In this document: piece after piece, positions 1-40,375 of the stretch | How the letters are laid out: every line of letters begins with the position of its first letter | Position numbering within the stretch: position 1 is the stretch's first letter | From: Candidatus Magnetaquicoccus inordinatus | GTDB taxonomy: Bacteria; Pseudomonadota; Magnetococcia; Magnetococcales; Magnetaquicoccaceae | Assembly (NCBI RefSeq): GCF_004217665.1 | Contig: NZ_RXIU01000009.1 | Location: 1 to 40,375 of the forward strand | Length of the DNA: 40,375 nucleotides | Reading direction: 5' to 3' | The notes under the pieces: model-generated | Seen by the model: only the letters and a program-made list of their open reading frames with translations | Database searches by the model: none | What the model was told of the DNA's origin: nothing | Made by a program: the position numbers and the translations under genes

Positions 1-2
1 CG

Positions 3-1577
3 GTACAGGATGCGCCAGTGGCTGGTGCGGATGCCTTTACCACGGAGGAGGATTCTCCCCTCAGTTTGTCCGCTGGCCAATGGTTGGCCAATGATGTGGA
101 TGTCGATGGCGACAGTTTGCGCGCCCAGGTGATACAAGGACCACAACATGGGCAACTGATTGCCCTTGGTAACGATCTCTACCGCTATCAACCCGATCTC
201 AATTTTAACGGTGTGGACACTTTTCGCTATCAGGTTGAGGATGGTCAGGGTAACAGCAGCTCAGCTCTGGTCACCCTGGTTGTAGCCCCCATTGAGGATG
301 CTCTGCAGGCCACGCCAGACCGGATAGTGGTGCAGGAGGATAGTGCGACCTTCTCCTTTTCTGTGCTGGGCAATGACAATGATCCCGATCTGGCCGGGCC
401 TCTGCAGGTGATCGGTTTTACCCCGACTGCCCATGGCCATCTCTATCGGCTGGCTGATCAATCCTTTCTCTATCAGCCGGATCATGATTTTTTTGGCATG
501 GATAGTTTTCAATATATTCTCAACAGCGGGGATGCACGTATCGGGCGGACAACGGTAGAAATTGCCGTTCTTCCGGTCAATGATCTGCCGGTTTTGCAAA
601 GGGTGAGTGGCTTGCAGTTGCGTCAAGGGGCCGAGGAGTCGATCAACGCCAACCATTTGCGGGTGGTTGATGTGGAGCAGAGTCCTGGGGAGATAGTGTT
701 TACAGTGGCCTCTCTGCCCCTGTATGGCACACTGACGCGCAATGCGCAGTTGCTGCAGATAGGGATGAACTTTAGCCAAGCCGATCTGGATCTGGGTTTG
801 CTCCGCTATGAGCATGATGGCAGTTGGGTGGCCAGAGATGGATTTCAATTCACCTTTAGCGATCAGGTTTCCCCACAGTGGACAGAGTTGGGATGGTTTC
901 CGATCCGGATTCGGCTGAATGTGCTGCCGCCACTGCTGCCGGAAAAACCACCCATGCCGATCAATAAAGGTGTGGAAAACAGGCAGCCGGGCAGCGAAGG
1001 GGAGTGGTTGCTGCGACCTGCAGCGCTGCAAGAGGCAGCACCCATTCTGACGGCAATTCATCAAGTGGAGCGCAGTGTGGCGCTGCAGGATTCCCGTTCG
1101 CCGCTGTTGACCGCGGTGCGCAACAGCAATCCGGGTGTTCAGGATGGTGGTTTGATCACTCCGGTGTTAAACGCCGTGCAAAGTTCCCTCTCGACTGTCG
1201 CTCCTGGTGCGTTGCAAACACCTGTTTTGACTGCCGTGATGTCGGAAAGCAGTCAGGCCGCTTCACCCATATTGAGCGACCCAAACAGCATGCCGGGATT
1301 TGCAGTGCGTTCGGGATGGTTCTATTTTGGGCCGGAGTTTGATCTGCCTGTGGGTGACTCTGACCCCGGGGAGGGGCTCTTTTTGCCCGATGCTCCCGAA
1401 GCGGGACAAAGCAGCAGTAACAGCGTTCTGCCTGCAGCTTTCGAGGCGACAGCTTTCCACAATACCGCTTGGGTCAGTCAGCCAGAGTCAGAACAGCAAG
1501 GGCTCTATGCCACTATCGAGGGATGGGAAGAGGCCTCTCTTGAGGAGATGCGGCAACTGTTGGCAGTATGGGCATGA
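3..1577 (+). CDS. C-terminal part of a giant cadherin-like/tandem-95 repeat adhesin (5' end outside window)
   Basis: The reading frame is open to the window edge: the codons before the first possible start (GTG at 18) read V-Q-D-A-P-V-A, the usual opening of a cadherin-like 'VNDAPVA' repeat, so the gene begins upstream. In the visible 524 residues there are two tandem-95-type repeats (about residues 1-190, with EDxxL, NDxDxDGD and YxPDxNFNGxDxFxY motifs). They are followed by a CSPG4-like (Cadherin_3) repeat at about 195-305, a proline-rich linker, four exact 20-residue repeats, and an acidic tail. Proteins of this build are very large calcium-binding surface or secreted adhesins. No RTX nonapeptides are visible. 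The gene overlaps the next by ATGA and leads an apparent secretion operon, so export by the downstream proteins is the natural inference. The secretion signal is not identifiable from this fragment. Confidence 0.85.
   Translation, partial: VQDAPVAGADAFTTEEDSPLSLSAGQWLANDVDVDGDSLRAQVIQGPQHGQLIALGNDLYRYQPDLNFNGVDTFRYQVEDGQGNSSSALVTLVVAPIEDALQATPDRIVVQEDSATFSFSVLGNDNDPDLAGPLQVIGFTPTAHGHLYRLADQSFLYQPDHDFFGMDSFQYILNSGDARIGRTTVEIAVLPVNDLPVLQRVSGLQLRQGAEESINANHLRVVDVEQSPGEIVFTVASLPLYGTLTRNAQLLQIGMNFSQADLDLGLLRYEHDGSWVARDGFQFTFSDQVSPQWTELGWFPIRIRLNVLPPLLPEKPPMPINKGVENRQPGSEGEWLLRPAALQEAAPILTAIHQVERSVALQDSRSPLLTAVRNSNPGVQDGGLITPVLNAVQSSLSTVAPGALQTPVLTAVMSESSQAASPILSDPNSMPGFAVRSGWFYFGPEFDLPVGDSDPGEGLFLPDAPEAGQSSSNSVLPAAFEATAFHNTAWVSQPESEQQGLYATIEGWEEASLEEMRQLLAVWA
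1041..1280 (+). repeat. Four 20-residue (60-bp) tandem repeats in the adhesin C-terminus
   Basis: Proline codons at 1041, 1101, 1161 and 1221 each begin the motif P-[ILV]-L-[TN]-A-[IV]: PILTAI, PLLTAV, PVLNAV and PVLTAV. The spacing is exactly 60 bp every time, while the remaining 14 residues of each unit diverge strongly. A partial fifth motif, PILSD, begins at 1266, off register. The conserved hydrophobic core with fixed phase suggests a small repeating structural element near the C-terminus. The nucleotide sequences have diverged, so this is an old duplication kept at the protein level. I do not recognise the family. Confidence 0.75.
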
Positions 1578-3679
1578 GGCCACTGCCGCCGCTGCGACAG
1601 GATCTGCAACTGTTGACCCGCACGCGCGGAGAGGGGGGGGCCCCGGCTTGGCTGCTCTATGATCGACCCAGACATCGCTATTTTCGCTTGGGCTGGGCAG
1701 AAACTGAGATGCTGCGTCGTTGGAGTCGGGTGAGCGATGGCCAACAGCTTCTCGAAGGGATCAACAAGGAGTGCACGCTGACATTGCAGGATGTCGATCT
1801 GCAACGTTTTTTGCACTTTTTGTCGGTCAATCATCTTCTGCAACCCCAGGGCGAATCCTCCCGACAGCAACTGCTTGCCAGTCAACAGCAACAGCTCTCT
1901 GGTTGGCGCTGGTTGCTGCATCACTATCTCTTTTTTACCATTCCTTTGCTGCACCCCGATCCCTTTTTGAATCGGTTGTATAAACAGTTGCCCTGGCTGT
2001 TTCGTGCCCGTTTTCTATGGGTGATCGTTTTTTTGGGTCTGTTGGGGCTCTATCTGGTTTCCCGACAATGGGACCGTTTTTTTGCCACGCTGCCTCTGCT
2101 ATGGAGTTGGCAAGGGGCGATGATTTTGGGCTTGAGTATTTGGCTGGCCAAAGCGGTTCATGAATGGGGACATGCCCTGGTGGCCAAACGCTATGGCTGT
2201 CATATCGCCAGCATGGGGGTGGCCTTTTTGGTGATGTGGCCTGTTCTCTATATTGATACGACGGATGTTTGGCGCCTGCCCTGTCGTCGACAGCGCCTGC
2301 ATGTGGCGATGGCTGGTATGGCGGCGGAACTGCTGTTGGCTGGTTTGGCCTGTCTGTTGTGGAATCTGACCGATGATCCCCTTTGGCAAAGCGGATTGTT
2401 TACCTTGGCCACGGTAAGCTGGGTGCTGGGTTTGCTGGTCAATGGCAATCCACTGATGCGTTTTGATGGCTATTTTTTGCTCTCTGATTTATTGGATATG
2501 GCCAATTTGCAGGAGCGTTCCTTTGCCTTGGGGCGTTGGCAACTGCGCCGCTCTCTGTTGGGGGTGGCTGATCCGCCACCCGAACTCTTTCCCCTGGCAC
2601 GCCAGCGTCTGTTGATTGTGTTTGCGTGGAGCGTATGGATCTATCGCTTTTTTCTGTTTTATGGCATTGCTTTGTTGGTCTACCACACCTTTTTCAAAAT
2701 ATTGGGACTATTTTTATTCCTGGTGGAGATCGGTTGGTTTATTGTGTTTCCCTTGCTTCGTGAGGCGCGTGTGTGGTGGCAGATGCGTCAACGTCTCTCC
2801 TCAGGAGCCATCTCGCGTTTGGCGTTGTTGACACTTGCCCTGATTGCCCTTCTCATACTCCCCTGGCAGGGGCAAATGGTTCTGCCTGCCTTGTGGCATG
2901 CCCATACCTTTACCACCCTCTATTCGCCCACTCCGGCACGTATTGCCGAAATATGGGTGCAAAGAGGCGAAAGGGTGCATGCCGGTCAACCTTTGCTGAG
3001 CTTGCGTTCTCCTGATTTGGAACAGCAATTGCTAATCAATCGATTGGAAGAGGAACATTGGCTCTTTGAGAGCCAACGTCCTGGTATTAAAGAGAGTGAT
3101 CGCGAACAAAGGCTGGTTGCGGTTTCGCGTCTTGTTGCTGCCCAAAGCCAGCAACAGAGCCTTTTATCGTTGCAGGGGCGTTTGTTGTTGCGTGCGCCCT
3201 TTGCCGGGGTGCTGGAGATGGCCGGCGAGGCTTTGCTGCCAGGCCGTTGGGTCAGTCGTGAAGAGCCGTTGCTTGCCCTGCATCAGCCTGAGGATCGGGT
3301 CATCCATGCCTATGTGGATGAACAACATCAACAGCAGGTTTTGGCACAGAGCTCTGGTTGGTTTGTGGCGCATGATTTGACCCTGCCGCGTTGTGCGGTA
3401 CGGGTGGAGTCCATTAGTCCGGCAGCAATCACGGTGCTGGATTGGCCGCAACTGGCCAGCCTGCATGGCGGTCCTATCAGCGTGCGCAAAGAAAATGAGC
3501 GGTTGCTTCCTGAAGAGGCGCTGTATCGATTGCAGTTGCGTCCGCTTGCAGAGGCAGGGTGCTCTCTGCCGGATGCCATGCTGGTGGGAGATCTGTTGCT
3601 CAATGGCGCCAAAGAGAGTCTCTTCTCCTCTTTCTGGCGTCGGTTGATGGCTATTCTGGTGCGTGAATCCGCTTTTTAA
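1574..3679 (+). CDS. PqqD-like/M50 site-2-type metalloprotease/HlyD adaptor fusion
   Basis: The start at 1574 makes an ATGA overlap with the adhesin stop; another ATG lies two codons earlier at 1568. Three parts are visible over 701 residues. Residues about 10-95 resemble a PqqD-type winged helix (W-L-L-Y-D and YFRLG near the start). The central membrane region has the zinc motif HEWGH at 196-200 and the third ligand in NPLMRFDGY (Asp298), so the S2P-type active site looks intact. After further membrane segments, a barrel-sandwich lipoyl-like HlyD region starts near residue 450 (SPTPARIAEIWVQRGERV), with a short coiled coil. M50 peptidases cut substrates within or near the membrane, and HlyD proteins bridge inner-membrane pumps to TolC. 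Joining both suggests an inner-membrane component that processes and/or hands on the adhesin. A run of seven G at about 1632-1638 leaves the frame intact. Confidence 0.85.
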   Translation: MRPLPPLRQDLQLLTRTRGEGGAPAWLLYDRPRHRYFRLGWAETEMLRRWSRVSDGQQLLEGINKECTLTLQDVDLQRFLHFLSVNHLLQPQGESSRQQLLASQQQQLSGWRWLLHHYLFFTIPLLHPDPFLNRLYKQLPWLFRARFLWVIVFLGLLGLYLVSRQWDRFFATLPLLWSWQGAMILGLSIWLAKAVHEWGHALVAKRYGCHIASMGVAFLVMWPVLYIDTTDVWRLPCRRQRLHVAMAGMAAELLLAGLACLLWNLTDDPLWQSGLFTLATVSWVLGLLVNGNPLMRFDGYFLLSDLLDMANLQERSFALGRWQLRRSLLGVADPPPELFPLARQRLLIVFAWSVWIYRFFLFYGIALLVYHTFFKILGLFLFLVEIGWFIVFPLLREARVWWQMRQRLSSGAISRLALLTLALIALLILPWQGQMVLPALWHAHTFTTLYSPTPARIAEIWVQRGERVHAGQPLLSLRSPDLEQQLLINRLEEEHWLFESQRPGIKESDREQRLVAVSRLVAAQSQQQSLLSLQGRLLLRAPFAGVLEMAGEALLPGRWVSREEPLLALHQPEDRVIHAYVDEQHQQQVLAQSSGWFVAHDLTLPRCAVRVESISPAAITVLDWPQLASLHGGPISVRKENERLLPEEALYRLQLRPLAEAGCSLPDAMLVGDLLLNGAKESLFSSFWRRLMAILVRESAF

Positions 3680-3692
3680 TGGTGTGGGTAGT

Positions 3693-3804
3693 TTGGCACG
3701 GAATAAATCTGTGGCAATAATGGGCAATGAATGAATCCGAGCCAATGATTGGCACTGAATAAATATGAAGCAATAATTGCCACTTAACAAATCTGTGTGG
3801 CACT
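3693..3804 (+). repeat. Degenerate 28-bp tandem repeat, four units
   Basis: Units start at 3693, 3721, 3749 and 3777 with an exact 28-bp period. Units 1 and 3 agree at 24 of 28 positions, units 1 and 2 at 20 of 28; unit 4 matches only over its first 21 bases. The shared core is TTGGCAC-GAATAAAT-TG-GCAATAA. The array fills the gap between the M50-HlyD stop (3679) and the chosen start of the TolC-like gene (3828). It is AT-rich, unlike the flanking genes. The units abut with no spacers, which rules out CRISPR. Confidence 0.8.
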
Positions 3805-3827
3805 ATTTGGCACAATGGAACAGGCAG

Positions 3828-5537
3828 ATGGCAACCAATTCATGTCATGAGAACGACAAGCGCTGCAGTTGTCGGCTACCCGCCTGCACAATCTGGTGTT
3901 CTGCCGCTCTTTTACTCGGATCCTGTACCGTGGTTCCTGAACCGATCAACCAGCAGGAGCGGTGGCAACGGATGGTGCAGGATCGCCAGGCCGTTTTCAA
4001 GAATGTGCAACCGATCACCCGTGCCCTGACCCTTTCCGATGCCATGGCTCGGGCCATACTGTATAATCTGGACCATAAACTCAAACGCATGGAAGAGACC
4101 TTGGCTTCTGGCCAGAGCGATATGGCTGAAATGGAGCTGTTGCCCCGTTTGACGGTACAGGCTGGCTACTCCTCGCGCAATAACCCTGCGGGAGCCAGCA
4201 GTCGCTCTTTGTTTACCGGGGTGCAATCGCTGGAGGCTTCGACCTCCGCCGAGCGTGAGATGATCGAAAGCAATTTGACTGTTGCCTGGAATGTGCTCGA
4301 TTTTGGTCTCAACTATCTGCGCGCCCAACAGCAGGCAGATCGTTATCTGATCACTCAGGAGCGGCGGCGCAAGGTGATCCACGATATTTTGCAAGAGGTG
4401 CGACAATCCTTCTGGCGCGCCTTGGCTGCCCAACGCCTGTTGCCGGAAATCCGCTCCTTTTTGAACGAAGCCCGACAAGCTTTGGTCGATTCACAACAGG
4501 CCGAACGACAACTGCTGCAACCTCCCAGCCAGGCCCTGGAATATCAAATCGGTTTGCTGGAGACCATCTATCAGATTACCAGCCTGCAGCGTGATTTGAG
4601 CGTTGCCCAGACACAACTCTCCGCTTTGATCAACCATGATCTGAATGTTGCGCTCACTCTGCAAGAGCCTGACAGTGGCAGTGCCACTTTGCCACGTCTG
4701 CCCGAAGAGTTGCGGCAGTTGGAGGAGATGGCTCTGCTGTTGCGGCCAGAGCTGCGCGAAGAGGATTATTTGACCAGAATGGATCAAGCCGAAGCCCGCT
4801 CCAGTCTTTTGCAACTTTTTCCTGCCCTGAATGTGGAAGGGGGGTATCATCTTTCCAGCAATGCCTTCCTCTATCATCAAAACTGGTTGCAAGGCAGTTT
4901 GCAAGTTGCCTGGAATCTGCTCAACCTGTTCAAAGCCCCGACAGTGATGGCCATAGCGGAGGCCAAAGCAGAAATTGCCAAGGCGCGCCGTCTGTCGATG
5001 GGCATGGCTATTTTGACCCAACTGCATGTGGCAAAAATCCGTTATGATCAAACCGGCGAGGAGTATCGGATCATCGAGCAGATGAGTCAGGCGGCAGAGC
5101 GTCTGCATCAGCAAGTTGCCCATGGGGCGAAAGCGCCGGCAGCTTTGCAAACCCGCAACGATCTGGAGCGTATGCAAAGCAAAGCCCGCTCTATTTATCG
5201 ACGGTTGCAAAAGGAGTTGGCCTATGCCGAACTGCATAATGCCGCCGGTCGTTTGTCGCTCTCGGTGGGTGTAGATCCCCTGCCTGATATTGTGGAGACA
5301 AACGATCCCGATGTCCTCAGTCGGGCCATACAGGAGTCGATGCAGCGCTGGCCGGATGGTTTGCAGAGAGCCAGCGAACAGTTGGCTGCCATCAGCAAAC
5401 CGTTATCCCTTGTTGCGCCCCGCTCTGGTTTTGAGCAGCCATTGCGCATCAATAAAATCAGTTGGAATCGCCTCTCGGATGACTCCCCCTTATGGTATTA
5501 TTTGCTGCCTGGCGACGAGGCTTCGGGGCTGCCATGA
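3828..5537 (+). CDS. TolC/OprM-like outer-membrane efflux lipoprotein
   Basis: The protein is 569 residues from ATG 3828. An upstream TTG at 3777 is in frame but lies in the 28-bp repeat, whereas the ATG places a lipoprotein signal near the N-terminus (lipobox LLGSC, then TVVPEP). The body is a long helical coiled-coil protein with two similar halves: TLSDAMARAILYNLDHKLKRME opens the first and QAEARSSLLQLFPALNVEGGY the second. VAWNVLDFGLNYLRAQQQAD and VAWNLLNLF are the equivalent beta-to-helix turns typical of OEP family proteins. Such proteins trimerise into an outer-membrane channel and periplasmic tunnel that docks on HlyD-type adaptors. It overlaps the next gene by ATGA, which supports joint assembly with the two adaptors that follow. 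At 569 residues it is longer than OprM (about 470), mostly through the tail after the second half. Confidence 0.85.
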   Translation: MATNSCHENDKRCSCRLPACTIWCSAALLLGSCTVVPEPINQQERWQRMVQDRQAVFKNVQPITRALTLSDAMARAILYNLDHKLKRMEETLASGQSDMAEMELLPRLTVQAGYSSRNNPAGASSRSLFTGVQSLEASTSAEREMIESNLTVAWNVLDFGLNYLRAQQQADRYLITQERRRKVIHDILQEVRQSFWRALAAQRLLPEIRSFLNEARQALVDSQQAERQLLQPPSQALEYQIGLLETIYQITSLQRDLSVAQTQLSALINHDLNVALTLQEPDSGSATLPRLPEELRQLEEMALLLRPELREEDYLTRMDQAEARSSLLQLFPALNVEGGYHLSSNAFLYHQNWLQGSLQVAWNLLNLFKAPTVMAIAEAKAEIAKARRLSMGMAILTQLHVAKIRYDQTGEEYRIIEQMSQAAERLHQQVAHGAKAPAALQTRNDLERMQSKARSIYRRLQKELAYAELHNAAGRLSLSVGVDPLPDIVETNDPDVLSRAIQESMQRWPDGLQRASEQLAAISKPLSLVAPRSGFEQPLRINKISWNRLSDDSPLWYYLLPGDEASGLP

Positions 5538-6325
5538 TCGGCAGCGGCGGTAGTTCAGAATGGCGAGGGAGAGTGTCACTCTTGTGGGCAAGTGTGGCTC
5601 TGCTGGCCACTCTTGCGGCCTCTGCCGTCTCAGCAGATGAACCACTACCCAGAGGATTATTGGTTCCCCAGCGGGAGGCTTGGCTCTCCAGTCTGATGGA
5701 GGGGCAGATCGAGGCGATTCATAAACAGGAGGGAGAGCTGTTTCAAAAAAATGAGCTGTTGATCAGTTTTGTCTGTACCGTGCGTCAGGCCAAATTGCAC
5801 CAGACTCAAGCCACACTGCTTGCCGCTCGCAAAAAGATGCAGGCCAATCGGGAGTTGGTTGCGGTGCGTGCTGCCAGCCGTTTGGAGCTGGCTTTGAATG
5901 AAGCGGAGGTGATGCAGGCAGAAGCCGAACTGGCCGTACAAAAGGCACTGGTGGAGATGTGTTCGATTCGAGCGCCCTTTGCTGGCCGGGTGCATGCGCT
6001 GTCGGTGCATGCCCATGAGAGTGTTCCCCAGGGCAAACCGTTGCTGGATATCTCTTCATCGGGACCATTTGAAGTCCGGGTGATTGTGCCTTCCCGTTAC
6101 CATGCCGCTTTGCCGGTTGGCAGCAGCTTTTCCATCTTTCTCGAAGAGACCAGACAAAGCTATCCGCTCCAGGTGATTCGCAGCGGCGGACGCATCGATC
6201 CGGTCAGTCAGACCATGCCGATTGTGGGCCGTATTCAGGGAGAGTTTCAGGAACTGCTTCCTGGTATGGGTGGACCGGTCACCTTACCCAATTGGCACCG
6301 TTCTTCTCCTGCTCCCGCCCCATGA
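5534..6325 (+). CDS. HlyD/RND-type periplasmic adaptor protein
   Basis: ATG 5534 overlaps the TolC-like stop as ATGA and is preferred over the longer frame from 5492. The product has 263 residues: a signal peptide (hydrophobic SLLWASVALLATLAASAVSA), a barrel-sandwich half-motif (SLMEGQIEAIHKQEGELFQKNELL) and a helical hairpin at roughly 75-135. The second half-motif (CSIRAPFAGRVHALSVHAHESVPQGKPLL) and a beta-barrel domain ending near PGMGGPVTL follow. This is the short adaptor architecture of membrane-fusion proteins. It probably links the inner-membrane partner to the lipoprotein channel encoded just upstream. The stop overlaps the next start as ATGA. Confidence 0.85.
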   Translation: MIGSGGSSEWRGRVSLLWASVALLATLAASAVSADEPLPRGLLVPQREAWLSSLMEGQIEAIHKQEGELFQKNELLISFVCTVRQAKLHQTQATLLAARKKMQANRELVAVRAASRLELALNEAEVMQAEAELAVQKALVEMCSIRAPFAGRVHALSVHAHESVPQGKPLLDISSSGPFEVRVIVPSRYHAALPVGSSFSIFLEETRQSYPLQVIRSGGRIDPVSQTMPIVGRIQGEFQELLPGMGGPVTLPNWHRSSPAPAP

Positions 6326-7737
6326 ACCCCTCTGCTGAGAGGCAGCAACAAGAAAAAACGCTTCTGCCTGATCCGCGCCTTCTCGCACGCCAACTCGCTG
6401 GTTTGACACAACTTCTCTCCTTGTTCAAAGAGAGCCGTCATGCGCTCGATTTGCCGCAACTGGGCTTTATCATGGTCAATGAGAGCATGCGTCTGCTTCC
6501 CTACCATCAGGCTTTTTTCTGGCTGCAAGGTGTAGAGGAGCAGCAACTGATAGCCATTTCCGGTGTGGCACAGTGGGATGCCCATGCCCCCCAGGTGTTA
6601 TGGTTGCAACGTCTGCTGCGGGAATACAGCCGTCAAGAGATCAGTCAGCAGTTGCACCCATTGCAGAAGGAGCGGCTCTCCGAGGCGGTTCTTGGCGAAT
6701 GGTCGCAGTGGTCGCATCCGTATCTGTTGTGGCTTCCCTTGCGCCATCCTCTGCGCCATGACTCTTTGGGGGGGCTTCTTTTGGCGCGTGATCAACCCTG
6801 GGAGAGCAATGAACAGACGTTGCTGCAACAGCTTGGCGAGGGTTATGCCCAGGCTTTGACGATAGCGTTGCAGGAGAAAAAGTCGGTTTGGTCCTGGCGA
6901 TGGCCGCGAGCGATATGGCGCAAAGCAATAGTATTATTGCTGTTGTTGGCGTTATTGATGCTGCCAGTCCGGCAATCGGTGCTGGCTCCGGCAACCATTG
7001 TTGCCCGCCAGCCCTATATTGTGGCGGCACCACTGGATGGGGTGGTGCAGCGTTTTCATGTCTTGCCCAATGATCTGGTCACACCAGGGCAACCCCTGTT
7101 TGATCTGGATCCCGCAGAGCTCAAGCATCGTTTCCAGGTGGCTGGCGAAGAGTTGGCTATTGCCCAGGCGCAATATCAAAAAATGGCCAGCAAGGCTCTG
7201 CAAAACAGTGAGAGTGGAGGTGAATTGGCCGCTTTGCGTGCTGCGATGGCGCGTGCTGCTGCCCAGGCTGAGCATGCCAAACAACTGTTGCAACGGTTGC
7301 AGGTGCGTGCCGAAATGGCGGGTGTGGTATTGTTTGCTGATGTCAACCAATGGTTGGGACGTCCGGTACGTATCGGCGAAAGAATCCTGGCCATCGCTGA
7401 CCAACACGATATGGAGATGGAGATACTGTTGCCGGTTGCCGATGCTCTGGTGTTGCAAGCGGGTGCGGAAACCCGTCTGTTTCTCAATACCGATCCACTG
7501 CACCCCTTGTCAGGAAGTTTACGCTATGCCTCCTATGAGGCAGCCGCTACTCCGGAGGGGGTGTTGGCCTATCGGCTGCGCAGCACTTTGCAGTTTGACA
7601 AAATGACCGAGCCTTTGCCGAATCCGCCGCGTTTGGGGTTGAAAGGGACAGCAAAATTATTTGGTGAAGAGGTGCCGCTGTTGTATGATCTGTTGCGCCG
7701 ACCGTTAACAGCTTTACGGCAAAAGTTGGGTCTTTAG
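6322..7737 (+). CDS. GAF-like domain/HlyD adaptor fusion, single-pass inner membrane
   Basis: ATG 6322 forms an ATGA overlap with the previous stop. The 471-residue product has three parts. Residues about 20-175 form a soluble domain that looks GAF-like (LPYHQAFFWLQ near the start, LGGLLLARDQPW and a C-terminal helix). Residues about 195-215 form one membrane segment (ALLMLPV). The rest is a periplasmic HlyD part: barrel-sandwich half PYIVAAPLDGVVQRFHVLPN, a coiled coil, the second half RAEMAGVVLFADVNQWLGRPV, and a beta domain. The predicted topology puts the GAF-like domain in the cytoplasm, where it could sense a ligand or dock a partner. I assign GAF by pattern only; the HlyD part is secure. 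With the M50 fusion and the short adaptor, this makes three barrel-sandwich proteins in one operon. Confidence 0.8.
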   Translation: MNPSAERQQQEKTLLPDPRLLARQLAGLTQLLSLFKESRHALDLPQLGFIMVNESMRLLPYHQAFFWLQGVEEQQLIAISGVAQWDAHAPQVLWLQRLLREYSRQEISQQLHPLQKERLSEAVLGEWSQWSHPYLLWLPLRHPLRHDSLGGLLLARDQPWESNEQTLLQQLGEGYAQALTIALQEKKSVWSWRWPRAIWRKAIVLLLLLALLMLPVRQSVLAPATIVARQPYIVAAPLDGVVQRFHVLPNDLVTPGQPLFDLDPAELKHRFQVAGEELAIAQAQYQKMASKALQNSESGGELAALRAAMARAAAQAEHAKQLLQRLQVRAEMAGVVLFADVNQWLGRPVRIGERILAIADQHDMEMEILLPVADALVLQAGAETRLFLNTDPLHPLSGSLRYASYEAAATPEGVLAYRLRSTLQFDKMTEPLPNPPRLGLKGTAKLFGEEVPLLYDLLRRPLTALRQKLGL

Positions 7738-7771
7738 GGGGAAGGGTCAATCGCCAACAAGGAGTAGGGTC

Positions 7772-8674
7772 ATGGAAGAGTTGCCAGTTGCTGCGGCAGG
7801 AGTGGAGCCGTCATCTTCTGCCACAGTAGGATCGGCACAGTTGCAAGTAGCCGATGTAGGTGTTGAACGATTCAATAACGACCATCAGCGGCTGCTTTTT
7901 TATATTGTCGAGTTCAGTCGTTTGGCAGAGCGTTTTCGGCACCAACAGCCGATTGATGAGGAGTGGGATCCCATCGATGCCATTTTTCCCCGTCTGGAAA
8001 AATATACACAAGAACATTTCCAGGCCGAAGAGGAGTTGATGCGGCAACATGACTATCCTCTGTTGACGCGGCATATTGCTCAGCATCAAGAGCTGACAGG
8101 TCATCTGCAACAGCTCAAGGAGAGCGTGACCACCCGGCATGTCGAGGCGATTGCTGCCTTGGAGTCCTTTTTGTTCGATTGGCTCACCACCCATATCAAC
8201 CAGGATGATCGCCAATATCGGGGCTGTTTTCAACTGGCTGAGAGCAGACAGATTACCGAAAAGGCTCTCTTCAATGAGATGATCTCAGCCGAACAACTCA
8301 AGCGCATCATCGAGCTGTCCGCCAGCAACGCTGTATTGCTTGATTTGCGTACCGTCAGCGAACAGGAGGAGGGGATTATTCCTGGTTCACAACTCTATCC
8401 CTGTGCCCACAATCTGCTTAACCGACAAGATACCGAACCTTTTCGCCGCTCTTTTTCTGCCCGTTTTGCCCCAGAGCAGTTTGACAGTGAACAGTGGTAT
8501 ATATTGATCTGTCGCTCAGGACCACGGGCAGCGATTGCTTTGGAAGCCTTTCAGGAACATGATCTGCCCGCTTGCGAATTGATCGGCGGCATTCAGGAGT
8601 GGTTGCGTCAGGGATTCTCTTTGGTCGATCGTGAGCAGGCGCTGGCGGAGGCGGAGCACAGCACTCCTGTTTAA
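7772..8674 (+). CDS. Bacteriohemerythrin-rhodanese fusion protein
   Basis: The start ATG follows a good ribosome site (AAGGAG at about 7759). Residues 25-155 are a hemerythrin four-helix bundle with every di-iron ligand in place: His38, His82, Glu86, His101, His105, His141 and Asp146. Residues about 170-290 are a rhodanese domain with active-site loop CRSGPRA, the catalytic cysteine being Cys247. There is no signal peptide or membrane segment, so it acts in the cytosol. Hemerythrins bind O2 (some NO), and rhodanese domains carry persulfide sulfur; the fusion suggests O2- or NO-linked sulfur transfer, which is inference. It is 35 bp downstream of the secretion operon on the same strand but has its own strong ribosome site. 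A hairpin follows its stop. Confidence 0.88.
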   Translation: MEELPVAAAGVEPSSSATVGSAQLQVADVGVERFNNDHQRLLFYIVEFSRLAERFRHQQPIDEEWDPIDAIFPRLEKYTQEHFQAEEELMRQHDYPLLTRHIAQHQELTGHLQQLKESVTTRHVEAIAALESFLFDWLTTHINQDDRQYRGCFQLAESRQITEKALFNEMISAEQLKRIIELSASNAVLLDLRTVSEQEEGIIPGSQLYPCAHNLLNRQDTEPFRRSFSARFAPEQFDSEQWYILICRSGPRAAIALEAFQEHDLPACELIGGIQEWLRQGFSLVDREQALAEAEHSTPV

Positions 8675-8683
8675 GGCTACCCA

Positions 8684-8710
8684 GCCCCGTTGCCGGGGAG
8701 GCAACGGGGC
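8684..8710. terminator. Perfect 11-bp hairpin between convergent genes
   Basis: GCCCCGTTGCC at 8684-8694 pairs perfectly with GGCAACGGGGC at 8700-8710 across a 5-nt loop (GGGGA). It lies between the ends of the hemerythrin-rhodanese gene (+) and the phasin gene (-), where a bidirectional terminator is expected. No T-run follows on either strand, so it is not a textbook intrinsic terminator; it could equally protect 3' ends. Confidence 0.55.
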
Positions 8711-8737
8711 GGCCATCAAACATCTTCGTTCGATTGC

Positions 8738-9094
8738 TTATGATGCTTGCGATTTTACCTGATCAACCATCTCATGCACATTCTTTTCGATGAACTCATT
8801 GACTTCGGCTTGGCTGCGGCTCAATAGATCCAGGGTCTGACGCGCATTGTCGACAATCAACTGACCCATCTCTGCCACCATACCGGCTTGCGCTTGCGCC
8901 ACATCTTCCACTGTCTTCAATCCTGCCAGGCTGTTGATCTGACCAGAACCTGCTTTGACCAGAGTTTCGGCATTGTTGAGCTGGCGTTCGGCCAATTCTT
9001 TCATGATCCGCTCGTTGATTTTTTGCAAACCAGTCAAAGTATTCAACATTTTGCTGTTTGCTTCCATGATCTGTTTGGCAAGATTTCCGTCCAT
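8738..9094 (-). CDS. Phasin family protein (PHA granule-associated)
   Basis: This is a 118-residue, all-helical, amphipathic protein with no cysteine, no signal peptide and no membrane segment. The pattern (AKQIMEANSKMLNTLTGLQK, then ERQLNNAETL, then VAQAQAGMVAEM and LSRSQAEVNEFIEKN) matches phasins. These coat polyhydroxyalkanoate granules and limit their coalescence. The start ATG at 9094 has AAGGGG upstream. A sigma70-like promoter and a 5' stem-loop lie just ahead. No PHA synthase or depolymerase is in the window, so the link to PHA storage rests on the family. Confidence 0.8.
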   Translation of the reverse strand: MDGNLAKQIMEANSKMLNTLTGLQKINERIMKELAERQLNNAETLVKAGSGQINSLAGLKTVEDVAQAQAGMVAEMGQLIVDNARQTLDLLSRSQAEVNEFIEKNVHEMVDQVKSQAS

Positions 9095-9133
9095 TGTCTG
9101 TCCCCTTGTTTATGAGGTTTGAAGAGTGTAATT

Positions 9134-9163
9134 GCTGCACCGCAGCATTTGTTGCAGTGCAGC
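9134..9163 (-). promoter_or_regulatory. 5'-leader stem-loop of the phasin transcript
   Basis: On the minus strand GCTGCAC (9163-9157) pairs with GTGCAGC (9140-9134). Inside, six more pairs form between 9155-9150 and 9147-9142, including one G-U wobble, after a single mismatch. The stem starts directly next to the -10 box (9166-9161). It would therefore sit at, or just inside, the 5' end of the phasin mRNA, or act as a DNA operator over the start point. Either a stabilising 5' hairpin or a repressor site would fit. Confidence 0.45.
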
Positions 9164-9189
9164 ATAATCCTCTACCCACACTCTGTCAA
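9161..9189 (-). promoter_or_regulatory. Sigma70-type promoter for the phasin gene
   Basis: Reading the minus strand, a perfect -35 TTGACA (9189-9184) is followed after 17 bp by TATGCT (9166-9161) as -10. Initiation would fall near 9154, giving a leader of about 60 nt to the phasin ATG. It is downstream of the pepF stop, so the phasin can be transcribed on its own, as expected for an abundant granule protein. Confidence 0.6.
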
Positions 9190-9227
9190 TCACTATTTTT
9201 GCCAAAAACACATTTTTTTTGTCTGGC

Positions 9228-11045
9228 TCATCCTGTTTTGGCAAATGTTTTGGCCAGCTCCTCGGCCTCTTGCAGGAGAGGCAACAAACTGTTGCGAATT
9301 CCCTGGCGCCAAAAATCTGCATGACAGGGATCCAAATGAAAAGGACGCAGCAATTCCGGCAGATCCTGTGCTCCTCCGGCACGCAGCAACTGGCGATACA
9401 GTGGTTCAAACTGGTTGCCTAGAGTTTCCTGGGCGGCATAGAGACTTTGTGTCAGCAGCTCTCCGCAGGCATAGGCATAGACATAAAATGGATTGTGAAA
9501 ATGGCTGATATAGCACCAAAGATTTTCTGTGGCGGCATACTGAAAGGTTTCGCCTTCGGCACCATAAAAGCGGAATAGGGAGTTTTGCCAGATACGGCCA
9601 AGATCCTGGGCGCTCAAGCGCCCTTCATGGTTGTGCACCTCTTGCTCAAAGAATGAAAAGCCAATTTGCCGTATCACGGAATTGAGAAAGGTTTCGATCC
9701 GTTCGGTGAGCAGGGCCAACAGGGCAGCCGGGTTGTTTTGTTGTTGCAGACGTTGGCGAAGAAATTGGAAGGTGGTCATTTCGGCAAAGATGGAGGCGGT
9801 TTCCGCATAGGCCATAGGCGCAGAGGCCAACAAGGCGCCCTGGCTTGCACCAGCCAGCAAGCCGTGTACCGCGTGACCCAGTTCGTGGGCCAGGGTCATC
9901 ACATCGCGGCTGCTCTCCTGATAGTTCAGCAGCAGATAAGAGTGGGTGACTCCTCCTGGGATCACTACCGAATAGTTGAAGGCACCGCTCTGTTTGCCAG
10001 GGCGTGCCGGTACATCGATGGCGCCGCGTTGTGCCAGATCCTGGACAAGTTGCGCCAATTCCGGGCTGAAATGCTGAAAGGCATTGAGAACGATCTGCCA
10101 GCCTTCGGCATACGGGATACGACTGCGATCGGCGAAGGGTAGGGGGGCATTGCGGTCGCTCCAGCGCAAGAGGGGCAAGCCCAGCAGGCGGGCTTTCAGT
10201 TGATAATAGCGTTGGCATAACGGCGTTGCTTCTGTGACTACCGCCTGGTGCAAAGCCTCAACCACCGCATCAGGCAGACGATTATGGCGGTTGCGATAGG
10301 CCATGGGGTGCGGATAGCCCCTTTCTTTATCTTCGACCCGTTTGCTGCCGACCACCATGTTCAGCACTTGCGCGGAAAAACGGGCGAACGGGCCAGCCAA
10401 TCCGCTGTTCAAGGTGCTCATGATCTGAAACCGTTGTTCTGCATCGGGATGGATATTCATCTGGTGCAGAGTCTGTTCCAGAGTGGCCGGACCATCCGGG
10501 AGAGAAAAACGCAAATCCGCCTCGACCTCATCATAAAAGGAGGACCAGGAGGAGGCTGCAAAGGTGGCCCGTTTGCCGAGGGCGGCTTCGACTTCGCTAG
10601 TGAGCATGAAAGGGCGTTGCAGACGCACCTGTTCCAGCCAGGGACGCAGCCGTTGGCAGCGGGCATCGGTGGCATAGTGCTGTTGGCAGATCTCATCAGG
10701 GAGGGCAGCCAGCTCGATGGTAAAAAAGCTGGTATACTCGCCGCTCAAACTGTCCACCAGCACATTGACCGCATGCAAACGGTTTTTGACCTCCTCATCC
10801 TCAAGCTGGGCCGCATGGGCGAGATGCAGATAAAAATAGATGCGGTTTAAGCGTTCGGCAAAGCGTTCCCACTCCTCCAGAGCATCACCCAGTCGTTGCG
10901 ATAAATTTCCCCGAAATTGTGCAGAAAAGGCGGGATAGTGGTCGCGCAGCCACTGCAGATCCTCCTGCAGCAGCGGATCCTCCAGGTCACGGTAGATGGG
11001 AGTCAGATCCCAAACCGGAAGCGATAAGGAGGGGGTGCTGTTCAT
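9228..11045 (-). CDS. pepF: Oligoendopeptidase F, M3 family zinc peptidase
   Basis: The product has 605 residues, the usual length for M3B oligoendopeptidases, and no signal peptide, so it is cytosolic. The zinc motif HELGH is at 387-391 in MTLAHELGHAVHGLLA, with the downstream glutamate in YAETASIFAEM, as in the family. These enzymes cut short peptides internally and help recycle peptides or signal-peptide fragments. The start ATG at 11045 has AGGAG 13 nt upstream, a rather long spacing. It is transcribed away from pstS across a 340-bp intergenic region. Confidence 0.9.
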   Translation of the reverse strand: MNSTPSLSLPVWDLTPIYRDLEDPLLQEDLQWLRDHYPAFSAQFRGNLSQRLGDALEEWERFAERLNRIYFYLHLAHAAQLEDEEVKNRLHAVNVLVDSLSGEYTSFFTIELAALPDEICQQHYATDARCQRLRPWLEQVRLQRPFMLTSEVEAALGKRATFAASSWSSFYDEVEADLRFSLPDGPATLEQTLHQMNIHPDAEQRFQIMSTLNSGLAGPFARFSAQVLNMVVGSKRVEDKERGYPHPMAYRNRHNRLPDAVVEALHQAVVTEATPLCQRYYQLKARLLGLPLLRWSDRNAPLPFADRSRIPYAEGWQIVLNAFQHFSPELAQLVQDLAQRGAIDVPARPGKQSGAFNYSVVIPGGVTHSYLLLNYQESSRDVMTLAHELGHAVHGLLAGASQGALLASAPMAYAETASIFAEMTTFQFLRQRLQQQNNPAALLALLTERIETFLNSVIRQIGFSFFEQEVHNHEGRLSAQDLGRIWQNSLFRFYGAEGETFQYAATENLWCYISHFHNPFYVYAYACGELLTQSLYAAQETLGNQFEPLYRQLLRAGGAQDLPELLRPFHLDPCHADFWRQGIRNSLLPLLQEAEELAKTFAKTG

Positions 11046-11385
11046 GGTATTGTTTATACTCCTGAATAGTTAATGAATATTGGCAGGGTAACACTATCTC
11101 CTCTCTTTTGCCAAGAGTCCGCTGTTTGATTTTGGTGAGACAGGTCGTTGTTATTGTGTTGTTATCAATATTTTGTATCGATGAATAAATCTGGTAAATG
11201 AAACAAAAAACCTACACAGAAAGCGCGATGGCTCATCGCCAAAGGAGTTGGCGCGAAAATTTACAATTTTTTTATATCTGCTTGATCAAAATTTTATAAC
11301 TGTATGATATTCATTACCAAATTCGCCAAGAATGTCGAGAGCTGCTCTCAACAAGACAACCAAGCCTACCCATAAAGGAATAATC
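11046..11385. promoter_or_regulatory. Divergent intergenic control region, pepF/pstS
   Basis: This is 340 bp of AT-rich DNA between divergent genes. Toward pstS there is a weak promoter candidate, TTGATC (11282-11287) and TATGAT (11303-11308), with a short 15-bp spacer. Upstream are two short perfect hairpins that share bases and so exclude one another: GCGATG/CATCGC (11225-11230 with 11234-11239) and CGCCAA/TTGGCG (11237-11242 with 11248-11253). The second carries AGGAG in its loop and is followed by a T7 run near 11268. I could not find a convincing Pho box (two CTGTCAT-like half-sites) although one is expected ahead of pstS. A ribosome site AAAGGA sits 7 nt before the pstS ATG. Confidence 0.35.
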
Positions 11386-12255
11386 ATGAAAATGAAACCC
11401 ATCGCCACTATTGCCGCTGTTTCCCTGTTGAGCCTTGTTTCAACAGGGTGGTCTGCCTCCATGATTCAAAACAAAGGATCGGATACCTTGGTCAATGTGG
11501 CGCAGGCATTGGCCGAAGAGTATCAAAAGGTCAAGCCGGAAGTGGCGATTGCCGTCACAGGTGGTGGCAGCGGTACAGGCATTGCCGCGCTTCTCAATGG
11601 CACTGTGGATATTGCCAATTCCAGCCGTCAGATTGAGCAAAAGGAGGTCAAGTTGGCAGAGAAGAATAACATTCATCCCAAAGAGTTGACCATCGGTTTT
11701 GATGCGCTGGGCGTCTTTGTGCACAAGAGCAATCCTTTGAAGGAGATCTCTCTGGCACAGTTGGCACGCATGTATGGCGATGGTGGTGATGTCAATAACT
11801 GGAAACAGTTGGGTGTCGAGGTTCCGGGTTGCAAAGGGCAAAAAATCATTCTGATCTCTCGGCAGAACAACTCGGGAACCTACGAATATTTTCGTGAAGC
11901 GGTGCTGCATAAAAAGGATTTTATTATGGGTACCCGTGATATGCACGGATCCAAAGATGTGGTGGATTTAGTCGGCAAGACTCCTTGTGCAATTGGTTAC
12001 AGTGGTATGGCCTATGCCGACGAGACGACCAAGATGTTGGCAATCAAGAAAGAGGATAGCTCTGCAGCGGTTGTTCCCAGCATGGAGACAGCAGTTGATA
12101 AAACCTATCCCATTGCCCGGCCACTGTTCATGTATACCAATGGCGAGCCGACCGGTGAAATTAAAGCCTATCTGGATTGGATCATGGCCAAAGATGGTCA
12201 ATGTCTGGTGAGCAAGAAAGGGTATGCCCCAGCCAAACCTGTTCCTTGCAAATAA
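11386..12255 (+). CDS. pstS: PstS, periplasmic phosphate-binding protein
   Basis: ATG 11386 is chosen over an in-frame ATG at 11332 because it has AAAGGA just upstream and begins a clear Sec signal peptide (MKMKPIATIAAVSLLSLVS, cut after GWSA). The mature protein has the phosphate-binding loops GGGSGTGI and SRQNNSGTYEYF, plus DIANSSRQI, all typical of PstS. At 289 residues it is shorter than E. coli PstS (about 346) and close to the short PstS class. It captures phosphate for the PstCA-PstB transporter encoded immediately downstream and, in well-studied species, supports PhoR signalling. It is the first gene of the pst-pho operon. Confidence 0.95.
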   Translation: MKMKPIATIAAVSLLSLVSTGWSASMIQNKGSDTLVNVAQALAEEYQKVKPEVAIAVTGGGSGTGIAALLNGTVDIANSSRQIEQKEVKLAEKNNIHPKELTIGFDALGVFVHKSNPLKEISLAQLARMYGDGGDVNNWKQLGVEVPGCKGQKIILISRQNNSGTYEYFREAVLHKKDFIMGTRDMHGSKDVVDLVGKTPCAIGYSGMAYADETTKMLAIKKEDSSAAVVPSMETAVDKTYPIARPLFMYTNGEPTGEIKAYLDWIMAKDGQCLVSKKGYAPAKPVPCK

Positions 12256-12328
12256 CCTGATCCCCTGGTGAGGGATTGACAATATGTGGCCTTGCCCAAC
12301 GGACTAATGGAATGGAGATGGTTTAGAG

Positions 12329-13426
12329 ATGCCTATTTATGAGGAAAAGCTGCAAAAAGATGTTACAGCGATCAAGGAGGAGGTGGTCAAGCTGGGGGGA
12401 ATGGTGGGTCAGGCGCTGACCGACAGCCTCACCGCATTATTCACGGGTGATGAAAAACTGGCCAACATGACCGTGCTGCGTGATTTTCCCATCAATCGAC
12501 AATGCGCACGTCTCAACAAGCAATGTCACAATTTTATTGTTCGCCATCTGCCCAGCGCGGGACATCTGCGCATGGTCACCTCGGTGATTCAGATGGTCAT
12601 GGAGTTGGAGCGGATGGGCGATTATGCCCGAACCATCTCCAGAGAGGCCATTCATCTGCACCAGCCTCCAGAGGGCAATATTCTGCGCGATTTGAAAATA
12701 ATGGCTGAACATACGCAGGCCATTTTGCGGCAAAGCATGAGCGCTTTTGCTACGGAAGATGTGGAATTGGCGCGTTCGACATTGAAAGATTCCAGTCAGG
12801 TAAGCGTTGACCTCAACGTCATTCTCAACGATCTGGTCACTTTTTGTGGGCAGGAGGGGGGACGTGAGGTGGCCATGCGGATGCTCGATCTGCAAACCAT
12901 ATCCTACATGCTGGAACGTGTGGGAAATCGGGCGGCCAATGTCTGCGAGGAGATTCTTTTTATCCTGGCAGGTGAGACCGTTCCGCAGCGTATTCATGAG
13001 ATCCTCTTTTTGGATGCCGACAACTCCATTTTGGCGCCAATGGCAGAGGTGATTGCGCGTAAAGGATATAGTGAGCAAGCACGTTTTCGCAGTGCTGCCT
13101 GGCAACCGGCTGCTGAATGCAGTTCGGCCATGGTCGATTTTATGCGCCACCACGGTTTTAACATGCAGAACATTGCTCCCAAAAATCTGCAACAGATCAT
13201 TCCAGAGTTGGGAGGGGTACATATCATAATTGGTCTGAACAGTCCGGTCGGGCAAAATGGGCTGGAGGTTCCTTTTCATACGGTTGCTTTGGAATGGGAT
13301 GTGGGTCCGCTTCCTGGTGGTAATGCTCTTGGTGAAAATGCCGGACGTTTTGAGGAGATCTACCGTACCCTGGTGGCCAATCTTGCCCAGTTGATGGAAC
13401 TGCTCAACGGCGAAGAAGGGGTGTAA
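12329..13426 (+). CDS. phoU: PhoU fused to a catalytically dead LMW-phosphatase-like domain
   Basis: Residues 1-215 are a standard PhoU with its two three-helix bundles and metal-binding E/D-rich motifs (VMELERMGDYARTI and YMLERVGNRAANVCEEI). Residues about 222-320 follow the low-molecular-weight tyrosine phosphatase/ArsC fold: EILFLDADNSILAPMAEVIA lines up with the P-loop region FVCxxNxxRSPMAE, followed by FRSAAW (SAG strand) and GGVHIIIGL. In the P-loop CX5R the nucleophile cysteine is Asp229 and the arginine is Leu235, so no phosphatase activity is expected. A C-terminal helix follows to 365. PhoU couples the Pst transporter to PhoR; the extra domain may be a protein- or phosphate-sensing module. 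GGAG precedes the ATG. The gene is second in the operon, where phoU is usually last. Confidence 0.9.
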   Translation: MPIYEEKLQKDVTAIKEEVVKLGGMVGQALTDSLTALFTGDEKLANMTVLRDFPINRQCARLNKQCHNFIVRHLPSAGHLRMVTSVIQMVMELERMGDYARTISREAIHLHQPPEGNILRDLKIMAEHTQAILRQSMSAFATEDVELARSTLKDSSQVSVDLNVILNDLVTFCGQEGGREVAMRMLDLQTISYMLERVGNRAANVCEEILFILAGETVPQRIHEILFLDADNSILAPMAEVIARKGYSEQARFRSAAWQPAAECSSAMVDFMRHHGFNMQNIAPKNLQQIIPELGGVHIIIGLNSPVGQNGLEVPFHTVALEWDVGPLPGGNALGENAGRFEEIYRTLVANLAQLMELLNGEEGV

Positions 13427-13427
13427 G

Positions 13428-14360
13428 ATGAGCATTCCATTAGAGAAAGCAAGTACGCTGGTCGCCGCAGGGGATGTCCGCAATCGGGATTGGTATATCG
13501 ACAAACTGTTTCACAGTTTCATGTTTATCTGTGGAATATCGGCAGTCATTTTTGTGTTGGGAATCTTTGTCTTTGTTTTCAAGGAGGGTTCTGGTTTTAT
13601 CATTCATCAACTGGATTGGGCAGAGTTTTTTCTCTCTCCCAAATGGCGCCCCACCTCTGCCATTCAGGCCAGCTATGGCACGCTGGCAATGGTGGCGGGA
13701 ACGGCAGCGGTGACACTGATTTCCATGGCAGTAGCGCTGCCCTTCTCCTTTGGTGCCGCTATTTTTATCGCTGAGTTTGCCCGTGGCAAAACCCGCGAGT
13801 GGTTGAAAGTGGTGATTGAATTGTTGGCCGCTATTCCATCGGTGGTTTGGGGGTTTATCGGTCTGATGATCATGAATCCGTTGATTATCGATATCTTCGA
13901 TGTACCTATCGGCCTGAATGTACTCAATTCTGGAATTATTCTGGGCTTGATGGCTGCTCCCATCATTACCTCTATAGCCGAGGATGCTTTCAAGGCGGTG
14001 CCAGATACCTATCGCGAAGCGGCAGAAGCTCTGGGCGCCACCAAATGGCAGGTGATCTACAAAGTGGTGTTGCCCGCAGCAAAAAATGGTTTGCTTTCTG
14101 CCGCTTTGTTGGGTGTGGGACGGGCATTTGGGGAAACCATGGCGGTCTTGATGGCCAGTGGTCACGCTTTGACCATTCCTGGCAGTGTCTTTGATTCCAT
14201 TCGTGCCTTGACGGCAACCATTGCCGCTGAATTGGGTGAAACTCCGGTAGGATCAGACCATTATCAGGCTCTGTTTGCTATCGGTATCTTTCTCTTCAGC
14301 ATAACTTTCATCATCAACATGACCGCCGACCTGATCGTGCGGGGGATCAAGAACCAGTGA
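13428..14360 (+). CDS. pstC: PstC, phosphate ABC transporter permease
   Basis: This is an inner-membrane protein of 310 residues with about six membrane segments. The binding-protein-dependent permease motif EAAEALGATKWQVIYKVVLP lies near 200, and further family signatures are ELLAAIPSVVWGFIGL and GVGRAFGETMAVLMASG. It pairs with PstA to form the phosphate channel, and the EAA loop contacts a PstB subunit. The start is one base after the phoU stop, so the two are probably translationally coupled. It overlaps pstA if the GTG start of that gene is used. Confidence 0.95.
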   Translation: MSIPLEKASTLVAAGDVRNRDWYIDKLFHSFMFICGISAVIFVLGIFVFVFKEGSGFIIHQLDWAEFFLSPKWRPTSAIQASYGTLAMVAGTAAVTLISMAVALPFSFGAAIFIAEFARGKTREWLKVVIELLAAIPSVVWGFIGLMIMNPLIIDIFDVPIGLNVLNSGIILGLMAAPIITSIAEDAFKAVPDTYREAAEALGATKWQVIYKVVLPAAKNGLLSAALLGVGRAFGETMAVLMASGHALTIPGSVFDSIRALTATIAAELGETPVGSDHYQALFAIGIFLFSITFIINMTADLIVRGIKNQ

Positions 14361-14368
14361 GAACCGCC

Positions 14369-15271
14369 ATGAATCAAACTGCAACCCATACATCCACTCG
14401 CTTTCAGGCTGAACCGATCAACCTCAAAAATATTCAGGTGCAAAAGCTGTTCATGATTCTGTTTGGTCTGATGGCTGCGGTTTTGGTCATTCCGGTCATT
14501 CTGATTATTTTCACTCTGCTCCAGAAGGGTGGTAGCGCCATCAGTTGGGAGTTTTTGACCACCTTTCCCAGCAATGGCATGACAGCGGGCGGTATTCTGC
14601 CGGCACTGTTGGGTACCGTATGGTTGGTGGCCATCTCCTTGTTGGCCTCGGTGCCACTGGGAGTGGCGGCAGCCATTTATCTGAGTGAATATGCGCCACA
14701 GGATCATTGGCTGACCAGGGTGATCAACCTGGCAACCATCAATCTGGCTGGTGTGCCCTCCATCGTCCATGCTCTTTTTGGTCTGGGCGCTTTTGTGGCC
14801 TTTTTTCACCTTGGCACCAGTATTCTGGCTGCCAGTCTGACTCTGGCAGTCATGACCTTGCCGGTAGTGATTGTCGCTTCCTGGGAGTCGTTGCAATCGG
14901 TTCCTTTTGCCTTTCGAGAAGCCTGCTGGAATATGGGGGCGACTCGTTGGCAAACCATCTGGCATGTGGTGCTGCCCAATGCGCTGACCGGTATTCTTAC
15001 CGGCATTATTTTACAGGTTTCTCGCGCAGCAGGCGAAACAGCTCCCATCATGTTTACTGGGGCAGCATTCTTTTTACCCTTTCTGCCCTCCAGTGTGATG
15101 GATCAAACCATGGCTCTGGCGTTACATCTGTTCACCATTTCCACTCAGGTGCCCGGTGTTCCAGAGCAGATTCCGTTTGGGGTCGCTCTGGTGCTTTTCG
15201 GTATCGTCTTGATCATCAACACCTGTTCCATCTGGTTGCGCATGTATCTGCGCAGCAAGAAAAAATGGTAA
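14369..15271 (+). CDS. pstA: PstA, phosphate ABC transporter permease
   Basis: The product has about 300 residues with six predicted membrane segments. It carries the EAA motif FREACWNMGATRWQTIWHVVLP and PstA landmarks PLGVAAAIYLSEYAP and QVSRAAGETAPIMFTGAAFF. ATG 14369 is preferred because GTGAG lies 8 nt upstream; a GTG at 14357 would overlap the pstC stop as GTGA and add four residues. With PstC it forms the membrane path for phosphate. Its EAA loop should contact one of the two different ATPases encoded next. Confidence 0.93.
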   Translation: MNQTATHTSTRFQAEPINLKNIQVQKLFMILFGLMAAVLVIPVILIIFTLLQKGGSAISWEFLTTFPSNGMTAGGILPALLGTVWLVAISLLASVPLGVAAAIYLSEYAPQDHWLTRVINLATINLAGVPSIVHALFGLGAFVAFFHLGTSILAASLTLAVMTLPVVIVASWESLQSVPFAFREACWNMGATRWQTIWHVVLPNALTGILTGIILQVSRAAGETAPIMFTGAAFFLPFLPSSVMDQTMALALHLFTISTQVPGVPEQIPFGVALVLFGIVLIINTCSIWLRMYLRSKKKW

Positions 15272-15309
15272 ACCTCAGACAACAACCGATACCGTGAGAA
15301 GAGAAACAG

Positions 15310-16170
15310 ATGAACAGCCATTCTGATCCACATACCGATTCTGGAGCCACACGAGCAACCACTCCAGCAGCAACCAGCCCAAAAGAGCGTCTGGAGCGCT
15401 CTGCAGCGACGCAACCAGCCCATAAAATTTCCATTCGTGATCTGAGCATCCGCTATGGCCCATTTACGGCTCTATCCGGGGTCAACCTGGACATACCGGT
15501 CAATCAGATTTTTGGCATCATCGGACCGGCCAACAGCGGTAAAACCTCTTTTCTGAATGCCATCAACCGCATGGATATGATGCGCGCCAACATGAATGTG
15601 CAAGGCTCAGTCCTTTTTAACGGCGTCGATGTCACTTCCTGGGGAAATGTCTATGCCCTGCGCAGCAAGATTGGTGTGGTTTTTCCTCTGCCAGTAGGTT
15701 TACCCCTCTCCATCTATGACAATGTTGCTCTTTCACCACGTTTGCGTGGGATCAATAATAAGAGTCAAATTGATGAAATTGTTGAGAGATCATTGAAGAG
15801 AGCCGCTTTGTGGGACGAGGTAAAAGAGCGGCTAGGCTCACTGGGCAGCCTGTTATCGGGAGGGCAGCAACAGCGACTGACCATCGCCCGGGCTCTGTCC
15901 CAGGATCCTGAAGTGCTCATGCTGGATGAATTTTCCATTGCCGTGGATCCGGTGACCACCATGCGGATTGAAGATGTGTTAAAGGAGTTGAAAAACCAGA
16001 TGACCATCATTTTGGTGACCAATCTGGTCCAGCAGGCCAATCGTTTGGCCGATCGAACCGCCTTTTTTCTCAATGGTTCCTGTGTCGAGGTCGGCGATAC
16101 CGATGCCCTTTTCAACGGCAAAGTCCGTGACCAACGTACCGATGACTATATCAATGGCCGTTTCGGCTAG
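15310..16170 (+). CDS. pstB: PstB1, phosphate ABC ATPase with degenerate Q- and H-loops
   Basis: The 286-residue product has a 38-residue low-complexity N-terminus rich in Ala, Thr and Ser, absent from ordinary PstB. Walker A (GPANSGKTS, 72-80), signature LSGGQ (182-186) and Walker B with its catalytic glutamate (LMLDE, Glu207) are intact. Two catalytic positions are not: the Q-loop glutamine is Pro126 (GVVFPLPVGLP against the usual GMVFQKPTPFP), and the switch histidine is Asn238 (ILVTNLVQQA against VTHNMQQA). The D-loop region is also changed (SIAVDP for SALDP). Its own ATP site should therefore be poor, but its signature can complete a partner's site. PstB2, 42 bp downstream, has the opposite pattern, which points to an obligate heterodimer. 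Confidence 0.92.
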   Translation: MNSHSDPHTDSGATRATTPAATSPKERLERSAATQPAHKISIRDLSIRYGPFTALSGVNLDIPVNQIFGIIGPANSGKTSFLNAINRMDMMRANMNVQGSVLFNGVDVTSWGNVYALRSKIGVVFPLPVGLPLSIYDNVALSPRLRGINNKSQIDEIVERSLKRAALWDEVKERLGSLGSLLSGGQQQRLTIARALSQDPEVLMLDEFSIAVDPVTTMRIEDVLKELKNQMTIILVTNLVQQANRLADRTAFFLNGSCVEVGDTDALFNGKVRDQRTDDYINGRFG

Positions 16171-16212
16171 GTCGATCAACCAATCAAGCCAGGACAGGAC
16201 ACAAAGAAAGCC

Positions 16213-17004
16213 ATGAATAAGCAGGAAATTCAACAGGAAATCGCCATCAGAACCATCAATCTTAATTTGTGGTATGGTCACTTCCAAGCCTTGTTTGATG
16301 TCAATCTGGAGATTAAACAGGGGATTATTACGGCCATGATCGGCCCCAGCGGTTGTGGCAAATCCACCGTGTTGCGCAGCGTGGACCGCATCAACGAGCG
16401 TTTGGGATATGTGCGCATCACCGGGGCGATCAAGGTGCTTGACAAAAACATCTATGATCCCGATGTCAATCTTTCCCAATTGCGCAAGCAGGTTGGCATG
16501 GTCTTCCAACGTCCCAATCCTTTACCCATTTCCATCTATGACAATGTCATTTTTGGTCATCGTCTGCATCGTCCTCCAGATGTCAAACTCTCCTCTCGGC
16601 AGGAGGATGAGATTGTCGAAGCCGCTTTGCAGCGGGTATTGCTCTGGGACAAGGTCAAAGATAAACTGAAGAGAAAGGCAACGATCGATCTCTCATTGGA
16701 GGAGCGTCAAAAGCTCTGTATTGCCAGATTGCTGCCGGTTAAACCTGCAGTCTTGTTGATGGATGAGCCATGCTCTGCGCTCGATCCCAAAGGGACGGCT
16801 GCAGTCGAAGAGTTGATATGGGAGTTGCGTGGCGAATATTCCATTTTGTTGGTGACGCACAACATGGCGCAGGCACGGCGCACCAGCGATGAGTGCATTT
16901 TTATGCTCATGGGCAAGGTGGTAGAACATACCGATACCGATAAAATGTTTGTCACACCGCAGTATCGGGAAACCGCAGACTATATCGAAGGGCGTTATGG
17001 ATAA
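16213..17004 (+). CDS. pstB: PstB2, phosphate ABC ATPase with degenerate signature motif
   Basis: The product has 263 residues, the normal PstB length. Walker A GPSGCGKST (44-52), Q-loop Gln99 (GMVFQRPNPLP), Walker B MDEP with Glu185, D-loop SALDP and switch His216 (VTHNMAQA) are all canonical. The ABC signature is not: LSGGQQQRLCIAR has become LSLEERQKLCIAR (160-172), losing both glycines that cradle the gamma-phosphate. A PstB2 homodimer would have two sites lacking a signature. Paired with PstB1 it gives one fully canonical site (PstB2 Walker/Q/H plus PstB1 LSGGQ) and one doubly degenerate site. This reading is inferred from the motif pattern; ATPase family membership is certain. Confidence 0.93.
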   Translation: MNKQEIQQEIAIRTINLNLWYGHFQALFDVNLEIKQGIITAMIGPSGCGKSTVLRSVDRINERLGYVRITGAIKVLDKNIYDPDVNLSQLRKQVGMVFQRPNPLPISIYDNVIFGHRLHRPPDVKLSSRQEDEIVEAALQRVLLWDKVKDKLKRKATIDLSLEERQKLCIARLLPVKPAVLLMDEPCSALDPKGTAAVEELIWELRGEYSILLVTHNMAQARRTSDECIFMLMGKVVEHTDTDKMFVTPQYRETADYIEGRYG

Positions 17005-17042
17005 TCCAGACGCAAGTTTCTTGTCACCCTGGAGCCCATGCC

Positions 17043-17154
17043 CTGGAGTGTAATTGATTACCAAAGCAGTGGCCTGTCCAAACTGATCGATGCAACAGCT
17101 TTGCAATGGCTATTCCCAGTTCAGTGCGAGAATGATGCGGACAGGTCACTCCAG
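17043..17154 (+). promoter_or_regulatory. Inverted repeat upstream of phoB
   Basis: GTGGCCTGTCC (17069-17079) can pair with GGACAGGTCAC (17139-17149) over 11 positions with one G-U wobble. An outer pair, CTGGAG (17043-17048) with CTCCAG (17149-17154), extends it with a bulge. The loop is about 59 nt. It occupies most of the 187-bp gap between pstB2 and phoB. It could be an mRNA processing or attenuation structure separating pst from phoBR expression; no clear promoter was seen here. Confidence 0.3.
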
Positions 17155-17156
17155 TT

Positions 17157-17225
17157 ATGCCGGAACAGTATGCCATCTCTAAAATCGTATCATGTCGGAA
17201 CAGCACACCATGTCTAAAATCGTAT
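17157..17225 (+). repeat. 35-bp-period direct duplication covering the phoB start
   Basis: Copy 1 (17157-17190) and copy 2 (17192-17225) agree at 29 of 34 positions. Copy 2 contains the first codons of phoB (ATG-TCG-GAA-CAG, then the internal ATG at 17210). Copy 1 also opens with ATG but is in another frame; it reads 23 codons (M-P-E-Q-Y-A-I-S-K-I-V...) and stops at a TGA inside the phoB coding start. The duplication is thus a recent event that made a leader-like overlapping mini-ORF. Confidence 0.75.
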
Positions 17226-17905
17226 TGATCGTTGATGATGAAAAAGATTTTGTCAAAGTCTTGGCCTTGAATCTGCGCAAGAACGATTATGCTGTGCGCC
17301 AAGCGCTAAACGGCAGTCAGGCATTGCTGGAAATGGCGCAAGCTTTATTGCCCGATTTGGTGCTGTTGGATCTTCAGTTGCCCGATATTTCCGGTCTGGA
17401 GTTGTGTCGGCGAATGCGCTCCGATCCCCGTACCCGTTCTGTCGCCATTCTGATGCTGACGGCCAAAGGGGAAGAGATTGATCGGGTTGTCGGTTTTGAG
17501 ATGGGTGCGGATGATTATATGGTCAAACCCTTCAGTATGCGTGAACTGATGTTGCGTATCCAAGCTCTGTTACGCCGAACAGCCCCAGATTTTGCCAGCA
17601 CCGCTCAGCAAGAGCTGCAATTTGGTTTGTTGCGCATGGATGTGGCTGCTTTTCGGGTCTGGTCGGCAGATCGCGAGGTACGTTTGACCACCATGGAGTT
17701 CAAACTGTTGGCGCTGCTTTTGGAGCGACGGGGCAGAGTGCAAACCAGAGAAGTTTTGATGAATGATGTGTGGGGTATTGATTCGTATGTACAAAGTCGA
17801 ACCGTGGATGTTCACATCGATCGATTGCGCAAAAAATTGGGGCAAGCGGAGCAGTATATTGAAACCGTACATGGGATGGGTTACCGTCTGCGAGCAGTAC
17901 CTTGA
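17192..17905 (+). CDS. phoB: PhoB, phosphate regulon response regulator (OmpR family)
   Basis: The protein has a receiver domain with acidic pocket VDDEKD, phosphoacceptor in LVLLDLQLPD (Asp60, or Asp54 from the second start), switch Thr in LMLTAKGEE and Lys in MVKPFSMREL. A C-terminal winged helix follows (RTVDVHIDRLRKKL and YIETVHGMGYRLRAVP). ATG 17192 gives 237 residues; ATG 17210 gives 231 and puts the phosphoacceptor at 54 exactly as in E. coli PhoB, so the shorter form is quite possible. Neither start has a clear Shine-Dalgarno site. Position between pst and a PhoR-type kinase supports the assignment. It should activate pst and other phosphate-starvation genes. Confidence 0.92.
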   Translation: MSEQHTMSKIVLIVDDEKDFVKVLALNLRKNDYAVRQALNGSQALLEMAQALLPDLVLLDLQLPDISGLELCRRMRSDPRTRSVAILMLTAKGEEIDRVVGFEMGADDYMVKPFSMRELMLRIQALLRRTAPDFASTAQQELQFGLLRMDVAAFRVWSADREVRLTTMEFKLLALLLERRGRVQTREVLMNDVWGIDSYVQSRTVDVHIDRLRKKLGQAEQYIETVHGMGYRLRAVP

Positions 17906-17965
17906 TGCAGATCAGCCTCGCTTTCATGACAAAGCCATTGTTGCGGCCATGAAATGGTTCCTGTT

Positions 17966-19726
17966 ATGAATAAAGGTATTAAAAACAGGCTTTTCTATTA
18001 TTTTCTCACCATCATCGTTGTGTCACTGGCAATCTGCGGCCTGATTATTGAGGAGATTGTGGAATCGGTCCGCATGGATCTGATTCGTAGCGATTTGCTG
18101 CGTCATCTGCAGAGCATGGAATGGATGGTGCAGGCTCTGCCCGCGCCGGTTGCCCCTGCAACCTATCAGGAGATGGCTGGCCAACTTGGCACTATCATGG
18201 CGATGCGGGTCACCTTTATTGATGGGGATGGATGGGTTGTAGGAGATTCATCGGTTGCAGCAGATCAGTTGCAAACCATCGAAAACCACCATAAACGGCC
18301 AGAAGTGGCGGAAGCACTGCTGCATGGTGTCGGCAGTGCCATACGCACCTCTACTACGGTCAATACCGATTTATATTATTTGGCCTATGCCATTGACCGG
18401 GGGGGGCAACGGATGATCATCCGTCTTGCTCGCTCGCTACATGATTTGCAAGAGGAGATTGCTTCATTACGTCGTTTGGTCATATATTCCGTTTTGTTTG
18501 CCACTCTTTTGGCTGCATTGCTGAGTCGTTTGGCTGCTCGTTTGTTTACCAGGCCTTTGCGTGCCTTGGTCAAACAGGCCAAATCTATTGCCGGTCAGCA
18601 GAGCAATAGCCGGTTGGTTACCGATTCCCAGGATGAGGTGGGTGGATTGGCCTCTTCGTTCAATCTGCTGCTTAACCAGTTGGAAGAGGTGATGGCTTCA
18701 GTCTCTTTGGAGCGGGATCGTCTCAAAATTATCCTGGAAGGGATTTTGGATGGTGTGATTGCTGTTGATCTGCGTGGCCAAATCATCCTGGTCAACCATG
18801 CGGTGATGGAGATCTTTGCTTTATCCTCCTCTCCGGTATCGCGTAATCTGTCAGAGTTGATTCCAGAGGAGCAGTTGCTGGGGTTGCTGCCGCCCAGTCA
18901 GGGTGCGGTCTGTCGAAGAGAGATCGTTCTGGCAGGGCGTGATATGCGACAGATATTGCTGACCAGTTCTTGCACAGCCAATGGCCAAGGTTGCATTCTT
19001 TTATTGCGTGATATTACTGAAAAAAATCGTCTGCAGCAGGTGCAAAGAGAGTTTATTGCCAGCGCTTCCCATGAATTGCGTACCCCAATCAGTATCATCC
19101 GTTTGAATGCAGAAACTTTGATGGATGGCAACAACGAGCCGGAAGAGGTAAATTTTTTGGTGGAGGCCATCTATCGCCAATCGCTGCGCATGTCGCAACT
19201 GATTGCGCATCTGTTGGATCTCTCTCGTTTGGAATCAGGAAGTTATCCTCTTCGTTGCCAGGAGTTTTTTTTGTTGCCACTCAGCAAACAGGTCAGTGAA
19301 TCATTGCACCATTGGATGGAAAGCCGGGAGATCGTGCTAAGCAATCAAATTGGGGCCGATGTCACCCTTTTTGCCGATCCCTCTGCTGTCGAACAGGTTT
19401 TGCTCAATCTGGTGGCCAATGCCATTCGCTATACACCTATGCGGAGCCAAATTATTTTGCGCAGCAGGCCACATCCTGATCATGACAAGAGCATGATCAT
19501 CGCTGTGGAGGATAATGGCGAAGGGATTGCCGAAGAGCATCATCGGCAACTGTTCAACCGTTTTTATCGTGTGGATCCTGGGCGTTCACGGGAGATGGGG
19601 GGGAGTGGTCTGGGTTTGGCGATTGTCAGACAGTTGGTGGAGGCGATGGGGGGGGAAGTGGGATTGTCTGCTGTGCAACCCAGTGGATGCTGTTTTTGGT
19701 TTACACTACCGGTTTGTCCGGCATGA
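17966..19726 (+). CDS. phoR: PhoR-type membrane sensor histidine kinase
   Basis: The product has 586 residues from ATG 17966 (a GTG at 17954 is in frame). Membrane segment 1 is at about 9-30. An extracytoplasmic domain of about 130 residues follows, then membrane segment 2 near 175-195 and a HAMP linker (LFTRPLRALVKQAKSIAGQQ). A PAS-like domain (ILEGILDGVIAVDLRGQIIL) leads to the HisKA motif ASASHELRTPISII with His369, and an HATPase with NLVANAIRYTP, EDNGEGIAEEH and GGSGLGLAIVRQLVEAMGG. The sizeable periplasmic domain distinguishes it from E. coli PhoR, which has almost none, and resembles PhoR of Bacillus type. It should phosphorylate PhoB and be restrained by the PhoU/Pst complex. Confidence 0.9.
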   Translation: MNKGIKNRLFYYFLTIIVVSLAICGLIIEEIVESVRMDLIRSDLLRHLQSMEWMVQALPAPVAPATYQEMAGQLGTIMAMRVTFIDGDGWVVGDSSVAADQLQTIENHHKRPEVAEALLHGVGSAIRTSTTVNTDLYYLAYAIDRGGQRMIIRLARSLHDLQEEIASLRRLVIYSVLFATLLAALLSRLAARLFTRPLRALVKQAKSIAGQQSNSRLVTDSQDEVGGLASSFNLLLNQLEEVMASVSLERDRLKIILEGILDGVIAVDLRGQIILVNHAVMEIFALSSSPVSRNLSELIPEEQLLGLLPPSQGAVCRREIVLAGRDMRQILLTSSCTANGQGCILLLRDITEKNRLQQVQREFIASASHELRTPISIIRLNAETLMDGNNEPEEVNFLVEAIYRQSLRMSQLIAHLLDLSRLESGSYPLRCQEFFLLPLSKQVSESLHHWMESREIVLSNQIGADVTLFADPSAVEQVLLNLVANAIRYTPMRSQIILRSRPHPDHDKSMIIAVEDNGEGIAEEHHRQLFNRFYRVDPGRSREMGGSGLGLAIVRQLVEAMGGEVGLSAVQPSGCCFWFTLPVCPA

Positions 19727-19830
19727 TGGTTCTTTTGTCGCATGATGTGAGGTTGATAAACTGTGTAGAGCTTGTGCATAACACATGACTTTCATTCGCA
19801 ATCTTTTCTTTCAGTAGGCAGGAGTATGCC

Positions 19831-20427
19831 ATGATGCAAAAGGTATTGATCATCAATTGCCACCAACCCTATCCAGTCTCTCCTGGGCAATTGAATGCCT
19901 CTTTGGTGAGCAGAATGCAGCAGCAGTTACAAAATAGTGGCTATGAGGTTGCCTTGACTATTGTTAATGAAGGCTATCAGATTGCCAAAGAGGTGGAAAA
20001 GCATCTTTGGGCCGATGTGATCATTATCCAAACTCCTGTTTATTGGATGGGTTTGCCTTGGATCGGGAAAAAATATATCGATGAAATTTTTTCGGCAGGG
20101 GCGGCAGTAGGATTTTTTTACAGTGATGGACGCAGCTCCCAGGATCCCAAACGCAACTATGGAATGGGAGGAGGGATGGCGCCACGACGTTATATGCTTT
20201 CGCTCACCTATAATGCCCCGGCAGAAGCCTTTGGCAATCCCGAGGAGCCCTTCATGGCTGGCAAGGGTGTGGATGACATGTTTTTACCATTGCATCTGAG
20301 TTTTCGTTTTCTCGGCATGCAGGCTTTGCCCACTTTCGCCTGTCATGATGTGCACAAGGCTCCAGAAATAGCAGCCGATTTTGCTCGATTGGAAGCCCAT
20401 TTGCGTGCGCACTTTCCTGCAGTATAA
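19831..20427 (+). CDS. mdaB: MdaB-like NADPH:quinone reductase, flavodoxin fold
   Basis: The 198-residue product matches the MdaB pattern along its length: KVLIINCHQPYPVSPGQLN near the N-terminus, WADVIIIQTPVYWMGLPW, KKYIDEIF, SDGRSSQDPKRNYGMGGG, and RYMLSLTYNAPAEAFG. MdaB binds FAD and reduces quinones by two electrons, avoiding semiquinone radicals. There is no signal peptide. The ribosome site CAGGAG precedes tandem ATGs (19831 and 19834). It follows phoR by 104 bp on the same strand and may be read through from the pst-pho operon or have its own promoter. Confidence 0.88.
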   Translation: MMQKVLIINCHQPYPVSPGQLNASLVSRMQQQLQNSGYEVALTIVNEGYQIAKEVEKHLWADVIIIQTPVYWMGLPWIGKKYIDEIFSAGAAVGFFYSDGRSSQDPKRNYGMGGGMAPRRYMLSLTYNAPAEAFGNPEEPFMAGKGVDDMFLPLHLSFRFLGMQALPTFACHDVHKAPEIAADFARLEAHLRAHFPAV

Positions 20428-20464
20428 GCAATTGACTCCATACTTTCTGCACACAGCAGCCATT

Positions 20465-21394
20465 TTATAAAAACATTCCAGCTTGTCGATGTCGTTGATC
20501 CAAACGTAAGCCGTGGCTGCGGGCCAGAGCCACGGCCTCTTTATATTCTGCAACCGTCAGCGGTCGGTTCAACTGGGGGATCCGTTCGGCGTGATAACAG
20601 GGATGATATTGCCCCATGATGTTCACATAGGTGTGCGGCGAGATCTCCTCGGCCAGAAAGCGCACTGTCTCTGCTGTCCCAGCCAAACCGTTCGGCAAGA
20701 CCAAATGACGCACCAGCAAACCGCGTTGGGCAACCCCTCGTGCATCCATCTGCAGATCTCCTACCTGCCGGTGCATCTCTTTGACCGCTGCACGATTGTG
20801 GGTGGGATAATCCTTGATCCGGCTCAAACGTTCAGCAATGGCGGCATCGCTGTATTTCATATCCGGCATGTAGATGTCGATTATTCCCTCCAACAGTGCC
20901 AGCGCTGTCAGGGAATCATAGCCGCCGCTGTTGTAAACCAAAGGCAGGCTGAAGCCCAACGGAATGGCTTCGAGCAGTGCGGCGAGAATAGCCGGAAGCA
21001 CATGGGTTGGGCTGACAAAATTGATATTGTGACAGCCCTGCTCCTGCAACTGCAGCATCTGCCGCGCCAAAAGATAGGGAGCGAGTTCGCTTCCTTCACC
21101 GCCATGACTGAGTGACCAGTTTTGACAATATTGACAATGCAGATTGCACCCACTGAAAAAGATGGTGCCAGAGCCATGTGTGCCACGCAAAGGCTCCTCT
21201 TCACCAAAATGGGCATGTGCACTGGCCACTCGCGCATAAATCCCGGTATGGCAACTGGCTCCACGCTCGCCTTTGTGGCGATCCACCGCACAGCATCGGG
21301 GACATAAATCACAATGACGGGCTCTCTGTTCAGCTTCAGTAACTCTTCTGGCCAATTGGCCAGAGTGATAGAGAGCCAAATAAGAGGGGATCAT
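20465..21394 (-). CDS. PflX-type radical SAM protein (COG1313)
   Basis: The radical SAM cluster motif is CNLHCQYCQNW, preceded by GTIFFSGC, as in pyruvate-formate-lyase-activating-enzyme relatives. An N-terminal cysteine set (CDLCPRCCAVDR and CHTG) may hold a further Fe-S cluster, as usual in the PflX group. Later motifs NINFVSPTHVLPAIL and YNSGGYDS fit the same family. The 309-residue product is cytosolic. Its substrate is not established; no glycyl-radical enzyme is in the window. The ATG overlaps the stop of the upstream DUF2784 gene as ATGA, so the two are translated together. Confidence 0.85.
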   Translation of the reverse strand: MIPSYLALYHSGQLARRVTEAEQRARHCDLCPRCCAVDRHKGERGASCHTGIYARVASAHAHFGEEEPLRGTHGSGTIFFSGCNLHCQYCQNWSLSHGGEGSELAPYLLARQMLQLQEQGCHNINFVSPTHVLPAILAALLEAIPLGFSLPLVYNSGGYDSLTALALLEGIIDIYMPDMKYSDAAIAERLSRIKDYPTHNRAAVKEMHRQVGDLQMDARGVAQRGLLVRHLVLPNGLAGTAETVRFLAEEISPHTYVNIMGQYHPCYHAERIPQLNRPLTVAEYKEAVALARSHGLRLDQRHRQAGMFL

Positions 21395-21795
21395 GCGCTG
21401 GGAGCCTTCTCAGAGGCTTTTCTTCCTCTACGGATGCGGTGATAGGCAAAAAAATTAATGACAAACACCACAATGCCAATCACCGGAAAGCCCCAAGAGG
21501 GAAATCCACCAGGAAACCACAGGGCTGGATAGATGATGGGCAAAAGATAGAGATCAACAAAACTCCAACCTTGCCCATTTTCTAAAGCCAACTGGCGGAA
21601 ATGGTTTTCCACATAAGTCAGTGGACAGTTCCAGCCGATCAATTCAATCGCTACTCCCCAGGTGACGGCAGGCAGATGCCACCAGAGAAGCACAGGATAG
21701 CGGGCAACGAGTGCTGAACCAAACAGAACAAAGAGAACAAAACTGATATGAAAGAGAGCTGTACAATCCGCAAACAGGCGGTAGAGCATACCCAT
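21391..21795 (-). CDS. DUF2784 family small membrane protein
   Basis: This 134-residue protein has about four membrane segments and a basic cytoplasmic tail (HRIRRGRKASEK). The opening YRLFADCTALFHISFVLFVLFG and the central ELIGWNCPLTYVENHFRQ are typical of DUF2784, a family with no known function. It lies 30 bp downstream of tRNA-Gln and overlaps the radical SAM gene by ATGA. In many proteobacteria the place after ispE-tRNA-Gln is held by prs; here it is this gene pair. Confidence 0.85.
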   Translation of the reverse strand: MGMLYRLFADCTALFHISFVLFVLFGSALVARYPVLLWWHLPAVTWGVAIELIGWNCPLTYVENHFRQLALENGQGWSFVDLYLLPIIYPALWFPGGFPSWGFPVIGIVVFVINFFAYHRIRRGRKASEKAPSA

Positions 21796-21825
21796 AGGAG
21801 AGGAAAAATGAGGTGTGTGAGGAGT

Positions 21826-21900
21826 TGGCTGGGCCGCCAGGATTCGAACCTGGGGATACCGGAATCAAAATCCGGGGCCTTACCGCTTGGCGACGGCCCA
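21826..21900 (-). tRNA. tRNA-Gln(TTG)
   Basis: On the minus strand the acceptor TGGGCCG pairs with CGGCCCA, followed by G and an encoded CCA. The D arm is GCCAAGCGGTAAGGC, the anticodon arm CCGGA-TTTTGAT-TCCGG with anticodon TTG, and the T arm carries GGTTCGAATCC. Length is 75 nt and all four stems form. The first 21 nt overlap the end of ispE, which shares its direction. Confidence 0.97.
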
Positions 21901-22815
21901 TCCGTTCGCTACAGCCCCCTTTATAGCAGATTCCCAAGCAGAGGAAAAGGGGTGTTGATTAAAGGTCACTCCAGGAAAAATCTGCCAGTCGGGATGGCGA
22001 GTGCGTAAGCTGCGTGCAGCCTCTTTTGCCTCCTCAAGTTGGCGAAAGATGCCAAAAAATGCGCTGCCACTGCCAGACATCAGTGCCGCAAGCGCACCGT
22101 GGCGGCGCAAGGCAGCATCCAATAAGGCAATCTCCGGTTGCAGCTTAATTGCAGTTGCCTGCAGATCATTGTGCAGTTGCTGCACAAGAGCCTCCTTCGC
22201 AGTGGGGATAGCAAGGGGGGGAGTGTTATACGCCTCTCCGGCAGCACGTTCGCTATGCCATTGCCGGAATACCTGTGCCGTGGAGAGCGTACAGCCGGGA
22301 TAGATCAACAGCAGTGGCAGTTGCGGGAGCGAGGGCAGAAAAGTCAGTTGCTCCCCGATCCCTTCGGCCAAAGCGGTGGTCTGCCCAAGGAAAAAGGGTA
22401 CATCCGCTCCCAACTGGACACCCAATGCCAACAACTGTTCCTGTGACCAATGCAGTTGCCAGAGCTGGTTCAAGGCGAGCAGGGTCAGGGCAGCATCCGA
22501 GGAGCCGCCACCCAATCCTGCACCGTGTGGAATGGCTTTGTGCAAGTGGATATGAACTCCGGAGCGGATGCCACTCTCTTGCTGCAGACGCCAGGCGGCC
22601 TGCCAAACCAGATTATCGTGAGCATGATCGGTAACCGAAGGTTCGCAGCGCAAGGTGATAGCTGATTGGTCGGCTGTAAAGGTCAGATGGTCATAGAGAG
22701 GGAAAAAGCTCATCACACTCCACAGCCGATGATACCCATCCTCCCGGCGGCCCACAATGCGCAGTCCCAGGTTGACTTTGGCTGGTGCGGTAAAAGTGCA
22801 GGGAGGAAACAGCAT
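21880..22815 (-). CDS. ispE: IspE, 4-diphosphocytidyl-2-C-methyl-D-erythritol kinase
   Basis: This GHMP-family kinase phosphorylates CDP-ME in the MEP isoprenoid pathway. The N-terminal substrate motif APAKVNLGLRI, the ATP loop PHGAGLGGGSSDAA and the C-terminal LMSGSGSAFFGIF are all present, at 311 residues. The start ATG directly follows the lolB stop (TAG-ATG). The stop codon TAA at 21882-21880 lies in the D arm of tRNA-Gln, so the last six codons and the stop are also the 5' part of that tRNA. Those residues (NGWAVAKR) lie beyond the conserved domain, so tRNA processing from the same transcript would remove the stop codon of that mRNA. Confidence 0.94.
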   Translation of the reverse strand: MLFPPCTFTAPAKVNLGLRIVGRREDGYHRLWSVMSFFPLYDHLTFTADQSAITLRCEPSVTDHAHDNLVWQAAWRLQQESGIRSGVHIHLHKAIPHGAGLGGGSSDAALTLLALNQLWQLHWSQEQLLALGVQLGADVPFFLGQTTALAEGIGEQLTFLPSLPQLPLLLIYPGCTLSTAQVFRQWHSERAAGEAYNTPPLAIPTAKEALVQQLHNDLQATAIKLQPEIALLDAALRRHGALAALMSGSGSAFFGIFRQLEEAKEAARSLRTRHPDWQIFPGVTFNQHPFSSAWESAIKGAVANGWAVAKR

Positions 22816-23640
22816 CTATCTCTCTTGCCAAGGATGTTCGACAGTAAAATCGGGATAGCGTGCACGCAGGGTAAAGGTATCTGCTGCAAAGGGTTGTGCT
22901 ATTATTTGCCACTGCCGCGAGCGAAACTGAATGTGCGTATCAGCAGGCTGCAGATCGATTGCAATCTGTTGCGGCAAAGGGGGTACAGAGCTCTCTTCTT
23001 CTGTGGACCATTGATAAACAACCCGGTAGCGCCCCTCGCGGGTCTCTCCCTGGCGTTCCCGAACCAATCCACTCCGGGGATCGAGCAGCAGGCTCTCTCC
23101 TTGTTTGGTTAACCATCCCCCTGCCACATCGGGGTCTACTCCTTGCAGTGGGGCAGCCATGGCCAGCAAGGAGTGCAATAAATCTTCCGGTGGCAAGGCA
23201 ATACCCAACAAATAGTGGAGACCTTCGGCAGTGGCAGGAACCACCGTGATCTGTTGTTTGTCTGCATCGACCAGTTCAATCTGCTCTGCTGTAACGGCGA
23301 TAACGCCGGCAATATTTTGCATAAAGCCAAAGAGAGTGACCTTGGCTTTCTCTGTGCCTGTGCCCTGCAACTCTGCACGCAGACGACGATTGGCCTTTTC
23401 AGAGCGAATTTCCAATATGCCAAGGGATTGCCATTGGCGCAAAAGTTGTTGCCGTTGTTGTTGATCTGTTTGGTAACGTTGTGCAACAAGATGCGGGGCG
23501 ACAGCCAGGGTTTGCAGAACAGGAGGAGGGTGAGGTGTGCAACCTGTGAGCAGCCCCAACAGCAATAAGCCGCTGATACAAAACAATCGACAAGTCAACG
23601 AGCGGCTCTCCTTACGGCTGTTTCTGGTGGCATTGCGCAT
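22816..23640 (-). CDS. lolB: LolB-like outer-membrane lipoprotein
   Basis: From ATG 23640 (one codon inside the open frame) the product has 274 residues with a lipoprotein signal ending LLTGC. The fold pattern (SLGILEIRSEKANRRLRAELQ, KVTLFGFMQNIAGVIAVT, EGLHYLLGIALPPEDLLHSLL, YRVVYQW) matches LolB and the related DUF4292 proteins. LolB receives lipoproteins from LolA and inserts them in the outer membrane. The position directly before ispE is the classic place for lolB. At 274 residues it is longer than E. coli LolB (207). It shares one base with the TPR gene stop (TGATG). Confidence 0.75.
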   Translation of the reverse strand: MRNATRNSRKESRSLTCRLFCISGLLLLGLLTGCTPHPPPVLQTLAVAPHLVAQRYQTDQQQRQQLLRQWQSLGILEIRSEKANRRLRAELQGTGTEKAKVTLFGFMQNIAGVIAVTAEQIELVDADKQQITVVPATAEGLHYLLGIALPPEDLLHSLLAMAAPLQGVDPDVAGGWLTKQGESLLLDPRSGLVRERQGETREGRYRVVYQWSTEEESSVPPLPQQIAIDLQPADTHIQFRSRQWQIIAQPFAADTFTLRARYPDFTVEHPWQER

Positions 23641-25520
23641 CAAGGAGTGGTGGAAGAGGCATTTGCTGAAACCTTTTTCAGCAAGCGTTCGTTGCCCGGA
23701 TCCAGTTCCAATGCCTTTTTCCAGACATTGTTGGCCTCTTCCATTTTGCCCAAAGCATGCAGAACATCACCGAGATGTTCGGTGATAGTGGCATCTTTTG
23801 GTTCCAGGCGTACAGCCTCGCGCATGCGCAGCAGAGACTCCTCCAGGCGATTCAAGCGAAACAGAGCCCAACCCACACTATCAGTGATAAATCCGTCACC
23901 TGGGGACAAGGCCAAAGCTTTTTCCAACAGCTTGAGTGCCTCTTCGAGACGTTCATTGCGTTCGGTCCAGGTATAACCAAGATAGTTCAAGGCATTGGCA
24001 TCATTGGGATTGAGTTTCAGATGATGCAAGAGATCCTGTTCTGCTTCCGACCAGCGGTTGAGTTTATCCAGGGCAATGGCCCGGCTGAAACGCAAGCGGT
24101 TATGATCCGGATCAATGGCCAACCCTTGCGTGGTTACATCATAGACCTCTGTATATTTTTCATCCTGCATCAGCAAGACGCTGAGAGCGACCAGCAGAGT
24201 AACCCGTACTTTGGGATCGGCTGGTGAGTTGTTGTTCAATTTATCGGCAGCTTTTTTATTGCTGATGGGGTAGGCCGCCAAAAGGGAGCGCAGACGATTG
24301 ACTCCTGCTTCCCGGCGACCGCTTTCGGCCTCCAATAAAGAGAGGCGCAGTTGGGCATCAGAATAAAAGGGCTCAGTCGGTTGAATCCGGTTATAGGTCT
24401 CTTCTGCTTCCGTAAAACGATCCAATGATTCCAAAACCTGCCCCAAATAATAGGCGACTCGTCCATCGTCGGAGCGGGTTGCCTCTGCCAGACGCAACTC
24501 TTGCAACGCCTCTTCAAAGCGACGTTGGCTCAAGAGGATCAAGGCCGAGGTCAGACGTGCCGGAATACTGTCTGGAGCCATCTGACTGATGGCTTGAAAT
24601 TCATTCAGTGCCGCCTCTTGATCATCCTGATTGAGCAGCAGGCGTCCCATGCGACTGTGGATCTCTTTGCTGTCGGGATGGCTGTTCAAAAAGGAGCGAT
24701 AGACCGCCTCAGCCTCTTTAGGGCGTTTCAACTCTTGCAAGGCAGCCCCTAAAGCCAGCACAGTTTCCAGTTTGTCGGGATCAAGTTGATGGGCTTTGCG
24801 AAAGTGGAGGACAGCCTTTTCTTGATCGGGAATGTTGGCATAGGCACGTCCCAAAGCCAAATGGGCTTTCCATGCCTGCGAGGATTTGTTGAACAGGGGA
24901 GTAAGACTCTTTTTTGCCAACTCAATCTGATTGGTTCGTCCGTAGAGTTGTGCCAATTGCAGGCGCGCTGTCATTTGATCTGGATTGATCTTCAAGATCT
25001 CTTCATATTGCAGGGCTGCTTTGTCATACATTTTGGTGGCGGTGAGCAGGCCAGCCAAAAGTTGACGTGATTTTTCATCTTTGCCATCCAACGCAATGGC
25101 CTCTTCGGCATAATGGATGGCTTTGGGCAGATCACCGCGTTGGGTAGCCAGATGGGCAACCATGACCCGGGTTTCTGCCGAGGTGGGATCAGCTTTGGCC
25201 ACTTCGGTCAAGGCCCGTTCGGCATCATGCCAGTTGCGTTCGCGCAATAAAAATTGGCCCAGCAGATAATAATAGTAGGCGCGACCTTCACGCACTTCGA
25301 CGCTGAAGGGATCATTGTGTTGCTGATGCGGCATACTGGGCGCCACAGCACGCAACACCTGCTCCTGGCCCGTCCCAGAAGAGCTGTCACTATTGTCGAC
25401 CGCATCGTTTCGGCCAGGGGCAAAGCAGCCGCCCAATAGGGCTGCAATCAGCGACAATAAAACTCCCGCTGTTACCCAGACGCGGACCCAACGTTTCGAG
25501 AACCACTCATTGAAGTTCAT
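23640..25520 (-). CDS. TPR-repeat outer-membrane lipoprotein
   Basis: ATG 25520 is chosen; a TTG at 25544 would add eight residues. An N-terminal signal with lipobox LLGGC is followed by a low-complexity Asp/Ser-rich linker. The rest, about 540 residues, consists of roughly a dozen tetratricopeptide repeats (for instance AKADPTSAETRVMVAHLATQ, KAHQLDPDKLETVLALGAAL, HLKLNPNDANALNYLGYTWT). TPR proteins scaffold protein complexes. This build, lying directly before lolB, resembles the TPR lipoproteins often found beside lolB-ispE in Delta- and Alphaproteobacteria. No enzymatic motif is visible, so a scaffold role in the envelope is the best inference. Confidence 0.85.
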   Translation of the reverse strand: MNFNEWFSKRWVRVWVTAGVLLSLIAALLGGCFAPGRNDAVDNSDSSSGTGQEQVLRAVAPSMPHQQHNDPFSVEVREGRAYYYYLLGQFLLRERNWHDAERALTEVAKADPTSAETRVMVAHLATQRGDLPKAIHYAEEAIALDGKDEKSRQLLAGLLTATKMYDKAALQYEEILKINPDQMTARLQLAQLYGRTNQIELAKKSLTPLFNKSSQAWKAHLALGRAYANIPDQEKAVLHFRKAHQLDPDKLETVLALGAALQELKRPKEAEAVYRSFLNSHPDSKEIHSRMGRLLLNQDDQEAALNEFQAISQMAPDSIPARLTSALILLSQRRFEEALQELRLAEATRSDDGRVAYYLGQVLESLDRFTEAEETYNRIQPTEPFYSDAQLRLSLLEAESGRREAGVNRLRSLLAAYPISNKKAADKLNNNSPADPKVRVTLLVALSVLLMQDEKYTEVYDVTTQGLAIDPDHNRLRFSRAIALDKLNRWSEAEQDLLHHLKLNPNDANALNYLGYTWTERNERLEEALKLLEKALALSPGDGFITDSVGWALFRLNRLEESLLRMREAVRLEPKDATITEHLGDVLHALGKMEEANNVWKKALELDPGNERLLKKVSANASSTTP

Positions 25521-25595
25521 ATAATTCCACACTCGCTTCGCCAACAGCGATGACAGATTTGAATTAATGCAGGATAGACGATTTTTGAAGAAAAG

Positions 25596-25808
25596 TCACG
25601 TCGTCGTGCTGGTGTCAGCCGATTGAATTTGTTGAATCAGACTTTTGATGTCGAGTTTGTACATGCGCGCCACATCATGCAAAGTATCGACCTGTGAGGC
25701 CATACATTCAGAACATTCGATCCCTTTTTCCCAAAGGATACGCGCCAACTGCGGAAATTCTTGCACCAACTGAGCCATGCTCTTGGTTGGGTCAATCTCC
25801 CCTGTCAT
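25596..25808 (-). CDS. DUF1858 domain protein with CxxC
   Basis: The 70-residue product from ATG 25808 (MTGEIDPTKSMAQLVQEFP) is a stand-alone DUF1858 domain. It has the single helical core and the paired cysteines GIECSECMAS. The family is often linked to hybrid-cluster proteins or found as a redox-disulfide module; its biochemical role is unknown. An in-frame ATG at 25826 is less likely. The gene is divergent from rpmB and lies 75 bp upstream of the TPR gene on the same strand. Confidence 0.75.
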   Translation of the reverse strand: MTGEIDPTKSMAQLVQEFPQLARILWEKGIECSECMASQVDTLHDVARMYKLDIKSLIQQIQSADTSTTT

Positions 25809-25893
25809 TGTCCTCTCCAGCAGCAAACAGATTCATCAACAGCCACGCCCATGCCTTGCCTGGATCATAATCACCAATGCGTTAAGCATAGTC

Positions 25894-25923
25894 TTGACGA
25901 GCACCGCTCTACAAGGATAAGAT
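25894..25923 (+). promoter_or_regulatory. Candidate promoter for rpmB
   Basis: TTGACG (25894-25899) and TAAGAT (25918-25923) are separated by 18 bp in the intergenic region before rpmB. The start point would be about 55 nt before the rpmB ATG. The leader holds a weak inverted repeat (AGTGAATCA near 25937 and TGATTAGT near 25962) just before the AAAGGA ribosome site. Confidence 0.4.
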
Positions 25924-25985
25924 AGCGCGTTTTTAGTGAATCATCCAGCACAATCATCCCTGATTAGTAAAAAGGAACCCATTAT

Positions 25986-26282
25986 ATGGCCAAGAAAGCG
26001 ACCCTTGGCGGCAAGCCCCCGCAAACTGGAAAAAATGTCTCTCACTCGCATCGCCGTACCAGTCACCAATGGCTGGTTAACATGCAGGAGCGTTCGCTGT
26101 ATAGCGCAACTTTAGGAACCTTTGTGCGCTTGTCGTTGCCCTCCTGTGTCCTGCGTACCATCGACCATGTCGGTGGTCTGGACATCTATTTGCTGACCTG
26201 TCCTCCTGATCAGTTGGAACGCCCCGTGCGCCAACTGCAAAAATTGATCGGTCAACGGCAAGCTGCTGCTGCCAACGCCTGA
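25986..26282 (+). CDS. rpmB: Ribosomal protein bL28, divergent
   Basis: The 98-residue product keeps the bL28 framework: MAKK start, GKNVSHSHRRTSH, and the LG-VRL-...-LRTIDHVGGLDIYLL motif that marks the longer alphaproteobacterial form. The strongly conserved basic patch after NNKT, normally KRRFLPNLQ, is here SHQWLVNMQ, and the N-terminal cysteine of common forms is absent. It is a 50S subunit protein. AAAGGA lies upstream of the ATG. It is a single-gene unit followed by two hairpins. No rpmG neighbour is present. The divergence could indicate a fast-evolving lineage. Confidence 0.85.
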   Translation: MAKKATLGGKPPQTGKNVSHSHRRTSHQWLVNMQERSLYSATLGTFVRLSLPSCVLRTIDHVGGLDIYLLTCPPDQLERPVRQLQKLIGQRQAAAANA

Positions 26283-26299
26283 TTGATTGTGATTCGGTT

Positions 26300-26394
26300 T
26301 TCTGCCCCGTTGGTGTTGCGCAAGGCAGCCACTGGGGGCAGAATCCTTATCAAGGAGATCCCTCTGTAACAGCATGGATGGAGGGATCTCCTTG
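26300..26394. terminator. Two hairpins between convergent rpmB and apgM
   Basis: First, TTCTGCCCC (26300-26308) pairs with GGGGCAGAA (26335-26343). Second, CAAGGAGATCCCTC (26351-26364) pairs perfectly over 14 bp with GAGGGATCTCCTTG (26381-26394) around a 16-nt loop. They fill the gap between the rpmB stop (+) and the apgM stop (-), which fits bidirectional termination. Neither has a T-run on either side. Confidence 0.6.
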
Positions 26395-26406
26395 TGGGTA
26401 GAGTGG

Positions 26407-27600
26407 TCAAGAGAGGCCCAGAAAATAACGGATCATCTCGGTGCCGGGATTGAATTGCCGTGACCCGGTTTGCAACAACCGCTCATCATAGGCCGTATTG
26501 CTGTCTGCCTCAATTCCCGTGCCAAACATGGCAAAAGGTACCGGATCAGAGTTGTGGGTGCGCGTGGCAACCGGAGTAGGATGGTCCGGCAAGGCAACCG
26601 CCCGAAAATCTCCCCGCTCGGCCAAGCTCTGCAACACCGGACCAATCAGACGTTGATCATAATCTTCAATTGCCTGAATCTTATAATCCAAGCGTCCCGC
26701 ATGGCCCGCTTCGTCGGGAGATTCGACATGCACAAAAAGAATGTCATGACGAGTCAGACCATCCAGACAGGCCCGTGCCTTGCCTTCATAATCGGTATCA
26801 ATCCAGCCCGTTGCACCGGGAACATGAATCACTTCAAAACCGATATGGGTGCCAATGCCGCGCATCAGATCGACCGCCGAAATCATCCCCCCGGAGAGGC
26901 CAAAACGCTCCCGAAAAGGTTGCAACAACGGTTTGGTGCCATGTCCCCATAACCAGATACTGGTAGCCGGTTTTTCCCCGCGCTGGCGTCGCGCCTCGTT
27001 GACAGGATGATCGGCCAACAACGGCCAGGAGGCCCGCATCAAAGCCGCAATCGGTTCGGCATCCTCACCATGTGGCAAATGAGCAAAAATCTCTTTGCCC
27101 GTAATATCATGCGGAGGTACAGAGCTGACCTTTTGCCGTCCATTGCGCCAGACCAGCAAATGACGGTAACTGACCCCGGGATAAAATTGAAACTCTTCAC
27201 TGCCCAATTGGTCGTTGATATGGCGAATCAACTCTGCCGCCATCTCGGTCGAAATATGACCCGCAGAAAAATCATCCATAATCCGATTGTCCTCAGCGAG
27301 GGTCACCAGATTACAGCGAAACGCCACATCCTGCTCTCCCAAGACCACTCCCATGGCCGCTGCTTCCAAAGGGCTGCGGCCAGTATAACTCTGCGTGACA
27401 TCATATCCCAATACACCCAGATTGGCGATGTCACTGCCCGGATAATAACCGGCTGGTGTATTCAACGACCAACCGCCGATCCCTTCCCGGACCATGCGGT
27501 CCAGATTGGGGGTACGGGCAACCATCAAGGGTGTGCGACCATCCAGCTCAGCCATGGGTCGATCACTCATTCCGTCGCCCAAAAAAATTACATACTTCAT
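26407..27600 (-). CDS. apgM: Cofactor-independent phosphoglycerate mutase, archaeal/ApgM type
   Basis: ATG 27600 is chosen because GGAG lies 8 nt upstream; an ATG at 27612 also is in frame. The 397-residue product begins MKYVIFLGDGMSD (metal-binding DGxxD) and continues with TPNLDRMVREG, GSDIANLGVLGYD (the catalytic serine motif), and HVESPDEAGHAGRLDYKIQAIEDYD. These are features of the alkaline-phosphatase superfamily ApgM/COG3635 group. It interconverts 2- and 3-phosphoglycerate with divalent metals in the cytosol. It is downstream of mdh on the same strand, with a hairpin between them. Confidence 0.92.
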   Translation of the reverse strand: MKYVIFLGDGMSDRPMAELDGRTPLMVARTPNLDRMVREGIGGWSLNTPAGYYPGSDIANLGVLGYDVTQSYTGRSPLEAAAMGVVLGEQDVAFRCNLVTLAEDNRIMDDFSAGHISTEMAAELIRHINDQLGSEEFQFYPGVSYRHLLVWRNGRQKVSSVPPHDITGKEIFAHLPHGEDAEPIAALMRASWPLLADHPVNEARRQRGEKPATSIWLWGHGTKPLLQPFRERFGLSGGMISAVDLMRGIGTHIGFEVIHVPGATGWIDTDYEGKARACLDGLTRHDILFVHVESPDEAGHAGRLDYKIQAIEDYDQRLIGPVLQSLAERGDFRAVALPDHPTPVATRTHNSDPVPFAMFGTGIEADSNTAYDERLLQTGSRQFNPGTEMIRYFLGLS

Positions 27601-27629
27601 TATCTTCTCCATCCATGCCTTCGTCAGTA

Positions 27630-27673
27630 CCCGGCGAGTCGGGGGGATTGCTTGCCACCAGCCGACTGCCGGG
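27630..27673 (-). terminator. Hairpin between mdh and apgM
   Basis: On the minus strand CCCGGCAGTCGG (27673-27662) pairs with CCGACT-C-GCCGGG (27642-27630) over 12 bp with one bulged base, around a 19-nt loop. It lies just after the mdh stop and before the apgM ribosome site, so it may end or pause mdh transcription or protect its 3' end. There is no T-run. Confidence 0.45.
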
Positions 27674-27698
27674 CGCGACGCTTGCCTGTGCGGGGTTG

Positions 27699-28682
27699 CT
27701 ATTTGCGCAGCAGATCTTTTACCACTTCGCGCTCGCTGCGCAACTCGTCCAGAACAAAGTTAAAACGCTCATGTGCCCATGGGGTGAAGGTCAACCCTTC
27801 CACGACCTCTTTCGTGCCATCCACCAGGGTGCGCATCGGATACCCAAAAATCAGACCGGGATCAACCCCATAAGTTCCTTCTGAACGAATGGCTGCCGAG
27901 TAGCAGTCACCTGCCGGTGTGGCATGGATCAAGGAGGAGACATGATCCAGAATGGCAGCGGCGGCTGATGCCGCGCTGGAGAGACCGCGCGCCTTGATGA
28001 TGACCGCTCCCCGTTCCTGTACTGATTTGACAAAGGTATCCCTTAACCATGTCAAATCATTGATCACCTCTATGGCCGGATGGTGATTGATGCGGGCATT
28101 TTCAAAATCGGGATATTGATTGTTGGAATGGTTACCCCACACCACCATATTGGTAATTGCAGAGACCGATACCTCTGCTTTTTTTGCCAAGGCAGCAGAG
28201 GCGCGATTTTGATCCAGACGCATCATCGCCGAAAAACGATCTGCCGGCACATCACTGTTGTTCATGGCAATCAGACAGTTGGTATTGCAGGGATTACCTA
28301 CCACCATCACCCGCACGTCATCTGCTGCTTTATTGAGGGCCTGTCCTTGTCCCACAAAAATCGGACCATTGACACGAATCAGGTCCGCCCGTTCCATACC
28401 CGGACCACGCGGACGGGAACCCACCAACAACGCCCAGTTGATGCCATCAAATGCCACATCTGCTTGATCAGAAATATCAATTCCAGCCAGGCTCGGAAAG
28501 GCGCAATCTTCCAGTTCCATCACCACACCGGTCAAAGCGGTCATCGCCTGGGGAATTTCCAGCAAGCTTAAATGCACCTGTTGTTCCTTGCCAAATAGTT
28601 GGCCGGAGGCAATGCGAAACAAAAGATTGTAGGCAATTTGGCCGGCAGCACCGGAGACCGCAACACGAATCGGTTTGGACAT
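27699..28682 (-). CDS. mdh: Malate dehydrogenase
   Basis: ATG 28682 has GGGAGAAAA upstream and removes a 37-residue extension of the open frame that does not belong to the family. The 327-residue product has the NAD fold [17 protein letters not shown], substrate-loop arginines in [26 protein letters not shown], and the catalytic region [14 protein letters not shown] with its histidine. These are hallmarks of the cytosolic/chloroplast-like malate dehydrogenase group. It oxidises malate to oxaloacetate in the TCA cycle. Confidence 0.95.
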
Positions 28683-28768
28683 AATTTTCTCCCAGGCATG
28701 AAGATGGATGAGCAAAAGAAAATCATTTATATTTGAAAAGATAAAACTGCTTATTGTTTTCGCAACCT

Positions 28769-28830
28769 TGCAGGGAAAAGCTCTCCCTTGCACTTGCAGG
28801 ATGACCTACCTGCAGGAAATTGGCAAGTGC
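28769..28830 (-). other. Hairpin-forming spacer between ffh and mdh
   Basis: The 222-bp gap (28683-28904) contains GCACTTGC (28790-28797) pairing with GCAAGTGC (28823-28830). Beside it is a smaller hairpin AGGGA (28772-28776) with TCCCT (28784-28788). On the minus strand they follow the ffh stop by about 75 bp and precede the AT-rich stretch upstream of mdh. They may terminate ffh or shape the mdh leader. Nothing else was recognised in the gap. Confidence 0.35.
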
Positions 28831-28904
28831 TCTCCTCCTTTCCGAGGGCAAGTTATGTGGAAAGTGTCTGCTCTGAATCGACCAGTGTTGGTGCGCGAAA
28901 AGGG

Positions 28905-30257
28905 TTAAAAGGGACGCCTGGTTAAATTGCCCAAACCGCCGCGCATCATCCCTTTTTGTCCAATGCGCCCCAATCGTTTCATCAGGGTTTGCGCTTGTAC
29001 AAACTGTTTGAGCAGTTGATTGACATCCTGCACCGTGGTGCCGGATCCTTTGGCAATCCGTTTTTTGCGTGAGGCATTGAGAATCATATGCTTGCGTCGT
29101 TCCTGCAGCGTCATGGAAAGAATGATCGCCTCGGTCTTTTTCATCTGTGCTTCGCCTGCCGAAAGATCCTGACCTTTGATGGCCTGTTTGACCCCTGGAA
29201 TCATATTGACCAGATCAGAGATGGAACCCATCTTTTTGACTTGGCTCATCTGGGCCAAAAAATCTTCCAGAGTGAAAGAGGAGTGTTGCAATTTTTGCTG
29301 CAGTTTGGCTGTTTCGGCCAGATCCACCTTGGCCATGGCAGTTTCCACCAGGGTCAAGACATCACCCATGCCCAGAATGCGTGAGGCCAACCGTTCGGGA
29401 TGAAATGCCTCCAGTTTGTCGAGAGCCTCGCCAGTTCCCAAAAATTTGATCGGTTTGCCGGTCACCTGGCGGATGGAAAGTGCTGCGCCCCCACGGGCGT
29501 CTCCATCTGTTTTGGTTAGAACAATGCCGGTAATATCCAATTGTTCATTAAAACTGCGTGAGACTGTCACCGCATCCTGACCGGTCATGGCATCGGCGAC
29601 CAGCAATATTTCTACCGGATCAATATGTTTCTGGACGGTTTGCAACTCTTGCATCAACTCTTCATTGATATGCAAACGACCGGCGGTATCCAAAAAGAGC
29701 ACATCATAGCCACCATTGCGTGCCATATCCAAAGCGCGCAGGGCAATGGCCAGCGGTTTTTCACCGGCCACAATCGGCAGGGTGGCCACATTGACCTGGT
29801 TGCCCACCGTTGCCAGTTGCTCCATGGCCGCAGGGCGGTAGACATCCAAAGAGGCCAACAGACATTTTTTCCGCTCCTTCTCCCGCAACCAGGAGGCCAG
29901 TTTGGCGGTGGTGGTGGTTTTTCCCGAACCTTGCAAACCCACCATCATCACCACTGCCGGGGGCTGGGTAGCCAACTGCAAGCGGCTGTTTTTCTCCCCC
30001 ATCAACTGTACCAACTCCTCATACACCACCTGAATCACCTGCTGTCCAGGGGTAAGGGAGTCCAACACCTCTCGACCAATCGCCTTTTCGCTCACCCGAG
30101 CAATGAAAGCTTTGACCACGGCCAAATTGACATCTGCCTCCAGCAAGGCCATCCGCACCTCGCGCATGGCCTCTTGAATATTGCTTTCATTCAGACTGCC
30201 ACGACCGCGCAATTTTTTGAAAACTGCCTCAAAACGATCAGAAAGGGCGTCAAACAT
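28905..30257 (-). CDS. ffh: Ffh, signal recognition particle GTPase
   Basis: ATG 30257 (MFDALSDRFEAVFKKLRGRG) is the family start; the open frame extends 20 codons further without support. The 450-residue product has the N domain, the GTPase motifs GLQGSGKTTTTAKLA, DVYRPAAMEQL, DTAGRLHIN and TKTDGDARGG, and a full M domain. The M domain has the RNA-binding motif SRKKRIAKGSGTTVQDVNQLLKQF split over two helices, and a Met/Gly-rich tail. With 4.5S RNA it delivers nascent membrane proteins to FtsY. It lies 37 bp downstream of the sulfurtransferase gene. Confidence 0.97.
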   Translation of the reverse strand: MFDALSDRFEAVFKKLRGRGSLNESNIQEAMREVRMALLEADVNLAVVKAFIARVSEKAIGREVLDSLTPGQQVIQVVYEELVQLMGEKNSRLQLATQPPAVVMMVGLQGSGKTTTTAKLASWLREKERKKCLLASLDVYRPAAMEQLATVGNQVNVATLPIVAGEKPLAIALRALDMARNGGYDVLFLDTAGRLHINEELMQELQTVQKHIDPVEILLVADAMTGQDAVTVSRSFNEQLDITGIVLTKTDGDARGGAALSIRQVTGKPIKFLGTGEALDKLEAFHPERLASRILGMGDVLTLVETAMAKVDLAETAKLQQKLQHSSFTLEDFLAQMSQVKKMGSISDLVNMIPGVKQAIKGQDLSAGEAQMKKTEAIILSMTLQERRKHMILNASRKKRIAKGSGTTVQDVNQLLKQFVQAQTLMKRLGRIGQKGMMRGGLGNLTRRPF

Positions 30258-30294
30258 GGTCAAATTCCTAGCAAAAATACAGTGGATGACTGTT

Positions 30295-31152
30295 TCAACG
30301 GGGCTGAGAACCAGCAACTACAGGATGATTGAGTAGTCGCCATTCAGCAATCGAACCGTCATATAAACGCACGTGCGTAAATCCCAAATAGCGCAACAAT
30401 AACCAGGTATGGGAAGCGCGATGGCCGGTTTCACAATAGGTGATGATCTCCTGTTGCGGATCCTGCAGACCCACTTGTGCCAGCAGGCGCAGCAACCTCT
30501 CTCTCTCTTGCAAACGCGGATCAAATTGGCTGTGCAAGCTGTCCATCCACTGAAAGAGACGGGCACCCGCAATATGGCCATGCGGAGGGCGGGAGGTTTG
30601 CCCCTGATACTCCTGCACCGAACGTGTATCAAGCAGGCAAACCGTTGCATCCTCTTTTGCTGCGTCTAAAACATCTCTCTCCTCCGCCTGCCATTGCGGG
30701 TTGGGAGCTGCAAAATAGAGTGTTGCCTGTCGGGGGCTCATTTGTCCGGTCATCGGTCTGTTTTCCCGATACCAGACCCCCAATCCTCCATCGAGAACCG
30801 CCAGTGCCGGATGGCCCAGAGTGGCCAGTGTCCAAAGCGCACGTGCTGCATCAGCACCTCCTGCGGTGTCATAGATCAAAACCGGATTTTCCCGGTTGAT
30901 ACCCAACTGACCAAAACGTTCACACAAATAGTCGCTTTCCGGTCGCATGGCCGGCACCCCATCCCGTTGGCAGACCAAATCGCCGTAAGAGAGTAACAAT
31001 GCGCCAGGAATATGAAATTGCGGATAATATTTTTCACCACCAATTTGCAGAATGCGCAGCCCTTCATCTTGTAAATGTTCGGCCAACCAAGCCGTATCGA
31101 CAAACAAAGAGGGAAAAGGGTTATCCGCTGGCACGGAAGTCAATGTGCTCAT
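30295..31152 (-). CDS. Two-domain sulfurtransferase (3-mercaptopyruvate/thiosulfate type)
   Basis: The 285-residue product has two rhodanese domains: an inactive N-terminal one (FVDTAWLAEHL to LDGGLGVWY) and a catalytic C-terminal one. Cys240 lies in ITYCETGHRASHTW. The linker motif LLDTRSVQEYQG is typical. The active loop CETGHR is neither the CGSGVT of mercaptopyruvate enzymes nor the CRKGVT of thiosulfate enzymes, so the donor is unclear. No signal peptide is seen, so it is cytosolic. It precedes ffh with a 37-bp gap. Confidence 0.88.
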   Translation of the reverse strand: MSTLTSVPADNPFPSLFVDTAWLAEHLQDEGLRILQIGGEKYYPQFHIPGALLLSYGDLVCQRDGVPAMRPESDYLCERFGQLGINRENPVLIYDTAGGADAARALWTLATLGHPALAVLDGGLGVWYRENRPMTGQMSPRQATLYFAAPNPQWQAEERDVLDAAKEDATVCLLDTRSVQEYQGQTSRPPHGHIAGARLFQWMDSLHSQFDPRLQERERLLRLLAQVGLQDPQQEIITYCETGHRASHTWLLLRYLGFTHVRLYDGSIAEWRLLNHPVVAGSQPR

Positions 31153-31224
31153 ATCGCTCCTGTCAAATACTGGACCATCATTGGTAAATGCTTTTGTTGG
31201 TGCCCATCGCTTGCATTGTCCATC

Positions 31225-32796
31225 CTAGTTGCTTGGCTCATGGGGGGCGGGGTTGGGTAGGGAGGTCTGAATCTGCAAAAACTCCGGTAGATGCAGCAAA
31301 AAGAGGTCAACCAATGTGGGATCAAAAAGTGTTGCACGATTCTGGGTGATAAAATCAATGATCGTATTGATTTTCCATGATTTTTCATAATGACGATCAT
31401 GTGAAAGTGTATCAAAAACATCGACCAATGAGGTGATGCGGGCAAAAATGGGAATCTCTTCACCAGCCAAGCCATTGGGATAACCTTTGCCATCCCACTG
31501 TTCATGGTGCATTCCGGCGATGATGGCGCCTGCTTGCAAGACCCGTTGTTTGTTGTTTTTGAGCAGACGTGCTCCCACATCGGTGTGCGCCTGCATAATG
31601 GCCCACTCCTCTGGAGAGAGGCGACCCGGCTTGGTCAGGATGGTGTCAGGAATGGCAATCTTACCCAAATCGTGCAGGGGTGCTGCCAACCAGATCAGCT
31701 CCGCCTCTTCATCAGACAACCCTGCCAGTCTGGCCAATAAACGAGCCGACTCCGCCACCCGGCGTAAATGAAACTCTGCTTGCTGGGAGTGTGAATCAAC
31801 CGCCGCCCCCAGGGAAAAGGTCAGCTCTTGTTGCGTCTCCAGCATCTCCTGATTGGCATAGGCATTATCGAATGCCAAAGAGACATTGTTGGAAAATATG
31901 GCTATCAGCTTTTTATCCAGGGCATTGAGCGGTTTGCTTCCTTGCAAAAAGAGCAGATTCAACGAGCCATTGCGGGTGCGAAAATAGCCCACATAGACAT
32001 TTTCCTCACAAAAACTCTCTTGGCGCTGCAGGGCTCTTTCCACCAGGGCAATCACCTGCTGATTGGAGGTTTCTTGAACGGTTTTGCCTATCAACTCTTC
32101 ATAGAGTCCGGTTCCCGCATAAAGAGTCAGGCTTTCATTGTTGTCTGTGGCAGCAAAACCAGCCGGATGCACATACAATGCTCCCTCTTCCAGTTCCAGC
32201 AGAGCCACCAGTTGAATCAAAATACCGGTGGCCAATTTTTTTAACGACTGCATTTCAAACAGACTTTGTGTGGCGAGAATAATCTTTTCCAGACCGCGAC
32301 GATTCTCCTCAATAATTTTCAAGTCGCGATAGGCGCGCAACGATGCGGTCACGGCTGTCATCAATTTTTGCGAGGTCAGTTCGGTTTTTTCTTTGTAATC
32401 ATTGATGTCATAACTGGTAATCACCTTTTGTTCCGGAGCGCGGCCCGGTTGACCAGTACGCAGAATGATGCGGACAAAGCGATTGCCCAAGCGGTTACGG
32501 ATATAATCGACCGCTTCCAAACCAGCCTCTTCCCGCTCCATCACCACATCCAGTAACAATACTGCGGTGTCGGGATTTTCTTCCATCAGCCGTTTGGCTT
32601 CCTGTCCGGAGTGGCCGAAGAGAAATTCCAATCTTCGTCCCTCGAACTGATAATCTCGCAACACCATATGCGTCAGTGAATGGACATCATTATCGTCGTC
32701 GATGACCATCACTTTCCACGGCAGATGTGCGGCCGCATCCTCTTGTTCGGCGGCAGGGTCATTCACAAATACCAGTCGATCTTGATCCGTTGTCAT
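31225..32796 (-). CDS. Response regulator with DUF3369 and HD-GYP c-di-GMP phosphodiesterase
   Basis: The 523-residue product starts with a receiver domain (VIDDDNDV, phosphoacceptor Asp83 in LLLDVVMEREE, Lys in NDYKEKTEL). A GAF-like DUF3369 sensor segment spans roughly 150-310, and an HD-GYP domain 325-500. The HD pair is His375-Asp376 (APLHDLGKIAIPD) and the GYP motif is at 438-440 (HHEQWDGKGYPNGL), so the phosphodiesterase site looks intact. It should lower c-di-GMP on phosphorylation by the kinase encoded upstream, affecting motility or attachment. ATG 32796 directly follows the stop of the 25-codon mini-ORF (TAG-ATG). Confidence 0.93.
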   Translation of the reverse strand: MTTDQDRLVFVNDPAAEQEDAAAHLPWKVMVIDDDNDVHSLTHMVLRDYQFEGRRLEFLFGHSGQEAKRLMEENPDTAVLLLDVVMEREEAGLEAVDYIRNRLGNRFVRIILRTGQPGRAPEQKVITSYDINDYKEKTELTSQKLMTAVTASLRAYRDLKIIEENRRGLEKIILATQSLFEMQSLKKLATGILIQLVALLELEEGALYVHPAGFAATDNNESLTLYAGTGLYEELIGKTVQETSNQQVIALVERALQRQESFCEENVYVGYFRTRNGSLNLLFLQGSKPLNALDKKLIAIFSNNVSLAFDNAYANQEMLETQQELTFSLGAAVDSHSQQAEFHLRRVAESARLLARLAGLSDEEAELIWLAAPLHDLGKIAIPDTILTKPGRLSPEEWAIMQAHTDVGARLLKNNKQRVLQAGAIIAGMHHEQWDGKGYPNGLAGEEIPIFARITSLVDVFDTLSHDRHYEKSWKINTIIDFITQNRATLFDPTLVDLFLLHLPEFLQIQTSLPNPAPHEPSN

Positions 32797-32937
32797 CTAA
32801 CCCTCACATAGGCTTGCAGAAGGGAAATGAAGTTCATGACGGCTTTCCTGGCCGGGGCTCTTCTTGCTTGTCATCTAACCCTCACTGCGACTTTCGGAAG
32901 GGATATGAATTTCATAACGGGTTCCCTGGCCGGGGCT
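32790..32937 (-). repeat. Tandem 78-bp duplication of the kinase 3' end
   Basis: Two 70-base copies, 32868-32937 (inside the end of the kinase gene) and 32790-32859 (between the kinase and the regulator), are aligned without gaps at a spacing of 78 bp. Both end with GAGGGTTAGATGACAA on the minus strand, so each carries a stop codon immediately followed by an ATG. The copy in the kinase encodes SPGQGTRYEIHIPSESRSEG; the other, SPGQESRHELHFPSASLCEG. Confidence 0.9.
32797..32874 (-). CDS. 25-residue mini-cistron derived from a kinase C-terminal tail
   Basis: An ATG touches the kinase stop (TAG-ATG) and reads 25 codons, M-T-S-K-K then the diverged kinase tail SPGQESRHELHFPSASLCEG, to a TAG that touches the regulator ATG. 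The whole cistron is exactly one 78-bp repeat unit. Several differences from the parental tail are conservative (Tyr to His, Ile to Leu, Ile to Phe). It may be the last remnant of a second kinase gene lost by recombination, or a spacer kept for translational coupling. Whether a peptide is made or does anything is unknown. Confidence 0.4.
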   Translation of the reverse strand: MTSKKSPGQESRHELHFPSASLCEG

Positions 32938-34851
32938 GCTGCTGCATTGAATGGATCCCTTCAGCACCTGGGTCACCAGATTATAGACAATGTGCATCCC
33001 CAGGCCTGTCCCTCCGCGATGGCGCGCGGTAGTAAAAAAAGGCTCAAAGAGGCGGGCACGATCCGCCTCTTTCATGCCGCAGCCATTATCGGAATAACAG
33101 AACAATATGTCACCCTCTGTTACCACTACTTCGACAATTATTTTTCCCTCCTCTTCGGGAAGGAAGGCATGTTGCAAAGAGTTGACCAGTAGATTGGTGA
33201 TGATTTGGGAAAACACACCAGGAAAGCTGTTTATTTCCAAATGCTCCGGGCAGAGCACTTCCACTTGGATGTGGGTGTGTTTCAAACGGGGACGCAAGCT
33301 GAGCAATACATGATGGATATAGTCATGCAAAGCAAACAGACGCCGCTCTTCACTGGTACGATCGACCGCAACCAGTTTGAAACTGCGAATCAACTCTGCC
33401 GCACGCGCCAAATTTTGCGAAATCATCTCCGTCGATTCACTGAGATCACGGAAAAAATTTTCCAAATCCGATTTGCGCAAATTGCCTTGCTCAAACAATT
33501 GACGGCACTCTCGACCACGTTGTTCGAGAAAGGAGGCTGCCGTGAAGCCGGTCCCCACTGGCGTATTGATTTCATGGGCGACTCCTGCGACCAGGCTGCC
33601 CAACGAGGCCATCTTTTCCGCTTCCATCAACTGGGTTTGCGTGCGTTTGATCATGATCAGCGATTGTTCCAACGCCTCATTGTTTTGTTGCAACTCCAGT
33701 TGCCGGGCAGCCTCCTTGATGCGCGACTTGGCAATTTTATTGGTCATCCAATAAAACTGCTCGGCCATCACCAGCAACTGGTCTCCAGATGCCACCTTTT
33801 TTCGTTTGAGACCCAGTCGGTCAATGGCTGTTCCCAACATGCGTTCTGTAAAATCTTGGATTCTCTTGGCAATAAAAAAAACCAAGAGCAAAAATATGGC
33901 CGCAATAAATAAATAGCCAATGGTGCGTTGGTGTCGTTCGGCACGGACAATTTGTTCACTGGCGGCAGCCAAAGCGGACAACGGTTCCAAGGTGGCAAAA
34001 TGGATGGGAACATCGATGGCAAAGCTGTAATCCAGGAATTTTTTACCAAAAATGGAATAATTTTTAGCGAGTTGCTCAAGTGGCATCCCTTTGCTGATCA
34101 CATCCGGCTGCGTCGAGGCAATCACCTGGTTGCTCTCTCCGTGGATGAAGGCGACAGCACTTTGTGTTTCCGACAGGGTACGGAACAGGGAGAGAAAATC
34201 ATGATTCAATGGCGCATAAAAGACCAACAGCGCCTTGGGTTCGCTGAGCGGATTGCTGCCATTTATTCCAGACAGGGTCAATAAAAAGATCTCACCCTGG
34301 TTGTCACTGGCAATATGGGTATAGTCTTCAGAGCGCAACAGACGGGATAGCGTTGTCGCCAATTCTGTTTCTGATAACGGTGCCAATCCCTCATCACGAA
34401 CAAACTGTTCGCGCAGTCCCCCTTTGGCATCCAGCAGGAGAATATAGGGGGCCGCCACCCAACCACGCATCACTGAGCGTGGCGGTAACCAGGGGGGACG
34501 ATTTTCGTGATTCCAGTGTTTTATTTGTTGGGGAGCGCTTTGCCACTCTGCATTTTTTTCATCCACATAGCGCACAAAAGGGGTCAATTGCGCCAGTAAA
34601 CGGACCGCCTGCTCTTGTTGGCGGATATAATCATCAAAAATTAATCGATCTTTTTCTGCTTGTTGTTGCAACTCTTCCAGCATCTTTTCATGAAACAACT
34701 CACGAATGCGTGCCGATTGCCACCAATCCAAGGTTCCCCAAAAAAATATTCCCAACAGCACAGTGAGTACCAACGCTTTGCTGGTCAACGGTGTATGACG
34801 CCAGACTCTTCTCCACAGCAGCCGAAAACCAGTCAATTCTTGTGGCATCAT
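32875..34851 (-). CDS. Membrane sensor histidine kinase
   Basis: The 658-residue product has membrane segments at about 25-44 and 310-328 flanking a periplasmic domain of some 265 residues that looks like a double-Cache-type sensor (IFDDYIRQQEQAVRLLAQLTPF; YILLLDAKGGLREQFVRDEG). A coiled coil follows (378-415). His426 is in LVAGVAHEINTPVGTGF, the HEIN(T/P)P class of H-box. The ATPase domain has ITNLLVNSLQHAF, YSDNGCGMKEADRARLFEPF and GGTGLGMHIVYNLV. The start overlaps the stop of the binding-protein gene as ATGA. It should phosphorylate the HD-GYP regulator next to it, perhaps using the binding protein as ligand receptor. Confidence 0.92.
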   Translation of the reverse strand: MMPQELTGFRLLWRRVWRHTPLTSKALVLTVLLGIFFWGTLDWWQSARIRELFHEKMLEELQQQAEKDRLIFDDYIRQQEQAVRLLAQLTPFVRYVDEKNAEWQSAPQQIKHWNHENRPPWLPPRSVMRGWVAAPYILLLDAKGGLREQFVRDEGLAPLSETELATTLSRLLRSEDYTHIASDNQGEIFLLTLSGINGSNPLSEPKALLVFYAPLNHDFLSLFRTLSETQSAVAFIHGESNQVIASTQPDVISKGMPLEQLAKNYSIFGKKFLDYSFAIDVPIHFATLEPLSALAAASEQIVRAERHQRTIGYLFIAAIFLLLVFFIAKRIQDFTERMLGTAIDRLGLKRKKVASGDQLLVMAEQFYWMTNKIAKSRIKEAARQLELQQNNEALEQSLIMIKRTQTQLMEAEKMASLGSLVAGVAHEINTPVGTGFTAASFLEQRGRECRQLFEQGNLRKSDLENFFRDLSESTEMISQNLARAAELIRSFKLVAVDRTSEERRLFALHDYIHHVLLSLRPRLKHTHIQVEVLCPEHLEINSFPGVFSQIITNLLVNSLQHAFLPEEEGKIIVEVVVTEGDILFCYSDNGCGMKEADRARLFEPFFTTARHRGGTGLGMHIVYNLVTQVLKGSIQCSSSPGQGTRYEIHIPSESRSEG

Positions 34852-35882
34852 GGCTCCCCGATCAACTCATTTCCTCTGAATTGCCAACCTTTTTTGCGCA
34901 ATTCAGTGGCGGGAACCAAACGCAAAGAGGGATCCACGCGACCGGCATTGGCCATTAGATATTCGACCAGTTGTTGTGCTTTGCCATTTGCCAGATGCTC
35001 GGCACTCCACGTGGAAACATTATAGACCCAATAAAAGGGATAACGCCCCTCTTTCAGAGTGTTGGTATCTGTTGGATCCTGCCCATCAATGGCAATCGCC
35101 CTGACTTTGTTATTGAAGCGCGGATCGTTCAATAACTGCCAGTTTTCCAAATACCCAATCGTGCCAGGATGTTTGGCTACCGTGGTAACCATATCCAAAA
35201 TGGTTCCCACCTCATTGATGCGTGAGCCAAACTGCTCTTCATTATCCAGAATCAACCGCCAGTGACCGGGGCGAATTTTACAATGCAAGCGGGTGACTGG
35301 GCGCACCAGCAACTCTTTCGGATAGTGTTTGCCAATATTTTCCAAATGTGACCAACGACTGATTTTGCCGCGATAAATATCACGGACCTCTGTTGCTGTA
35401 AGCTGTTGCAGCGGATCTTTGTCATGGACCAGAATTGCCAAAGGAGAAATACCGATGGTATGCCATTGCAAACCGGGCAGACGATCCACCTTGGCCGCCG
35501 GACAACAGGAACCGCCAATATCTACCTCCTTGCGATTGATTCCTTCAGCCGCCGGACCGCAGGTTCCCTCTCGTACCGAGACATTGATTCGCTGATTGCG
35601 CGCAAACTCCTGTATCAGTGGCAGCAATCCCGGATAAATATTTTGATCCAGCAATAAAACAACCTCTGCTCCTAGATCCTGTTCCCGATAACGGATCGGC
35701 TGTTTTTGCCACTCTTCTGATTTTTCAAGAACCTCATCGGGATGGGAAAAGGCAGGACCACGCAAGGTGGTCGGTACAATATGTTCCGCATGCAGCTCCT
35801 TCTGCCAGAGACATACAGCCAGAATGAGCAGGAGGAAACTTAGCCAACCATTTATGCTTGAATTTGTTTTATACCGTTTCAT
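34848..35882 (-). CDS. PstS-like periplasmic substrate-binding protein, cysteine-rich
   Basis: The 344-residue product has an N-terminal signal (FLLLILAVCLWQ, then HAEH). It shows the PBP-like fold of PstS relatives: VVLLLDQNIYPGLLPLIQEFA, VDIGGSCCPAA, IGISPLAILVHDKDPLQQLT, VRDIYRGKISRWSHL, and TIGYLENWQLL. The phosphate loop GGGSGTG of true PstS is replaced by REGTCGPAAEG, and cysteines occur at TCGP and SCCP, so the ligand is probably not plain phosphate. There are no permease genes beside it; it overlaps the kinase by ATGA and the Sel1 gene by ATGA. A role as sensor for the kinase is the natural inference. Confidence 0.82.
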   Translation of the reverse strand: MKRYKTNSSINGWLSFLLLILAVCLWQKELHAEHIVPTTLRGPAFSHPDEVLEKSEEWQKQPIRYREQDLGAEVVLLLDQNIYPGLLPLIQEFARNQRINVSVREGTCGPAAEGINRKEVDIGGSCCPAAKVDRLPGLQWHTIGISPLAILVHDKDPLQQLTATEVRDIYRGKISRWSHLENIGKHYPKELLVRPVTRLHCKIRPGHWRLILDNEEQFGSRINEVGTILDMVTTVAKHPGTIGYLENWQLLNDPRFNNKVRAIAIDGQDPTDTNTLKEGRYPFYWVYNVSTWSAEHLANGKAQQLVEYLMANAGRVDPSLRLVPATELRKKGWQFRGNELIGEP

Positions 35883-37999
35883 TGATGTGACTTCCCTTCC
35901 ACCCAGGCTCTGACCAGGCGCTGCGACTCTGCCAACTGATTTCTGGTCAGACGATGTCCTAAACGCTCCCGCTCTTTGACGGCAGCACGATAGCCACTCC
36001 TGGCCGAAAGAGTATACCAGGCGTGTGCCGCAGCAGGATCCTTGCCCGATGCAATTCCTTCTTCCAACACCATACCCAGATTATGTTGTGCCTCGGCATG
36101 ACCCTGTTCTGCTGCCAAACGATACCAATATTCCGCCTGTTGCGGATCCTGCTCGATGCCATCGCCATACGCATAGAGTGTACCCAGATGGTTTTGTGCC
36201 TCGGCATATCCCTGTTCGGCGGCCATTTGAAACCAGAGTACCGCCTCGGCGCTATCACTGGCCACCCCTCGACCATCACGATAGAGAATACCTAACAGAT
36301 TTTGTGCCTGTGGATCGTTGCGACTCACCGCCTTGCGCAACCACTGCACCGCTTCACCGGCATTGCTGGCGATACCCTCCCCACTCAGCAGGCGCTGCGC
36401 CAACTCTATCTGGGCTGCCAATTCACCTTGGCGTGCAGCCTGCCGACACAATTTTTGGGCCTGCAGCTCATCCTGTTTGACTCCTAAACCTTGCCAAAAG
36501 AGCCGGCTCAAATGGTAGCCCGCTTCTGCACACCCTGCCTCTGCGGCTTGCCGATAATAGCGCACAGCCTCCGGCCAGCTTTGTGTCACGCCATTGCCGG
36601 TCGCATAACAGTGAGCCAACTGCACCATAGCCAAATGGTGTCCCTGCTCTGCCGCTTTGCGATACAAGGAGAGCGCCTCTTTGTGGTCCTGGGTGACTAT
36701 CCGACCCGCCTCATACCACTGCCCCAACTGATATTGCGCCCCTTTATGTCCCTGCGCGGCTGCCCGGCGAAACCAAAGCAGCGCCTCTTTATCCTCCTGT
36801 CTGACACCATGACCATGGACATGACACTGGCCCAGGTTATATTGCGCAATGGCATGACCCTGTTCAGCAGCCAAACGAAACCAGTGGGCAGCTTGCGCAT
36901 CATCCCGTTCCACACCTTTGCCGCTGCGGTAGAGATTGCCTAAATTATTTTGGGCGTTGGCATGCCCTTGTTCTGCAGCCGCACGATACCATCTGTATGC
37001 CTCCAGTGCATTCTGCTCGACCCCTTCTCCTTCCGCATAGCGGGCGGCCAAGGCCGCTTGGGCGCCCGCATGACCCGCCTCTGCAGCCAGTCGATACCAA
37101 TGCAGCGCTTGCGATATATCGACAGCGATACCCTGACCTTTGCGATAGGCGTTGCCTAAGGCAAAACGCGCCTCGGCATGGCCTGCTTCGGCCGCTTTGC
37201 GGTACCAGCGCAAGGCGACTCGTTCGTCGCAGCCAATACCCACACCCTTGGCATAGGCATGCCCCAAATAATAGCAGGCATCGCGATCATGTTGCTCAGC
37301 AGCCTTGTAAAACCAAAAGACCGCCTCGGCATCATTGCGCTCGATACCTTCCCCTTGTGTATACAGTAAACCCAGTTGTCGTTGCAGAGCAGCATCACCC
37401 TGTTCAGCCCCCTTGCGCAGCAGAGTCAACCGTTCACTGGCGCTGGAGAGAGTTTGCGCATGCTCGGCGCGCAGTTGTGCCAAAGCCTTGCTGGCGGCAC
37501 GATGACCCTGCTGGGCCGCCTTCCCTAACCATTCGGCGGCCAGGGTAAGATTTTGCACAACTCCTTCTCCACTGCGATACATTTGTCCCAGACTGAACTG
37601 GGCATCGGCAGCACCTTGCTCTGCTGCCTGACCATACCAGAATGCTGCTTGCGCAGGATCCGGGTTGATGCCTTGACCATTGTAAAAAATGTGTCCGACA
37701 AAGAGTTGATGTTCAGGATTGCCTTGCGCTGCGGCCTGGCAATACCAGTAGAGTGCCTGTTGACCATCCGCTTCCACCTCTTCGCCATCGCTGTAGAGGT
37801 CGCCCAGCCACAGTTGTGCCTCCAGCAATCCCTGTTCGGCAGCCATTCGCGCCCAATTGCCTGCTGCTTCAGGATCAGCCTCCAGACCATTACCCTCCTG
37901 ACAGGCGACAGAAAGGGCCCATTGGGCAGCAGGATCTCCTTTTCGGGCGGCATTGAACAGTTCGTGCACAGGGGGGGCAGGATTTTTGTTGCCAGACAT
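35879..37999 (-). CDS. Sel1-like repeat protein with about 17 repeats
   Basis: ATG 37999 has GGGAG 5 nt upstream and is preferred to ATG 38026. The 706-residue product is almost entirely Sel1-like repeats of 36 residues (for example ANAQNNLGNLYRSGKGVERD and AEAQNHLGTLYAYGDGIEQD), about 17 clear copies plus one degenerate copy near residues 165-200 (ASERLTLLRKGAEQGD). There is no signal peptide, so it should be cytosolic. Sel1 proteins are adaptor scaffolds for signalling complexes. Its ATGA overlap with the binding protein makes it the first gene of the sensor operon. A membrane protein gene lies 30 bp upstream on the same strand. Confidence 0.92.
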   Translation of the reverse strand: MSGNKNPAPPVHELFNAARKGDPAAQWALSVACQEGNGLEADPEAAGNWARMAAEQGLLEAQLWLGDLYSDGEEVEADGQQALYWYCQAAAQGNPEHQLFVGHIFYNGQGINPDPAQAAFWYGQAAEQGAADAQFSLGQMYRSGEGVVQNLTLAAEWLGKAAQQGHRAASKALAQLRAEHAQTLSSASERLTLLRKGAEQGDAALQRQLGLLYTQGEGIERNDAEAVFWFYKAAEQHDRDACYYLGHAYAKGVGIGCDERVALRWYRKAAEAGHAEARFALGNAYRKGQGIAVDISQALHWYRLAAEAGHAGAQAALAARYAEGEGVEQNALEAYRWYRAAAEQGHANAQNNLGNLYRSGKGVERDDAQAAHWFRLAAEQGHAIAQYNLGQCHVHGHGVRQEDKEALLWFRRAAAQGHKGAQYQLGQWYEAGRIVTQDHKEALSLYRKAAEQGHHLAMVQLAHCYATGNGVTQSWPEAVRYYRQAAEAGCAEAGYHLSRLFWQGLGVKQDELQAQKLCRQAARQGELAAQIELAQRLLSGEGIASNAGEAVQWLRKAVSRNDPQAQNLLGILYRDGRGVASDSAEAVLWFQMAAEQGYAEAQNHLGTLYAYGDGIEQDPQQAEYWYRLAAEQGHAEAQHNLGMVLEEGIASGKDPAAAHAWYTLSARSGYRAAVKERERLGHRLTRNQLAESQRLVRAWVEGKSHQ

Positions 38000-38028
38000 A
38001 CTCACTCCCGGATGGCCGGAAACCATTT

Positions 38029-38709
38029 TTAGATCATAATGGAATATATTGATTTATATCTTTTCAAAAGGGTATTGGCAAGCACAGGCAGCATGGCCAG
38101 CAGGAGCAGAAGCAGAAACAGCTCCAAAGAGAGAATATCTGCGGGATGATGGAGTTGGCTGAGGCGACTGCCTGCCTGAACATAGAGCATGGTGGCAGCC
38201 AACATGCCTATCTGACTGACCAGATAGAAGGTGCGTAGAGGGATGGGGGTCAAACCCATCAACAGGTTGACCAGAAAGGAGGGGATGATCGGCAGCAGGC
38301 GCAAGCTCAACAGGTATACGGCCCCATCACGGGCAAATCCCTCCTGTATGGGATGCAACTCTTTTCCCCAACGTGCTTGCACCCAATCGCGCAGCAGATG
38401 ACGCGACAATAAAAATGCCATGGCACAGCCGATACTGGAGGCAAAAGAGACCAACAGCGTTCCCAAGGCCAAACCAAACAATGCTCCGCCAGCAAGCATC
38501 AACAGGGTTAATCCGGGCAACGATAAGGCGGTCATGCTCATATAGCTGAGAAAAAAAAGCAGTGCTGTACCGATTGGATAGAGCTGATAAAAGGCTTGCA
38601 GCTTTTGATAGAGCTCTTTCAGGTTTTCCAGGGTCAACAGATGTTGCAGCAGTCCGCCGAGCGCGAGCAGCAACAGCAACACCACCATCCCTTGCCATGA
38701 AATTTTCAT
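38029..38709 (-). CDS. TVP38/TMEM64 (VTT domain) membrane protein
   Basis: ATG 38709 (MKISWQGMVVLLLLLAL) is chosen over a frame extension to 38757 that would overlap arsS. The 226-residue product has about six hydrophobic segments and the VTT core LSLPGLTLLMLAGGALFGLALG with FxxSRHLLRDWV after it, then LRLLPIIPSFLVNLLMGLTPI. VTT proteins (DedA relatives) are membrane proteins tied to lipid scrambling or transport. A TVP38-type gene next to arsS is a recurring arrangement, to my knowledge, so it may serve the same pathway. It is 11 bp downstream of the arsS stop. Confidence 0.88.
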   Translation of the reverse strand: MKISWQGMVVLLLLLALGGLLQHLLTLENLKELYQKLQAFYQLYPIGTALLFFLSYMSMTALSLPGLTLLMLAGGALFGLALGTLLVSFASSIGCAMAFLLSRHLLRDWVQARWGKELHPIQEGFARDGAVYLLSLRLLPIIPSFLVNLLMGLTPIPLRTFYLVSQIGMLAATMLYVQAGSRLSQLHHPADILSLELFLLLLLLAMLPVLANTLLKRYKSIYSIMI

Positions 38710-38720
38710 CTGCCGGTCGT

Positions 38721-39695
38721 TCAGGCAGCCAAAGCGCCGCCACAGGAGGAGCCACAACCGGCGGTACAGGCAAAACAGTGGTTGCCGGTGACAATCGAAC
38801 GATGCGCCAGTTGTTGCGGGTCATAATCGGGTTGCAGTTCTTGTGCTGGCACATTGGCAGGCCAACCCAGGGCCAAATTAAAATCGCAATCAAAGAGCGC
38901 TCCATCCCAGCGAATGGAGATCTGTTTGCGACACATCAAAGGTTCCAAGGTGGCCGGATTAAAACTGTTGCGCAACAACTGCCCATAGCGCTCTTCCTCT
39001 CCTGAGCGCCGCAGTTCCGCTTGAAAACGACCAATCGGCATATTGGTCATCGTGTACAGACGGTGAAAGTGGATGGCGTGCATCTGCCACAAGCGCTGCC
39101 GATACTCCTCTTCCAGACGTTGTTGATTGGGAGGCAGAAAGGCTTTGCCCGGATTATAGACCAGATGCAGAGGCAAGTGATCCTCGCGACCATATCCCAG
39201 TTGATTGAGTTTGTGCAGCGCTGCAATCGTCTGTTGATAGACCCCGCTGCCCCGTTGGGCATCGACATTTTCTGGCAGATAACAGGGGAGCGATGCGATA
39301 ATGGTGACCTGATGGGCGCGCAGAAAGGCGGGCAGGGTAGCCATTTGCGGATCCTCTTCCATCAAGATGGCCAGGTTGCTGCGCAGTTGCACGGCCACCT
39401 GCCTGTGATGAAGATTTTCAATCAGGGTGCGCAATAGTGGATGATATTCAGGGGCTCCCCCAGTCAGATCCACCTCCCGGCAGCCACTCTTATCCACCAG
39501 GCGCAATACCCGCTCCATTACCGCCCAACTCATGCTTTCCGAGCGACGCGGCGAGGCCCCCAGATGACAATGTTGACAGGAAAGATTGCAACGCAGGCCC
39601 AAATTGAGTTGAATCACCTGCAAGCCAACAGTGGTCAACTGTTTTTGTGCCAGATAAGGACGAACGGTGTCCAGGAAGGTGCTTGCGCAGGACAT
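38721..39695 (-). CDS. arsS: ArsS-like radical SAM protein (arsenosugar pathway)
   Basis: ATG 39695 is used; a TTG at 39707 adds four residues. The 324-residue product has the cluster motif CNLSCQHCHLGASP, then REVDLTGGAPEYHP and LRSNLAILMEED. The C-terminal part has CRKQISIRWDGALFDCDFN and the tail HCFACTAGCGSSCGGALAA. This matches ArsS, which adds a 5'-deoxyadenosyl group to dimethylarsinous acid in arsenosugar synthesis. Some ArsS are selenoproteins; here the C-terminal positions are ordinary Cys codons with no in-frame TGA. No arsM methyltransferase is in the window, so function in arsenosugar synthesis is not fully supported locally. Confidence 0.85.
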   Translation of the reverse strand: MSCASTFLDTVRPYLAQKQLTTVGLQVIQLNLGLRCNLSCQHCHLGASPRRSESMSWAVMERVLRLVDKSGCREVDLTGGAPEYHPLLRTLIENLHHRQVAVQLRSNLAILMEEDPQMATLPAFLRAHQVTIIASLPCYLPENVDAQRGSGVYQQTIAALHKLNQLGYGREDHLPLHLVYNPGKAFLPPNQQRLEEEYRQRLWQMHAIHFHRLYTMTNMPIGRFQAELRRSGEEERYGQLLRNSFNPATLEPLMCRKQISIRWDGALFDCDFNLALGWPANVPAQELQPDYDPQQLAHRSIVTGNHCFACTAGCGSSCGGALAA

Positions 39696-39743
39696 GGCAA
39701 CCGCCAATCATGTAGGTAGGTTTTGGCTGGAAGCTCTCCCTGG

Positions 39744-39772
39744 CTGGGGCTTGCCGATGCGGCAAGCCCCAG
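39744..39772 (-). terminator. Perfect 13-bp hairpin after the carbonic anhydrase gene
   Basis: CTGGGGCTTGCCG (39744-39756) pairs perfectly with CGGCAAGCCCCAG (39760-39772) around a 3-nt loop. It lies between the carbonic anhydrase fusion stop (39796) and the arsS start on the same strand, so it likely ends the upstream transcript. No T-run follows on the minus strand. Confidence 0.6.
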
Positions 39773-39795
39773 CAGCACAGGGGAAACAGGATCAA

Positions 39796-40375
39796 TCAGG
39801 CTTTGCCGCTCTCTTCAGCGACAATCAGCCATTTGCCATGCTCTTGTTGCAAGGAGAGGCTTTTCTTGACCTTATCCTGATAGGATTTGCTCCGATAGCC
39901 TTGCACGAAGGTTGCTTTGGCATGGTTGGCATCCTGGAGTGCAATCTGCAACTGTTCGATGGTGATGCTGATTGCACCGGCTGCCTGGATGGTTTTACGA
40001 CGTTGCGCTTCCCACTCTTTGCGATTGGCAAACGCGGCGGAACGAAAATCGGGGGCGTAACAGGCCAGATAACGATCCACCTTGTTGCCCGACCAGGCAC
40101 TGGCCCAGGCATAGACCGATTGTTCCACCGCATCACGGGCTGCAGAGGCTGTGGCTGTTGGTAGCCGTTCCGGCAACCATTCGACAGTACCATCTTCGAT
40201 ATGGTAGAGGGCTCCCACCATTTTTAATTTGCCATGCTGTTCCAGATGGGTCAATTCGGCGCTGTTTTCCCGCAGATCGTGCAAGGATTGATAGACATTT
40301 TCCCGAATGGCATCGACAACCAGGGCCTCTCCACTCAGACCTTTGGCTTTGGCGCGTTCGGCAGCGGGAACAATA
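39796..40375 (-). CDS. Beta-carbonic anhydrase C-terminus fused to an NTF2-like domain (5' end outside window)
   Basis: The frame is open to the window edge (first codons I-V-P-A-A-E-R-A-K-A-K), so the gene starts beyond 40375; a TTG at 40284 is only an internal codon. The first 60 visible residues (ENVYQSLHDLRENSAELTHL, then KLKMVGALYHIEDGTVEWLP) match the C-terminal end of beta-carbonic anhydrases, which hydrate CO2 at a zinc site; that zinc site lies in the missing part. After a short linker, residues about 75-190 form an NTF2/SnoaL-like domain (VYAWASAWSGNKVDRYLACY, then KWLIVAEESGKA). Such domains often act in binding or oligomerisation. The NTF2 assignment is by pattern; the anhydrase assignment would be settled by the upstream sequence. 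Confidence 0.68.
   Translation of the reverse strand, partial: IVPAAERAKAKGLSGEALVVDAIRENVYQSLHDLRENSAELTHLEQHGKLKMVGALYHIEDGTVEWLPERLPTATASAARDAVEQSVYAWASAWSGNKVDRYLACYAPDFRSAAFANRKEWEAQRRKTIQAAGAISITIEQLQIALQDANHAKATFVQGYRSKSYQDKVKKSLSLQQEHGKWLIVAEESGKA

Follow-up and report, generated by a model that had tools for sequence, protein, structure and literature searches.

The present analysis of a 40,375-nucleotide stretch of the Candidatus Magnetaquicoccus inordinatus genome, in the following called the window, identified a pst operon in which PhoU is fused to a second domain that, judged by prediction and profile comparison, has the fold of ArsC-type arsenate reductases and LMW tyrosine phosphatases (LMWPTP), and in which two adjacent pstB genes show complementary motif losses. 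Both catalytic residues of the phosphatase fold are replaced in the additional domain, and none of its known homologues has an intact active site either. The reading that we favour, with a probability of roughly 0.55, is that the domain represents a pseudo-enzyme docking module, which couples PhoU to the asymmetric Pst importer and probably to PhoR. Collectively, our data point to a separate form of the machinery for phosphate uptake and sensing that had not been recognised before.

The fusion is encoded by a single frame of 365 codons at 12329-13426 on the forward strand, which is preceded in the operon by pstS and followed by pstC, pstA, pstB1, pstB2, phoB and phoR (Table 1); the order pstS, phoU-fusion, pstC, pstA, pstB1, pstB2 is fixed in every locus with enough flanking sequence. 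The original prediction that a complete PhoU precedes the extra domain was confirmed by the NCBIfam model phoU_full (TIGR02135), of which positions 2 to 211/212 are covered by residues 7-217 with 138.8 bits, above the curated cut-off of 130.25. Moreover, the full-length structure model matched the PhoU crystal structure 4q25_A in Foldseek (E 1.4e-8, TMt 0.92), in agreement with the all-helical PhoU fold; the relative placement of the PhoU and ArsC-like domains in this model is unreliable (pTM 0.60). In the window copy, the second PhoU repeat motif (residues 196-201) is LERVGN; its Asn replaces the Asp of most homologues. The kinase encoded downstream of phoB matches the WalK/PnpS models best and not proteobacterial PhoR. 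A search for Pho boxes gave nothing exceeding chance and no site 5' of pstS. Elsewhere in the window, the region 7772-8674 encodes a fusion of hemerythrin and rhodanese domains, and a phasin gene on the reverse strand (8738-9094) suggests polyhydroxyalkanoate granules.

Table 1. Features of the fusion-type pst operon, in window coordinates.
Feature	Position	Strand	Remarks
pstS, phosphate-binding protein	11332..12255	+	TIGR02136 238 bits, over cut-off
PhoU portion, residues 1-217 of the fusion	12329..12979	+	NCBIfam TIGR02135 138.8 bits; structural match to 4q25
ArsC/LMWPTP-like pseudo-enzyme domain (predicted), residues ~222-360	12992..13408	+	AlphaFold2, Foldseek, hhalign; Pfam in 13/13 homologues
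Asp229 codon, place of catalytic Cys	13013..13015	+	Asp in 66/67 homologues, Glu in 1
Leu235 codon, place of CX5R Arg	13031..13033	+	Arg in 1/67 homologues
HTVALEW, residues 317-323	13277..13297	+	His317 and Trp323 invariant, 67/67
pstC	13428..14360	+	TIGR02138 289 bits, over cut-off; begins 2 bases past the phoU stop codon
pstA, overlapping pstC	14357..15271	+	TIGR00974 258 bits, over cut-off
pstB1	15310..16170	+	LSGGQ intact; Q-loop Gln to Pro, H-loop His to Asn
pstB2	16213..17004	+	Q-loop, H-loop intact; LSGGQ to LSLEE (DNA at 16690-16733)
phoB-type response regulator	17192..17905	+	TIGR02154 247 bits, under the 296 cut-off
phoR-type histidine kinase	17954..19726	+	Cache-like sensor region, HAMP, PAS, HisKA, HATPase

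The second domain comprises about 140-145 residues. Residues 215-365 were modelled with AlphaFold2 using 13 homologues (pLDDT 85.7, pTM 0.82), and the top Foldseek matches of the predicted domain in the PDB were ArsC-type arsenate reductases (3rh0 with E 1.3e-8, 2cd7 with TM 0.73/0.83; best overall TM about 0.73/0.84), followed by LMW tyrosine phosphatases. Hence, the nearest fold neighbours of the modelled domain are arsenate reductases rather than tyrosine phosphatases. From the window protein alone, the LMWPTP reading is good but unproven, because its match to the Pfam model LMWPc (PF01451) stays below the cut-off of 23.2 bits, with 19.2 bits for the whole protein and 21.7 bits for the domain. 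The same model is matched by all 13 homologues (best 3.2e-8), and several relatives exceed the cut-off and span profile positions 1-144. Furthermore, hhalign aligned the domain profile over 134 columns with nine stand-alone ArsC-type enzymes of related genomes (E 1.1e-10), and a search of 399 proteobacterial genomes with this profile returned ordinary LMWPTPs down to E 7e-13 besides PhoU-fused frames with more than 100 bits. The structural search thus led to the proposed fold and to no unrelated one. The original prediction had recognised the LMW tyrosine phosphatase/ArsC pattern in residues 223-320; it was right about the fold, while the domain extends to about residue 360 and lies closer to ArsC than to the phosphatases. 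In another genome of the same genus, a stand-alone ArsC-type gene is located about 3 kb from a fusion operon (L047, G004:C76:56429-56836).

The replacement of the catalytic nucleophile by Asp229 and of the arginine by Leu235 had already been read from the window copy, and both codons were verified directly in the DNA. For conservation we compared 67 distinct full-length fusions, which stem from Magnetococcales, the Sedimenticola/Chromatiaceae order and Accumulibacter. None of them has CX5R at the P-loop; the lone homologue with Arg at position 235 carries Asp229 and hence also lacks the motif. The alternative that most homologues are intact and only this copy has decayed was therefore not borne out. 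Phe227 and Ala239 are invariant across the set, as are the two residues listed in Table 1. Compared with LFLCTGNSCRSQMAE of the genuine enzymes, the family consensus LFLDEDNSCLSQMAEAIAR is altered mainly in the catalytic Cys, the next two residues and the Arg, while the surroundings are kept. Neither the DP general-acid motif nor the ArsC redox cysteines are retained in the domain, which has a loop of the W-D-V-G-x-L-P type, and SLQ stands in place of the TVC strand of ArsC. In 99 usable pairs, the domain had a median dN/dS of 0.18, with a maximum of 0.39, compared with 0.11 in the PhoU half. Purifying selection acts on the domain. Given this selection, the nearly invariant Asp229 and the complete absence of CX5R, the loss of the active site does not represent local decay.

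The pstB1-pstB2 pair of the same operon may outweigh the fusion in importance. In PstB1, the Q-loop Gln is changed to Pro (VFPLP) and the H-loop His to Asn (VTN) with LSGGQ kept, which holds for 31/31 family members; in PstB2, LSGGQ is changed to LSLEE with Q and H kept, which holds for 32/32 members, plus one LSLEA variant. Both proteins stay below the TIGR00972 PstB equivalog cut-off of 343.2 bits (284 for PstB1 and 311 for PstB2), whereas canonical PstBs of related genomes score 382-402 bits, and those adjoining stand-alone PhoUs retain all motifs. In ABC ATPases, each composite site combines Walker A/B, Q and H of one subunit with the signature of the other (PMC7756269). Under this rule, the complementary losses argue for a heterodimer in which one ATP site should be of the consensus type and the other degenerate; the physical association of PstB1 with PstB2 is likewise suggested by the adjacency of their genes. 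The consensus site would be built from Walker A/B, Q and H of PstB2 with LSGGQ of PstB1, and the degenerate site from PstB1, which lacks Q and H, with LSLEE of PstB2.

Relatives of the fusion were found in Magnetococcales, in the order with Sedimenticola and Polarisedimenticolaceae, in one Chromatiaceae record and in Accumulibacter; one Magnetococcales record and a genome of the window's genus have an identical fusion sequence. The window genome has another pst operon with a full-length fusion of its own, 57% identical to the first. This second operon (L207, G000:C151) ends inside pstB2 at the contig end, and its PhoU has Glu instead of Asp at the position of the nucleophile. The original prediction had connected the fusion with the unusual pstB pair, and this connection holds in every complete fusion operon examined; the complementary degeneration of the pair makes it stronger than previously stated. 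In the phylum sample, 22 genomes have the fusion, 22 have LSLEE by motif search and 21 have both, and a reversed-pattern control of the LSLEE search gave no matches there. Among 195 genomes of the Sedimenticola order, the corresponding numbers were 47, 48 and 46. The counts thus come from two distant groups; they are not independent, because genomes within a group share ancestry. The fusion genomes without LSLEE comprise the LSLEA variant (G015) and a locus at a contig edge (G1033). Further irregular loci are an LSLEE motif at 109 bases from the start of its contig (G966), a truncated PstS-PstB2 remnant (G905) and a locus split by breakpoints in pstA and pstB1, due to rearrangement or misassembly (G998). 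The true exception is G023 with two pstS-C-A-B1-B2 operons of the asymmetric type (L141, L142) that lack phoU; no PhoU above the cut-off was found in this genome. Hence, the tie between fusion and pair is strong but one-directional, and the transporter is independent of PhoU. The earlier view of a rebuilt Pst signalling complex thus has good support at the level of a genetic unit with fixed gene order and co-occurring pair, with the tie running in one direction.

The fusion of the ArsC/LMWPTP domain to PhoU probably arose once. Since the support of the fusion clade in the rooted tree is low (0.46, possibly a rooting effect), the single origin rests on the shared architecture and the long branch. 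Around Accumulibacter the fusion is rare, in 1 of 250 genomes of the order sample and 4 of 200 of the family sample, which suggests that the cassette reached Accumulibacter by transfer. Accumulibacter is the classic polyphosphate accumulator and the main organism of biological phosphorus removal. Magnetococcaceae have been shown to hyperaccumulate phosphorus (PMC8786505). A link of the fusion to polyphosphate accumulation is only a lead, because the fusion is missing from many genomes of high completeness in the same order, including the single-contig 4.7 Mb genome G027.

How might the fused protein act? It has been shown for E. coli that PhoU contacts the PAS and CA domains of PhoR, and its binding to PstB looked weaker in the same study (PMC4423584), while PstB locked in differing conformations led to differing phosphate signals (PMC5775613). 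In the mechanism that we propose, the ArsC/LMWPTP domain would have been joined to the C-terminus of PhoU, probably once, its catalytic anion-binding P-loop (CTGNSCRS type) would have been rewritten into the acidic DEDNS(C/x)L loop, and the rewritten domain would then have been retained as a protein-interaction module. Most likely, this module docks PhoU in a single orientation onto the asymmetric transporter and/or PhoR. This would allow PhoU to read the state of a pump with two non-equivalent ATPase faces, or to hold it, and PhoU might relay phosphate sufficiency to PhoR-PhoB. The heterodimer, the docking and the direction of signalling are what we infer from the genomic evidence, and the same applies to a binding or sensing domain touching PhoR, PhoB or PstB, as already envisaged in the original prediction. 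More tentatively, and at somewhat less than even odds, the operon may stand for a class of degenerate-site ABC importers, in which an obligately asymmetric ATPase dimer, with one ATP site that never catalyses, is combined with a dead-ArsC PhoU regulator that reads or clamps the asymmetry, and which moved as one cassette between distant proteobacteria.

The main rival to docking is ligand sensing by the Asp-rich loop. The domain would then be a small-molecule or ion sensor that takes up a metal ion or another ligand, other than free phosphate via CX5R, in its acidic loop D-[EQ]-[DE]-N and signals to PhoU. The binding of phosphate itself at the former anion site is disfavoured, because the loop is acidic. 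It is true that the invariant Asp229, His317 and Trp323 might just as well belong to a site for a ligand or metal, and the conservation of Asp229 (one Glu), of Asp or Glu at position 231 (63/67) and of Asn at position 232 (61/67) is stricter than packing needs and extends to distant homologues. However, position 231, the second acid, is Gly or Arg in the remaining 4/67, and Foldseek gave ordinary enzymes and no ligand-bearing match of a new kind, so that we regard a sensor as rather unlikely, albeit worth keeping in mind. A new catalytic activity, with Asp229 as nucleophile or phospho-acceptor in the manner of the HAD motif DxD[NT] or of receiver domains, appears improbable. Such a re-purposed enzyme is brought to mind by the D-x-D after the first beta-strand, which resembles the first HAD motif and the acidic pairs of receivers, but the strand spacing is that of LMWPTP, and the fold topology places His317 at the opening of strand 4, at the sheet end opposite the P-loop. 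Moreover, none of the 13 homologues matched HAD or receiver models in Pfam, and neither type appeared in the Foldseek top 50. As direct assignments of the ILFLDEDN motif, the receiver (REC) and HAD readings were rejected on the basis of Pfam, Foldseek and strand spacing.

There is also a slim chance that the tail only insulates the fusion-type Pst system from a second, canonical one by steering the fused PhoU to its own transporter. The Accumulibacter and Polarisedimenticolaceae genomes checked indeed also have stand-alone PhoU and, where checked, canonical PstB, but the window genome, with its two operons of the fusion type, lacks a canonical PstB above the cut-off, hence there is nothing to insulate from. 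Finally, a functionless relic is extremely improbable, because the somewhat faster evolution of the domain than of the PhoU half is outweighed by invariant residues, conserved length and purifying selection in three bacterial groups, and decay of the catalytic site was rejected in view of the family-wide conservation together with dN/dS.

The fusion operon bears on a problem of wider interest. In E. coli, both ATP sites rely on one and the same PstB, and isolation of the complex was attempted without success (PMC4423584), and partly for these reasons it has long been an open question how PhoU reads the transporter and passes this on to PhoR. With its additional domain of the docking type and two ATPase faces that can be told apart, the fusion system makes this question testable, since each site, face and domain can be altered separately. 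The operon moreover appears to encode a degenerate-site ABC importer and occurs in the phosphorus-removing Accumulibacter.

Compared with known systems, the fusion shares with PhoU (TIGR02135; P. aeruginosa 4q25, A. aeolicus 1t72) the complete PhoU domain, the helical fold and the linkage to pstSCAB. It differs by about 145 additional residues forming the second domain, by the Asn in LERVGN of the window copy in place of Asp, and by the position of the gene, which follows pstS and precedes pstC rather than closing the operon. With the thioredoxin/mycothiol-type ArsC and the LMWPTP enzymes (PF01451), the second domain has in common the predicted fold and the N, S, SAG and Trp positions, and some fusions even keep the second P-loop Cys (NSC); in contrast to these enzymes it has Asp for the nucleophilic Cys, no CX5R Arg and no DP general-acid motif. 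Pseudophosphatases of the STYX type likewise have a phosphatase fold without catalysis; as a rule they retain the Arg and are able to bind phospho-residues, whereas the PhoU-fused domain has lost both Cys and Arg and gained an acid. The open-access literature searched contains no prior description of a PhoU-phosphatase fusion and describes degenerate sites only among ABC exporters. The tandem pstB1-pstB2 genes of Firmicutes, e.g. Enterococcus faecalis (PMC12096839), resemble the pair described here in being adjacent, unequal and part of a pst-phoU locus, while the motif losses in the pair of the fusion operon are complementary. The heterodimeric exporters TM287/288, BmrCD and TAP share with the proposed PstB heterodimer the combination of one consensus with one degenerate composite site, which is conserved in this form (PMC7756269). 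These exporters often have an altered Walker B Glu, whereas the PstB pair belongs to an importer and keeps the Glu, with the alterations located in the Q-loop, the H-loop and the signature.

Follow-up and report, generated by a model that had tools for sequence, protein, structure and literature searches.

A PstS-like binding protein with conserved cysteines, encoded beside a histidine kinase and an HD-GYP regulator in Candidatus Magnetaquicoccus inordinatus, is a probable transport-free receptor

The window analysed here, a stretch of 40,375 nucleotides from Candidatus Magnetaquicoccus inordinatus (contig NZ_RXIU01000009.1, positions 1 to 40,375), encodes a PstS-like periplasmic binding protein (PBP) that belongs to what appears to be one coherent receptor family, whose binding proteins share a conserved cysteine signature and are combined with several outputs. 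Sensor partners instead of a transporter, together with cysteines at the phosphate site, suggest that the signal reported by the protein is probably a thiol-reactive chemical or a redox cue. Judged from sequence, it is reasonably probable that the PBP is the transport-free receptor of a three-component system and responds to a thiophilic species or to a redox state.

Open reading frame calls placed the genes on the minus strand in the order Sel1-repeat protein (35879..38026, 715 aa), PBP (34848..35882, 344 aa), transmembrane histidine kinase (32875..34851, 658 aa) and receiver-DUF3369-HD-GYP response regulator (31225..32796, 523 aa). The PBP gene overlaps both the Sel1 gene and the kinase gene as ATGA, one overlap at each end, confirming the ATGA-coupled operon proposed in a preliminary description of this DNA. 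A 78-bp tandem duplication, 81% identical, spans the kinase/regulator junction (32790..32945, minus strand).

The PBP was assigned to PF12849 (PBP_like_2) with 44.9 bits against a cut-off of 27, and its N-terminus resembles, by eye, a Sec signal sequence. Its score against the PstS model TIGR02136 was 48.4 bits, far under the cut-off of 206.6, so that it is not classed as PstS, while the true PstS of the window reached 238.3 bits. The latter had been placed at 11386; the gene is indeed present, but it spans 11332-12255 and 11386 is internal to it. When two profiles were compared, the PBP family matched PstS with a probability of 98.7 and an E-value of 4.7e-16, indicating a common fold. The two differ in that the PBP has cysteine loops where PstS has its phosphate loops, and in that the family loci are without PstC/PstA relatives.

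In the profile-profile alignment four cysteines of the PBP map to three anion-binding loops of true PstS. C108 (codon 35559..35561, minus strand), in the loop EGTCG, is opposite S80 of the PstS motif GGGSGTG. C126 and C127 (codons 35502..35507, minus strand), in the loop GGSCCP, are opposite S98 and R99, columns that hold S and R in 31 of 31 PstS; C126 is also aligned with the Asp of NSD in the solved structure 4exl. The third site, C201 in RLHCKIRPGHW, had been overlooked earlier; it lies in the motif H200-C201-x-x-R204-P-G-H207-W208 (35259..35285, minus strand), opposite the PstS loop RQNNSGTYEYF from N179. The PstS segments GSGTG and SGT are thus replaced by TCGPA and KIR, in agreement with the earlier statement that the phosphate loop is missing, and the unusual cysteines named there, in TCGP and SCCP, are both present.

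The signature is widely shared. All 76 aligned family PBPs have C108, C127, C201, H200, R204 and W208, and 75 of them also have C126; R198, H200, R204 and H207 are conserved across the family as well. The signature is also invariant in a chosen set of 56 PBPs, the most distant of which shares 27% identity with the window protein. At the four cysteine positions, five ordinary PBPs that came up in the same search carry Ser, Thr, Gly, Arg, Asn or Ala instead. By these alignments, the unusual cysteines characterise the family and are not a peculiarity of the one protein in the window. An AlphaFold2 model of the PBP from two sequences gave no usable fold (mean pLDDT 35.7), and the predicted pocket geometry therefore rests on the alignment. 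As an alternative to a role in a pocket, the conserved cysteines could form structural disulfides.

The preliminary description had also pointed to the lack of a nearby permease, and this extends to the family as a whole: relatives of PstC or PstA, the only permease type counted, were found near none of 78 family loci, compared with 18 of 30 PstS control loci. The genome-level search for the family covered Pseudomonadota. A scan of the genome contigs with a single sequence gave one locus, and the motif occurs in seven copies in one genome (G037). Viral contigs with the pattern HCxxRPGHW (30 loci) do not belong to the family as judged by profile, a frame of 69 residues scoring best at 15.9 bits (E 0.0007), and a search of phages gave no family match. 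A pattern match in G186 was likewise set aside as a 72-residue frame without a profile match. Four weak plasmid records (three Vibrio, one Limosilactobacillus; 23% identity) were rejected; by its open reading frames one of the Vibrio records holds a normal pstS accompanied by genes for a permease and an ATPase. Among the literature matches listed (for example the best 15 of 683 and the best 10 of 85), titles and abstract openings did not describe the family.

The kinase is assigned as such by HATPase_c (82 bits) and by HEINTP at residue 426, and its N and G motifs are intact; the HisKA score of 18.8 bits is under the cut-off of 26.9. One hydrophobic segment, a weak one, begins around residues 22-26 and another around 307-316, with some 260 residues separating them, consistent with the large periplasmic sensor originally proposed. 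Of 50 scanned PBP partners, 48 have two such segments where they would be expected, and the other two have one. The periplasmic domain of the window kinase contains no cysteine, the first appearing only at residue 449, and 48 of the 50 partner periplasmic regions are cysteine-free, so the chemistry would sit in the PBP. Locus L111 has a PBP without the signature cysteines that is likewise paired with a hybrid kinase; the pairing alone is therefore independent of the cysteine pocket.

Distances between the PBPs correlate with those between the periplasmic domains of their partners (r 0.897) more closely than with those between the cytosolic parts (r 0.631), and none of 1000 permutations equalled the value of 0.897. 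Some co-divergence is expected anyway of adjacent genes. The absence of PstC/PstA relatives, the presence of HATPase_c in 47 of the 50 scanned partners and the co-divergence of the PBP with the periplasmic domain all favour the earlier suggestion that the PBP acts as a receptor and not as part of a transporter, a role that appears well supported on genomic grounds.

The output is less uniform. The window regulator, a probable c-di-GMP phosphodiesterase, has DUF3369 (161.9 bits) and HD_5 (110.2 bits) with intact HD-GYP motifs (HDLGK at 375, HHEQWDGKGYP at 430). Its receiver domain scored 24.6 bits against a Pfam cut-off of 30.2, with the receiver residues DDD, LLLDV, RTG and DYKEK in place. DUF3369 was found in the regulators of 12 other loci, 10 of which also have a detectable HD-GYP. 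Across the family, outputs vary between HD-GYP proteins, hybrid kinases and GGDEF-EAL proteins, and parsimony on a quickly built PBP tree requires at least 15 changes of the output label. A kinase ATPase domain is encoded downstream of the PBP in 59 of 79 loci, while in 12 of 79 the PBP follows a GGDEF regulator with no sensor directly downstream; some of the GGDEF regulators stand beside pilus-motor-type ATPases. The c-di-GMP output proposed from the window thus fits that locus and the 12 with DUF3369, but does not carry over to the many loci with other outputs or to the 12 without a downstream sensor.

In the proposed mechanism, C108, C126-C127, H200-C201, R204 and H207 would form one pocket for a thiophilic species. 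This species might be a sulfur compound in a reduced state or a soft metal or metalloid; it might also be a bound metal with a redox readout. The loaded or oxidised PBP would dock on the periplasmic domain of the kinase, as the co-divergence suggests. The kinase would then pass phosphate to the receiver-DUF3369-HD-GYP protein, a transfer consistent with the gene order and motifs, and c-di-GMP breakdown would be altered. At other loci a similar receptor may be joined to other outputs, including the GGDEF regulators beside pilus-motor-type ATPases. More tentatively, the PstS pocket may have been turned into a metal or iron-sulfur/redox centre with four cysteines and two histidines, making a modular periplasmic redox receptor, wired by docking to HD-GYP proteins, GGDEF proteins, hybrid kinases and pilus motors, that steers cells along gradients of oxygen, sulfide or iron; so far the family has been met in the order of the window organism and in one genus of another class. 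Magnetotactic bacteria position themselves in redox gradients, and to our knowledge few receptors are known for this behaviour. The PBP is a soluble, single-domain protein with four cysteines and easy to express, so the question of its ligand is quickly answerable.

A different reading, possible although on the unlikely side, is a thiol switch that needs no ligand: disulfides formed across the cleft in an oxidising periplasm would close the PBP, the closed form would signal, and the cell would read its position in an oxygen or sulfide gradient. The mature part has exactly these four cysteines in 66 of the 76 family PBPs, and many copies per genome with varied outputs suit a general cue such as redox, but the conserved R198, H200, R204 and H207 resemble an anion or metal site more than a bare disulfide switch.

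An improbable alternative is a c-di-GMP-coupled receptor of the AioX type for arsenite or another metalloid. In excerpts of the AioX literature (PMC7533571), AioX, which needs a cysteine, Cys108, to bind As(III), is a PBP beside a sensor kinase and a regulator; the window PBP likewise adjoins a kinase and a regulator without a PstC/PstA-type permease. The two differ by that description, since one critical mutated cysteine is reported for AioX and four are conserved here, and the AioSR system described there is of the sigma-54 family and controls genes whereas the window regulator is an HD-GYP protein. In the window, ArsS, a named arsenosugar biosynthesis protein (TIGR04167, 400.8 bits), is encoded two genes upstream of Sel1, where the ArsS and VTT protein genes precede it. 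Among the fetched loci, however, ArsS is adjacent to the system nowhere but in the window and in L035, and a sensor of toxic metalloids seems unlikely to occur in as many as seven copies in one genome and to have varied outputs.

It is slightly less likely again that the PBP still senses phosphate or another oxyanion and that its cysteines are structural. The PstS fold is retained, as is R198, opposite PstS R177, but cysteines lie in or beside the sites of the lost GSGTG and SGT loops, and the window has a true PstS followed by genes read as its transporter. PBPs of the PstS fold are mostly transport-linked, but that this one is an orphan serving an ABC permease encoded elsewhere, with incidental kinase adjacency, is very improbable given the signalling genes paired with it at most loci and the lack of nearby relatives of PstC/PstA, the permease type that was counted.

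The preferred reading, in which a receptor without a transport role responds to a thiophilic species or to redox state, has counterparts in principle in AioXSR and in NspS-MbaA of Vibrio cholerae. In the latter, according to excerpts of PMC8967002, the binding protein NspS is a receptor that alters c-di-GMP, its signalling being independent of transport according to a title cited there. As described in those excerpts, NspS binds polyamines and has the GGDEF-EAL protein MbaA as its direct target, whereas the window PBP, as at most loci, is partnered by a kinase. A direct GGDEF-EAL partner, absent from the window, was met in L105 and also L107. DUF3369 is mentioned once in a paper devoted to V. 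cholerae HD-GYP proteins (PMC4212101). The window protein resembles DUF3369-HD-GYP regulators in having DUF3369 and a complete HD-GYP after a receiver-like domain, and differs in its binding-protein/kinase pair.

No consistently linked ligand gene was found among the neighbours of the fetched loci; PurL and Maf beside L052 (Pfam) were rejected as a clue because they are housekeeping genes. The Sel1 protein lacks a hydrophobic N-terminal signal by eye, in keeping with the cytosolic location assigned to it, although 16 repeats pass in Pfam and not the 17 counted before. Sel1 is also directly upstream of the PBP in L035, L037 and L043. On the 3' side of the HD-GYP gene, a rhodanese / 3-mercaptopyruvate sulfurtransferase-like protein (30295..31152, minus strand; Rhodanese 99.2 bits) is of uncertain membership in the system; its gene overlaps ffh, and the link may be positional. 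By BLAST, a rhodanese was found downstream in 10 of 80 fetched loci (L035, L037, L043, L052, L057, L064, L066, L067, L073 and L077) and, weakly, upstream in L080.

The genes of interest lie on the minus strand and read, in order, ArsS radical SAM, VTT, Sel1 (35879-38026), the PstS-like periplasmic binding protein (PBP, 34848-35882), histidine kinase (32875-34851), receiver-DUF3369-HD-GYP regulator (31225-32796), rhodanese and ffh. The sequence bore out the preliminary description of the PBP as ATGA-coupled to both Sel1 and the kinase, both junctions being ATGA overlaps. The kinase and regulator genes are separated by 78 bp, a tandem duplication of the junction (32790-32945, kinase end and regulator start, 81% identical), whereas in a relative, L035, the two genes abut. 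By reading, the duplication left a 25-codon frame between the genes. The host genome assembly comprises 4.14 Mb in 546 contigs, of which the window is one.

A protein search with the PBP matched 45 of 61 genomes, with weak generic binding proteins among the matches. Eighty stretches were fetched and 75 were kept at a PBP match of at least 90 bits, which together with the window gave 76 sequences, all different and some near-identical. The PBP of locus L033 is 72% identical to that of the window, and the genome from which the window comes encodes another complete copy at 62% identity. The five loci that were dropped (L109-L113) encode ordinary binding proteins with no cysteines at the family's cysteine positions. 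Residues G106, C108, C127, H200, C201, R204, P205 and W208 were invariant in all 76 PBPs, and C126, R198 and H207 were each present in 75. A selection of 56 members, with three from another class among them, was also aligned, and C108, C126, C127, H200, C201, R204, P205, H207 and W208 were kept in every sequence. The mature protein has four cysteines in 66 of the 76, five in nine and three in one. A very divergent branch, L105-L108, carries the same cysteine signature.

The PBP did not pass as a PstS (TIGR02136, 48.4 bits against a cut-off of 206.6). A single profile-profile comparison, family against 31 PstS sequences (probability 98.7, E 4.7e-16), placed C108 on S80 in the PstS GGGSGTG motif, C126 and C127 on S98 and R99, each present in 31/31 PstS, R198 on R177, and H200-C201 on N179-N180, immediately ahead of the invariant SGT. 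Against the PDB, the family profile matched phosphate-type binding proteins best (1twy, E 3.1e-18; 4exl, E 3.1e-17), and in 4exl C126 fell on the D of NSD. The PstS loops at these positions bind phosphate, so the cysteines replace ligand-binding positions, and they would probably meet in one site. Because four cysteines, two histidines and two arginines are present, a thiophilic ligand is the favoured prediction.

The phylum was sampled with 398 genomes. The HCxxRPGHW pattern, which is strict and misses L089 (RPGDW), occurred in 42 of them, and the reversed control in 2. The matches comprised 38 of the 48 genomes in the order to which the window belongs, three from a single genus in another class, where the profile found 3/78 genomes (E up to 1e-30), and G186. 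The last was rejected as a family member, its match lying in a short frame with no profile support. One genome, G037, had seven motif copies; many copies would favour a common cue (reduced sulfur, iron, redox) over a rare toxin.

It had been proposed that the PBP is a receptor without a transporter, and the permease comparison, which covers the PstC/PstA type, agreed. A search with the two window proteins that we take to be PstC (13428-14360) and PstA (14357-15271) gave no relatives at 78 family loci with flanks of mostly several kb, whereas relatives were present at 18 of 30 control PstS loci with flanks of about 1.5 kb. Moreover, Pfam detected HATPase_c in 47 of 50 partner proteins and GGDEF plus EAL in two. 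These partners were the window kinase and 49 of 68 listed downstream same-strand ORFs, the other 19 being near-duplicates, cut or short ORFs, or from GGDEF-kind or weak PBP loci; a later scan covered six of the 19 (L036, L075, L077, L081, L083, L093) and L111. By a domain BLAST rule, a kinase ATPase domain lay downstream on the same strand in 59 of 79 loci. Hydrophobic segments flank the periplasmic region on both sides in 48 of the 50 partners and on one side in the other two. This region is cysteine-free in 48 of the 50 and has one cysteine in two. Partners in the L105-L108 branch were GGDEF-EAL (L105, L107), HAMP plus GAF (L106) and, at L108, a hybrid kinase that matches CHASE4. At L111, a PstS-like PBP (6561-7406) without binding-loop cysteines overlaps a hybrid kinase gene (4003-6564) by 4 bp, so binding proteins outside the cysteine family are paired with kinases too.

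Across 46 PBP-partner pairs, PBP distances correlated with those of the partner periplasmic domain at 0.897, a value reached in 0 of 1000 permutations, and with those of the cytosolic part at 0.631. Without L105-L108, the values were 0.865 and 0.586. The correlation is partly due to shared inheritance, and the informative piece is the contrast between the two halves of one protein, to be read with caution as inserted domains made the cytosolic alignment poorer.

Twelve loci count against the receptor-kinase reading. In these (L060, L061, L069-L071, L074-L076, L083, L084, L087 and, in part, L093), the PBP comes after a receiver-PAS-GGDEF protein, as identified by BLAST to that of L060 and confirmed by Pfam for L060, L061 and L084, the L093 copy being partial. 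None had a sensor directly after the PBP; at the loci where the following ORF was scanned, it encodes an AAA ATPase (L075 and L083) or a sugar dehydratase (L093). T2SSE ATPase genes, presumably PilT/PilU, lay near 11 of the 12, which suggests a link of this sub-group to pili or surface sensing.

The output labels of 79 PBPs were 27 kinase, 23 hybrid kinase, 13 kinase plus DUF3369 regulator, 12 GGDEF regulator, three GGDEF-EAL and one unlabelled (L089). A quick tree gave at least 15 label changes, a rough figure because labels were partly hand-set and some kinase labels came from contigs ending early (L036, L053). Domains for c-di-GMP lay near 25 of 79 loci by a distance rule that missed several of the 12 GGDEF loci. 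The suggestion that the PBP feeds a c-di-GMP enzyme through a kinase fits the arrangement at 13 of 79 loci, namely the window and 12 others with a DUF3369 regulator (HD-GYP also detected in 10 of them), but many loci have other outputs.

The order of the genes, their domains and motifs, the conserved cysteines and the co-divergence were observed. From these we infer binding, docking, phosphotransfer and enzyme activity along a likely path: a ligand or a redox change would act on the pocket of the PBP, which would then dock on the kinase, phosphotransfer from the kinase would follow, and HD-GYP activity would change. Binding proteins with a signalling role are already known: AioX senses As(III) and requires its Cys108 (PMC7533571), and MbaA, a c-di-GMP enzyme, is under the control of NspS (PMC8967002). 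The PBP family would share this role with both; what is new is that a family derived from PstS combines a conserved multi-cysteine signature with many outputs.

Just upstream of Sel1, the ArsS radical SAM ORF (TIGR04167, 400.8 bits) overlaps the VTT membrane-protein ORF (38029-39707 for the two together), and among the fetched loci the ArsS/VTT/Sel1 order recurred at L035 only. The rhodanese-like sulfurtransferase (30295-31152) lies between the HD-GYP gene and ffh, and 10 of the 80 fetched loci also carry a rhodanese gene downstream, following either the kinase or the regulator.
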